A stretch of DNA of 64,000 bases from Selaginella tamariscina (lineage: Eukaryota > Streptophyta > Lycopodiopsida > Selaginellales > Selaginellaceae). The DNA lies in assembly GCA_003024785.1 (NCBI GenBank), contig PUQB01000413.1, positions 62,001-126,000 of the forward strand, given 5' to 3'. Numbering within the stretch: the first letter of the stretch is position 1; each line of letters opens with the position of its first letter. The notes beneath the pieces were generated by a model. It made no database searches, had not been told where the DNA came from, and worked only from the letters and a program-made list of their open reading frames with translations. The position numbers were made by a program, and so were the translations under genes. This document shows positions 1-64,000 of the stretch, piece by piece.

Positions 1-2661
1 AGTTTTATGGATAGTCTTTGATTGAATTAAAAATATTTCCCATTTTTCTATGTTTTGAGCATGTAATGTTTAGTTCTTCCTCGTATTTCTAATAAAATAA
101 TTATAATAAATCTGAAACAAATTTTAATCAGTTGTTAAGGAATGATGAAAAAAATTGTAAACATACTTAAATATTAATTTATTGAATTTATTTGAAAGTA
201 TTATTTATTATCGAGGATCACACTTCATTCTCCACTTACAAACGAAAGAGAGACCATGCACCTCTTTTTAAAACGCGTGTGTATGTGAGAGAGAGATAGA
301 AGACAGAGCAAGAGAGAGATTGTTGCACTAGATTATAAATTATGCATGAGTAGTTTGAACTTGAATAAAACATACATAAACCTCTTTCTGAATGTGTGGT
401 GGTGTGACGTGTGTGTCTGAGAGAGAGAGAGAGAATGTGGATACATGATACTCCAACTGTTAACACATGCAATATTGTCCAAAACTTCTATATTCAACTA
501 TGGTGAAAAAGGCAACTTCTCCAAAGCAAGATTAGGATCTACATATTTCACTGTAAATAAGACATTATTAGCCATGAACTTTATGAGATGCACTCTCTCA
601 TTAGGATTCACTGTTGCCTTCCCAATCATTTTGCCGACCACATTACAAATGGCATATAGAATTACCATTTTAGAAGTTGTATCTAGTGTATACTGTGTTC
701 TTTACAAAATAAATAAATAGATAAATCTTAAACAAATATTAATTAACAACAACAAAATCTAGTCCTAAGGAATGAGAAAACTAATGTAAATATATAAATA
801 TTGTTAAGTCTCTTTTTAAGTGTTGTTTATTGTTGAGTATCGTACCTCATTTCCAAAAGAAAGAACTTGGATCTTTTTTCAACATGTGTATGTGAGAGAG
901 AGGTTAAACATGTTCATATATCCCCAGAAATAACACTTTTAGTCAAGTATGTCAATTAACACGATCAATTATGAGACCTAGGGGTTAAATAACCTAAGCT
1001 CGTGAACATATGCCTTTTTGTGAAGCATAGTCATGTGCTCAGGGTTGTCCAAACTCAACCTTAGAGGTTTATTTACACTTTAGGCACACTTGTGGTGTCA
1101 ATAAATAATAACCTTAAGTAGTTAGTTGTGGGTTAGGGTACCCCTCATTACCCTAAAGGGAATGTAATCCTGAATTAGGGTGATTTCTTAATGGGTAATC
1201 ATGGTGTCTTAACTCTATTAAGGGGGGTATGTGCAAGGCATGTCTCATTAGTGAGGTTAAAGCATGAGTATGTGTAGGTCTTCTAAGGTAGAATCTTAAA
1301 ATCTATTTGGGTTATCCTCATGCATCATGAGGTCACTCTAGGAGAAGTAAGGTGGGACCCTAAATCTTATGTCTACATGGTCATTTGAAATAGACTCTTG
1401 GAATCCTTTTGAAAGACATAGTGTTGACTATACATAATGATGACACTGAATAGTCACTTAACAACCACGTATTACTACATGTTAACCTTTTGAGTCAAAA
1501 CTCTGACAACTTAGGGCATAATAATTTAAAATGATTTTGGTATGACACTTTGATATATTATACCTTAATGTTATAACTTGAAACACTTTTTTGAATTATT
1601 TATAACTTATGAGATTGTTAAGTGTTCAAAATGAGTAATATTATATTTTGTTTGATGTATAAATTAAATATCTGATTCATGTTGAGAAGTTTAGCTGGGG
1701 TATAACTTAAAACTTAATATGATACTTTAATACTACAATGACAGTAAAATTTATTATCTTACTAAATTAATTAATGAACCAAATGCTAATTCATAATTCC
1801 TCTTAGTTCATGAATTGTTGCTTGATACATTGTAACATTGTATATCCATCTTGAAATTAAAGATCAATTAATATTTCAAACTAAGTCATTGTTCTATAAA
1901 AATTAATCATGCATTTTGGTAAGTTGATAGTTTATATAGTTTTGTTTATTGAAGTAATTTCAAGAGCAAAAGCAATTAAGTATGCAAAAGTGCTTTATAA
2001 TTCTTCTGTTAAACAATAAGTTTCAAGGTTAGCTAATGCAACTAATTTATGGAATTAGAACTAATTAAGATATTTGACAAACATATTAAACTTTAGTTAA
2101 ATTAGTAGATAAAATAATAATTTAAAATGTATTAAAAGTGTGGTATTTTAGTTCAATGATTCAAGTTAGTGATATGATATGTTTAGTACATATTTTAATA
2201 TGGATTTATTGAAGATTATGCTATTAGATTTGACTTTATGAGTTGGAAGGATAGCTACAACATTACAATTCTAAAATTAAGTTAAAAAATTTAACTGAAT
2301 TCTTGCAAACTTGTAAAAACTTGATGATTAAACATTTTAATATTATGAGTTTGGGGGAAATCGTAAAGCCAAATTTTTAACTTATTTTTTAGAATTAAGT
2401 TTTTAAACTTAGTGCCAAATGGAGTTAAGAATTATTAAATAACATTTAATATGTTAATGTGACCCTGTCAGTTGAGACATGTGATATCTAGAATCATTAA
2501 TTGAGGCACTAGGTATAAGTTCTAATTTTCCATGTTAGTTTGTGGAATTATTCTACAAATATATATATATATTATTTAATTGATCAGTCATTAAGTAGTT
2601 ATAATTAGAAGCCTCCGAAAAATAAATAATGAAGCATTTAATTAGTCTACTAGGACATACT
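1..2661. other. AT-rich intergenic DNA, no gene recognised
   Basis: The stretch is low in GC with frequent stops in all frames. It contains imperfect GA-rich runs (about 285-320 and 418-434). Two segments near 190-300 and 800-905 resemble each other (both read 'ttattgttgag/tatcg..cttcattc..' followed by a GA-rich run), which suggests a diverged local duplication. One LTR-like repeat copy lies at 1110-1515. I see no convincing exon. Confidence 0.6.
1110..1515 (+). repeat. Dispersed LTR-like repeat, copy A
   Basis: This segment aligns over most of its length with 29085-29485 on the same strand and with 23415-23700 on the opposite strand. Shared blocks include 'catgtctc..agtgaggtt', 'ttgaaagacatagtgttg' against 'ttgaaagacttagcattg', and the 3' end 'aaaactctgacaac'. 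The ends and the gag relic near another copy suggest an old LTR of a retrotransposon family. No target duplication was found. Confidence 0.5.
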
Positions 2662-2870
2662 TGTTACGATCCATATAACGAATCAAAGAATATTCCCCAG
2701 AAAGGTATAAGCTAGAATATTCCTAAAGAGCTATACCTAGATCTAAGAGAATTAAGGGCACCCTAATTTTGGAAGCCTTTTGGAGAGCAGCGTGTGGAGA
2801 CTAGAGACAACTCGGGGGAGGTCGGATGGTTTTGTGAGGGTCTCTAGTTTGTACGTAGTGGTGCCTAACA
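2662..2870 (+). repeat. 5' LTR of the Ty3 element
   Basis: It begins TGTTACGATCC and ends GTGCCTAACA, giving short inverted ends TGTTA/TAACA. It matches 6306-6512 with a modest number of substitutions and short indels, so the insertion is not recent. Confidence 0.9.
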
Positions 2871-2872
2871 AT

Positions 2873-2884
2873 TGGTATCGGAGG
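2873..2884 (+). promoter_or_regulatory. Probable primer-binding site
   Basis: The sequence TGGTATCGGAGG starts two bases after the 5' LTR. It resembles TGGTATCAGAGC, the usual plant retrotransposon site complementary to the 3' end of initiator methionine tRNA, with two or three differences. Confidence 0.65.
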
Positions 2885-3239
2885 CAGGTTCAAGATGAGT
2901 GCCTGGTGGAAGGAGAGGATAATACCACCTGTGTGGAGATGTTGGACACTGAAAGGCAAATTGTCTAAGGAAGGGTTTCATTGGTGGCAAGGACAAGTAG
3001 ATGCCTAAGAAGCTTCAGGAGATGGAGCATGGAGAGGAGCACAAAGGAGACTTCTCTAAACCACAAGGTAAATTTCTATTTGTTCTTGCTCAACAGGTAA
3101 ACTGCATGGCACGGGAGGAGCCACACACACGTGCTATTGTGGTGGAGGACGACTTGGTGAGCTTCCAGTGCGAGTCCTTGTGGATAGCATGAGTAGCGAT
3201 AACTTTGTGTCAACAAAGTTAGTGGAGTAGTGCAGCTTG

Positions 3240-3890
3240 CCCACAAAGACTGCCTCAATATGAATTTGAGGCTCAACTATCACAGAGCTACAGTGCTTGT
3301 GTGGAGGAGTTACAGTGGAGGTTGGCAAAACCCAGTGGTGGAGCTGCACAAAGACAGTGCCTCAATACGAGATTGAGGGCTCAGCTATCACACAGAGCTA
3401 TAGTGCTTGTGTGGAGGAGTTACAGCTGGAGGTTGGCAAAACCCAGCTGGTGGAGCTGCACGAAGAGCCTCAATACGAGATTGAGGGCTCAGCTATCACA
3501 CAGAGCTACAGTGCTTGTGTGGAGGAGTTACAGCTGTAGGTTGGCAAAACCCAGCTGGTGGAGCTGCACGAAGACTGTGCCTCAGATTGAGGGCTCAGCT
3601 ATCACACAGAGCTACAGTGCTTGTGTGGAGGAGTTACAGCTGGGTTGGCAAAACCCAGCTGGTGGAGCTGCACGAAGACTGTGCCTCAATACGAGATTGA
3701 GGGCTCAGCTATCACAGAGCTATAGTGCTTGTGTGGAGGAGTTACAGCTGTAGGTTGGCAAAACCCAGCTGGTGGAGTTGCACGAAGATGTGCCTCAATA
3801 CGAGATTGAGGGCTCAGTTGTCACACAGAGCTAAATTGCTTGTGTGGAGGAGTTACAGCTAGAGGTTGGCAAAACCCTGGTGGAGACTTT
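3240..3890 (+). repeat. Tandem repeat, about 6 copies of 105-112 bp, inside the Ty3 element
   Basis: Copies start near 3251, 3361, 3468, 3580, 3685 and 3796 with 'ctcaatacgagattgag', followed by 'ggctcagctatcacacagag', 'cttgtgtggaggagttacag' and 'ggttggcaaaaccc'. Spacings are about 110, 107, 112, 105 and 111 bp. Most are not multiples of three, so no one frame is kept and the open frames seen across the array are probably incidental. The array occupies the place where gag and protease would be. Confidence 0.88.
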
Positions 3891-3943
3891 CTTTCTTGCG
3901 GAGCTAGTGTGTGGATCCTAAGATCTAGTGGAGCACCAAGCAC

Positions 3944-6210
3944 ATGAAGCTTGAGTATAGTGAAGTGAAAGACACTTGGTTTGGAACAAAGCTTGAGTCT
4001 CCAAACAAGTTCTTTTACTGTCACCTTGAGCAAAGCTGTTGTGTGAGGAGTTTGCTGACGTCTTCCCTCCCGAGCTACCTCATGGCTTACCACATGCAAG
4101 AGGTGTGGAATGAGATTGTGTTGGAACAGGGTACGAAAGCCATTTACTGTAAGCCATTCCGACTGAGCCATGCTAAGGAGCAAGAGGTTAAGAGACAAGT
4201 GATGGAGCTATTGGAATATGGCTTCATACAACTGAGCAAGTCTCCATTTGGTGCACCAGTATTGCTTGTCAGGAAGAAAGATGGCACCATGAGGATGTGC
4301 ATAGACTACAGAGCTCTCAACAAGCAAACAGTGAAGGACAGGATGCCCATGCCACGTGTGGATACTATCATGGATCATCTCGGTGGAGCCAGAGTGTTCA
4401 CCAAGATAGATTTGCATAGTGGGTATCATCAGATTGCTGTGAAGGAGGCAGATATCTACAAAACTGCTTTCAACACTAGCTTTGGGCATTTCAGTTCACT
4501 GTTATGCCATTTGGCTTAACAAATGCCCCAGTCACATTCACTCGGTTGATGACTGAGGTGTTTGGTGACTACTTGCATGACTTTGTGGAGATCTTCCTCG
4601 ACGATATTCTTATTTACAGTAAGAATATGAAGGAGCATGTGCAGCATTTGCGAAGAGTTCTTCAGTTGTTGAGGGAGAACAAGCTCTATGCAAAGAAGAG
4701 CAAATGTGCATTTGCTCAGTGCGAAGTGGAGTATTTGGGTCACATTGTGACGCCAAGTGGAGTGAAGACTGATCCACAGAAGGTGGCAGTGGTGGAGCAA
4801 TGGCCAGTTCCTAGCAATGCAGAAGAGTTACGGAGTTTCTTGGGCATGGTGGTTATTACCAGCGTATGTCAAGGATTATGCCAAGAAAGCTTCTCCGTTA
4901 ACTAGGTTGCTGAGGAAGGACGTTCCCTTTGCATGAAGTGCTTCAGAAGAGCAGTTTCCAAGCTTTGAAACAAGCTTTGGTACGTGCACCAGTTTTATGT
5001 ATTGCAGATCCCTCTAAGCCTTATGAGGTATCGTGTGATGCAAGTGGAGTGGCCATTGGAGTTGTACTTATGCAAGAGGGAAGGCCTATTGCTTATGAGA
5101 GTCGTACTTTGAATCCTGCAGAGCAACGGTACTCAACGTATGAGCAAGAATTACTGGCTATTGTTAATGCATTACGAGTTTGGAGGCACTATCTTTATGG
5201 TGCAAGTTTCAAGGTGTTTACAATCACAAGCCTTTGGTGTATTGTTCACACAGAAAGAGTTGTCGACAAGCTCGCTGGATGGTTAAGCTCATGGAGTTTG
5301 GCAAATTTCCTATTGAGCATCGTGCAGGAAGGTAACGTGGTGGCAGATGCTTTGTCACGTGTTAGGAGAGCCACAGTAGTTGGAGAATTCCAAACACGCT
5401 TATGTAATGCATTAACAAGGACGGTCAATGAGTTTAGCCAGTAGTTCAACATGCTCAAGCACAAGACGGAGGTGCAGGAGCTCAAAGGACAGCTAGAGCA
5501 ACCATTCTCATTTCAGGATGGAGTTTTGCATTACAATGGCCATGTGTACTTCCTCGTGTGGACCATTTGATCAACCAGGTACTATATTTCCATCATGATC
5601 GCCCGGAGGTTGGTCATTTTGGGGGGAGGAAAACGTATGAGTTGATCAAGAGGAGGTTCTATGGAGGAATATGAAAGCTGATATCATAGAGTACTACAGG
5701 ACTTGTGACAAGTGTCAGCAAGTAAAGGTGCCCAAGGAGAAACCAGGTGGGCTATTAGTACCATTGCCTATTCTGACAGGCGATGGGGCAGTATCTCTAT
5801 GGACTTTATCACTTAATTGTCCTTGTAAGAAAGCTCAAGGTAACATGGATGAGGAAGCTAAAGATCTAAGTGTTGAGCTTAGAAAATTCAGAGTTTGTGC
5901 AAGAAGAACTTACAAGCAGTTCAGAGCTGAGCTATTAAGTTTGTTAATGAGCACATAAGCTTCCAAGAGTTCCAGGTGGAAGATTATGTATATCTCCGAG
6001 TGGTATTTGCCACACATGTAAGGCGGAACACTGTTGTGGCCTTATGGAAGGGACACAATGATAAGTTGTCTCCTAGGTACTCAGGTCCTAATGAAATTCT
6101 GGAGCGTTCGATAAGGTGGCATATCGACTACAGCTGCCAGAAGGAGTGAGGGTGCACCCAGTGTTCATGTTAGCCAGTTAAAGAGAGTATTCACAAGGAA
6201 CGAGTTTGGG
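3944..6210 (+). pseudogene. Ty3 pol remnant (RT, RNase H, partial integrase)
   Basis: The reverse transcriptase reads from about 4090 to 4850. It shows [21 protein letters not shown], the [13 protein letters not shown] block, then after a frameshift near 4497 the MPFGLTNAP block and the catalytic FLDDILIYS (canonical YxDD/FLDD). RNase H follows at 4929-5390 with EVSCDASGVAIG, YSTYEQELLAI and NVVADALSR. The integrase zinc finger (CDKCQQVK) is near 5690-5730. The catalytic core should follow but reading jumps to unrelated sequence, and a GPY/F-like module (LSPRYSGP.EILER) resumes near 6067. There are at least three frameshifts and a core deletion, so no active polyprotein is expected. Confidence 0.88.
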
Positions 6211-6292
6211 TAAATTCTTTGTGGATGTACAAGGCTAATGATACAGGACCAGTTGAGTAAGTTATACTACTCTTGAGGATAAGGACTTGCTA

Positions 6293-6305
6293 ATGGGAGG
6301 AGGAT
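6293..6305 (+). promoter_or_regulatory. Polypurine tract before the 3' LTR
   Basis: The purine-rich stretch atgggaggaggat abuts the 3' LTR, where plus-strand priming takes place in LTR retrotransposons. Confidence 0.7.
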
Positions 6306-6512
6306 TGTTACGACCCGTATAACGAATCAAAGAATATTCCCAGAAAGGTATAAGCTAGAATATTCCTAAAGAGCTATACCTAAATCTAAAGAGAATTAAG
6401 GGCACCCTAATTTTGGAAGCCTTTTGGAAAGTAGCATGTGGAGACTAGAGACAGCTCGGGGGAGGTCGGGTGATTTTGTGAGGGTCTAGTTTGTATGTAG
6501 TGGTGCCTAACA
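6306..6512 (+). repeat. 3' LTR of the Ty3 element
   Basis: It matches the 5' LTR end to end, starts TGTTACGACC and ends GCCTAACA. It is followed directly by the duplicated host bases atact. Confidence 0.9.
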
Positions 6513-6517
6513 ATACT

Positions 6518-7890
6518 AACATATGAACTTGGATGCAAATTCATCTCCCATTTTCCTTCTGGTACAAGTCGTTCTCCCTACTATGTAACATGAGCTCTAG
6601 AGAGTTTGGTCCTATTGGGTTTGATAGGATACTCCAATGGAGGATACTTATAAAACTACTTTGCATATGTAGGTGTTAAAGGTAAAATATTAGGAGCATA
6701 GGACGTCCTACTATAGAGAGAATAAGGGTAGGAAGGTCCGTAGTAAGCATGGAAGGAAAGGTTGTGAAGGAGGAAAATCCTTACCGAGAGGAAAAGGTAA
6801 AGGATGACGTGGCGAGAGGAAGAGTAGTTAAGGGGAGTTAGGGCAAGGAAGGAAGGGTCTCCATTTGAAGTTCCAGCAGGAGATAGAGGTTCTCTACACT
6901 TTGTCTTTTGTATTCATGTTAGTAATGAAAGGTGCATATTAGAGAATCTTGTGTGTGTGTATGTCTACTCTCAATAAATGGATCTAACAAGGCAATAGCC
7001 AAAATCCGTTCTTGCCCTTGACTTTGGAGACCAGTCATAGTGGCACTGGGAGAAGTCTGATATATATACAGATATATTGAGAGTTGAGAAAGGAAAGGGT
7101 GTAGCCTTTCCTGTACGTTGTATGAAAGGTTTCCTGTCTGCGTGAAGGAAACAGGTTAAATAGGAAAAGGTGAGGCAGAGAGCCCTTTTCCTGTTTAACA
7201 GTAGGTATTGTGTTAGCTTTAGTGTAAGGATGTTTCACTATACCAGCCTTGGAGTTTGTGCTGTTTAGTGAGGATGTTGACTTTTTTATCAGGAGAGAGT
7301 GTCATAGTTTCTATTTTGTACTTTGCACTTTGCACAACCCATGACTTTACACTAGGTAATATGCATGGGGAATCTCTATAATGCACTTAGGAATTAAGGG
7401 TTCAATCTAGGTCATCAGGGTATGAGTCAACTTTACTTAGGTTAATACTCACTCTCTACCAACCTATTATCCCCTTAAAGAAAGTCTTAAAGGTATCCAT
7501 AGTTAGGGGTTCAAACGAAATGGCATTTGGCATAAAGATTTTATACCAACCCACTTGTTAAATACTTAAAAAGGGGATGGGGGATCTTAGATCCATTATT
7601 ATAATGTAGTGTAGCATCCTATGTTTAAAGTTGAAGGCGTTACACAATGTCCCCTTGGGACACTATTGGGATATCAACTTCGTGTGTTTGTACACTAGCT
7701 TTTCACACACTTTTAACACGATCCTACCAAGATAACCGCTGGACGAGGAGATACTATCCAATCATGGAGCACCATGTCTCCAGCAAATAGAGAAGAAGGT
7801 ACCCACATGGTACCAAGACATGGATCTAAGCACATCTGAAGCTAAGGGGTCATGTTGGAATACTTCCCAAGAGCAACGAGGAGCCACAAG
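6518..7890. other. Intergenic, no gene recognised
   Basis: No conserved coding block is visible. The part from about 7320 to 7760 has the look of an old LTR or leader region ahead of the gag relic at 7900-8330, but no LTR pair was found. Confidence 0.4.
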
Positions 7891-7899
7891 AGTGGACCA

Positions 7900-8330
7900 A
7901 TAACCCGCACACTCAATTAGATGCAGAGGGCACGATGTCAGTGCCGCAAAAGGCAAAGATGCCGACCAACATGAGCACAAGTTTGAACATGTGTGTGAGT
8001 TGAGAAGCGTAATTGACAACTATAAGTTGAGTGCATTCGCATGCACCCTAAATAAGAAAGTGCATGCATGGTGGATGCGATTCTACGAGGTAAACAAAGG
8101 AGCTTGGTGGGATGCCGCTCAGAGAGCATTCTTGGACACTTTCTGAGAAGAGCAAAGAAAAGGTTATTCATAAACTAGCTAACTTGAAGCAAAAAGTAGA
8201 GGAGTCCTTCGACGACTACATGATCCACATGTTGGAGTATATTGCCTGGTTAAGGAAACCATCGATCAATCTTATCAAGAAGATGTGGTACCGAAAGCGA
8301 CTGCGGTCAGCGATTCACAAGTAGATCGAG
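7900..8330 (+). pseudogene. Retrotransposon gag relic
   Basis: With one frameshift near 8145 the + strand reads a typical gag core: KFEHVCELRSVIDNYKLSAF, then KKVHAWWMRFYE, GAWWDAAQRAFLDTF, and LKQKVEESFDDYMIHML. The pattern of a short helix, A-x-x-W-W, then W-x-x-x-x-x-x-F-x-x-x-F fits the retrotransposon gag family (PF03732 type). No CCHC knuckle or pol was found nearby. The copy is truncated and internally broken. Confidence 0.7.
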
Positions 8331-8619
8331 TTTGAATGACGATTGTACTTTCAACAAGTTACTCTAGTACATCAAAAAAAGCAAAGAAGTGAAAAGTCAA
8401 GAGGCACTAAAAGAGGAAGACACAAGACAAGTCCGATATCGAAGGGGAGAATAACACTACCATGAATGAGGAGAACCTTTCGGACACCCCAAGGGTCACA
8501 TGAAAGGAGCGACAGTCATGAACCAAAGAGTAGGGACAACAACCATGAGGGGAGGCCCAAAGGGTGGCAATCCAAAAGAAGGACTTAATAGCGATGCTCA
8601 CCCAATTGCATGTCTTTAG

Positions 8620-8930
8620 TCTCGTCCTTCATGCTAAGAGCAACACTCACGGCTAAAGCATGTATCCTAACTCACAATGTGAGCATTGTTCATGCACTTG
8701 TTTAACTATAAGCATGGGACCTTGATAAGTAGGCACCAAGTGTAACTCTTGAGTTTGAGGGTGAACATGTGACACTGACACATGGTATAATGCTTAAGAC
8801 ACACTCTTTAGGGTTGTGTCATGGGTTTAACATTAAGGGTTGGAAATCTTAATGAGTAAACATTCTTGTGCTCACATTATGGCGTTAAGTCCACTCAAGA
8901 GTATGAACTTATACTCTTTTTTAAACTTAA
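8620..8930 (+). repeat. LTR-like repeat start, shared with 28650-28800
   Basis: The blocks 'catgctaagagcaacactca', 'ctcacaatgtgagcattgt' and 'catgcacttg' recur at 28650-28730 in the same order and orientation. Because it lies just downstream of the gag relic it could be part of the same decayed element family as copies A-C. Confidence 0.45.
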
Positions 8931-8939
8931 ATTTAATGT

Positions 8940-10380
8940 ATCCTTTATTCATAAATCTCAAATTTAAAGTATATATTTTAAAAATGCATTATATTGTTTA
9001 GTATTATATATTATAGTAAATACATAACACAATATATTTTTATTTGTAAAATTAAATTTATAACTTATAATTTTAAGTAGTTTAATTTTAATTTTAAAAA
9101 TCGGCCAGATTTGCATTTTTCAAGCTAAATTCCAATGTTGATTTAAATACTAAAAAAATAATATTGGATTTTATTAACTTAAATTTTAAATTTAAAATTA
9201 ACAAAAATGCTGTTAACGTGGCAATGAATTAAGAAGTGTTGTTTATGACTTAATTTTTTATTATAATGTATTGTAGTTGGTTTTGTCTTAATTTCTTTTT
9301 TACTTTTCTCTTTAATGATACTATATTTATAAATCACCCATACATTTAAGTTGTAGAATATAAATATTTCTTAAAGGTATGTAAATGTTTTATTTATAAA
9401 TTGTATATATTCCTACTTTTAAGAATATGTAAATATTTAGTTATAAATGATTATCTTAATAATTTTAAGTATTAAATTTAAAATTGATAGGAATTTCATT
9501 TATAATATTGTTAATAATGAATTTACTATAATGTAATTACTTTGTTCTAATCTTTAAAAAAAAAAAATTGATATATGCTTTTCTAATTTCTCTTTAATAA
9601 TATTGTATTTATAAAACACATAAGCATATTTAAACTGTAGAATATAGAAATTCCTTAAATATATATAAATATTTATTTATAAGAATATAATCTACTTTTA
9701 TGTTGCCAAATGGTTGCCTTTTCATTTGTATTGCCAAACATTAAAGATTATAAAGTTAAAAAAAATAAAAATAAAAAATTTAATTATTATGGCTCACAAA
9801 ACCATTGTTATCATCCTCTACATATGTTATGATCTTTTAAGAATATACTCAATATTATCATAACGGACGATTCAGATTTCTTGATGATTAGTTAAGAAAC
9901 ACATGATTTTTCACAACAAACCTTAATTTTAACTTATTTACTTAAGGGTTTAAGTCTTAAGTAAGTGAAATATATAAGTTAAGGGCATGTCATTCAAATA
10001 TTAATTTTCACAATACACATAAATTATTTTAAGTGACCTTCATAGATCAATTAAAAAATGATTTGAGTTATTGTAGCACTTGAAGGGAGTGAAAATGCCT
10101 TATACTTAAATTCAAGGTTAATATAAAATTTAATTAAATTAAGGAAAATAAATAAATTAGTGTGAATGCCTCATAGAGCATTCAAATTGTCGTCGTCTAA
10201 AATGGCCCACAATTAATTGACAAGTCATGTAACACCTAAAATATGATTATTCAGTTATAATTGTCAACTTTATTCTATTTGTCAAGATACTGTTATTTCT
10301 TTATTAAAATTAAATTGTGATTACCTATAATCATTAATTAAATACTTGGGATGGTAATCTTTTTATAATATAGAATAAAA
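8940..10380. other. Very AT-rich intergenic DNA
   Basis: The stretch is dominated by A and T runs. No exon-like block, RNA gene or element ends were recognised. Confidence 0.5.
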
Positions 10381-10389
10381 TTTATGCAG

Positions 10390-10457
10390 CCTAATTGGCA
10401 ATTGTCAACTCCTCATGAAACACGTTTGGATGAAAAAATTGACAATTGCCAATTAGG
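10390..10457. repeat. Perfect 19-bp inverted repeat upstream of squalene synthase
   Basis: CCTAATTGGCAATTGTCAA (10390-10408) is exactly complementary to 10439-10457, with a 30-base loop. A third partial copy (ttggcaattgtcaatccctc) follows at about 10508. The arms also contain the dyad ggcaattgtc/gacaattgcc. It may be a small MITE end or a relic hairpin about 320 bp ahead of the first coding exon. Confidence 0.75.
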
Positions 10458-10777
10458 GTCTAGGGTTTAGGCTCTAGGGTTTCTTATTTTTTATTAATAT
10501 GTTACGATTGGCAATTGTCAATCCCTCGTGAAACACATTGAGTGAAACCAATGTACACACGTACAACCACGTTGAAGATAACAACCACACACCATCTTTG
10601 AGTTAAATAGCATTAACCTCCCTTAATCATAATTAATGAGCTTAAATATTTTTATTAATTTTATATCTGTATAGCTTTCTTATTATAAATAACTTTTCTT
10701 TTAAAATTGTGAGCTATATACATTAAAAAAAAGATGTTGTAGAGGTTTGACTCAAGGAGGTAAACTCCGTTTGAACA

Positions 10778-13700
10778 ATGGACATGGTGTGGGCGCTAAT
10801 CCATCCTTCCGAGCTCTCTGCGCTAATTCGGATGCGATTTGCCGCAGCACGGGCAGCTAATGCATTGCCTGCGGATCCCCACATGCGCTACTGCTACAGG
10901 ATCCTCCAATTTATCTCCCGCGGCTACGCCAGTTTCATCCAGCAGCTCGATCAGCAAGTCCGTGATGGGTATGGACAAAATCTTTCTCTCTCACACACAC
11001 CAATCTATGTAGACAAAGTATCTGTTTTTCGACCACATTCCGATATTATATAAATGTTTAACGTATCATTTTCATGTGCATATGCACGTGGAGATTTAAA
11101 TATGGAAAAATTACATTTATATCATTGACATTTATTATATTTATATATATACCCAGAAGTTTTATATACCCTTTTTATGTGGTAATTGCACCCTTTGGCA
11201 CATATCACACTTTCTATAAAAATCTCCTACATCCTTCCATACTACAGTAATAATTAAATTATACATTGAGATTTCCCTAATACTTTCCTTTGCTATGGCC
11301 TCTTTAGTTTTTCTTTGTGCTCCTCTCCAATCTCCATCTCCTAAAACTTCTTAAAACTTCTTACTGCCATTGATATAATATTACATGCAACAGTTATAGT
11401 TGCATGTAATATTGTATCAATGCCAAATATAAGAGTTATGTGTGTGAGAGAGAAAAATTTTAATTATAATATTTTAATTTTTAAAATAACACTATTAATT
11501 AAAATATATTTTAATTTATAACATATTATAATGATATAATTAAAATTTATTAAGTGTTAAATGTCAAAAATTGTTATAGTAAAAAACTAGAATAATTTTA
11601 AAATAATTATAATATATTGTGATATATATATTTAATAAGTTATATTTTGAACTTAAATATAATAAAATATAAATTCATTATAAAACTTTATTAATTTTTT
11701 ATAAATGTTTTTTAATTTTTAATTTTAAAATTTATGAAATTTTAATTTGAAATTTCAGGAGTATATATGTAAATATAAGACTTTTAAGGGTATATAGATA
11801 TAAATATGATAAATTTCAAGAATATAAATATAATTTTTCCTTTAAATATCATATTTTCAAGTTTGACACACTGTGGAACTATAAAAACCACGTGCCGTAT
11901 GCAAAGAAATAGCGAATGTTTATATTATATATCACATAATTCATACACACGGATATGTGTGTGTATATACACTCACACACACGCGTTGCACACACACACC
12001 CATATGGTCTCTATAGATTACCGATTCAACATTCACGCACATGTACATATATGTATCTCTCTCTCTCTCTCTTATACACACACACACACACACACACACA
12101 ACATTACGTATATGATGGGATTGTCTCCGTCAAACACACTTTAGTTGACACATATCTATGTGTCTTTCCTGTGTTGTATGTATGAGGTTTTCACATAGAT
12201 GCTGTCAGTGCGGTCGCCTTGATGCTTGGTCAATGAGCTAGCTTTGGCATGTTTACACAATGATCTCTGTGTGTGTGATGGTTTATATATGTAGCGCGGG
12301 GGGTTTGATAGATTTTTACGTGTCGGTACGGTTTAGTAGGTTTATCTCTCTCTCATACACATGCACATTTTATAGTCGTGTTTCCTGAGGGAGAATGCAT
12401 GAGAGTTCATTGAGAATTGTACTGAGAGTTATGGAATCCATTTGACAGTTTAATATTTAATACCTAGTTGCGTGCTAGCCCACAGACACAGTCATACATA
12501 TACACACATATATGATGGGTTTCTTGCTAGTTGCAGGTTTGCATTTTCTACGTTGTTTGCGAGCTCTAGACACTGTTGGTGAGTTGTTAAGTTAATTCTA
12601 TAGCATATATATCTATATATATGCATAAACATGCATTAGAGAGAGAGAGAGAGAGAGAGTCGAGAGAGGGAGGGAGGGGCTATGCATTCACCAACATACT
12701 TCTCTTTTTTGTTAACTTTTCAGAGGATGATATGAGCATTCCTGTGGAAACAAAGACCGCAGTTCTCGAGGATTTCTACAAGTACCTGGATGATCCAAAC
12801 TGGAGTTTCATATGTGAGTATTTATATAGGTGTACGTAGACACACAGCGCGTATATATGATTTACACACAGAAAAAGTACACCTACGTACATACTCATTG
12901 GCATGTACGCTATGCTATAGCTTGAGAAAGGAGCTTTTCTTTGATGTTGTTTTTATTCTGCAGGCGGTGAAAAACACTGTAGGGAACTCATGAAGAATTT
13001 CCAACACGTTTCCCTTGCATTTCAGCAATTACCAAAAGAGTACGTGAATGCTTTTCGAATATAACATGCACGCACGCACACATGGACATGCCTTACAGCT
13101 ATCAGCAAGTGATATCAGACATTACAAGAAGGATGGGACACGGAATGGCGGAGTTTACTACAAAAGAGGTACATTTACGATACCATTTTATATATCATAC
13201 TTTACTCATGGCATACTTTGATAGCGTACATAGCGACTTTGTGTTTTACTTCAGGTGTTGACGGTAGCTGATTACGATAATATTGCTATTATGTGGCTGG
13301 TTTAGTCGGTATTGGCTTGTCCCATTTGTTTAACTCTTCTGGGCTCGAGAATCTCAATGAGAGCATTATAGAAACCCAGAACGACAGCTTACAGTTTCTT
13401 TCTGTTTCGATGGGCCAGTTCTTGCAGGTATTTTATTAATTTCTAGTGTTTGATTTTTATAGTTAATAATGTATGTTCTGCAGAAAGACAACATTATAGT
13501 GGATTATTTAGAAGATATTAACGAGATCCCGGCTCCACGCATGTTCTGGCCTCGTGAAATATGGGAAAAGTATGCACCAAACTTAACCCTCGCTGTGAGT
13601 GAGTATAAAATTAGAGTTTGTTAATGCGGTAAAGAATTTGATCTAAACCGTCAAATTTATATTAGATTTAAGGTTTAGGTCAGAAGTATACTATATATAT

Positions 13701-14662
13701 TACTAATTAGTTTTGTTAGTATACATTATAATTAATATAAAACTAATACATACAAGATGTTATTAACCAAATGTGTAAGTATGTATAGAATAGCTCTTTG
13801 TTTCCCACTTCGTAATATAATGATTCACGTATGTATATAATTTTAATGACCAGGACTTTAAGGACAAAGACAATGAGAAAGAAGCTGTACAGTGCCTTAA
13901 TCACATGATCTCGATTGCTTAAGACATGCTCCGGATTGCATGCTGTACATATCCAAGCTCAAAAACCCCTCTGTCTTTCGTTTCTGTGCGATCCCACAGG
14001 CAAGCTTTGCACGACGTATACGTGCGTGTGTATATTTCAGTGTGTGCGTGTGTGTTATATATATGGAATTTTGTATCATTCGGCAGATAAACAAATATAT
14101 ACACGTATTATTATATATGTACAAGCTTTTACTGCAGGTAATGGCTATCGCCACAGCTTCTTTGTGCTATAACAACCCACAAGTTTTCAAAGGGGTTGTA
14201 AAAGTGAGACGAGGTACGTGAGTACATCACGCACTCGCTTACACAATATGTATGTTATATCTGGGTATATGCATCTCCATTATTATGTAAATACGGATTC
14301 TATCGACTTGTAACTATTACGAAGTCCAGTCAAGGTATAACTCTTTGTATTTTCTGGTAGGTATCGCTGCGAAAGTTATGCTGTCATGCACTCCACTCAT
14401 GTCTGATGTTTGTCGTGCCTACTATGACTATACCACTGTAATCTCCTCAAAGGTGATCCACACACACAAGTGCATGTCCTCTATATTAATTTTTATTTTT
14501 GTTTTATAATGTTTATTAAATTTATATGTATTCTCTACAGTGCGTGATTCTGGTGTTTACAGATAGATAAAAACGACCCCTCGGCGGCGATTACAGCAAA
14601 ACGTGTGGAAGATATTCAAAAGGCATGTAAAGAATACGGCTTCGCGCCCAGCTGGTAAACTA

Positions 14663-14731
<69 letters not shown>

Positions 14732-15817
14732 AGAGATAGATAGATAGATGATAGTTTGTTTTTATTATACAATCTTGGTTTTCTCTCCGAGATATACTTA
14801 AGGCACTAAAAGCAAGAGCCAATCAATATAATGGTGTGTGTGTACGTGTATCGACGTGCGTAATGCCTTATTTTAATTTTAAGGATATAAATATGACCAT
14901 TCCCGACATATTGTTGTCTCAAGCATATTGGAACTTTCTATGCTTCCAAACCCACTGGCAAACAAGAGCTTGTCACGTACGTGTATGAACGTGTTCATTA
15001 CCATTCCATTTTTATATACTTTCATATTATTATTTTTATTTAACTCTCTTAAATTATTGTGTAATATAATAACTTAACTCTTTCTCCACTTTCTTTCTTT
15101 ATTAAATTATTATTGTGTTGGTTGGATGCTAAAACTTAATATAACATGGTAATTTATTTAGAGTAATATTTATGAATATTCTAGCATATACCCATGCCTT
15201 TCTATGTATATGGATGTTAATTAATGTCCTTATATAATATTATTTAAATCTATTATAATATACATTGTATTAGCATATATAAGAAGCGTTAATGATCTTT
15301 TCATTATGATATTAAGAAGACATTGGTTTATATATAAGTATTAAATATTTAGTAATATTATGTGAGATTAAAGGTTAAAGGTTCACTTTAAGAATTCACC
15401 ATGTTAAAATACCAACTATGTTAAATAATAATAATTAAATAATTAAGCTCATCAAATGTGGACATGTGCACTAGTATAATATTTAAAATTAAACCTATAA
15501 TATATGGTTTAAAAGATATATTTTTTGATATTTAAAATAAAGGATATAAACTAGGGAAATAACGGAATGATGCCATAGTTTGCTGGTTGTTCATACCTAA
15601 TTCCTTGATACTTTTATACTATACACACACACACACACATTAAATCTATTTATTTACAACTTTGGCAGGAAAAGCAAAGAAAAAGGAGGACTTTGTGGTA
15701 TGTAAAGATTGACTTTTAGTTTAATAATTTGTTGACAAATTCCACGTCCAGAACGCACTCATGATAGCGGTCTTGATCCTCACCGTGCTCGCTGCCTTCA
15801 CACGTTTGGTGCGTTAA
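10778..15817 (+). CDS. SQS: Squalene synthase (farnesyl-diphosphate farnesyltransferase), about 14 exons
   Basis: This enzyme joins two farnesyl diphosphates to squalene, the first committed step to sterols, at the ER membrane. Exons I can place: 10778-about 10970, about 12536-12580, 12724-12813, 12964-13039, 13099-13168, 13255-13427, 13484-13594, 13854-13999, 14138-14213, 14361-14452, 14563-about 14645, 14884-14976, 15669-15697, 15752-15817. Exon 1 gives [13 protein letters not shown]...[12 protein letters not shown]. The first aspartate motif (LRALDTV/EDDMSIP) spans exons 2-3 and the second, [10 protein letters not shown], is in exon 7. RFCAIPQ and [17 protein letters not shown] are intact. 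A final exon encodes a C-terminal hydrophobic anchor ([20 protein letters not shown]). The intron after exon 8 uses a GC donor. Single-base losses are needed near 12556, 13280 and 13920, and the exon 1/2 and 11/12 junctions are off frame by one. It is either a young pseudogene or a real gene with sequence errors. Confidence 0.93.
11365..11425. repeat. 27-bp arm hairpin in squalene synthase intron 1
   Basis: Bases 11365-11391 and 11399-11425 are complementary with two mismatches around a 7-base loop (agttata). The arms read tgccattgatataatatta... and its complement. This could be a tiny inverted-repeat element, or it could fold in the transcript. Confidence 0.75.
11940..12100 (+). repeat. CA/CT microsatellite cluster in squalene synthase intron 1
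   Basis: Repeated cacaca and ctctct runs occur, including (CT)n then (CA)n at about 12056-12100. Open frames across it are low-complexity and not coding. Confidence 0.8.
14657..14755 (+). repeat. (TA)n-(GA)n-(GATA)n microsatellite in squalene synthase intron 11
   Basis: A run of about 14 TA units is followed by about 20 GA units and a short gata run. It starts about ten bases after the donor site of the preceding exon. Confidence 0.9.
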
Positions 15818-17500
15818 GTTTAATTTTGTATAATCTTCTCTTCTTTTATACTATTAATATACATTTCTATATTATTAAAATGTTTTATAATGATTATTCA
15901 CAATAGTAATTTATTTTAAGTTAGGAGAATTAATTATAAAGATTTAATGATAATTAAACATTAGAATAGTGAAAAAGAAATAATATTGAGAAATTATAAT
16001 TTAAACTTTTTTAGCGTAGATGTGAAAGAAGTTATTAATGTTTCTGTGGTTTGTGGAAAAAAAAAAAAATTCCTTACGATGGTGAATTAGAACTTCATAT
16101 TTCACACATAATTTCAATTGTATATAATATATTAACATTAATTAAATTATCACTGATATATTTTAGTCTCTTAAGATTACTAATTCCTAACAAGATTAAA
16201 GCACCCATTAACAATTTGATTTTAAAGTCTAACACATTTATAAACATAAATTATATACAAATATAATTTAAATTATATATTAACAAGCTTGTTATTATCT
16301 ATTTGGTATCAAATAAGTTCTTTTTAATATCATCATTAATAATATAAAAAGAAATAATATTAATATCATGTGTCTCATCTATTATATTATCGTTTTGCAT
16401 TGTATATGTGCCCAAGGTTGTGCCAACAAATGAGATGTATTGAATAATCCCTAATTCCATATCTCCTTAAGTTAAAACTTATTTCCGATCTGAGTTTTCT
16501 TAGACTCAAAATACTGAACGACCGTAATCTTGTATTTATCCTTCTAACTAAAATTGACAACATAATTTTAACAATTCGATATTAAAATATGTACTAAATA
16601 TATAATGAATTTAAATCATTAACTAAGATAACAGATTTTTAAATAGCTTTAAAAGTATTATCTTATCATGATTCAACTAGTGTTTAATATGTTCGTTAAG
16701 TATGTTAACTAATTCTCAGTCTATAAACTAGTTACTTTCTCCGATAATGATAACATTCTTTACTGCAATCATTGGTTAACCTTAAAGCCTAGAGTTTAAC
16801 AAAAGAATTATACCTTTCTCAAAATACATATTGATTTTATGTAACAGTGACTTAGTAATTTGAGATATTAACTATCTTTTGTTTTCAAGATGGAATTACA
16901 ATGTTATAATGTAAGAAGATGAATTATGAATTGGCTCATTTAATTAATTAATAATAAGATATTAACTTTACACTGACATTGAAGTGCATATTAACCTTAC
17001 ACTTAAGTTATATCTCATAATTTATATCTTAAATATGAGTAAAATATTTAATTTAATACATTAAATTGTTACTTGTTCTAAAAACAGTCTAAAGAGTATG
17101 TTGTGCACTATTGTACACTTTTGTACAACCATTCATACAGTTTCGTAAACTATGTAGTAAATTCTATTAATTAGGAAGCAAAATTTATGAAATTCATATA
17201 AAATGTCATCTTCAATGTGACGACATGTTCATATGTAGAAATATCTACTATTATATGGTGGCAAAGATATTTTGTATGGTGAATTAACAAGTATATTCAT
17301 CTTGGAAAAAAATTAAAAAGAATGCTTGCATAAAATGATATTTGAAATGAATTAAATAAGTTATGTTTTATGTTGTCATTATTTTCGTGTTCATGTGTAA
17401 ATAAATTTTTAAGTTCTAAACCGAGCATGATGGATGTACTTATATAAAACCCATTCTTGACTTCATAAAACTAATCAACACTCCTCGACACTGAAGATAT
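15818..17500. other. AT-rich intergenic DNA downstream of squalene synthase
   Basis: No coding block, RNA gene or element ends were recognised. The open frame at 16051-16266 is AT-driven and has no family signature. Confidence 0.5.
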
Positions 17501-17554
17501 GGAATGTATCATTGTGTAGCCTAATTTTCTTCCATAACTGATCATACTTCATCC

Positions 17555-19190
17555 TTGGCATTCATGATTATGCATGGCCACAAAAAATGTAAGTTTGAAC
17601 CTCTTTAGGGCCATGCACCATATTTGGCATTAAGGATGGGACAAAACTTATAACATTTTAAGATCATGCAACATCCTTAGTGTCGAGAATGGAACATGCA
17701 CAAATTGGGTAATGCTTGTAGCCTTCTGGGGCCATGCACTATCCTTGATACGGAGGATGGTGCATAGCCAAATAGCTCCACCCATCACTAGTGAGTTTGA
17801 GTTCTTTTCAGGGCAAGGTGAAAATTGTACATTGAAAAGAATTAAACTCTCATTCTTTAGGTGAAGTTCATAAAACTAAACTATTTAGGATGTGAGATAT
17901 AACATATTGTCACTAATGTTTCACTTATTAATGGTTGATTCCCATCCTTGACTTGAGGATGGAGGATGGACATTTTTAATAAACAACTACTGCATCCATA
18001 AACGGTTCTTGAATCCTTGGTGCCAAGTATGTATCATGCATATTTCAAAGACATAATACAAACAAGAAACAAAACTCTTTATTTTTTTAATTTCTTGGGA
18101 GGTCTACCTCTTCCACTTCCAGCCTTTTTAATGGACAACCTCATCAACACCCTTAATTGTTGTCTTCTTGATTGGATTGGTGGTTATCAAACTCTCTTGA
18201 TTCTCTTGCATATACATTTGCCCTGATTGTTAACATGTGCATAGTACTCTTGAATTAGTCTAATATTCGCGATTGTTTTTCTCTTTTGCTTTGAGTTGAT
18301 GATGAAGGTGGTGTCTTCCACCTTGCTCAAGCCTTAACTTCGCTTCCTTTTGGATATCGAGCCATCGTTTCCTCATGCAAGTAGAGAGACGTGGCTTTGT
18401 TTTTTCTTTTTGGGTTAATGACTACTCCATTCAACTTTGTCTTACACATCTTCATTGGAAGGATCTTATCACTGCTTGCCACCACTTCATCTTTATTCTC
18501 TGTTGTATCTTCTGGGATGGTTAAGTCACCCTTTAGAACGTCCATGACTGTCTCTTTCACATAGTAAAACATCTTATTAAACCATATATAATCATTGCTC
18601 ACAACATTCCTTCCAAATTTTACAACTGACAAACAAGACCTTATGACCCCATGAACATGTCAATGACAAAATCCCCTAGCTTGTCACATTATGATGAAGT
18701 TCATGAGAGCCCTAGATTTCCATGCCCCATCTCATATGACAATAATCAAATTATCGTATATTAAAGCTTATACATAAAAAAATATGCTGCTTTAGTCTAC
18801 AATGGCACTGAAGAGGAATTTGGTCCATTTCACCAACTTCTCTCCATTACTAGCACCAATAAGCTCAAATCCACAATTTGCAAATTAAAGACATAAACTA
18901 ATATATACATGAGAAGACATGCAAATAATGGAGATGATCATTCATTAAATGTTATCCTTGATGCGAGGATTGTGTTTGCTTAGTCATTAAAATTGAGATG
19001 CACTTCTCCAACCTCCACCATCCTTAGTGCGAGGATTGATAGCATGTAGCTAGATACCCATGTAATAGCCTCCTCCCATGACACTTTTCATACTTGATGT
19101 TGTGGATGCAAAGTTTCTAGAGAGAAGGTCATTAAATGGGTATCCAACTGCATCTTATTTGTCTGAGGATGGTGGAGACTAGACAATGGG
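17555..19190. repeat. Diverged repeats with an ATCCT...AGGAT dyad
   Basis: About eight short blocks share 'ccat(c)cttgg..' with a nearby 'gaggatgg' or 'aaggatgg', for example tatccttgatacggaggat (about 17732), atccttgacttgaggatgg (about 17943), atccttgatgcgaggattg (about 18953) and catccttagtgcgaggattg (about 19020). Most contain an imperfect dyad ATCCT-N6-8-AGGAT. Spacing is irregular (roughly 60-300 bp). The origin is unknown. Confidence 0.55.
18327..18632 (-). CDS. Unrecognised ORF fragment, 101 aa
   Basis: The minus strand reads a 101-residue frame starting MSVVKFGRNVVSNDYIWFNK and ending in a lysine-rich tail (VINPKRKNKATSLYLHEETM). Composition is protein-like, with aromatic and charged residues mixed and an acidic middle (PEDTTENKDE), but I recognise no family. 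It lies in a repeat-rich tract without neighbouring exons. It may be a piece of a transposon protein, or the open frame may be chance. Confidence 0.3.
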   Translation of the reverse strand: MSVVKFGRNVVSNDYIWFNKMFYYVKETVMDVLKGDLTIPEDTTENKDEVVASSDKILPMKMCKTKLNGVVINPKRKNKATSLYLHEETMARYPKGSEVKA

Positions 19191-19929
19191 TGTGAAAGGA
19201 ATAACTAACAAGGTTAACATATTTAACCTTAATGTTGAATCCCCAACCAGTTCAGTTCTATTGGCGTTTATAAATTCTAGTTAAAGCAAAGAAATTAACT
19301 AACTTATTATCTGTGTTGGTGACAAACTTTGTAAACGTGTAAAATTGAATCAATTTTTAAATTTTATAAAGTCTATTTATGTAATGTTTTTATGTGTAAG
19401 TAACTATGAGATTCCTATAGCATGTGAAACTTTTGTTGAGCTATGAATCACATCATTCACTTCTACAAATAATTAGATATTTCCATATTCAAGTTAGGAA
19501 CCTATTACATAGCACAAAAAATACTTTAGTCATTGTTAGGAAGTTCATTTCAAGGTTCCATGACTCATAATCCTGTTTGCCCTTCTTGATAGACCATGGA
19601 TTTGTACACCTCATTGCTAGATCTACTACTTGTTACTTGAGGAGGTCAATGCACCATGTAGATAACTAAGCTTGTTGCTTCGTAGAATTCATATATCCAT
19701 GGCCAAGGTAGTGAATTTGGATCACAGTCATCAAATTTCAAGTCTGCAATTGAGGCTCCGAGAACCAATACGTCACAAGACATAAATGTCTAAGAACACT
19801 AGTCTCTTTTTCAAAATCCATGGTGGAAAAAGGAAGAAGTTCTCAATTTGTATAAGTCATTTATTGTCAATGTCATTGTCCTTAGAGTGTTGAGCATTGA
19901 ATATAGTGAGTCTTTTGCCCTAGTTATTT

Positions 19930-20560
19930 AGGAGGGTTTGCTGATGAACCCTCCCAAATGCATATTGTTTGATCTTCACCCCAAACCTACAATGTTTTCT
20001 CTAGTTTGGGAGGGTTCACTAACAAACATATCCAACATACATGTTTCTCTGATAAAAAAGGTTATAGTTTCCCCCTTGAAACTATGCAATCATTCATGTC
20101 CTACTATAATGTTCCTCTCTTATAAGATGGTTCATTGGCAAACCTTCTCATCATTCATGATTAGGGAATCGAATATGCTATAGTGTTGGTCTTGAACCAA
20201 AAGTTTTTTTGGTGAACTGTTTTGACTAATAACTTATAACATTCATGCCTTATTTACAATGTTTTCTCATTTGCGATTAGGTTTGTCAACAAATCTTTTT
20301 GACATCCATATTTATCTCACCGAATATGCTACATAGACGCTAGTAAGACAAATTGGTTTGCTAACAAGCCTGTGCAATACTGCACCATATTCATTCACCA
20401 ACTACAATGTTTTCTCTCATAAGTCTTAGAGTGGGTTCACTGACGAACCTTCTCATTAACCACCACTATGTTTTTGCATTTTGAAATAATTCATTGATGA
20501 ACCATCTTCATCATTTCAACATATGCTCATTTTGCATTGGATACATAATCAATTGCTTAA
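19930..20560. repeat. Diverged tandem repeats built on a GGTTC...GAACC dyad
   Basis: Repeated blocks of roughly 75-130 bp alternate 'acaatgttttctct' with a short dyad such as ggttcactgacgaacc (about 20434), ggttcattggcaaacc (about 20129), ggtttgctaacaagcc (about 20353) and ggtttgtcaacaaatc (about 20280). Copies are strongly diverged. No coding potential is apparent. Confidence 0.55.
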
Positions 20561-23400
20561 ACATCTTTTTGTCATTGCATGTTCACAAACCGAAGCAATG
20601 AGGGACAATTGAATCCAAAAAAAAAGAAGTAAAGCTTGGTGTAGGGAATACATGGGTGCCTTATTCACACTGGTTTTATAAGAAGAATGAGACTAAGGGT
20701 TATAAAAACCAAGTGAACAAAATGAGAGAGAGAGGATTACACTAAAAAAAGTCCCAAAAGTGATGCAAGGGTTTGACCTTGATGTGGTTTTGTCAATAGA
20801 CAAGGAGGAAAAAGATGAACACCCCATGTGCAAGACCAAATTCTGTTCTGATAGGAGACGATGCATTGCCAACTAAGGACACTCATGAGCAACCATTAGA
20901 TGAGGACTTCATTAGGAACTTGGAGAAGGAGATACTTAACTCCAATGCAAGTGCTTGTTAAGAGGAAATGATGCAAGAAACACAACATGTGCATGAATTG
21001 GAAAAAACTTTGCAGTCCAAAACAAACAACAACAACACCAATTGGGAAGACATGGGTCCTACATGGCCAAAAACTTGTAGAAACAGTCACTTAAGAACTC
21101 AATGAAAACAACATCATCAACATTGGTTTGGAGGATACAGAGTAGGAGAAGGAAAAAAAACAAGGTGACTATTGAAAATTCTTTACCCATATCCTCACAC
21201 AAATATCTCTATTTCCATCATATATCATTGGTTTAAAACAAAAAAAATTATTACCCTCTTTCCTTATTTTGTTTTAAAGCCCCAACCTCCTACATTAAGC
21301 TTATGTGTTTAGTTTCCCACATAGTTTTGATTTTAAATAAGTTATTTTAATAAACTCCCTATCTTGAAAAATAGTTTTAAACTTTTATAATTTCTACATC
21401 AACATAAGTGCAAGAATAGGGGCTAAATATTCTTGGTGTGTAACATTGATCAAGCTCCACGTCCCTGAAACCTCTCAAAGCCGAGACACCATCAAGCCCT
21501 AATAGACTAGGAGGGGAGAACTTTGTGGGTCCTATGACTAACCCTCATTAGAGTGTAGGAATGCATACACATGATTGCTTTCACACGGTTGGTTAGACAA
21601 AAGTTAGTAGATAACTCCAATACCAATTGTTATAGTCATCGGTGAAACAAACTAGTTACACAATCAATTGATATGGTAAAAATACTATTTTAAATTTTTC
21701 TTCCTCAAAATAATATATAAAGAAACACAAGTCAAAGGTCAAAACATTTTGCTTCAAATGAGTTGATTTCATAATTAATTAAGTTCTTTTATTATCATAT
21801 TCTATTCCCGCTCGTTTATAACCTTGACATTAGGTATATAATTTCATTATTCATTATCTTTCTAATTTGTTAAATTAACTTGTGTGTTTGTGTATTAAAT
21901 TCTTAGTTTAAAACAATTTGCTCAAGCTAAGCAATCTTAATGATGTGCTTTTAGAACATTTAATAATTAAATTAGGAATTATTTTTCATTTTATTAATTT
22001 ATTAATCTTGACCTTCAGTGGTCCTAATCATGTCTTTATAGCATGAAAATGTACATACATTATTGCTTCTATGGCACACTATTGGCTTGGAAATACCTCT
22101 AATAGTAATTAATTTCTTATAAATCAAGTTTTTTATATAGTAAATTAGTATGTTATTTTAAATATCTTTTGTATTCAAAATAATATATAACTAGACACAA
22201 ATCAAAAGTCAAAATATTTCAATTTAACATTATTTATGAGGTCAACTTCATGAGTTACTTCATTTTGATGTATAATTTTATTATTCATTATCTTTTCGTT
22301 TGTTACCACTTAAGTTTGAGTGATATTTATGTATCTTTCAAACCTATGGTTGTTTCACACAACAAGAGATTGCACCAGCCCTTAAATAATCCATGCCCTT
22401 TTGAAGGGTACGACTGTAAAGGGCAATGAATACACACCAAATCCTTGGCCTTTAGAATATTTAAGAGAGATTAAAAAAAACCCAAAAAAAAAAAAGCTAA
22501 ATAGGGTGGGAGCTCATTTGGCCACCCTTAAAAGATTTGGTGCTCCTTTTTTTTTGGCGCAGATCACCTTAAGTTTAGGGCCCTAATTTTGGCACCAACC
22601 CTAATTATGTCCAAACTTGACGGTTAATCATGGATGTTGTAGTAGGAGAGAGAAGAACAGCCAATTGAGGTAAGCATCCATCCTATTCTCTTCATTTTCC
22701 TCATATTTTCTTGTATTATCATCCACATTCAGGGTTTAGAAGTTGATTCATGGCCAACATGAATGTGGGCTTAGCCATGGATGCTACAGCCACATAGCTC
22801 GCCCATGGCTCTGGCTTGATTTCAACCAGCAACGGTCGAGCTCTAGAGCTAGGCCGAAGCCCAGCTTATTGGGCTTGGCCAAGGCTTTGGCCAAGCTCAA
22901 CCTAGCTTGGCCTTCACAAGTCGAGGAAGAGGGTGGCTTGAGGCTTGGTTGTTTTCAAAAATGGGCTTAGAGCAAGCTCTGTCTAAGCTCACCCTAAGCT
23001 TAAACAAAACACAAGGTTAGCAATATGAAATGATTGAGAGACTAAGAGATTTGGAGCATTTGGAGACGATGGATATCGAATGCAACTAAAGAGATTGGTG
23101 AAGGTTGGGGCACTTTTGAAGTTGAATCACAAGCCAAGGTTTTGGAGGGTCTTCACATGAGACTTGTGGTCAATCACAAGGGCAACCAGCTCCAACAAAA
23201 AACAAAAACAATGCTCTCAAATTAGTTAATGGAGAGACAAGGGTGCTTGTTGAATTGAAACAATAAGAATTTTTGCTAGGGCACAAATGACGACTAGGCA
23301 ACTTGCAATTGGCACATCGCAAGCATGCTGAAACATAATTGCAAGTTAAATGTAAGTATGAGGCTTTGATGTTGCGATGGATAACAATGTCATAAAAAGT
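20561..23400. other. Intergenic DNA, no gene recognised
   Basis: No conserved exon was found. The stretch 22840-22985 is GC-richer and made of interleaved aagc/gctt and ggccaag/cttggcc words (for example gggcttggccaaggctttgg), so it is dyad-dense low-complexity DNA and not a gene. Confidence 0.45.
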
Positions 23401-23414
23401 GGTAAAACTTGAAT

Positions 23415-23700
23415 TGTGTTAGAGTTTTTACCCGAAGAGTCAACATGTGCCATTCGCATTATTATCTTGTGTGAGCAATGCTAAGTCTTACAAGATGATC
23501 TTAAGAATTTGACTCAGATGCCTAAATAGGCATGAAACTTAAAATCCTACCCTAAGTTCCGTAGAGTGACTATCCCTCGAACCTTAAAGAATAATCCAAT
23601 TAGACTTTAAAATCCTACCCCATGAGATTTAAACAAGCTTATGCCCTAACCTCACTAAGGAGACATGTCTTACACATACCCTTGTGGCAAAATTAAGGCA
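23415..23700 (-). repeat. Dispersed LTR-like repeat, copy C (inverted)
   Basis: Read on the minus strand, it aligns with 29195-29480: 'gtatgtgtaagacatgtctc', 'gacttagcattgctcacaca' and the end 'cgggtaaaaactct' recur in the same order. It is a partial copy. Confidence 0.55.
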
Positions 23701-23739
23701 TTGTCCTTAACTTGGTGAATTTATCTTTCTAGGTTCACC

Positions 23740-24795
23740 TATGCTTTGAGCTTAACTATTTAATGATCCTTAACCCAATTGTTATCCTTAATTTAATGAG
23801 ATTATCCTTAAGATGAACCCTTAACCCAATTGTTATCCTTCACCTAGTGATTTTATTCTTACCCATGTATTTAATGACCTTTAACCGTTTATCCTTAAGT
23901 TGGACCCTTATCCCTGACCTAGTGAGTTTTATCCCTAAGTATAACCTAGTTATTATCCTTAACATGGTGAGTTTTATCAAGGCCGAAACCAATAATAGAG
24001 TAAGAATGGAATCTTTTAGTAAATAATGAAATGAGAAAAGAAATGAAAGAATATATGCTTAAATAATTAGTATTGCAAGAGATCGGCCAACAACTGATGT
24101 TGAACTGGAATACTAAAAACCTAATCCTAGTCTCCTTTATATATAAGAGCCTGGCGTTATGGACTACTGGTGTAGATCTGAATCTGAACCTCTGGTTCTG
24201 AACTTGAATCTGAACCACCGATTATAGATCTGAATATGGACTATTGGTTCTAGATCTGTATCTGGACCATCAACTCCTAATCCTAGAATATTCCAAAGGA
24301 ATATTCTATTGTTGGTATATTCCAATACCAGTATTGACATCTTTAGTATTGGCATCAGCATCATCTTGGTATATTTTAGTGGTTCATGACAAGTTTATCC
24401 TTAAGCTTACTCATGCATAGGCTTAATTATTTAATGACCCTTAACCCAATTGTTATCCTTAACCTAGTGAGTCCATTCCTAAGCTAGACCCTTAACCTAG
24501 TTGTTATCTTTAACTAGTGAGTTTATGTCTAAGCTAGACCCTTAACCCAATTGTTATCCTTAACTTAATGGACCCTTAACTCAATTATTATCCTTAACCT
24601 GGTGAGTTTTATTTCTAAGCTGGAACCTTAACTTGGTGAGTTTATTCTTAAGCTGGACCTTAACCCAAATGTTATACTTAACCTGGTGAGTTTATTTTTA
24701 AGATGGACCCTTAACCCAATTGTTATCCTTAACCTAGTGTTTATTCCTAACCCATTTGTTATCTTTAAGCTCTTAGGTTTACCCATGCATGGGCT
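23740..24795. repeat. Tandem repeat, unit about 50 bp, interrupted by a solo LTR
   Basis: About ten diverged units read 'cccttaacccaattgttatc' then 'cttaacctagtgagtttat' then 'cctaagctagac'. The block TAACCCAATTGTTA is itself a dyad (TAAC/GTTA). The solo LTR at 23975-24390 sits inside one unit. Confidence 0.85.
23975..24390 (-). mobile_element. Solo LTR of the chromovirus family
   Basis: This 416-bp sequence is homologous to the LTRs at 30313-30746, 32578-33010 and 56881-57290: 'gagatcggccaacaact', 'gtagatctgaatctg', 'ctttatatata' and the end 'gtggttcatgaca'. The 5-bp host duplication agttt is perfect at 23970-23974 and 24391-24395. No internal sequence is present, so the copy was reduced by recombination between its two LTRs. 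The first base pair pair is mutated (tatcaagg in place of tgtcaagg). Confidence 0.92.
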
Positions 24796-25825
24796 TAATT
24801 ATTTAATAATATGTAACTATTTAATAGCCTTTGTTTAACTAGTTCATCTTCTCATATGACTTAGAAAATGAGTTAAATGTAGCATGTCAAATGCTCACCA
24901 TAACCAATGTTCGTCTATTTCAAACTTCTAAAGTTAACAAATTGCAATCATACCTATGTCTCACATGACACAACGGTAATGTAATACTTTATAAGATATA
25001 TGTAGTGAGTTGTATTTTTCTTAAATCATTTGCTTTGCCTTCTTAAACATATACTAGAAGCCTGTTGGGGAAACTAATATAAAAAGTTAATAATCCTGTT
25101 GAACTTGCTAGTTTATTGTGTGTCTTTGTGAAAAAAATTTCTTTGACATGCAAGTTTACCAAAACCTATCAAGGATTAGTATTAATTTACGTGATATTAA
25201 AAGTTTTCTTTGCTAGTTATTATTTCATATAATTGAAATGTTAGTTTATAATGCTGGTTTTTGTCCTTTAATTAAAATACTAATTATTCTTACCATCATT
25301 AAAGTGGTACATTTGGAAGAAACAATGAATAACATGATTTTTTTACTATTTCTCACACAATATATATGGATGACTCCCGATAAAGTAATTTCAATTTTTG
25401 AGGTTGTATTTTCATGAACACTATGCCTTTTTCATTAACCATGTAAAAGAACAAGTGCGAGCATCTGTGTGTACTATGTCCACTCTAGCAAAGCAAACTA
25501 GTTTACCACACATATTATATTGCTATCAATGCTAATGAAGATTTGTTAAGTCATCAAATAGAATCTTCAAATACTTAATTTTCAGATTCTGTTATGTTCA
25601 AGAAGACTGATATGATTCGGGAATCCTCAATCACCTCTTTGTTCTAAATGATACACATATAATATATACTTAAATGTTTAACATTGTAATTACTTTCTTT
25701 ATCTTTCTGTTGATACAAATGCTTTCAAGGATGCACAACAAGTTTGTTAACATGTTTGTTTGATGCTTTAGTTGAATATCCTCTTTATCATCAAGGTCAT
25801 CTTGGTCTATAAGAAGCCAATTCTT

Positions 25826-26169
25826 TACATACTTTCTTAGTGTCCTCTGGGGTCAAATTATATATATATATATATTACATATTTATTTAAAGCATAACAT
25901 ATATATATCCAATAATTGCATAGAGAGAGAAAGTAAATTGATAGGTTTGTTTTTTAGAATCTAAAACCTCATATGTTGGTACAAAACCAATCAAGCATAA
26001 CATACTTTCTTAGTGTCCTTTGGGGTCAAATTTTATATATATATTACATGTTTATTTAAAGCATAACATATATATATCTAATAATTGCATAGAGAGAGAG
26101 AAAGTAAATTGATAGGTTTGTTTTTTAGAATCAAACCTCATATGTTGGTACAGAACCAATCAAGCATAA
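25826..26169 (+). repeat. Tandem duplication of about 170 bp
   Basis: The block from 'catactttcttagtgtcct' through 'ggttttttagaatc' to 'ccaatcaagcataa' appears twice in a row with few differences, ending near 26000 and 26169. Each copy carries a (TA)n run and a GA run. Confidence 0.88.
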
Positions 26170-26580
26170 GGTTGCATATAAACTATCAATTATAGTTCTT
26201 GAATGCCTCTTGGGTGGGGTATCTATTATGGTGTGCTACCACTCCTTTAAAATCCATCATCCAAAATCAAAGAATGTGTTTTTCACTAGATCATATGCAA
26301 ATGTAAGCTTCACATTGTGTACGTTTGACTCTTTAAGGAGCATTGTGCACCTTCTTTTTCTTTTTAAGCATAATCGGATTATCTGTTGTTCCCGATTACC
26401 TTCTATTACTTCTTTGTGCAACTAATTTTCTATACTAGGTCTCTCTTTTCTCCCTTTGTGTATAGCAAACAATTGTTGTTTCTTGAGCTTATTCCTCATA
26501 TGAAAACACTAAAGGAGGACATGCATATTATTGAACTATAAAGTATTGAACCTTGAATTAGTCAACACTTAATTTTTTTT

Positions 26581-26604
26581 CCTACTAAAAACCCTAAACC
26601 CTAA
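26581..26604. repeat. Short interstitial telomere-like motif
   Basis: The sequence aaaaaccctaaaccctaaac holds about two to three units of CCCTAAA, the plant telomere repeat complement. It is too short to mark a chromosome end. Confidence 0.6.
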
Positions 26605-27529
26605 ACTTTTAATTTGTACAAAGTTTATAGAACATGCTTCTTATGTTACATTTTTAATTTTTTTTTAAAATACTAAATAAAATAGAGCAACATATATTCA
26701 CAAACATGTCTAGATTTTGCATTTCTTATTATTGCAAGGCCTACAATAGCAGAAGGTCTCTTATAACACTACAAGAAAGCATCATACCAAAAAAAAGATA
26801 GTAAAAAGAACATTATTGCTCACAATTTAGATTCAATGGCCCTATTATATGCAAATGCATTATGATAGTAGGTATGGGGCAAGCAGGTCAGAGACTAAGA
26901 GGTCTTTGGTTCCTTCCTCCATGCATCAGCCAATTAAGTAGCACATGAGCCCTCTTTATAATATCAATTGGCTTAGTCTTTTTTAGTAGGACCCACCATA
27001 CACATGCTCTGTTGGTGGGTTTAACTATTTAATAATAGTTAATTATTTAATGGACCTTAACCAAGTTGTTATTTATATTGAGTGAATCTAGGTACCTCAG
27101 ACACTTGAAAGAGATTCAAGTATTGGTTATAAAAGTAGATGAAGGGAGCTCATCTCATCAAATGGAAACATTCTAATGGATGAATGATGATAGAGATATA
27201 AATGCATGATACAAATATGCAGTGAGAAGAGAAGGAAACTTACTAATTTATTTGAATCAAGTGATTCTACCAAGTAAGAATGTAACATTGTTTTTTATGT
27301 ATACATACATCTATATTGTCACAATTCTAACTTGGTGGGTTGATCACATGGGTAAAGATTATAGGAAATGTGAGAAAGACCAAGCAAACCTGGGTCATAA
27401 TTATTAGAGGCCCTCTCATAAACACTAATTGGCTTTTTGTCAAGTTGGATTAAGGGTAGAGGGATAAATTATTACAATTTGATAGTGAAGTGGTCTTAGG
27501 TTCAATTTCCATCGATGGTGAACTTGTGT

Positions 27530-27775
27530 AGCTCATGCATCAAGTTAATGGGCTTCACCTTATTAGACCAAACCTTCTCATATACATGTGTATAGAAATG
27601 TAGCTCTGTGATCGCCTTTGGCCCGTTAATGGGCTTCACCTTATTAGACCAAACCTTCTCGTATACATGTGTATCATGCATCAAGTTAATGGGCTTCACC
27701 TTATTAGACCAACCTTCTCGTATACATGTGTATAGCCATGTAGCTCTGTGATTGCCTTTGGCCCGATTGATATGC
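27530..27775 (+). repeat. Partial tandem repeat of three units
   Basis: Three copies of 'aatgggcttcaccttattag' followed by 'accaaccttctcgtatacat' occur at about 27547, 27629 and 27689. The first and third continue into 'catgtagctctgtgat' and 'gcctttggcccg', so the units are of unequal length. The long minus-strand open frame is a product of this repetition. Confidence 0.8.
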
Positions 27776-28639
27776 TGATACAAAATTTAATCATGCGGTT
27801 AACAAATTGATTGCCTCTGAACTAGCTATGTGCCTGCACTATGGTTTAAGCAAAGGTTTATTACACATATGCTTACTTACAACCATTGCTTACCATTAAT
27901 GTTGCAGGCATGAGAGCTAGGTAATGACATGCTTGAATCCTCCCCACTTGATATCCTCCATAGTATAAACGTCATCATTAGGGCTTTTTTAATACAAGAG
28001 TCTCTCTCTCTCTCTCTTAAGTGTGCACACATACACACACAATTTTGTTGCTACCTCCTCGAATAAAGAATCATGTCTAATTTCCTTAGAGACATCCTTG
28101 GCCACCTCCTTGTTCTAAATGATATAAGAGTCACCAATACTTGTATACACACACACAAACTCTCTCTCTCTCTCAGCATGCCCATGCACACACAACTTTG
28201 TTGTTACCTCTTTAAATATACACAATGCTAAAAGGTCTGCTAGTAATATATGTTCATATATATAGATTGCTATATACTACAAAGAAAACAACATTACCTT
28301 TTACGTGCTTAATGGTAAACCACATAAAATGCAAAAATGGCGCTCTTTTATAATTTGTAAATAAACAGAGATATTTATGTGTTTGGGGTTGAATTAATAA
28401 TGTGAATCATGTTTGTAATAGCGTCGGCATGGGTTCATCTCATGTCATCAAGGCATACTAGCTATGCCACCATGTTCCACTCGCCCGCTAGGTACATCAC
28501 ACTTAAGGGTGACCTTCCCTTATCGTTGGCAAATCTGCACTACTATGCTCGGGTACGCCGCATCCAGGGAATTAACCAACTCCTTTCATCTGGTAACCCA
28601 CTCGCACATCTAAGTAGTCATTGAGGCCCTGCTTCGGCC

Positions 28640-29490
28640 TCTTTGTTCATGCCAAGCTAAGGGTAACATTCACAGCTCAGCCAATCACGCATCTTGATTC
28701 ACAATGTGAGCATTGTCCATGCACTTAACTAATTGTGAGGGTGAGCTCTCAAGTAGACAAGTTCCTAAAGGGTATTTGAGTGTGGGCTTTAAAGGTTGGC
28801 ATTTTGGCGAGCCACGATCGTGGCACTAGGTCTAACTCTTGTCTCTAAAGGGGCTATGAAGATAGCCTTGTCTTGGGAAACGGTGCCACACACCTATGTG
28901 ACAATAGGATGGGTCTCATACAAGTGCAACACTCAGGGCATGACCCACGAGATGTGTCTCAGGCCTAAGGCCGAGGGGTTGGTGATCCTAGAAAGCACAT
29001 GTTCGTGTTTTAGGACAAGGGCCAATCCTTGGGCACATGTTCTTTAAGTACTAACCCTAGGGTTAGGATATAACTTGGCCACACAACCCCTAAGGGTTAG
29101 TCATAGGTCAAGAACCCCTCGTCATCTTTTAAGGGTTGTACTTGATTAAGGGTGATTCCTCAAGGTGTAAAGGTGATGCTTTAGCCCTATTAAAGGTATG
29201 TGTGGAACACATGTCTCTTTGATGGGGTTTAAGTGTCTAGGTCTCCTAAGGCAAAATCCTAAGTTTTTAGGGTTAACCCTCAGGGTTTTGAGAGTAGACA
29301 CTCTAAGGAGGCTTAGGCTAAAACCCCTAAGTCTTTTGTCCACTTGGGCATTTGAGTCTAACCTAGAGATCGTTGGGGTTGTTTTGAAAGACTTAGCATT
29401 GCTCACACAAGGTTATAACGCCGGATGGCCACCTAGTAGCCATGTGTTGGCCTTTCGGGTAAAAACTCTGACACACACTACCGACTAACA
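28640..29490 (+). repeat. Dispersed LTR-like repeat, copy B (longest)
   Basis: Its first part matches 8620-8740 and its last 400 bp match copy A (1110-1515) and the complement of copy C (23415-23700). Together these define a repeat of about 850 bp ending 'gggtaaaaactctgaca'. The family is probably LTR-derived, but the 5' terminus and target duplication were not found. Confidence 0.55.
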
Positions 29491-30307
29491 ACCCTATAAC
29501 TTAAAATATGGACCATCCATTATAAATCATTCTTAAGTTTTAGTTAAAGTTAATATTAAGATCTCAATTTTTATGTTTAAATTAATTAATATTTAAACTA
29601 TTTACTACTTACCGATTAAAATGTTACAAGATAAAATAAAAGGACTTGTATATACATTATTTTAAATATGCATATATAAATTTTTTATTGTATATATTTC
29701 ATTTAAACATAATTTAAAATACTGATGTAATATACATGTATGAAAATGATTAAGTTATAGGAAATACCTTATGTGAGAGTATTAATGTGAATCTAGGGAA
29801 TTAAACTAGACAAATGTTTTAAATATTCGAAAGGTAACATGATAAAAGATCACATATTATTTTCTTAATTTGTTAAATTTATTTTTATAAATTAAATTAT
29901 TATATTGAGTTAAACTATGACTATTTTGGGACAAATAATATTTTTATAATAGTTTTAAATAGTTTTCTCCTTATTATAGAGAATTTTTTTGTCATAAATT
30001 GGTCTTTATAAATTTCTTCAATAATAAGAAACAATTTTATATTACTCAAACTAAAATTTGGTCTTTAATATAAACAAAATCAAAAATAAAGAAAAATTTA
30101 GTCCTTATATCATATTTGTTTTAAATTAAGACAAAAATATACTTATTTCATCATTTGTTGTTATATTTTGTCTTAAAACCATTATTTTTTAATAGTGATA
30201 ATATCTTTCACATTGTATTTTATAATCATTTGCTATTACAATTGACACACAATATTTCATACTTCAACTACAACCACTCTATAAAACCACATTATATTAT
30301 ATTTTTT
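29491..30307. other. AT-rich intergenic DNA
   Basis: No gene, RNA or element ends were recognised between the dispersed repeat and the LTR at 30313. Confidence 0.5.
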
Positions 30308-30312
30308 ATTAT

Positions 30313-30746
30313 TGTCAAGGCCAAAGCCAAGAATAGAGTAAAAGCAAAATCTTTAGTGAAGAAAAGTGAAGAAAATAAAAAGAAAAAGATATGTTAATTA
30401 ATTAATGCTACAAGAGATCGGCCAACAACTAGTGTTGAACCGAAATACTGAAAACCTAACCCTAACCTTCTTTATATATGAGAGCATGGCAATCATGGAC
30501 CATTGGTGTAGATCTGAATCTGGACCTTCGGTTCTGAACTTAAATCTGGACCACCAATTACATATCTGAATCTGGACCACTGGTTCTGGATCTGAATCTG
30601 GACATCATCAGCTCTTGATCCTGGAATATCCCAAAGGAAATTATAATGCTGACATATTTCAATACTAACATCAGCATCAACTTGGTATCAGCATATTCTA
30701 GTATTGGCATCAGCATCGTCTCGGTATATTTTGGTGGTTCATGACA
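30313..30746 (-). repeat. 3' LTR of the inverted half of the split chromovirus
   Basis: On the minus strand it runs from TGTCATGAACC (30746) to GGCCTTGACA (30313). A purine tract (agagggggaatgg) lies immediately before it in minus orientation at 30747-30760. A TATA-like 'tatatata' lies in the middle. Confidence 0.92.
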
Positions 30747-31992
30747 CCATTCCCCCTCTTCGACGACAAGTTCCACGAGCTGCAGCATGAGCTTGACGTG
30801 GTTTGGCAGGGTATTAGTGGTGAAAAGTGGCAATCGCCTCTTGAGCATGAGCAAGATTCTCCTTTGGCTCCCAAGTACGGTCGTTTGGAGAATAACCAAC
30901 CAGGTAGTAGAGCTTACCACGAAGAAGTTTAGAATCCAAGATAATGGCAACCTCGTACTCTGGTGTACCATCAATCTCGACTGGCGGTGGTGGTGGTACT
31001 GTGCGGTTGACAAAAGTATTCGGAGTATATGGTTCAAGGATAGAGACATGAAAGACCGGATGGACCTTCATGGTGCTGGGAAGTTGAAAACGAAAGGCGA
31101 CATCGTTGATTTTATCAACTATAGAAAATGGTCCAAGGCGTTGGTAATCAAGCTTGTCACATGGCCTGGTGATCTTGAGATTGTGTCGAAAGAGCCAAAC
31201 TTGGTCGCCAATTTGAAAAGCACGAGCAAGACGACGATGTTGATAAACAACTGCTTGGTGGGAAGCTTGGGCATGGTGCAAGTGATGAGCCAACTCCTCG
31301 TGAATCTGATGAAGGCGATCAAGATAGGCTTCAGCTGATGGGTTCACAAGGACATCGATGCGGGAATGCAAAGACCATTAGGGATGTTGCCCAGTGATTG
31401 CAAAGAACGGCAATTGACCTATTAAGGTATGCACTGAGTTGTTGTATGCAAACTCTGCAATGGGCAAAAAGTCAACCCAGTTGTCCTGTTGGTAATTGCT
31501 AAAACACCGAAGATATTGCTCCATGGTTTGGATGGTATGCTCTGTCTGACCGTCAGTCTATGGATGGTAACCTGAGGAGAGCTTGCATTGAATATGGAGG
31601 AGCTCAAGCAACCGCTTCCAAAACTTGGTAGCAAACTGAGGGCCACGATCACTGACAATGTTCTCTAGTAAGCCATATAACCGAAAGACCTCCCGTACCA
31701 CTAGATCAGCTATCTCCTCGCTTGTGATGGATTTGGTGCATGGGATGAAATGAGCCGTCTTGGAAAACCTATTCACCACAATCAGTGCTGAGTCAAATCC
31801 TTTAGAACTTGGGAGATCGGTGATGAAGTCCATAGAAATCGACTTCCACGAGCCACTTGGAACCGGCAATGGATAGAGAAAACCATATGGGCGATGGCGA
31901 GGAACCTTGGATCGGCAACATACATCACAAGTATGTACAAAATCAACCACATACCTACAGAGTTGAGGCCACCAATAACTGCGGGTAATAAG
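30747..31992 (-). pseudogene. Chromovirus pol 3' half: integrase core, C-terminus and chromodomain
   Basis: Reading leftward from 31992, the zinc-finger tail (YWWPQL..YV, then HTCDVCCRSK) leads into the integrase core ([31 protein letters not shown]). After a frameshift comes the C-terminal region (FQIGDQVWLFR, LGPFSIVDKI, VHPVFHVSILEPY). The end is a chromodomain (YEVAIILDSKLLRGKLYYLV, RTWEPKENL), which assigns the element to chromoviruses. The region upstream of YWWPQL in this orientation is not element sequence: homology stops at 31992. The missing 5' half is found in opposite orientation at 32578-36590. Confidence 0.9.
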
Positions 31993-32577
31993 CTCGAGAG
32001 CCCACGAAAGTCAAAGTACTGGAGTTGGATACTTGTGTAAGCCATGCATTGAAGAACCACATGGAACTTGTGTTGGTTGCAAAGCTTGCATACCCGCTCT
32101 CCATCCATATTCCAATCTCTATGAAGAGTTGTTGTGATCCCAACATGAACATACCAATCCTCTTGCACATCACAACTGCAGCAATGCATGTAGGTAGATG
32201 TCTTGGTCAAACTTCCAACATAACAAGTCAAAGATTGTGACTTTCTGAACTTGTGTGGTTTTTGACAGTAAAAGCCACTTACCATGGTGGTTTAGTGAAT
32301 AGTGTACATGTAAAGTGGCTTTTGTAGATAAATTATGGTTTCTTATAGTGAATTTATCTTTGAATATGGCTTCTAATGATGGTTAGTTGAATGACTGTGG
32401 CTTTCAATAGATGAATTGTGATTTTCTGTAATGGATTTACTTTTTTTGTGGCTTATAATGATAACTAATTGAGTGACTATGGCTTTCAACAAATGAATTG
32501 TGGTTTTTTTGTAGTGGATTTATCTTTGCTTGTAGCTTATGATGATGGCTAATTAAGTGACTGTGGCTTTTAACAAT
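31993..32577. other. Spacer between the two halves of the split chromovirus, with a 90-bp tandem repeat
   Basis: The segment has no detectable similarity to the element. From about 32290 to 32577 it holds three to four diverged copies of a roughly 85-95 bp unit ('gtgactgtggcttt..aatgaattgtgg.. tagtggatttatcttt'). Under the inversion model it is the host DNA that originally lay upstream of the 5' LTR. Confidence 0.65.
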
Positions 32578-33010
32578 TGTCATGAACCCCTGGAATATAC
32601 CGAGACGATGCTAATGTCGATATTAGAATATGCCGATACCAAGTTGATACTGATGCTAGTATTAGAATATGCCAGCATTATAATGTTTCTTTAGGATATT
32701 CCAGGATCAAAAGCTGATGGTCCAGATTCAGATCCAAAACCAGTGGTCTAGATTCAGATCTGTAATCGGTGATCCAAATTCAAGTTCAGAACCGAAGGTC
32801 CAGATTCAGATCTACACAAGTGGTCCATGATCGCGAGGCTCTCATATATAAAAGAGGTTAGGGTTAAGTTTTCAATATTCCAGTTCAACACTAGTTGTTG
32901 GCTGATCTTTGTAACATTAATTAATTAGCATATTTTTTCCTTTTCATTTTTTTTCACTTTTCTTCACTAAAGATTTCGCTTTTACTCTGTTCTTGGCTTC
33001 GACCTTGACA
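32578..33010 (+). repeat. 5' LTR of the split chromovirus
   Basis: It starts TGTCATGAACC and ends TTCGACCTTGACA, and matches 30313-30746 in reverse complement. A TATA-like box (catatataaaag) sits near 32845. Confidence 0.92.
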
Positions 33011-33060
33011 GTTTGAACCGGAATCCTTCATGTTAGTCGTGTTCCAGTCATGCTAGAGTA

Positions 33061-36000
33061 ATGGCAGCAATCACTCAACAGGAGTATACACGCATGCTTT
33101 CAGAGTTGGATTGTTTGCACACGGAGGTCACCGGGGTGAAGCAAAAGAACCAGCAGTTGATTAGCGAGAATCAACGATTGATGGTAGAAAAGCATGAGCT
33201 TGCTAGGATCAAGGAGTGGCAAGATCAGGAGGGTCAAAAGCTAGTGCAGCAAGTGGCCGAACTCACACACCAGATCCAACTGCTACAAGGCAAGCCTTCG
33301 AGCTCAGGTTCCTCTACAACACCACAGGAATCAAAGGTTAGTCTGCTAGAAAAGTTTGACGGTATGAGATCCTAGTTCCGTGGTGTTGTAGAGGAACCTG
33401 AGCTCGAAGGCTTGCCCTAAACCATGACCCTAAACCAGTCATTCGGATGAACCCTAGTCGTTATGCTGATGATCAAGGTCTAGTTGGACTACTACTCACC
33501 GGCACTGCTTGAGCTTGGTTTGCGCCTTTGCTGAAAAAGAACTCACCATTGTTGGATGACTTTGAATCGTTTGTTTTGAAGTTTAAGCACTGCTTTGGTG
33601 ACACCAACAGCGTTTGAATGGCAATCAACAAGATTCGTTGACTTCAGCAGGGTAATCGTCCAGCATTAGTATATGCATTGGAGTTTCGCCTTTTGGCATG
33701 TGACGTGCCATGGGATGAGGAAGCTTTGATCGATCAATTTCGCCAAGGGCTTCACAACGATGTTAAGGACCTTCTCTTGACATTCTATGAGGACCCAGTA
33801 AGTCTCTCTAAGGCTATCAGTTGTGCCGTACGGTGCGATAATCAACTATTTGAGCGTTGGTCAGAACAGCTCTAGGCATCTCGAAGGGAGTATACATATG
33901 TCGCAGCAGTAGCATCACCGTTGACAGTATTGATGGTAACCCATACTCCTGGTCAAGTCCTAGCTGGAAGCCCAGTTCTCATGGAGTGTGATGTAGCCTA
34001 AGCTCGATGTCGAGGACCGTTGATAGCAACTGAGAAGCAACGGCGTAGGACCAACAGTTTGTGCTTGTATTGCGGTGGTCCTGGTCACATCACGATCAAC
34101 TGCCCGAACAAGCTGAGGCGCATGGTCAACCACATCCATCCCATGAATCCTCAGCCTATCATGGTCAACCACGTTTGCCCTGAGAGTCCCAAGCTCTTGA
34201 GCCAAAGCAACAGTTTTGAAGTCCTTAGTAAGTTGGATGAGAAGTTAAATGAGTAAGTCCAGCCAAAGTATGAGCCGTTTGGTTGGACCATCCCAAGCAT
34301 AAGGAGTCCTTGCAAACAACTGGTTTCATTCTATCATCTCAAGTTGGTAAGTCCTTTGCCACACAAGCTGAGCTTTGCATGGCAAGGGGTCGCAAGGTCA
34401 CAACATCAACTCTGTTGGACTCGGGAGTCAATGCTTGTTTTATGAATCGCACCTTTGCACATCAACACTCCATTTTCTTGAAGCAGCTCTCGTACCAAGT
34501 TCCTATTTCAATCGTGGATTCCCGGCCTGTGGCATCAGGTGTTGTGTTGAGGAGTTTGAGCCCATCTAGGTGACCCTAGGAGATAATTTCCTGTAGGATT
34601 CATTCAATATGATCAATAGTCTTGAGTACCCATTCATCCTTGGTACCCATGGTTTGAGTTGCACATCCGACCATTGACTGGTGCAAGCGGTGTTTCAGTT
34701 TGCCAAAGGAGGTAAAGATTTCCAACTCTCCCAACCCAGCCTTGGAGTCCTTGCGAGTTTGCATGATTTCATTGGATGAATTCATTAAGGAGGGTAAACA
34801 AGATCCTTTATCAGTTTTTGCTGTAGTTAATCACCCCAGTAGCCAAGTCCAGCTCAAATAAGTCACCACTCCAATTACCAGCTAAGTACAGTGAGTTGTT
34901 GATGTCTTCGACAAGGTCAAAAGCGAGTAAGCTCCCAGAACACCGGCCATATGACTGTCCTATTGACTTGGTGGAGGGTGCTCAAACCCCCTTGGGGGCC
35001 GATTTATGGACTTTCTCCGGTAGAGCTCGAGGTTTTGTGGGCATATATCAAGGAGAACCTTTCCAACTGATTCATTCGACACTCCAAGTCTCCAGCCGGT
35101 GCGCCTATCTTCTTTGTCAAAAAGAAGGACGGCTCATTGCATTTTGGTGGTGGATTATCGTGGGCTCAACAAAGTGACAGTACGCAATCGGTACCCCTTA
35201 CCACTGATATCGAGCATGCTAGAGCGTCTTGCTAGGGCCAAGTACTTCAGCAAGATTGACCTTCGAGGTGCGTATAACTTAGTCAAGATTCGCCAGGGGG
35301 ACGAGTGGAAGACTACTTTCCACACGCAGTACAGACATTTTGAGTACACGGTGATGCAGTTTGGTTTCACTAATGCACCGACTGTCTTTCAACATATGGC
35401 CAACGACATTTTTTTGCGAGTTCTTAGACATATTCGTGATCGTGTACCTTGATGACACCCTCGTATATTCCAAGACATTGAAGAAGCACAAGGAACACGT
35501 TTGGCAAGTTCTGCAAAAGTTACGGGACCATGGCCTTTATGCCAAGCTGGAGAAGTGTAGTTTTGAGCAAGACCATGTGAAGTTCCTGGGGTACATCGTC
35601 TCGGCTGCATGAGTTTCAATGGATCCTGCCAATGTGAGGACTGTGTTAGATTGGTAGGTCCTTGGTCTGAACAGGATGTTCAGTGTTTTCTTGGCTTTGC
35701 CAACTTTTACTGCAAGTTTATCAAGGACTACTCTAAATCGTTTTGCCACTCACCACATCACACAAAGGACAAGCAGTTTGTGTGGACACATGAGGCGGAT
35801 GCTAGCATGCCTTCACCTCCACTCCAATATTTGCTCACCCAGATCTTGATAAAACTTTTGTCATCGAGGCAGATGCATCAGACTTTGCACTTGGGAGCAT
35901 CCTTTCTCAGTCGGCAAAGATGGTCAACTTCACCCGGTAACATTTCACTCCCGTAAGTTTCTTGCACCAGAGATCAATTATGAGGTACATGACAAGGAAC

Positions 36001-36590
36001 TTCTGGCTGTTGTGGATTCATTTGAAGAATGGAGGCATTTCTTGGAGGGTTCACCACTCCAAGTAGTAGTCTACAATGACCATTAAGAACCTCATGTACT
36101 TCCAGTCAACACGAGTTTGAGTCGTCGACAATTTCATTAGGCCCAGTTCTTAGTGCGATTCAACTTTGTCATCACGTATCAACCAGGTTCATAGCAGGGT
36201 AAGCCGAATGCTCTATCTCGACGATCCTACTTGGCTCCTCGTCTCGGTGATCCAGCATTTGACCAACAACGGTAGGTTCTTTTTGGGATCTAACCGTTTG
36301 AAAGTGATAGTTGTCGAGGTAACACCATCTCCAGTGGATTCCAACATTTTGGACATGGTTCACATGATGCTACCAGCTAATGCCTTTGCTCAAAATGTTC
36401 TGAACCATATTGTTTCAAATCGCACTTCGAGTTCCAACTCCATTATGACCATGGTGATATAGGCAATTTGATGTTTGTGACGGCTTGCTATTCTACAACG
36501 AACTCCTGTATATACCGGAAGGTCCTTGCCATCTTCAGGTATTACAATCTTGCCATGATGCTGTTGTTGCCAGACATTTTGGAATTTAGG
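33061..36590 (+). pseudogene. Chromovirus gag-pol 5' part: gag, protease, RT, RNase H, integrase zinc-finger start
   Basis: Gag starts at 33061 (MAAITQQEYTRMLSELDCLH) with a coiled-coil-like, Q- and E-rich N-terminus, and ends with a CCHC knuckle (CLYCGGPGHITINC, about 34071). The protease block LLDSGVNACFMNRTF is near 34410. RT spans about 35090-35610: [39 protein letters not shown], and after a frameshift the catalytic YLDDTLVYS. RNase H follows, broken (about 35740-36200). The integrase zinc-finger start ([17 protein letters not shown] in frame) ends near 36580, where homology stops abruptly. Numerous stops and frameshifts show an inactive copy. Confidence 0.9.
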
Positions 36591-37440
36591 ACATAATGGT
36601 ACTTCAGGACCAAGAGCTCATGATGAGATACACAGAAGTTCCTTTGCTATGGATTGAATGCCCAAGGAGGCCTAATCTCACATGAGGTCACTAGTTTATA
36701 TGCTTCTTTCTCTTTATCATCCTATGTTCCGTATGATGACCCAAATCCCACCACATACGAAAAGATTAAAGTTAAACTTTTTAAATAGCCCTATTAATGA
36801 GTTTATAAGGTCATGTTTGTGTGTGTATGTGCATGTGTGGTGTACATTAAAATGTGTGTGCGTATGTATATCTATTTATGTGTGTATATATATATGTGTT
36901 GGTATGTATATGTATTCATATAATATTAATTTACAAAGTTAGTATACACAATAATATTAATAATATATTAAACGTGTCATATGCTTGTCAAAATTGATAT
37001 AATAAGTTTCAATATATATTTTCTAGCAAAAAATAGAATGGTCCAGATCCCATTGCTTAATACAAAAGGGGAACGGTTAGATCTTGTTATTTAGGATATG
37101 AAAAATCTCAAATATAACCCAAGGCTGTTAAATGGGCGAGACGCCGTGCACAAACATACATGTATGATTTTTAATATTACATACAAAATATTGAGTATAT
37201 ATATACTATATACATATATAATAACAAATAGTCTATAATACTTAAATACATGGATTTAGAAATTATTATTATATTGAATGGTTAATAAAATTTATTATAA
37301 ACATTTGCTCGAATAATGTTCTTAATTACATAATATGTCCAAATTAACAGTCACTTGCAGGTACAAACTTGGAATAATGAAATCATTAAAAAGATAATCC
37401 TAGAAAAAAGTTTTATCTGGGTCCACAAAGCACGTGTCCT
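36591..37440. other. Intergenic DNA with GT-rich microsatellite
   Basis: The part from about 36812 to 36915 is an imperfect TGTG/TATG microsatellite. The rest is AT-rich with no recognised gene. Under the inversion model the first bases originally lay upstream of the 31993-32577 spacer. Confidence 0.5.
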
Positions 37441-37459
37441 TCGAGCCTGTAGATGACAT

Positions 37460-37686
37460 ATGAAGTGTTGCTCTTCGACTTTGCTTTTACTTCCTCGTCC
37501 TATAAATCTTCCTCTTTGCTTTAGCCCATTTGCATTTGGTTTCTCATCCATAGTCCAGAATCAGGTCCTTCTGCAAGCTAAGTTAAAAATTGGTGCGTGT
37601 GTGAGATTTGCGTGTGTGTGCATTTTAATAAGTTTAATTGGAAGACTTATATTCTCATATTTACTGCAGTAGAGATACAAATAATA

Positions 37687-37729
<43 letters not shown>

Positions 37730-38500
37730 ATAAATGTAAACACGATGTTCTGTTTTGTGTGTGTGTGTGTGTGTGTGTGTGGAGAGAGAGAGAGAGAGAG
37801 AATAACAGCATAATAACTAAGTAATGAATGCAATTCTTTCTGTTAGATATTGTCCAACAATACATAATGTGTGGTGTGTGTGTGTGTTAATTTCATTGCT
37901 TGAATAGACTGTTTAGTGTTAATGATGGGGTTCTTGTAGGGATAATGAAAAACAATTTTGAAGATTGTGGGGGTTTTCTACAAAGGAGGAGAGTATGCTG
38001 CAAGAATCCCAAGTTCATTGGGAATGTGGAGAATTGTCTGGGAATAAGAGCTGGTTAGAGGAGCAAGGACATCAGTATATTGTCACTGATGACAAGGACG
38101 GCCCACATTGCGGTATGTAGTTTTAAGTTTTTAATTTTCTTTTCATACTTAGTTATTAGTACTTAAAACATGGTTTTATATAAAATATTATTATTTTAAA
38201 AAAAAAGTTTTAATTATATTTCTTTATGTTTTTAACATTCTATTTTGATGCATTTTTGCAGTTTTATTAACTTCTTATATCTCTCACTAGAATTGGAAAA
38301 ACTCATCCCAGACATGGATATACTGATAACCACACCATTCCATCCTGCCTACATGACAGCCGAGAGAATACAGAGAGCAAAGAAATTGAAATTGGCATTA
38401 ACTGCTGGTATTGGATCCGATCACATCGACCTGCATGCAGCTTCGAAAGCTGGTATCACCGTAGCCGAGGTTACAGGTCCGTATATATATATACATACAA

Positions 38501-38548
<48 letters not shown>

Positions 38549-39540
38549 ATATACTCGAAGTATCATGGCATATCCATCTATAGTGTTGTGTGTGTGTGTG
38601 TCACACGTACACGCTGAATAACTACTATTGGTTTTTCAGGTCGAACTCTGTGTCAGTTGCTGAGGATGAGCTTATGCGAGTGCTAATCCTACTTAGGAAT
38701 TTCAAAAACGGCTGGAAACAGGTTACATCGGGTGGCTGGGATGTAGCTGCGATTGTATCTTCGGCCTATGATGTTCTGGGTAAAACCATTGGTAGTGTTG
38801 GTGCTGGAAGAATTGGTTACCATTTACTAAAACGTCTCAAGGTAGATTTAATTAGTAAGCTTTATATATATCATTTTAATGTTTATTTTATGTATAGGCA
38901 TTTGATTGTAACCTTTTGTATTATGACGAGTTGGCATGGGCGAAGAAAGGGAGAGAGAAACTGGAGCAACAAGGGAGGCTGACTTGGATGCTATGTTATC
39001 TAAGTGTGATGCTGTAGTGCTTAATGTACCACTTACTGAGAAAACAAGGTGTTGTGAATGTTAATAACTAGTTATTAATTTTCATTAATTTTCCAGGGGC
39101 TTTTTCAACAAGGAACGTATATGCAAGATGAAGAAAGGAGCAGTATTAGTTAACAACGCTCGTGGAGCTCTCGTAGATACGGAGGCTGTTTTGAAGCTTG
39201 TAAATCGGGTCATCTTGGAGGTAATTATAATTAACATTTATAAATCCCAATAACTATAAAATCAAATATTAATAGTATTTTTTTTAACATATTTATACGT
39301 TTGATAAGTACAGGATATGGTGGAGATGTGTGGTACCCACAGCCAGCGCCAAAAGATCATCCCTGGAGATATATGCCGAATAATGCAATGACACCTCATA
39401 TATCTGGATCAACACTGGATGCACAGGCTAGATATTCCGCTGGTGTCAAGGAAATGCTTGACAGCTACTTTAAAGGAGAGGATTTCCTAGCTGAGAACTA
39501 TATTGTGAAGAATGGAGTACTTGCACCCCAGTATGCTTAA
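37460..39540 (+). CDS. FDH: NAD-dependent formate dehydrogenase, about 6-7 exons
   Basis: The enzyme oxidises formate to CO2 with NAD+, in plants usually in mitochondria. The mature protein begins near 37960 ([14 protein letters not shown]). Exons: about 37940-38112, 38291-38476, about 38640-38841, 38898-39048, 39097-39220, 39314-39540. Landmarks are [34 protein letters not shown], the NAD-binding GAGRIG in exon 3, NNARGAL with the substrate arginine, and [16 protein letters not shown] followed by TPHISGS with the catalytic histidine. The stop follows VLAPQYA. A frame from 37460 ([17 protein letters not shown]...) could encode the transit peptide in an upstream exon, which is inference. Frame breaks occur near 37960, 38005, 38054, 38640, 38955 and 39203, mostly single missing bases, while splice sites are conserved. 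Confidence 0.93.
37697..37802 (+). repeat. (TA)n, (GT)n and (GA)n microsatellites
   Basis: Three runs lie in the likely first intron of formate dehydrogenase: TA at about 37694-37726, GT at about 37757-37781 and GA at about 37782-37802. Confidence 0.9.
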
Positions 39541-39607
39541 TAAACATGTAATGTTTGAAATAAAAAATAATTTTAGTTTAATTTTCATTTGAAATCATTG
39601 AATGCTG

Positions 39608-40080
39608 TTTAAAAACTCTTTTCTTTTTTAATCTATAAAATTAACAAAAATATCATAATATATGAAAATACAGAAAAACGTACTGTTAACATAAAGTTAT
39701 ATAGAAAATAGATGCTTTATAACACTGGGGTCATTTTAAGCCATCACACCATGACAGCTTTTTAATGTTAACAGTACATTTTTGTGTATTTTCATATACG
39801 GTCCTGCTAGGCGGACACCCACCCCCTTATTTTATATACATTTAAATAGTTAAATAAAAAAGAGTTTTAGGGCTAATATATTTTATTTATATAGATGATT
39901 TATTATAAATAACTTTTTTAAATATATGTTTTCACTTAGTTTTAAGTGTTTTGTAATCAATTAAATTAATAACAAAGAAGGGGTGTTCAAATAGCAAAGG
40001 GGTGGGTGCCGCCTAGCAGCCCCCTTTCATATATTATGATATTTTTTGTTTAATTTATTAGAAAGAAAAGAGTTTTTAAA
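39608..40080. mobile_element. Inverted-repeat element with about 85-bp arms, interrupted by a MITE
   Basis: The left arm 39608-39692 begins tttaaaaactcttttctttt and is complementary to the right arm, which starts at 39765 (atgttaacagtacatttttg) and ends at 40080 (aaaagagtttttaaa). The right arm is split by the 226-bp element at 39799-40024; removing it restores near-complete pairing of the arms. The location is 70 bp beyond the formate dehydrogenase stop codon. No outer target duplication was recognised. Confidence 0.85.
39799..40024. mobile_element. Mutator-type MITE (226 bp) with 9-bp target duplication
   Basis: The ends read CGGTCCTGCTAGGCGGACAC and, in complement, GGGGCTGCTAGGCGGCACCC, giving terminal inverted repeats of about 28 bp. 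The host bases tttcatata are repeated exactly at 39790-39798 and 40025-40033. A 9-bp duplication is typical of Mutator-like elements, so a MULE-derived MITE is the best fit. There is no coding capacity. Confidence 0.88.
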
Positions 40081-40439
40081 CAACACTCACTAATTTTATT
40101 ATTTCAGTTATAAAAGCATTTTATTTTTCTCTTACGTACAGGTTTTTTATACAAAAATATAGGTGTTTTACATGTAAAAGGAAATGGCAATTGTTTTTTA
40201 AGAATGTAACACAACATGTATAATTTTATAACTTAAGATAAACTTATATTTATGGTACATACATATTATATAGTTGGACATATATCATATACACATATAC
40301 ACTGAGTACTTACATTTTCAACATATATAAATTATATTGACCTAAAATTTCAGTTTAAATATAATACATATACAGGGGGGTGTGTGTTTAAATATGTATT
40401 ACTCATTAACTAAGCAGAAAAATGACAGAGAACATAATA

Positions 40440-40463
40440 CATGTTGTAACTAAAATGGGCATG
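40440..40463 (+). repeat. Left terminal inverted repeat
   Basis: The 24 bases start CATGTTGTAACTAAAATGGG. They match the complement of 54647-54670 except for two transitions. Just inside lie GAATATTC palindromes (about 40548-40582). Confidence 0.65.
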
Positions 40464-41040
40464 GCTATAGTCCATTTCTTAATAATTAGTAATTTTAGTT
40501 ATTTAATTAGCATTTTCTAATATTAAAGGAATATTCTTTAGAATATATGTTTGAAAACAGAATATTCTTTAGAATATTCTATTTTGTATTCACCCTTTAA
40601 TAAATTATAGCATTCATTGAACAAAAATTAATAACATTATAAAAGTAGAAGGTATTAAATTATATAATATATTGCCTAATATAACAATTAAGGAAGAGCA
40701 TAAGAGGTACATTATATAAATATTGATGTTGTTATTAAAATATTAATATTTAAATATAACATTATTAATTAAAAATTTGTAGTATAATAATATATATAAT
40801 ATACAAAATCCTATAATAATATAGTCAATCTTCCATATCTTTTTTAAATTTATATAGTTAAGTAATACAATTTGGTACTATTATTAAAGAGTTTATAATA
40901 ATTATGAATATTAAATATATGATATTTTATAATTTTGTAATTGCTTTAAGCTTCAGAAAACATACATTCTCTTGCAGTTTTGTTAATTGTGACTTTATCA
41001 ACGCTTCTTGACATCCACCCATATCGAATGGATTTAACAT

Positions 41041-44000
41041 TTATAAAAATATTGGGTCTTTTTGATTGGGAGACCATGTTTTCTCTAGGCATCCATTATA
41101 TCTTTCGCTCTCCTTCTCGTGTCGCCTTTTTTGTGGTTTGAACCATGCAACCTTAACAATATTATTTTTTGTGATTACTTCAGGTGTGTCGATAATTTGA
41201 CCCATCCAAATAGGCTGATTATATGACACATCTGGAGTAATGAGAACCATCATTAGTTTTTGAAGATCCTGCAGCAATCAAAGTATGCTTTAGGTTTTTG
41301 GTTCCTTTGTCCAACAAAGTGTGGGGTTTGCACTTCCACATCACTACTGGCTTTTATGTCGTCTGTGCTCAGTGATGTCATTTTCAATCTCCTCTCGCCA
41401 CCTTGTTTTAGGCCAAAAAGGGTGTTGCAATTCTGTACTTGTGACAGTAAGGCCCTTCCAACTCTCGAACAACAGTCTCCAATAGTCGACTAGTTCTGAG
41501 TAACCAGTTGCCTTATTCAGAATTCTTTGGCATTTTTTGAACCCATGCCACATATTTTTTTGATGCCATCAATAATAACCTCTTGTTCCTTGAGCTGGGC
41601 ACTCAATGGAATAGGGTCTGGTTGTCCTTCTGGGAGAAGTGGCTTTCCATTCTCTCCACTTTTGAAGAGCATTAACCCCTTTTTCGGTAACCACTCATGC
41701 TCTGATGGCCATAACTTGTATTGCATAATAGGTATACCATCTCGTATGGAGAAAAAGATTGTAGCGGCACAGGTGACCAACTAAAGAATCACTCCCCTCT
41801 TTTATATACTCCTTGAGAAATTTTTTGAAGTCTGGCACCTCAGTCACAAGCAAAGCACAACTTTTTTTGGAGATGCAATTTTCAAAAAGATTCATCATAT
41901 GCGGTAAGGTAAGTGCACTTGTCCTTTTTGTAGAGTTGGAGACCTTGCTGAAGAACGCATCAATATCTTCATGAGTGTGACCAACCATAAGAAACTGAGC
42001 GTGATTGTTTCAAACACACCTTTGGCAACAAGCATTGACAAGTATGCTAGCACATATCTAGAAAATAAAAGTAAGTATGAGCTTGAGAAACCCTTAAGTA
42101 AAATGATTTACCTATTTTTGTTCTCGCCTGCACAATTATCCATCTGTAAAAGCAAATGACGAGGAAGCTTATTTGATGTTGAGGACACATGTACACTATT
42201 TGAGCTAGATCCCTCCACTGAACCTGAACTCTCAACAGGGCCATCTGTTTTTTGTGCAGGCTGCTGACAATGCCTCTCATATTCCCAAGTAGCCTCAAGT
42301 GCAGACGTGTTCATGAGAGCATTATGTAAAGGTTGAAGGTGTTGTTTCTTCACTTTGAGATCACTGATAGGACTTGTCTGTGAGTGGGCTTCAAGGTTTC
42401 TGAAACACATGGCCAACGACCCAATAGTGAAATTGGAGTCGCTAGACCAATGTGGAAGTGAAAAGTGTCCATATGACTCACAACCGTGTCCATGTGTTAG
42501 CACACCTGTCAATGAAATCGGAAGTTTCATGACATTTCCAAGGCACTTTGGTGTTGCAACGAGCTTTGGAATGCTGGTCTTTGAATGATCCATCTTGTCA
42601 TGGATCAAGCACAGGTACTCTGATGGGCGTGACACAGAAAGCATGCGGTGTGCATAGTACTGAGACCGGCAAGTTTGTTGTGCAATCATGTGGGCCTCCA
42701 TCTTCTTTTGAATGGCAGTGATCTTTTTTGCACAAGCCTCTGCAGCCTTCAATGATGTACAAGTGTCACACTTGGAAAAGCTAGAGTGTTTTGCAATCTC
42801 CACATCCTTAAAATGAGTATTCCATATGTTGTTGAAGGTACCAGTGCAGATTGCTTGGAGCCCCATCAAACTGAGGCACTTGTTCACATGTTCACACAGC
42901 TTCAATTGAGTGTAGATTGAAGGCAAAACCTTGAGATTTTCCCTGACCCCTGCATTTGTGGTTCGGCATTTGTGAGGCATCCTGTCTGCATTTGCTTCCA
43001 CAAAAGCCTTGAGTATCTCTATGGCTGCCATAATGTGAGAGCGGGTTTTGACCAAGCGAGTGTTCCCATGTACTGAGGTTCGCGCTCCATCTAGCCACTC
43101 ATCCCTCCGACGGTAGAACGTGGTCTTTGGGATCCCGTATATACTGTACCAAGCTTTGAAGCAGATGGCCACCTTATTAAATACCATGGATGTACTCTGA
43201 TAACCTGTGTCCGAGGCCATTCCATCAATACACCCAGTTAGTGCAGCATATACAAACTCATGCCTTTGCTTTTGGGTGAGCGTACGAAAGACATGTCTAC
43301 ATTGGGTAATTTCATTCCGGTCTGCCATCTGACAACACTTCTTCTTGCAACAGTCAATCGTGGAAATGCTCGTAACACTTTCGGAAGATGTAGGATCCAT
43401 CTTTACCCTCTTGCTGAAACTTGCAGGGGAAGATCTACAACCCATGAATCGCCTTTTTTTACAATAGGACCAATGCAAGGAACCTCTTCAAATATGAGTT
43501 GTTCTTCCGGGTTGTTATTATTGAAATCCAACCCAGAATATGTTGAACCATCTTGCCGTCTTAATTCAGATGTTCGCCACCTCACGAGGGATCCAGGATG
43601 CAATGTGCCATTAGGTGAAACCTCTGTCACAACTACACCCACGAAGTCGGACCCTAGTTTCTCTTCTGACACTGCTTCCATTGGATTTATAGCTGTGATG
43701 ATGCCTCTCCCAACCTCAATCTCATGAAGAAGAGAATCACCTCATCCATCACAGCAGGCAAGCCATCATCTGGAAACTCGTGCTACTATTTGTTTGTGAC
43801 TCTGCATATTCTGTGTCAGCCTTGACTTCATCCAAATTCCACAATACAGGAGAACCCTCCTCAAATTCCATTCCGGAACCTCAACATGCTTGAAAATGGT
43901 GTTCACCCATACGTACACACAAGATCCTTGGGCAATATTGTGACATGATGCATTATCATCTCGAACTTCCACAGTTCCAGTGCCAACTATCTCGTTGTTC

Positions 44001-44044
44001 CGAAGAAGACATACTTTATCTCCAGTATACATATTGTCCTGCAC
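41041..44044 (-). CDS. DUF7869-like protein, possible DDE-type transposase, with frameshifts
   Basis: Reading leftward, an N-terminal part (44044-43403: YTGDKVCLLRNNEIVGTGTV, VVVTEVSPNGTLHPGSLVRW) precedes a 456-residue frame (43478-42108). That frame has a possible helix-turn-helix (YGIPKTTFYRRRDEW, residues about 114-128), a CDTC motif (about 237) and an acidic motif HDKMDHSK (about 293-300). It ends LLLQMDNCAGENKN. A 54-bp GT-AG intron (42058-42111) joins this to VGHTHEDIDAFFS. After a frameshift near 41785 a basic C-terminal part (LWPSEHEWLPKKG, PFWPKTRWREE, NIVKVAWFKPQKRR) runs to about 41041. QMDNCxxENKN and VGHTHEDID are hallmarks of DUF7869-type proteins. Acidic residues in HDK, QMDN and HEDID could be a DDE/D triad of an RNase H fold; this is inference. 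Confidence 0.65.
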
Positions 44045-44181
44045 ATAAATAATTGTGTTATTTATGATATCTGTTTATGCAATATTTCTAAGAAATCATA
44101 ACTGCGGTTGCTTAATAATATGCATGTGCAATAATACATAATTATGTATAGAAAAATATCTCATGTTAATTATAACTGATG

Positions 44182-44935
44182 GGCGGGATTAATCCCGCCC
44201 ACGACTCCCTTGACGAGGAACGGTCGGCGGGATTAATCCCGCCGCCGACTCTACCCCTTCGGAGAGAGTCGGCGGGATTAATCCCGCCGCGACTCTACCC
44301 CTCAAGAGAGAGCGGCGGGATTAATCCGCGCCTCCTTCCTCTCGAGGAAGAGGCGGGATTAATCCGCCGCCGATCTTCCTCGTCGAGAAGACGGCGGGAT
44401 TAATCCCGCGGACTCTCTCCACGAGGAAGACGCGGGATTAATCCCGCCGGATCTTCCTTGTCGGAAGAGCGGCGGGATTAATCCCGCCACATCCCTCCGG
44501 AGAGGGGCGGGATTAATCCCGCCACAACTCTGAAGAGGAAAGGGGCGGGATTAATCCCGCCCACAACTCTGACGACGGGAATAAGGCGGGATTAATCCCG
44601 CACAACTCTCTCCGAAACTATGATTTCAAAGAGATCTCGGATGAATCCTGCCCACAAATATTTAAAACAGGAAGTGGGCGAGATTAATCCCGCCACCCCT
44701 TCTCTGCCTCCTAAAATGGTTGGCGGATTAATCCCGCCGACAACTCTTTCTAATAAATTCAAGTAAATCTTTATCAGTTGAGAAGTTATCGGCGGGATTA
44801 ATCCGCCACTCTTTTTAGAGGCGGAGAAGCATTGCCCGACTAATTCTGCCATAGCTATCAAAGAGATGGTGGCGGGATTAATCCCGCCACCTCTTCAAGA
44901 GGCAAAAAAAAATGGCCGGATTAATCTCGCCGCCC
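44182..44935. repeat. Palindrome array 1: about 18 copies of GGCGGGATTAATCCCGCC
   Basis: The 18-bp core is a perfect palindrome. Exact or near-exact copies begin at 44182, 44226, 44271, 44314, 44352, 44392 and onward at roughly 40-45 bp steps to about 44912, with degenerate copies near 44634 and 44830. Spacers of about 20-28 bp are often dyads themselves, for example gactctaccccttcggagag followed by agtc, or cttcctctcgaggaag, so the array could extrude as a string of hairpins. It lies about 135 bp upstream of the first recognised codon of the minus-strand gene. Open frames reading GGINP/GLIPP across it are by-products of the repeat. Confidence 0.95.
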
Positions 44936-45514
44936 CGGCTAACCGAGAATATTAAGTTAAAATATATTTAAACGGGATAAATCCCTAACGAATATATAAT
45001 CCTAATGCATTCCTAAATCCTAAATTCTAAAATTTAAGAGAGAATGTAAGAGAGTGAATCTTTATAAATATATCTAAATTTGTTTATAATACTTACTTGT
45101 AAACAGCACTGAAGGCGCCGTGCTTTCTATAAACAATAGCGCACCCAATTTAATGTCGCTCCTGAGCTGATCATAAGAAGAAAAAAGAAAATCTAAAGAG
45201 TGAAAAATAAAGAAATGAAGAAACCTTTACCGAAGAAAGAACTAGATCTGAATTTGAGTGGAAATTAAATGCATTTTCAAATTTACATGTCAGACCGATA
45301 ATACTTATGTCAGAAATTCAAAATTTTTGAAAAACAAAAAAAAAATTTAAGATGAGTTGAACAAATAACCGACACTCTGACATATATACTCTCCAATTCC
45401 AATGAGTGTTTTAAAATTGCATTTAATGTCATTCAAGTGCTTCAAGCTGTTTAATATTACGAAATTTTAATAATTATTCTACATTCTTAATATTCAAGTA
45501 TATATTATTAAGTT

Positions 45515-45575
<61 letters not shown>
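45515..45575. repeat. (AT)n microsatellite
   Basis: A nearly pure run of about 30 AT units. Confidence 0.95.
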
Positions 45576-45578
<3 letters not shown>

Positions 45579-45585
45579 TTATACA

Positions 45586-46322
45586 TATAAATTGATATAT
45601 TATTATATATTATTTAAAATTATTCATAGTCTATTTATTATTATTATTTTCTTAATTACTCGAGTAATTAATTTACATTTCCTAGTATTAATGGGATATT
45701 CTTTATTATTTTCTTAATATTCAAAGAATATTCCAATATTAAACCTTATTATCATAATTAAATTAGTTTTATTCTTAATTATTTCAGTAATTATTCTACA
45801 TTTGTATATATTAATGGGATTTTCTCAATTAACTTCTTATTATTTCAAGAATATTCTTATGTTAAACCTTATTATCAATATTAAATTAATATATATTATT
45901 CAAACTATATATGACTATATATTAGATAAATGATGTATTATTATGTATAATTTAAAATATGTTCATAATGTGTATATTAATATCATTTTTATAATTACTT
46001 GAGTAATTAATCTTCTTTATATTAATGGGATATTCTTTATTATTTTCTTATTATTCCAAGAATATTCCAATATTAAACATGATTATCATAATTAATTTAG
46101 TTAATTATTTCAGTACTTGATCTACATTTGTATATATTAATGGGATTTTTCTCAATTAAATTCTATTATTTCAAGAATATTCCAGTGTTAAACCTTATTA
46201 TCAATATTAAATTAATATATATTATTAAAACTATATATGGCTATATATTAGATAAAATCATATATTATTATGTAATATGTTCATAGTGTGTTTATTAATA
46301 TTATTTTCTTAATTATTCGATG
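45586..46322 (+). repeat. Tandem duplication of about 335 bp in the central block
   Basis: Copies at about 45586-45928 and 45929-46253 share 'attaatgggatattctttat', 'aagaatattccaatattaaa', 'acatttgtatatattaatgg' and 'ctatatattagata'. A third, partial copy follows to about 46322. Each copy holds repeated GAATATTC words like those near the element ends. Confidence 0.85.
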
Positions 46323-46518
46323 TTTGTTTTGCACACATATATAAACATAATCATAAATTTATATATACACGTGCACACGCATTAGAAGCACTTACAGAGA
46401 CACATATGCACACACATGCACATTGCCCTAAATGAAACTTGAGAAATTATATGTTGCTTCTTTATTGAAAAACATCATGTTCAACGCATGTATGATCTCT
46501 ATATACTCAGTCTATATG

Positions 46519-46875
46519 TATGTAACACATTGAATTTACACATGTAATATATATGTATGTCTGTGTGTATACACGTGTGTATGTATATATGTGTACTAAT
46601 ATATGCAATGTGTACGATTTTAATTTGTTAACACTCTCTCTCTTCTTTTATATATACACAGTGTCACCATGCATAATCCCTTCTCTCATACATACACACC
46701 ATGCATGATCATGATTTATAATATGTAACCTGTCTTTCAAACCCTATGTAACACATTGAATTTACACATGTAATATGTATGTATGTCTGTGTGTATACAC
46801 GTGTGTATGTATATATGTGTACTAATATATGCAATGTGTATGAATTTAATTTGTTAACACTCTCTCTCTTCTCTC
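46519..46875 (+). repeat. Tandem duplication of about 228 bp
   Basis: The block 'tgtaacacattgaatttaca' to 'ttgttaacactctctctctt' occurs near 46519 and again near 46747 with few changes, including the same internal TATG/TGTG run. Confidence 0.85.
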
Positions 46876-47339
46876 ATACATACACATCATGCATGATCCA
46901 TGTTAATATGTACTGTCTCTCTTCTCTCAAACATACACACATATTGTCTCTCTTCTCTCATACATACACACCATGCATGATCCATAATATGTACTCTGTC
47001 TTTCTAATATTATGTACTAATATGTATATATGTCTATGTATATAATACTATATGTGTATATATGTATTGCTACACATGAAGCTTTAACACTCTCATGGAC
47101 ACACACATGTTAAACCCCTGCATGATTTTTATTCTTGGGGTGTATATGATACACCCACGCACACGCACACGCTGATAATATAATGAAAGAATATTCATTT
47201 AGGGCGAATCTATCTTTTATTCTTTTTAATGTTTAAGTATATTCTTAAAAGGAATATTTGATTAGGGTTAATATATATTCTATTCCTTTTAGGGTTTAGG
47301 TATATTCTTAGGGTTTCAAGAAGCAAGGCGGTGGAGGTG

Positions 47340-47621
47340 GCAACTGTGAAATCTCTCTCTACACACAGGTGAGATCTCTCTCTCTCTCTCTCACACGCAC
47401 ACTCTTGAGTTTATTTATTTATTTTTATTCACATATACATTTATATGTGTGTGTATCTTAATAATATAATTTATTTATCTATCTCTCGCACACACATGCA
47501 CACTCCTATACATATATACATACATATTATAATATACACACACACATATATGTGTGTGTGTTTGTGTATCTGTATAATTTATTAATTTATTAATTTTATC
47601 TCTTGCACACACGCACACTCC

Positions 47622-47662
<41 letters not shown>

Positions 47663-48090
47663 TATATATATATACACATACTCATATATATGTGTGTGTG
47701 TGTGTGTGTGGTGTTTGTTTATCTGTTAATTTTATTTGTTTCGCTCACACACGCGTACACACGATATACATATACACATATATATATACCTATGTACATA
47801 TATACATACATATATTATGTGTACCAGTATCTGTATAATTTTATTTATTTATCTATCTCTCGGACACACACGTACACTCCTGTATACATAAATATACATA
47901 TACATATAAATATATACATATGTGTGTGTGTGTGTATCTGTATAATTTAATTTATTTAGCACATACATACGATATACATATACATATACATATGTGTGTG
48001 TGTATCAGTATAATTTTATCTGATTTGTCTATCTCTGGCACACACACGCACTCTCCTACACACACATATACATATAGATATATATATTTG
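47340..48090 (+). repeat. CA/TG microsatellite-rich tandem repeats
   Basis: Five to six diverged units of about 100-150 bp alternate 'atctctcgcacacacacgca', 'cactcctatacacacatata', a (TG)n run and 'tctgtataattttatttatt'. Long open frames here are low-complexity. Confidence 0.8.
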
Positions 48091-48095
48091 TGTAA

Positions 48096-48840
48096 CAGCG
48101 GGATTAATCCGCCACCCTTCAGGCAGGCTATTCGGTTAGCCTCATGAGCGGCAAGATTAATCCCACCGCCCATGAGGCTAACCGAAGAGCGGCGGGATTA
48201 ATCCCGCCGCCCATAGCTTGCGTGCTGGGCCTAGACGGCGGGATTTATCCTACCACCAATGGCTTGTCTGAAGGGCCTAGGCCCCGCCGTGTATGCATGC
48301 CCTGTGCGAAATCCGACGGGATTTATCCCGCTGCCAATGGCCTGTCTAAAGGGCCTAGGCAGCAGGATTAATCCTGCCACCCATGGCCTGCGTGAAGGGC
48401 CTGTGCGGCAGGATTAATCCCGTTGGACACCCATGCCCTGCACAGAATCTGGCGGGATTAATCCCATTGCCAATGGCCTGTCTAAAGGGCTTAGGCGGCG
48501 GGATTAATCCCACCACACATGGCCTGCAGGAAGGCCTGAGCGGCGGATTAATCCCGCCGAGCCTTCAATGCCTGGTGGAGGGATGAATCCCGCCACCCTT
48601 CTTTTTTTCCTCCATTGGTGAGTCGAACCAATCCCAAATGTCTTTGTCTGAGACATAGAAGGTTTACAAACCAATGGAAGGGACTGAGAAGGTGGCGAGA
48701 TTCATTTCACCATCCCTTACATGGTGGGCGAGATTAATCCCACCACCTTTTTGGAGCCCCTGAAGGGGTGTGCCAAATAAATCCTGTCCAGTTCTCTCTG
48801 AGACCGAGAAGGGTGGCGGGATTAATCCCGCCGCACCTTC
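48096..48840. repeat. Palindrome array 2: about 15 copies of the same 18-bp palindrome
   Basis: Copies of GGCGGGATTAATCCCGCC, more diverged than in array 1, begin at about 48097, 48149, 48189, 48235, 48313, 48359, 48405, 48450, 48496, 48541, 48575, 48692, 48726, 48772 and 48814. The spacers differ from those of array 1: most contain 'ccatggcctg' and 'aagggcctagg', themselves GGCC-rich dyads. Core shared and spacers array-specific suggests separate homogenisation or selection on the core. The array lies about 365 bp ahead of the first codon proposed for the + strand gene. Confidence 0.92.
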
Positions 48841-49204
48841 CATGTAAATATATATGTGTATTAGTATATATAAGTTGTATATCTCATTTTATTACTTTTA
48901 TTATCTTATCATAATATTTCAAGTAAAAACTAGGAAACTATGTAAAACTGTCCAGAACTCACATTTGTGGTGGTTCTAAAACGAATGTTATCTTTCTTTT
49001 GCACTAGCACAAATGTGAGCTTTAGACAGTTAATCTCGTCCACTTCTCTCTTAGACAAAGCAAGGTGTATGTGAATTTATCTGTGTATTATTTTTGTATA
49101 TTCGGGTTTATAAAAGTGTGTGTGCGTTTTTATATGATTTATATTCATAGTGTATTATTTTACAGAAGGACGATTTGATCAAACAAGGAGATTGAGTCAT
49201 TAAT

Positions 49205-52200
49205 ATGGAGTTGTCGTCAAATTCTGGGTAAGAATTAAAATAAAATCTGTTATATTCGGATATGTGTTTAAAGAATTAATCATTTTTGTATTCAAATGTG
49301 GCATTGAGGTGACATTGAAGACGAGAGCAGGAGAAGAGATGGGCAGGGAGATTCTGGAATCAACTTGGCCATATTTTAAACTAAACGGGAAGCGCATTGA
49401 AACAAGCATGGTTGCTGTCAAATTAACCTCTGTCACATCGCATGGACAAGCAAAACTAGATTCGTTAATCAAGCATCCGAAAGCATGCTACGAACCCAGA
49501 TTGAACGATGCTCGACACATATGCCTTGTTCCATCCAATGTCACGTTCTCAGATCCAGAGGTCACCAGTTACAACATTAATTTCGGGTGGTCTTGTTGAC
49601 TTGACGTTCACGTGTTCACTAATGATGTTGACCGTGGAGTTCTTCTTTAACTCAACGAAAGCTCATTTATGGAGGGATCCAATTAGATGTCTACTTCGAA
49701 GATCTTTAGACTCATCAAGTAGGTGTATTCTCAGCAGAGATTGCTTCACAATACAGAACATCCACAAGTGGAGCAATCGTCCCTTTTCACATTGAAGAAG
49801 AACACAGCGACATCATAAGGGAGATTGAGATGGTGGTGCGGTCTCAGGTTCTTTACAGATCACGTTCAATTTGCTTAGAAAACTTCGGGAGCTGGAAGAG
49901 TGTGCCGAAAACATTAGAACATCATCAATTAGGGATCACACATGTTGATTTGGATCGTAAAAGAAAATCATCAGTCGTTTTATCAGCTGCACCTGTGGCA
50001 TTCCATGCTGGAATAAGCCACAAGGAAATGATGTTGGATGATAGGATTTATGAGTGTAGGGTTAAGTATTGCAGCGTGAACCCAAACTTCAATTACATGC
50101 CACTCAACCAAGAACGTGTAGCTAAGCTCATGGAGAAGATGAAGGACGACAATTCTTATACTGTTTCACATAATGCTGTTTTGTGTCCATACTACGAGAG
50201 AAACAAAGGCGCTGACAAAGTGTGGATCACAACACCGGAATAAATGATGAAGATTCAAATGGAGAATAGAAAATCAATCAAGTACTACATCATTAATGAC
50301 CAGCACACAATAACGGCAGCCTAATGACTTTTCGATGAACACAACAAAGGAATGATGGCAACAAAACTTTCTGAACATACCCGTGAGAAGCTGACAAAAA
50401 GATCGGCATTTTTAATGAAGGCAAATCTCACAATCGAGCACCATAAGTTATGGGTGGAATGGGACGCTGCAGACACCAACCACTACAACATCAAAAATAT
50501 GGGAGAAGTTCAAACACATGCGAGCCGTGTGGGAATCTCTCAGCGACCACAAAGAGCTACTGCAGGGAATACACAATGTGCGATGTATCGGGTAAGTAAA
50601 TTGTTTGGGCGGGATTTATCTTGCTGGTATATTAATTCTCCCTTTTTTTCTAGAGAGTTGAAGAAATTGTTGATCGTCGAGGACTCTGCAGGCCAGATGT
50701 GGTGCTTCTCAAGAAGCTGCAGTGGTCACTAGGACACTGTTGAGAGCGTCCAACCCCGGGGTTCGGCCGACAAGCCGGGCCTTACCTCAGGAGTAATGGA
50801 AGGTATTGGATGGCCTCTACCCGAACACCGCGAGGGCCGTGTACAGGTAAGAGGGAGTTCTACTGAGATGACTGGGTAGAGAGTGTTGCGGGGCCCAGGA
50901 GTGGAGCAAGCAGGGAGTGCCCGCTTGTAAGGTGAATAGAAGGAAAATGGATATATATTGCCTATCTGAGTACAAACTATCTCCGACAGTGGAGCAAGAT
51001 ATAAGACGCAGACTTGACTCCAAAAAAGACCCTGACCCACTACCCGCCTTCCGGCTTATATAGTGGGTTACCTACCACTAGACCCTAAGTACAGGTGGCG
51101 CCTTCCCACTGGTCTGCCGCCTAGTGACAAAGTCCTGCCTACCACATTTATGCGCCTCCCCACGCATGCTGTCCTTCGTACCCTGAGTAGTTGGTTCGAA
51201 TGATCGGATCTACGCATGGTTACGCCACCGCCTGACATCGGTCGCCCTCAATCCGTACCTAAAGTACCTCCCTTATCCGGCGCTTTGTCCCGTCGCTCAT
51301 CCGCGCTGGTGGACGTCCCGCCGGCTGGCTGTGTAACAGTGTCGGGCCACCATCAACCAATTGTAGTAGTTGATTTTGCCCAAGTGGGCGGGAAGGAAAA
51401 CATCCTTTTTAATGATGTTGATTTCTTGTCCGAGGATAGGATCTTTGCCAAATGGTTGGGGATTATGGAATCCTTTGTAAAAGGAACACTGAAGAAGAAG
51501 CAGACAAGTGAAGGGGAGCCTTCGAGAAGTCTGCAAAGAAACCCAATAAACGCCGAAGGCTAAGTCTGTTCAATCTACAAAGGATGTAGACAACGATTTC
51601 AAGCTCACATGGTTGAAGCCTTTAAATGGAACAACGATGGAGGAGATGGAAGTCTTGGCTGATTTGTGATTGATGCAAACTACAAATTAACAATAACAGC
51701 CCCACCTCTCCTTTTCATCTCAAGGCAATGGAGTTGAAGACGGTCAGGCACTTTAAGGAGTGGTTGGGAATACACTGCCACAAACTGGGTTGGACCTCGG
51801 CTTCAACATACAAAGAGGTCAGTAAATATTTGCATGTGACAAACGATGATATGCTTGTCGAATGGGTGAATCAATCGGAAGATCTGGGTAAGAATCTATT
51901 GCACGCCAACCAAAAAGAGAACATTGCGATGACGCCTTCTCTTATGGCAGTCCTTCAGCAGCGGAGAACCGAGTTGAACCTTATAAAGGAGGATGCTACG
52001 AATCACGACAAGCCCTACAGATGTTTGTTGTTGATTCGGAGATTTATGGGGTAACATCACTGCTTAGAAACCGTTTCAATTGTTCGTGATGGATCGGCGG
52101 GTGTCAAAAAATCCTTCGACAGACAGACACTAGAGGATTTGGTGGAGAAACTTAGCCGTGCAAGCATGTACAAGAAGGTATTTATTATTGAATTCATGCT

Positions 52201-52957
52201 TGCACTCTTGACTGATATCTACGTTTTTAGGTATTTATTTCTTGATTCTTGCTCATGTCACCGATACTTTTGCCTTTGCCTTTGCCAAGAAAATAACATC
52301 GTTGGACAGGATTTTATATGAATGATGCTGATCGAAGTGCATTGATACGGTTGTTCACTTGGTTGTTAGGAATGCGCCAAACAATTTCAAACTTCCAAAT
52401 GACTGGCCAGGCATCTTGTTTGCACTCCAACGGGCCTGAACCTCCATCCGATACACCGATAGCTGAGAGGACGTATTCGGCAATGTACGTTATCCAAACA
52501 TTACAAGTCAAGCGCACAATCGTCAACTTGATCAGGGGTCCTCACAGTGATGTGTGGGTTTTTACTACTGCACTAGGGGGTCCGTCTTGAAGGAGTGTTA
52601 CCTTCGGGATACATGTGTGTTTGCCGTTGAAAGGATAAGACCATGGTTGAGGACCTGAACAAGTGGATAGAGAGGTTCTCAACTGACTACCCCAACAAAC
52701 CCATACAGGAGTATTTGAGAAAGTTCCCTCCCGATAAGTGCGATAGCTTTGAAGGCGAATCTGGTTCAATGTCGGAGTCTGAGGACGAACTTCAATCAGA
52801 TATTAGACCGGAAGTTATCTCGAGGAGTACAGAACATTCACACACTCCATTACCCATGGAAAACATCAACAGAAGATACGAAGATCATGAACCATCTCAC
52901 AAGCGGCTAGACCTTCTTCGCCTCACTCAGAAGGTAATAGCGAAGAAGAATTGTTAA
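49205..52957 (+). CDS. ParB-like domain plus putative DNA methyltransferase-like region, frameshifted
   Basis: A short first exon (MELSSNSG, 49205) precedes a long, frame-broken coding region. A ParB/sulfiredoxin-like fold is suggested by PNFNYMPLNQERVAKLMEKM (about 50089-50148) followed by YYIINDQHTITAA (50283-50321), matching the ParB pattern of N-x-R-V-x-x-L then (I)x(D/N)GQHRxxAA. After 51340 lies a possible motif IV relic (TITAPPLLF, about 51690-51715). RTIVNLIRGPHSD (about 52511) then GSVLKEC...TCVFAVER (about 52580-52640) resembles the beta-class N4/N6 methyltransferase order of motif IV, then motif I. Key residues are altered: Ala in place of the usual Asp before PP, and only one of the FxGxG glycines. 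A 104-residue acidic tail closes the gene. A GC-rich insert (50738-51338) interrupts it. ParB likeness is moderate; methyltransferase assignment is tentative. Confidence 0.5.
50591..50655 (+). other. Short intron carrying a relic of the array palindrome
   Basis: The likely intron starts gtaagtaaat and ends ctttttttctag. It contains gggcgggatttatcttgctg, which matches the left half and centre of the GGCGGGATTAATCCCGCC palindrome about 1.8 kb away from array 2. Confidence 0.6.
50738..51338. mobile_element. GC-rich insertion with TGTT...AACA ends, possibly a solo LTR
   Basis: This 601-bp segment is much richer in GC than its surroundings. It starts TGTTGAGAGCG and ends GCTGTGTAACA; including neighbours, the ends read gacactgtt and aacagtgtc, a 9-bp inverted repeat. 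A TATA-like box (gcttatatagtggg) lies near 51054. It splits the + strand reading frame between LLKKLQWSLGH and HQPIVVVDFAQVGGKEN. No direct target duplication is visible. A solo LTR is the simplest guess, with a small TIR element as the alternative. Confidence 0.5.
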
Positions 52958-53167
52958 TAAGTTCTTAGAGTGATGAATAGTTGTAAATGAGTGTAACATA
53001 AGGCATTTTTGTATATTTCGTTTATATTTGTACAGAAAATAAATTCTCAAGGATTAATGAAGCTTTTAGTTCAAACATGGGTCACACATTAACAAGGTAA
53101 ATAATATACCTTGATAATTTTAAGGTCAGCTAATATCATTTTGCAGATGTAATGAAACATTGAGAAC

Positions 53168-54313
53168 ATGGATTTTCAGCATTGCCATGAGGTAAGAGAG
53201 GGGTTTGGCAAAAATTTCTTGTGCCACATGTCAGAATGACAGAGTTCATGCAGGAAATGGATAATAATGCAGCTCAAAACATCGTTACCATGGGGGCCAC
53301 TTCATTTTTCATCACTATTTTATTGGCTTCAGTTCCGAAATCAATTTCTTCAGCGCATGCAATATCTGAATCTTGTAAGGATGATGTACAATTAAATGAT
53401 AAAGGGATAGGCAACGATATAGTGGCAACGATAAATGTGAAAGGGAGCAAACAAGTGATTTGCAAAGTATTCAAGAGGCAACGCTACCCATGTTACTCAT
53501 GGCCATATTGTGTTGTTGGATGTCAATGGTGTTCTGCTTCATCGACAAAGGCCCGAGGATAGGAAAAAGAAATCAAACAAGGAGATTTCATTCCTTGTCA
53601 TGGTAAATTTCGATATGATATTATTTTTCGTCCAGGTTGGATCGTCTCTTTCAAAAGCTTAAGGAGATGGGTGCCTTGTGGGGATTTGGTCATGCATGCA
53701 GATTCATAACTTACACCGCTGTGAATTTGCTTAAGAAACATTGTAGTGTTGCAGAAGAGGTGATTCGTAAAGATTGGATTTTTGACCAACGAGTATGTTA
53801 TAAACCTCTCGAATTTCACAATATAAGAAAGGAAAGCAAGCCATACTTCTTCAAGAATGAAAGAATAATTGAGAGATCAGTCACTTAAGGATAACGAAGA
53901 AACACATATCTTAGTGGTAGACGACTCTTCAGAAGGCTATGCTCAACCAAAACATTGCTTGTATTCATCCAATCACTTTCGATCCATATTCTGATACCGA
54001 TATCATGGATGAGCTAGTGAACTACTTGGATACGTGCCTCAGAAAGAAGAATCTCAAAATTTTGTGAGCAGTATCCACCGTATCAACATTTCCTGAAGCT
54101 TTTCTTTCTCGTGATTTTGAATTTTATAAAATGAAGGATAGCAACCGGGCACTTTATAATATTATTCTTAAGGAACGTCATTTTTTAGATGAGCCTTTAT
54201 GCAGACCTGGTCTTATTACATCTTATGTATTAACAAGGATGGCAACTCCCAATTGCATTCGTGAGAGTGTTAGTGGTGGCAACAACATCAAGATATTGAC
54301 CAAAATGATTTGA
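53168..54313 (+). CDS. FCP1/NIF-like HAD phosphatase, frameshifted
   Basis: The core HAD motif IVLLDVNGVLLHR lies at about 53507-53545, with the nucleophile aspartate at 53519; the usual DxDx(T/V) reads D-V-N-G-V. It is followed by FRPGLDRLFQKLKEMGALWG (about 53627), equivalent to the FCP1 block (V)RPGLxxFLxxL. Next come DWIFDQ, ILVVDDSSEGYAQP (about 53906), equivalent to the IDDSP motif III, and NIACIHPITFDPYSDTDIMDE then LVNYLDTCL (about 53955-54040), which fits the C-terminal part of FCP1-homology domains. A tail to 54313 has no recognised domain. At least three frame changes are needed. Members of this family dephosphorylate proteins, some the RNA polymerase II tail; the target here is unknown. 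It follows the ParB-like gene in the same direction. Confidence 0.65.
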
Positions 54314-54646
54314 TTAATCCGGAGAGTGATGATTTAACAAAATGAGGAGATTTCTCTTATGTTAGAAGAAAGTATTTATAAAAAATTAACATGTTGATAA
54401 GAAAATGATTTCATTTGTAATTATGTTTGATAGTATTTTTATTATTGTAAATATTTTTAGAATAAGAATAATATGAATATTCTAAGATATTTTAGGAATA
54501 TTCCTTACTAAGTAAGGTTATTGAAGGATTAATTAATTAATTAATTAATATTTAAGGCTTAATTACATATTAATTAAATGATTAATTAATAATTAAAACT
54601 TAAGTATTAATTAGTAATTTATTTTATATTCCCATTTTCATGTATC

Positions 54647-54670
54647 ATGCCCACTTTAGTTACAACGTGC
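54647..54670 (-). repeat. Right terminal inverted repeat
   Basis: On the minus strand it reads CACGTTGTAACTAAAGTGGG then CATG, pairing with 40440-40463 at 22 of 24 positions. Chromovirus sequence starts two to three bases outside it. Confidence 0.65.
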
Positions 54671-54671
54671 A

Positions 54672-56880
54672 TATGTGGAGTTCTTGGGGAACATTGTCTC
54701 GCCTGCAAGAATTTCTATAGATCCGACCAAGGTGAGGACTGTGTTAGATTGACAAGTCCCTCAGTTTGTATGAGATGTTCAGTGTTTCCTTGGCTTTGCC
54801 AACTTCTACCACAAGTTCATCAATGATTACTCCAAAATCGTGTTGCCACTCACCACACTCACACAGAAGGACAAGCAGTTTGTGTGGACACAAAAGGCAG
54901 ATGCTGCTTTTAACGCCCTGAAGCAGGTCTTCACCTCTGCTTTGATATTGGCTCACCCGGATCTTGACAAACCTTTTATCATTGAGGCCAATGCATTGGA
55001 CTTTGCACTTGGGAGCATCCTTTTTCAAGTTGGCGAAGATGATCAACTCCACCCGGTAACGTTTCACTCCCACAAGTTTTTCACACTGGAGATCAATTAT
55101 GAGATACATGACAAGGGACTTCTGGCTGTTGTGAATTCGCTTGAAGAATAGAGGTATTTCCTGGAGGGTTCACCACACTAGGTAGTAGTCTACAACGACC
55201 ATAAGAACCTCATGTACTTCTAGTCAGCACGAGTTTTAAGTCGTCAGCAGTTTCGTTGGGCCCAGTTCTTATCATGGTTCAACTTTGTCATTACGTATCG
55301 ACCAGGTTCACAGCAGAGTAAGCCGGACGCTCTATCCCGATGGTCCTACTTGGCTCCTCATCCCAGTGATTTAGCATTTGACCAACTTCTTTTGGGGTCT
55401 AACCTAACCGTTTGAAAGTGATGGTTGCTGAGGTAACACCATCCTCAATGGATTCCAACATTTTGACATGGTTCGCACGATGCTACCAATTGATGCCTTT
55501 GCTCAGGATGTCTTGAACCATATTGTTCCAGATCGCACTTCGAGTTTCAATCCCAATTATGACCATGTGACTAACAGGCGGTTCGATGTTCGTGATAGCT
55601 TGCTGTTCTATAACAAACTCCTATATATACCAGAAGGTCCTTGCCGCCTTCAGGTATTACAGTCTTGCCATGATGCTATTGTTGCCGGACATTTTGGAGC
55701 TCGCAAGACATTCGAGGTTCCTCGTCCATCACCCATACGGTTTGCTCCAGTTATTGCCTATTCCAAGTGGCTCCTGGAAGTCAATTTCTATGGACTTCAT
55801 CACCGATCTCCCAAGTTCTAAAGGATTCGATTTAGCATTAATTATAGTAAATAGGTTTCCAAATGGCTCATTTCATCCCATGCACCAAATCCATCACAAG
55901 CGAAGACGGTTGATCTAGTGGTACAGGAGGTCTTTTGGTTACATCGCTTGCTAGAGGACATTGTCAATGATCATGGCCCTATGTTGCTGCTAAGTTTTGG
56001 AAAGCGCAGTTGCTCGAGCTCCTCCATATTCAGTGCAAGCTCTCCTCAAGTTACCATCCACAAACTGACGGTCAGACCGAGCATACCATCCAAACCATGG
56101 AGTAGTACTTTTGGTGCTTTAGCAACTACCAGCAAGACAACTGGGTTGACCTTTTGCCTATTATAGAGTTCACATACAACAACTCGGTGCATACCTCAAC
56201 ATGTCAGTCACCGTTCTTTACAGTCACTGGCAACATCCCCGATGGTCTTTGCATTCCCGCATTGATGTCCATGTGAACCTATCAGCTGAAGCCCGTCTTC
56301 ATCGTCTTCATCGGATTCATGAGGAGTTGGCTCATCACTTGCACCATGCCCAAGCTTCCCACAAAGCGGCTGCTGATCAACACTGCCGTCTTGCTCCTGC
56401 TTTTCAAGTTGGTGATTGAGTTTGGCTCCATCAACACAATTTCAGAACCACCAAGCCATGTGATAAACTTGATTACCAACGCCTTGGACCATTTCCTATA
56501 GTTGGTAAGATCAATGATGTCGCCTTTCGTCTTCAACTTCCAAACACCATGAAGGTTCATTTGGTCTTTCATGTCTCTGTCCTTGAACCATAATACTCTG
56601 AATACTTTTGCCAATTTCACGGTACCACCACCACCACCAGTCAAGTTTGATGGTACACCAGAGTACGAGGTTGCTACTATCCTGGATTCTAAACTTCTTT
56701 GTGGTAAGCTCTACTACCTCATTGATTGGGTGTTACTCTCCAAGCGATCGTACTTGGGAGCCAGAGGAGAATCTTGCTCATGCTCTAGAGGCGATTGCCA
56801 CTTTTCATCGCCAATACCCTGCCAACCACGTCAAGCTCGTGCTACAGCTCGTGGAACTCGCCATCGAAGAGGAGGAATGG
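54672..56880 (+). pseudogene. Second chromovirus copy, 5'-truncated: RT tail, RNase H, integrase, chromodomain
   Basis: Homology with the copy at 33061-36590 begins within the RT, at VEFLGNIVSPA (about 54673). RNase H follows: [34 protein letters not shown], then after stops [17 protein letters not shown]. The integrase zinc finger is near 55650 ([20 protein letters not shown]) and the core near 55780 ([17 protein letters not shown]). The GPY/F region and a chromodomain (TPEYEVATILDSKLLCGKLY) run to about 56870. A purine tract (cgaagaggaggaatgg) abuts the LTR. Many stops and frameshifts are present. This copy keeps the stretch across which the other copy is broken, so it shows what lies at that breakpoint. 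Confidence 0.9.
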
Positions 56881-57290
56881 TGTCATGAACACCATAATAT
56901 ACCGAGACGATGCTGATGCTAATACTAGAATATGCCGATACCAAGTTGATGCTGATGCTAATATGCCAACATTAAAATATTTATTTGAGATATTTTAGGA
57001 TCAGGAGCTGATGGTTCAGATTCAGATCCAAAAACCAGTGGTCTAGATTCAGATCTGTAATCAGTGGTCCAGATCCAAGTTCAAAATCGGAGGTCCAGAT
57101 TCAGAGCTACACAGTCATCCATGGACGCTAGGCTTTATATATAAAGGAGGTTAGAATTAAGTTTTCAGTATTCCAGTTCAACACTAGTTGTTGGCCGATC
57201 TCTTGTAACATTAATTTAATATACTTTTCCTTTTCATTTTTCTTCACTAAAGATTTCGCTTTTACTCTGTTTTTGGCTTCGGCCTTAACA
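56881..57290 (+). repeat. 3' LTR of the second chromovirus copy
   Basis: It starts TGTCATGAACACC and ends GGCCTTAACA. It is 410 bp long and homologous to the other three LTRs of the family in this window. The TATA-like 'ctttatatataaagg' lies near 57132. Confidence 0.92.
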
Positions 57291-57687
57291 CATGGAATGC
57301 AAGAATCATTTATTGTATCATTTGGCACTTAGATAGAGATGGTTGCCATCTCCAACATTCCATCATGTACATGTGCAGGCTTTAAGAAGACGAAAGTTGG
57401 AGCCCTTGTTTGCATATGTACTTTGTTTACAATTGCGTCCTTGGACTCAATCCATCACTTATTTTCTTTAGCAGCATGTTCTAAGCAACATAGAGGTTCA
57501 TTGCTTACTTGTTAGCTATCAAAGGAACAAACGATCCTCTAGTTATTGGATCATAACCTTAATTGAGAGGTAGGTTTCGAGTCTTGCATAATGAACTGCG
57601 CTAACTATGTTTTTGAAATGTTGTAAATGTGGATGGCAAACTTGGCAATATTAACTTTAAAAAAGCCCTTAATATTTCTAGTTAATT

Positions 57688-58452
57688 CACACCACACATT
57701 AACTTATTAACATTAATTAAATTTAATGTAATTGTCTTCACACTAGCCTAAACATTACATTAAATTTTGAAAAGATAATGTAATGCGACAATAATAATGA
57801 ACATAATTTTTCCCTAACTAATGAAATCGTGATAGTTATATACCTTTTACAATTGATGACATTTGTTAATGCAAATCTATTCACACCAATTAAACATTAA
57901 ATTAAAAGATAATGTCCAACTAATGTTTTCTTTATAAAATTTGGCATTAAGTTGCCAAGATTTCTTGGCATTTTAATGTCATAGGCTTTAGGGTTTACAT
58001 TAGAGTGTGGAAACGGACGCTCCTCCCACATTGTACATAGCTGAGCATATATTTAAATTAAATTTTGTAATTAAATTAAATTTTGTAATTAAATTTTTAA
58101 ATATTAAATATTATTTTAAATCTCAATTTGTGTGTGTGCATGTGTATGCGGAAACTAAAAGAAAATTAAAAATTTGCAGAACCTAAAATAATATTTAATA
58201 TTTAAATATAATAAATTGAGCTTTTAATATAAAATTAATGTAAAACATATGTGAAAACACATATATATTAATAACTCTAATGTAATATAGTGTGAAGTCA
58301 TTTACATTATATTAAATTAAGTTAGGTTACATTAACTAAAAATTTTCTAATGTTATGATTAACTAATGCTGATGTGAAAATCAATGATATTAACTAATAA
58401 CATTAAGCTAATAAACAATTAATGTAATGTTCAAACTTACTGTGTGGTGTGA
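57688..58452. mobile_element. Possible MITE of about 765 bp
   Basis: The left end tcacaccacacattaactta and the complement of the right end, tcacaccacacagtaagttt, agree at most positions, and both lead into ATTA-rich stretches ending near 'aacattaattaa'. The interior is AT-rich, contains further copies of 'ttcacacc' and 'acattacattaa', and has no coding. No target duplication was found, so the exact ends are uncertain. Confidence 0.45.
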
Positions 58453-59398
58453 CTCAGCCCTTATAGTTTAGTTCGGAAATATTCAACCAGGTCGGCAATT
58501 AAGTATCGCATTCTCTTAAATAAAACTGACTATTTAAAGTATATTCATGTGAATATACTAAAATATTAGAGAATATCTGTGGATATGCTCTAAGCCTCCT
58601 GTACGAAACCACACCCATAAGGGTACGTTGGACCTTGTAAGTATACGTTGGACCGTCACAAATGCATGACTACGCCAGTGTACTACCTAAAACAGTTAAT
58701 ATTGCACTTAAAATTTAAAGTGTGAAGAGCGTATAAAGAAACGAGAATATGAATATTTTTTGTACATAAAAAGAAAAAATTAAACAAATATGGACGCTTT
58801 TTTAATCTTTTAATCCCACCGGTTCCAGAAGCATGATATCATCGTACTGGAACTTCGCACAAAGGGAGGTTGCAGAGCAGGAGAAATCCGAAAGGTAGGG
58901 TGCAAAGCAGAGCAGGAGAAATCCATCGAAAAATCCATTTCGTAGACGAACTATCATTATTCTAATCGTGCTGGAAGCCCAAAAGAACCGTCTTCACTGC
59001 CAAAAACGAACAAACATATCAAGGTTTCGGCCTGGTAAGAGCAATGAGTAAAAATACCAATGTTAATGTATTCTAGTTTAGCTGATCTTACCAAAGAAAA
59101 AGATTTTTTGTCTCTTTCATGTTTCACAGTCATACATGCAATTTACAAAATTTTATTTGAGATCTTTAGTAATTTGCAAGCCGTGGATCGTTCACTGAAT
59201 TTTACTGTTCTTTTTCATTGACGTCCTGCTGTTCTTTTTAGGTGAGACCATTTATGGAGCGTGGAACACAACCAACAGCAAAAAGGGTTATCCTTTTTAG
59301 TCAAGTTGATCGCGAGTAGGTTTGCGCCATTGTTGAGGTGTTTCCTTGTTGATTATTCTAGGATTCTTATCGGATTGTAAACCAACTGCAAATCTCAG
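58453..59398. other. Upstream region of the ABCG gene, no separate gene seen
   Basis: It probably holds the promoter and untranslated leader of the transporter gene. The segments 'agcaggagaaatccgaaag' (about 58876) and 'agcaggagaaatccatcg' (about 58913) form a short direct repeat. No further coding exon was recognised. Confidence 0.4.
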
Positions 59399-61516
59399 AT
59401 GGATGTGAAGCTTGCATGTGTTGAATATCACGTGGAGTCCAAGAGAGTCCTTAATGGCATTACCGCTCTTGTCTTGCCGGGTGAACTTCTAGCACTCATG
59501 GGACCTCCGGAAGTGGGAAAACAACTCTTCTTAAGATTTTAAGTGGCAGAATCAACCCAACAGGTGGCAATGTGAAGTACTCCGAACATCCTGTGTCAAT
59601 GGTCAAGAAGAGAATCGGCTTTGTAGAACAAGACGATGTTCTGTTTCCGACCCTAACAGTCAAAGAGAGCTTGGATTTTACAGCCATGCTCCGGCTATCC
59701 AGTAACACGCCACGTGATGAAAAGCTATCCAAATCTGCTTACGTATTGAAGTTGCTCGGGCTCGACGGGTATATTACTTTACATACACTTTGTCTCATAC
59801 AGACAAAATTTATGCAAACTTACACGCCCTTACTTACACAGCTGTGGAGACACAAGAATTGGTTCCATCTCCGGAGGGGAACGTAAACGAGTGAGCATTG
59901 GAACTGAAATACTTACAGACCCTGCACTGCTGCTGTTAGATGAACCGACTTCTGGATTGGATTCCGTCATGGCACGGAAAGTCATAGAAGTTGCAAGAGA
60001 TATCGCAAAGGACGGAATTACCGTAGTTACTACAATTCACCAACCATCGAGCAGGTTATTTTGCCTATTTGATAAGCTGCTTTTGATTTCCAAAGGTTAC
60101 CCTTTATACACGGGATTAACTGCCGAAGCTCTCCCATACTTTAATTCCATAGGTTTAACACCAGATACCTTAATGAATCCTGCTGAGTTCTTGTTAGAGT
60201 TGGCAAGTGGTGACTTCAACAACCAAAGAGGAGAAATCGATATTGTTATTCACCAGGATGTTGAGTGTGGCAACAAGCAGGAAAGTAGCGTGCTTCAGGT
60301 ATTGGTTAATTTAACATGTTACAAGGATATACGTAAATACACATATATATTAAATGGTATATATGTATCCATTGTTTAGGGTATACATAACCACACACAC
60401 ACATATAGTCAAAGCGCCACATGGAATGAGAGTATACATAACCACGAGATTTACTAACATTTTTGTTTTCAAATGTAGTTTCTCCAAACCAAGTATAAGA
60501 CGGAGCTAGAACCACGGGAGTTACAAATTATGAGTGAGCAGCCACAAGATTTGAAGAAAACTGACTTAAATTATGCATCAAGTTGGCTTACGCAATTCAC
60601 CGTTTTACTTAAGCGAACTATTAAAGTTCGTTCCCTAGTTTACTTTGATTGTATCAAGTGGTTTCAGATGGTTGCAGTTTCTCTCACACTTGGGTTGCTT
60701 TGGTGGCAATCCAAGCCCGTGACATCCTCCAAATTAAGAGATCAAACTGGACTTCTTTTTTACATCGTAATTTATACATCGTCAACGGCATTGTTTCAAG
60801 CTGTCAACACTTATCCATTGGAAGAGAGGTTCTTGATCAAAGAATTAGGTTCAGAAACATACCATCTTAGCGCATTTTATCTGAATGGCATTCTCACCGA
60901 TAGTGTTGTGGAGCTATTTCAATTTACCGGATTCATCCTTATTACATACTTCATGAGCGGATTACAACGTACGTGCACAAGCTTTTGTTGACTTTGCTAT
61001 CGACATATCTAATAGCAACTTCATTTCAGGTAATAAATACCCCTTTTTAATGTTTAGACATTAACTATTTATATTAATTAGGGAGTTGGTAACTTGCTCG
61101 GTGCAACATTCATGAACATGAGGCAAGCTGGAACCGGGGGCCGCATTATTTCTCTTTTTCTTACTAGCGGGTGGCTATTATGTTCAGGTAATATTATTAA
61201 AAAGCTATGATTATTTCAAGTTAATTTACTGTGTTTTAATCTTTGACCAGCATCTACCTTCGTTTCTGAAATGGGTGAGGTATGTTTCGCCCATATACTA
61301 TGGATACCATCTTCTAGTGAAGATTCAGTATTCTGCAAATCAAAACATTGATTGCAAGGTAGATGGTCCATGCCAACGTTTACAAGATGCTGAACCAATG
61401 CAGAATATCCAACTCCATGAGGCATTGGAGAAGCTTCCTTTCTATTGAGCTTGTTGGTCGTCACTCGTGTTTTGACATATTTATTGCTCTCACGACTCAA
61501 GAAGCCACAGAGTTAG
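59399..61516 (+). CDS. Half-size ABCG (WBC-type) transporter, about 5 exons
   Basis: This family pairs up to export lipids, hormones or other compounds across the plasma membrane; the substrate is not deducible. Exons: 59399-59768, 59842-60298, 60479-61029, 61082-61187, 61251-61516. The nucleotide-binding domain comes first: [18 protein letters not shown] with a Walker A ([15 protein letters not shown] in frame after one missing base near 59505), [15 protein letters not shown] (Q-loop), [12 protein letters not shown] signature, [13 protein letters not shown] (Walker B) and [11 protein letters not shown] (H-loop). The membrane domain follows: [57 protein letters not shown]. The fourth and fifth exons give the last helices, ending with a hydrophobic [16 protein letters not shown] tail and a stop at 61514-61516. 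Frame breaks near 59505, 60973, 61162 and 61443. The N-terminal extension may be incomplete. Confidence 0.92.
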
Positions 61517-61734
61517 TGAGACTTCATATTGTTAGTTTCTCTTTCTACTGTATGAACTAGAAACTTGAAAGGTTTAATGGTGACAAAAACTGTTATTAAC
61601 TTGTGTAGAAATTTGCTTTCAAGCTAGGCAGTCTGATTTGCATCTCCGACTGTCCTTAAGCGTTCCAACTTCTTCAGGTCCAGATACACACACACACACA
61701 AGCACACACGCACACACGAGCTCTCTCTCTCTCT

Positions 61735-61990
61735 AAGATAAATTTCAAATATATATTGAGTATATACAATTTTATTTATACTTGATGAATCTGTGTAGGT
61801 ATATGTGTATGTGTATGTATATACACAGATTATACAACATAAGAGATGTATAATGCATTCTTCCTGTTGTATTCGAGTCGTCAAAGCAATACCGTGTGTG
61901 TGTGTGTGTGTTGTGTGTGTGTTCTAGATGTTATTTGAGGTGATAAAAAATACACACGCGCAGAAAAAGTTTATAAAAATATGATAAATG
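61735..61990 (+). repeat. Duplicated module, copy 1
   Basis: Shares 'gataaatttcaaatatatat', 'cttgatgaatctgtgtaggt', 'tatacacagattatacaaca', 'gtaatgcattcttc'-like and 'gtgttctagatgttatttga' with 63035-63420 in the same order. The copies differ by microsatellite length and small insertions. Confidence 0.8.
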
Positions 61991-62554
61991 TAAAATAAAT
62001 GCATATTCTCTACTTTCACCTGATTCGAACTCGTGAAGACCTCATCAGCATTCGTAAATCAGCTGACGTAGATTCGTACGGCTTGTTCGTGCTTGGGGCT
62101 TCTTTCCATCCGGTGGGTTCAGTGCTCTACGGTTGTTCTTTTGTGTGTGTGTTCTGTGTTGTATGTGTGGTGTCAATCTATTTTGAGTGATAATTAAGAG
62201 ATTTTACGCTTTAATGGAAACTATTGAATTGGCATAGTACAATATTAAGATGTCGTGATCATTTAACAATACGAAAGGCAACTGAAGTTTTAATATGAGA
62301 CAGTTCCCTGCAGCCAGGCGGTAGTGCGTGTGCGTGCGTGTGTATGTGCGTGCGTGCGTGCGTGTTTAAAAGATTTTGTCTTTTCAGTCCATCTGCACAT
62401 CAGAAAATGTACAGCTAAGCGCAACCTTTTGATAATATCTCTTCTCTCTCTCTGACACACACACACACACACAAACACAACGTATTTCAAGAAGTACGAA
62501 CCATAAACTGTTATTCATTTTAAAAGAAGAACGTAATACTAAAACGATACAAAA

Positions 62555-62582
62555 GGTAAACAGACGCTCTGTCCGATGAGCT
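62555..62582 (-). pseudogene. tRNA-like fragment (D-arm and anticodon-arm part)
   Basis: The minus strand reads gtagctcatcggacagagcg then tctgttt, matching the D-arm with A-box and the start of the anticodon arm of an elongator tRNA. It has the same 'agagcgtctgttt' as the piece at 62934. There is no T-arm or acceptor pairing. Confidence 0.45.
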
Positions 62583-62933
62583 ACACACACGCATCACGCA
62601 CACACGCACACACACACACACACTGATATATCTGTGTAGTATTTGGGCTGGTTTTAAACTTCATAAACGTAAACACGTTCTACGCATGCACCAGTCACGC
62701 ACGCACGCACGCACACGGACACGATATAAACTTCTTCAAGGATAATTATCATATTATAATCCTGTATATAGCTCTTCTTATATCAATGTGCGTGTGTTTG
62801 CGCGTGTACACATTGGTATATTTAGACTTGCGCTTTGTAGACACGGACGCGCACACGTAGAGTACATAGCTTTTTGAGCAGTTGACCGCTTAATATATCG
62901 CTCATCGGCATTACTCCGGAAAGGTCTCTACAA

Positions 62934-63006
62934 GCGCCTGTAGTTCAGCGGATAGAGCGTCTGTTTCTTAAGAAGAAAGTCGTTCTTAATTCAAATGACT
63001 TGTGTA
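62934..63006 (+). pseudogene. Degenerate tRNA-like sequence, resembling tRNA-Arg(CCU)
   Basis: GCGCCTGTAGTTCAGCGGAT followed by agagcgtctgtttcttaag looks like the 5' half of a plant tRNA: a 4-bp D-stem (GTTC/GAGC) and an anticodon loop TTCTTAA (formally CUU, from CCU by one change). The T-arm has lost its GGTTC/GAACC pairing and the 3' end does not pair with GCGCCTG. It could be a dead tRNA or the head of a tRNA-derived SINE; the duplicated module follows 30 bp downstream. Confidence 0.5.
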
Positions 63007-63034
63007 GAAGTATATCTTCCTATATCTATCGCTG

Positions 63035-63420
63035 AAAGATAAATTTAAAATATATATTGGAGAGATATATGCAATTTAAAATATATGGAGAGAGAGAAGA
63101 GAGAGAGTAATATGCAATATTATGTTATGATGCTTGATGAATCTTTGTGTAGGTGATAGCTATATTATTGAATACACAGACCGTATTGTGTATATACACA
63201 GATTATACAACATATCTATAGATGTGTAATGCATTCTTCTTCCAAAAGAGAAATATTTGAGTCGTAAATCAATATCTCGTGTGTGTGTGTGTTCTAGATG
63301 TTATTTGAGGTAATAAAAATATACAATAACATGTCAATTTGTTCCAATACACGCGCGCGCCACACACACACACACACACAAGGAATTAAATATGCAGAGA
63401 GAGTTTATAGAAGTATAGTA
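63035..63420 (+). repeat. Duplicated module, copy 2
   Basis: Second copy of the 61735-61990 module, with an extra GA run and a (CA)n run. It begins about 30 bp after the tRNA-like sequence. Confidence 0.8.
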
Positions 63421-63580
63421 GTACACACGCGCATGCGCACGTGCACACACACACTTATGCTTGTTACAATATGAGAAGCACAGCACACTGAGAAGAGCTC
63501 AAAATATATTAGACCTAGAACCACAAACTTATACATGCGCTAATGTAGTTTCCTAGAATATTCCATCACACCTGCTAACA
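63420..63580 (-). repeat. Start of a copia LTR (minus strand), distal end not found
   Basis: On the minus strand a purine-rich tract (63596-63581, GGGGGCAGCTATGGGAG) is followed by TGTTAGCAGGTGTGATGG from 63580. The LTR-like sequence continues for about 120 bp and then dissolves into (CA)n microsatellite, so it may be truncated. Confidence 0.5.
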
Positions 63581-63596
63581 CTCCCATAGCTGCCCC

Positions 63597-64000
63597 CATC
63601 TTCCCCGTGAACTCAAAATGACTCCTCTGAAAGTGCTTTGGTGAGCACATCAGTTACCATCTTCTTGGATCTGAGAAACTTGAACTTGATCGATCCACCT
63701 TCTTCCTTCTCTCTCACAAAATGGTGTTTAATGTCAATACGCTTCACCCTGCCATGGAATAAAGGATTCTTGAGAAGCTTCAAGCACCCCTCATTGTCAT
63801 TGTAGCATTGATTCTTGTACTAGAAAATATTTGAGCCACAATGCTTTCTTAGTTGCCTCTGTGATCCCATGTACTCTGCTTCACATGAAGAAAATGATAC
63901 CGATTGTTGTCTCCTACTGGCCCATGTCTGTACAGCCAGCCCAGAATATCCAATGACCCTCTCTTTAGCTCCTCCTGTATAACATAGCCCATATCCAAGT
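63597..64000 (-). pseudogene. Ty1/copia pol 3' end (RNase H), running off the window edge
   Basis: Read leftward from 64000, the translation shows RERVIGYSGLAVQTW, SRRQQSVSFSSCEAEYMGS, KKALWLKYF, CYNDNEGCLKLLKNPLFHGR, KRIDIKHHFVREK and MVTDVLTKAL. These are the standard copia RNase H blocks (SSCEAEY, NPxFHxRxKHIDxxxHFxRE, DxxTKAL). Several frame changes and stops are present. Confidence 0.85.

Follow-up and report, generated by a model that had tools for sequence, protein, structure and literature searches.

A candidate Sola-like giant transposon with paired palindrome arrays in Selaginella tamariscina

Organization of the element

The window, a 64,000-nucleotide stretch of the Selaginella tamariscina genome, contains one member of a high-copy family of DNA transposons of about 14 kb, probably of the Sola kind and moved by cut-and-paste, in which genes and arrays would act as proposed below. 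Three genes are arranged in two outward-pointing blocks, and an array of an 18-bp palindrome lies upstream of each block. Both the orientation of the gene sets and the presence of the same palindrome array upstream of each had been claimed in a first-pass annotation, and both were confirmed. The span given there was 40440..54670; the true boundaries are 40437 and 54672, and the inverted ends measure 27 bp after extension. The features of the window copy are as follows.

40437..40463, + strand: A-end terminal inverted repeat, ATACAT followed by GTTGTAACTAAAATGGGCATG
40946..42057, - strand: second exon of the DUF7869 gene (gene 1), C-terminal half with a VGHTHEDID motif, frameshifted in this copy
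42058..42111, - strand: predicted 54-nt GT-AG intron of the DUF7869 gene, based on sequence and on flanking exons that align to adjoining parts of the relative P0001
42112..44032, - strand: first long exon of the DUF7869 gene, with HDKMD and QMDN motifs and a probable ATG at 44032, frameshifted in this copy
44182..44931, no strand: palindrome array 1, 16 sites, upstream of the DUF7869 gene
48097..48832, no strand: palindrome array 2, lying upstream of gene 2, with 13 sites when up to 4 mismatches are allowed and 14 when up to 5 are
49205..52980, + strand: gene 2, encoding a large protein, probable ATG at 49205, several exons, end approximate, ParB/methyltransferase-like by eye only
50608..50625, no strand: one isolated palindrome-like site within a gene-2 intron; 10 of 11 copies have it, and E2, the remaining one, has a run of N there
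50670..51363, no strand: 694-bp insert (a length that counts one copy of AATTG) that does not belong to the element; the 10 sampled sister copies lack it wherever they are ungapped
53236..54313, + strand: gene 3, encoding a NIF/FCP1-type phosphatase-like protein, probable ATG at 53236, frameshifted in this copy
54646..54672, - strand: G-end terminal inverted repeat, CATGCCCACTTTAGTTACAAC followed by GTGCAT

Ends and copy number

The inverted 24-bp ends described earlier (22 of 24 positions matching) agree with both sequences, and the match becomes 24 of 27 when the true termini are used. At up to three mismatches, GTTGTAACTAAARTGGGCATG matches the window twice, exactly in both cases (40443, + strand; 54646, - strand), and has no match in 100 shuffles. 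The A-end of sampled copies mostly starts with ATGCAA, versus ATACAT in the window copy. In the 300.7-Mb source genome, the end sequence matches 5,256 times at up to three mismatches (2,667 + 2,589), compared with 0 and 8 matches for the reversed control. The family comprises roughly two thousand copies, and this one 14-kb element accounts for an estimated 8–12% of the assembly. Among 100 exact ends listed, 20 of 28 convergent neighbours are 11–16 kb apart, and none are less than 5 kb apart, as the ends of miniature derivatives would be.

Ten sister copies, picked for possessing both ends, were compared with the window copy, and all 10 are colinear with it, sequence gaps aside. The copies are near-identical and recent. 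Gene-2 loci point the same way: 10 of the 16 located on contigs that also carry a listed DUF7869 match have a divergent DUF7869 match at a distance of 8.2–8.6 kb. The first-pass annotation had proposed searching the assembly for the ends, the palindrome, the genes in the same order and target duplications at other loci; all of these were found. A stretch with a similar end (C7) was set aside, as it shares only the first 537 bp, at 81% identity. Contig C7 also carries an F-box/KIB1-4 gene, of a type restricted to plants, and TTTAGGG runs, which are of plant type, were seen as well; both point to a plant host. An ABCG exon does not discriminate.

Target duplications and the window copy

Two empty sites, obtained from copies nested inside other copies, reveal a 4-bp target duplication directly outside ATGCA. 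The duplication is ATTA in E4, where the undisturbed string is present in 11 of 11 aligned rows, and ATAA in F9, where 19 of 23 rows are undisturbed (some rows are overlapping stretches of one place). ATGCA itself, which flanks most ends, was rejected as the duplicated target, as comparison with the empty sites shows that it belongs to the element. Exact 4-bp duplications occur in 9 of 21 end pairs versus 6 of 420 mispaired pairs; none of the 21 has one at any of the eight other offsets tested. The remaining 12 pairs, which include the window copy, have no exact duplication; three of these may be rescued by a 1-nt slip, as judged by eye.

Two anomalies reported earlier for the window copy are real. 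The target duplication is missing (CATA versus ATGT), and the odd flank corresponds to a Ty3 pol gene, which begins, from residue 272, at position 54666; no other part of this gene was found at the left flank. This copy, frameshifted as it is, has two ends that come from different insertions, joined by recombination or misassembly.

Palindrome arrays

The window contains 9 exact sites of the palindrome GGCGGGATTAATCCCGCC and 30 at up to 4 mismatches, distributed between array 1 (16), array 2 (13) and the isolated site at 50608. The exact 18-bp sequence occurs 27,128 times genome-wide (control, 0). All 11 sampled copies have array 1, and 10 of them have array 2, the 11th being gapped there. The 409 sites of the 11 copies have a spacing mode of 44–45 bp, and the core GATTAATC is most conserved. 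The dyad contains the motif GGCGGGA, which we take to be an E2F/DP-like consensus, and GGATTA/TAATCC, presumably a homeodomain consensus. The arrays look like putative binding sites in front of the element genes. A function as RNA hairpins was rejected: two-sided arm changes number 29 versus about 26 expected, 14 of the 29 are complementary (7 of them at one position), and pairing does not exceed chance overall.

Proteins encoded by the element

The DUF7869-like protein proposed earlier was confirmed, as PF25273 scores over the cut-off on two window pieces (42108-43487, E 6e-13; 41695-42009, E 9e-19). The first exon, which sister copy E3 has as an open frame of 659 aa, shows 49% identity to residues 1-336 of P0001 and has a pN/pS of 0.29. 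The second, which sister copy E7 has as one open frame of 392 aa (PF25273, E 1e-26), shows 43% identity to residues 335-706 of P0001. Residues D192, D195, D353, D393 and D395 are invariant in 14 DUF7869 relatives and fall within motifs that fit a DDD transposase. The protein is likely a DDD transposase, with a catalytic fold predicted from these motifs. No other transposase or integrase family scored over the cut-off in the element pieces and 14 relatives scanned. Searches of solved structures with the DUF7869 sequence and profile gave no match, no close relative in viral contigs was confirmed, and no paper naming DUF7869 was found in the literature search. Open-frame lengths of genome-wide DUF7869 matches were left out of the evidence, because one match (C660), which belongs to the same element, ran through a run of N. 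DUF7869, a family without a stated function, thereby gains a mobile-element context.

Gene 2 is under purifying selection, with pN/pS values of 0.37, 0.17 and 0.64 for three pieces (0.17–0.64 across six ORF pieces of the element). Its 478-aa exon is uninterrupted in 55 of the 89 loci scored, best candidates first. The first-pass annotation had described a ParB protein with a methyltransferase-like region, a claim that found no support in Pfam, NCBIfam, PHROGs, PDB or the protein database. ParB_N (PF02195) has 0 matches in the whole genome (10 of 14 controls were positive), and no methyltransferase domain matched the gene-2 ORF pieces scanned, a motif-I-like stretch being judged by eye only. 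A search of 5.8 billion proteins, which requires shared 5-residue words, returned no gene-2 homologue at E 0.001. Among solved structures, the element proteins have no relatives or only weak unrelated matches. The gene-2 protein may be related, though diverged, to the accessory ParB-methyltransferases that algal giant transposons carry.

The FCP1-like phosphatase claimed for gene 3 holds as a NIF/FCP1-like match in sister copy E2, where the gene is a 356-aa open frame that matches PF03031 (E 5e-12; 46.2 bits versus a curated cut-off of 21.8). The frameshifted gene-3 pieces of the window copy do not match PF03031, and TIGR02251 matches gene 3 below its cut-off only. The pN/pS is 0.55. Phosphatase motif I is DxDx(T/V). 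In 11 of 11 copies, DVNGV stands at this position, the second D being replaced by N, and phosphatase activity is therefore doubtful. No report of a NIF phosphatase in a transposon was found among the literature matches listed.

Proposed mechanism and alternative explanations

The DUF7869 protein would bind the 27-bp ends and carry out insertion with a 4-bp stagger. As protein-binding sites, the palindromes would set the expression of both gene blocks, and the factor that binds them would most likely be made by the element itself, from gene 2. Gene 3 would encode a captured phosphatase-like protein. Tentatively, the arrays could serve as self-recognition platforms: gene 2, as a diverged ParB-methyltransferase, would bind the dyads and spread or methylate, mark the copies as the element's own and keep the promoters active against host silencing. 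If so, a eukaryotic transposon would carry a parS-like cis element together with the matching trans factor. It is possible, though doubtful, that the same transposon is switched on by the state of the host cell rather than by its own protein, the palindromes being sites for E2F/DP-like factors on GGCGGGA or homeodomain factors on GGATTA/TAATCC. The presence of both consensus motifs in the dyad, the constancy of the arrays among sampled copies and the lack of a DNA-binding profile match in gene 2 are consistent with host factors. Against this, the abundance of exact copies would place a heavy load on any such factor, and algal elements pair a ParB-methyltransferase with a transposon, according to the main text of PMC12477816.

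With rather low probability, the element might instead be a giant representative of a different superfamily, either a named one (EnSpm/CACTA or the broader clade around it, KDZ or Ginger) or one without a name. An upstream piece has a sub-threshold Transposase_23 (TNP1/EnSpm) match (E 0.058), and red algae are reported, as cited in PMC12477816, to harbour giant EnSpm elements that carry accessory genes. In the passages of PMC12730594 on duplications, the wider EnSpm clade makes duplications of 2–5 bp, so that 4 bp alone cannot separate the element from that clade, whereas the duplication is 3 bp long in EnSpm itself and 8 bp in Zisupton (KDZ). The termini are ATGCA..TGCAT with a 4-bp duplication, rather than CA..TG or the CAC..GTG plus 3 bp of EnSpm/CACTA. 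The EnSpm-Mirage-Chapaev-Transib clade is described, in the same source, as having a C(2)C motif between the second D and the last catalytic residue; no CxxC lies between the second and last conserved D (D353-D395, putatively catalytic) in any of the 14 relatives. The profile scans also argue against another superfamily, and no Gypsy-like integrase, as would mark Ginger, matched the element pieces or 14 relatives scanned. An accidental mirror layout, in which two repeats happen to adjoin or two ends happen to bracket host genes, agrees with the unlike flanks and missing duplication of the window copy. It is extremely improbable, and chance or adjacency is ruled out by genome-wide recurrence: all 10 sampled copies show the same order between the same ends, and two copies have empty sites. 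The preferred reading remains a Sola-like transposon.

Comparison with known systems

Clustered palindromic sites, together with a part of gene 2 that looks like ParB by eye, are reminiscent of bacterial ParB-parS. That system serves partition, which a chromosomal transposon would not need, and the Selaginella genome has no ParB_N match. En/Spm (CACTA) elements encode TNPA and carry repeated short binding motifs near the promoter. The Selaginella element resembles them in its repeated short sites near promoters and in one sub-threshold Transposase_23 match. It differs in having 4-bp duplications, ATGCA ends and arrays that are internal rather than near the ends, as opposed to CACTA ends and 3-bp duplications (3 bp in the relevant part of PMC12730594).

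We call the element a Sola-like giant transposon on the basis of the 4-bp duplication and published descriptions. According to the Sola passages of PMC10741241, Sola has a DDD transposase, 4-bp target duplications and inverted repeats of 11 to 1124 bp, and is present in the moss Physcomitrella; the 27-bp repeats of the Selaginella element lie within this range, and its family likewise duplicates 4 bp. AT-rich duplications in Sola2 cases, short variable inverted repeats and some elements above 15 kb are also described (passages of PMC10741241 and PMC3627910). Four-bp duplications and short inverted repeats are common to both, and the DUF7869 protein would be the counterpart of the DDD transposase; the three genes and the palindrome arrays of the Selaginella element do not figure in those passages.

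The main text of PMC12477816 (2025) describes Sola1-1_Ec32, a 21.5-kb Sola1 giant transposon of the brown alga Ectocarpus that carries a ParB-methyltransferase gene opposite the transposase. The Selaginella element, compared by description, is likewise giant and, as in algal giant transposons, encodes a second large protein from the other strand than that of the transposase, but gene 2 matches neither a ParB nor a methyltransferase profile. The same paper proposes that such accessory proteins of giant transposons, of prokaryotic DNA-binding and methylating type, bind the element that encodes them and modify it, with no DNA target named in its section 5. The Selaginella family offers a candidate target, since the genome holds tens of thousands of exact dyads, which stand before both gene blocks in the copies sampled; so abundant an exact dyad makes the self-marking idea directly testable. 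The gene combination, judged unfamiliar in the first-pass annotation, is not wholly unprecedented given the Ectocarpus Sola1 element (PMC12477816, main text). That text mentions neither palindrome arrays nor a phosphatase, both of which the Selaginella element has, and its paired arrays and phosphatase-like gene look new.

Ends and copy number

The end sequence GTTGTAACTAAARTGGGCATG occurs exactly at window 40443 (forward strand) and 54646 (reverse strand), forming a single inverted pair that was found in none of 100 shuffles. In the source genome (G000; 300.7 Mb, 1,391 contigs, the window being C742:62001-126000), searches allowing up to 3 mismatches returned 2,667 forward and 2,589 reverse matches, compared with 0 and 8 for the reversed-pattern control. 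Together these make 5,256 ends. The 100 end matches listed are all exact and include 28 convergent neighbours, of which 20 are spaced 11-16 kb and none is less than 5 kb apart.

Halving the number of ends gives approximately 2,600 copies. Dividing the 27,128 exact copies of the 18-bp palindrome present in the genome (reversed pattern, 0) by 15.6 exact sites per sampled copy (172 in 11) gives approximately 1,700. On the assumption that most copies have the full length of 14 kb, the element would make up an estimated 8-12% of the assembly.

A diverged relic with a similar end sequence is found at L049:184-759 (a stretch of contig C7), with similarity limited to 537 bp at 81%, and hints at the existence of older or sister families. 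The relic shares its stretch with an F-box/KIB1-4 gene, presumably of a plant family. Short runs of TTTAGGG, the plant telomere type, occur within several copies (L014:1055; L018:829, 1284; L021:6704, 7252; L024:812, 1361; L026:562; L027:6713). The gene and the runs point to a plant host.

Boundaries and target duplication

At most of 49 ends, the motif ATGCA borders the 21-bp core on its outer side. Position by position, it agrees in 22-25 of the 25 A-ends and in 22-24 of the remaining 24, which include two ends of a third type. From flank conservation alone, ATGCA could belong to either the target or the element. Two other copies, E4 (L015/L016) and F9 (L045/L046), are nested within members of the same family, and empty sites are therefore visible in other copies. 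Immediately outside ATGCA, both flanks of the insert carry ATTA in E4 and ATAA in F9, whereas the corresponding empty site has a single copy. The undisturbed string is found in 11/11 aligned rows for E4 and in 19/23 for F9, the four misses being two places each taken twice. The element therefore starts with 5'-ATGCA and duplicates 4 bp; ATGCA as a target sequence is ruled out, as the empty sites place it within the element. L055 and L058 likewise hold family copies within, or abutting, other family copies.

With the boundary placed there, exact 4-bp duplications flank 9 of 21 end pairs, compared with 6 of 420 mispaired combinations. Agreement at eight other offsets is 0/21 each, and other lengths agree in two pairs (3 bp), two pairs (5 bp) or none (2, 6, 7 and 8 bp). 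In copies E1, E5 and F8, the duplication agrees by eye if one base is slipped. Nine of the 21 pairs, including that of the window copy, have no matching duplication even when a slip of one base is allowed, which suggests chimeric assembly or exchange between copies.

Other features of the window are as follows.

3929-5108, 30814-31377, 34866-36057 and 54666-55329: Ty3-type retrotransposon fragments (pol pieces, chromodomain integrase end)
59750-60379: ABCG-type transporter exon, about equally similar to ABCG1 and ABCG25 and therefore of no help in placing the host

The missing duplication and odd flank pointed out at first reading are both real: the window copy is bordered by CATA and ATGT, and on the right it adjoins a Ty3 pol gene (RNase H, PF17919, E 2e-24), which begins at window 54666 with what is residue 272 in a reference copy. 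No part of the rest of this pol gene adjoins the left end. The mismatch and the one-sided pol indicate that the two ends derive from different insertions, through either exchange between copies or an assembly error.

Organization of the copies

Ten full copies were picked because both exact ends were listed approximately 12-15 kb apart, and are therefore not a random sample. All ten are colinear with the window copy; recurrence in the same order elsewhere in the assembly is what the first-pass annotation named as support. Two of them (E2, E4) contain 2,500-base N runs. Measured from the 21-bp A-end core, the start of array 1 lies at 3.73-3.78 kb in all 11 copies, the window copy included. That of array 2 lies at 7.65-8.6 kb in 10 of the 11, E2 having its N run there. 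Coding parts of some copies are >99% identical; spread is therefore recent.

A 694-bp insert (window 50670-51363) is found in the window copy alone among the 11 compared; by eye, AATTG flanks it on both sides, and inverted GACACTGTT lies near its ends. The region between the arrays (46300-48090) is rich in CA/TA microsatellite.

Coding regions

Gene 1, leftward, encodes DUF7869 (PF25273). Two exons, separated by a 54-nt GT-AG intron, align to adjoining parts of the relative P0001 (49% and 43% identity). In 14 of the longer relatives, from 43 found, D192, D195, D353, D393 and D395 are invariant and lie in the motifs DKMD, QxDN and GHTHxDxD, a pattern that fits a putative DDD catalytic core. Comparison with solved structures gave no match. 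The source genome yielded 300 DUF7869 matches from 150 of 4,249 candidates scored, all those listed being above the cut-off. None of 14 control genomes matched; ten of the controls are prokaryotes, so that absence there says little about eukaryotes. An upstream piece matched Transposase_23, but below the threshold (E 0.058).

Gene 2, rightward, comprises at least three coding pieces, with pN/pS of 0.37, 0.17 and 0.64 among copies (simple counts ignoring kinship) and 11, 0 and 11 stops in other copies. These pieces are under purifying selection. One of them, 478 residues long, is free of interruptions at 55 of the 89 loci scored; as these loci were the best among 6,710 candidates, the figure is not a family rate. 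At 10 of 16 gene 2 loci on contigs with a listed DUF7869 match, such a match lies 8.2-8.6 kb away in divergent orientation; pairing was counted among listed matches, and the other six are not proven misses. The earlier reading of gene 2 as a ParB protein with a methyltransferase agrees by eye with a ParB-like stretch, YYIINGQHTITAA, and a stretch resembling methyltransferase motif I. Libraries lend it no support: Pfam, NCBIfam, PHROGs, PDB and 5.8 billion proteins returned nothing for gene 2, and ParB_N (PF02195) gave 0 matches across the source genome, with 10/14 controls positive.

For gene 3, also under selection (pN/pS 0.55), the proposed FCP1-like phosphatase holds as a family assignment in sister copy E2, where a 356-residue frame matches PF03031 (NIF, FCP1-type phosphatase; 46.2 bits, cut-off 21.8); the window's own pieces do not match. 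The phosphatase motif is DxDx(T/V), with two D residues. At its position all 11 copies read DVNGV (window 53500-53560 and sister copies), making phosphatase activity doubtful. The NIF-like protein is perhaps a regulator and not an enzyme.

Palindrome arrays and a possible mode of action

Allowing as many as 5 mismatches, the 11 copies contain 409 palindrome sites; 172 of these are exact. Spacing has a mode of 44-45 bp, and among the 367 gaps shorter than 120 bp, 234 measure 42-47 bp. Per-base conservation reaches 92-100% in the core GATTAATC and 86-94% in the outer bases. Two-sided arm changes number 29, against approximately 26 expected (position-wise values summed); 14 are complementary, 7 of those at one position. 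Because the arms vary nearly independently, recognition of a DNA dyad by a protein is favoured over an RNA hairpin.

The DUF7869 protein would bind the element ends and insert with a 4-bp stagger, and the conserved dyads would control both gene blocks. The dyad-binding factor would most likely be the gene 2 protein; alternatively, a host factor might bind the dyads.

Relation to known transposons

In the literature searched, a scope narrower than print at large, no paper mentioning DUF7869 was found, and nothing relevant to ParB, palindromes and transposons was among the matches listed. A list of superfamilies was taken from PMC10294476. According to PMC12730594, target duplications measure 3 bp in EnSpm, 2-5 bp in the wider EnSpm clade and 8 bp in Zisupton. 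The wider EnSpm clade is described there as having a C(2)C motif, whereas CxxC occurs between D353 and D395 in 0/14 DUF7869 relatives.

The element behaves like a giant transposon of the Sola kind and is a candidate member of that superfamily. Sola elements are described as encoding a DDD transposase, making 4-bp duplications and ending in inverted repeats of 11-1124 bp; they are present in the moss Physcomitrella (PMC10741241). The 4-bp duplications of Sola2 are AT-rich (PMC3627910). For ParB-methyltransferase proteins in transposons, Sola or algae, the literature searched yielded a single paper, on giant KDZ, EnSpm and Sola1 elements in Ectocarpus (PMC12477816). Sola1-1_Ec32, 21.5 kb in length, encodes a 1,104-residue ParB-like and DNA methyltransferase protein opposite the transposase. 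The authors propose that proteins of this type bind to the element that encodes them and modify it, and cite green and red algal cases.
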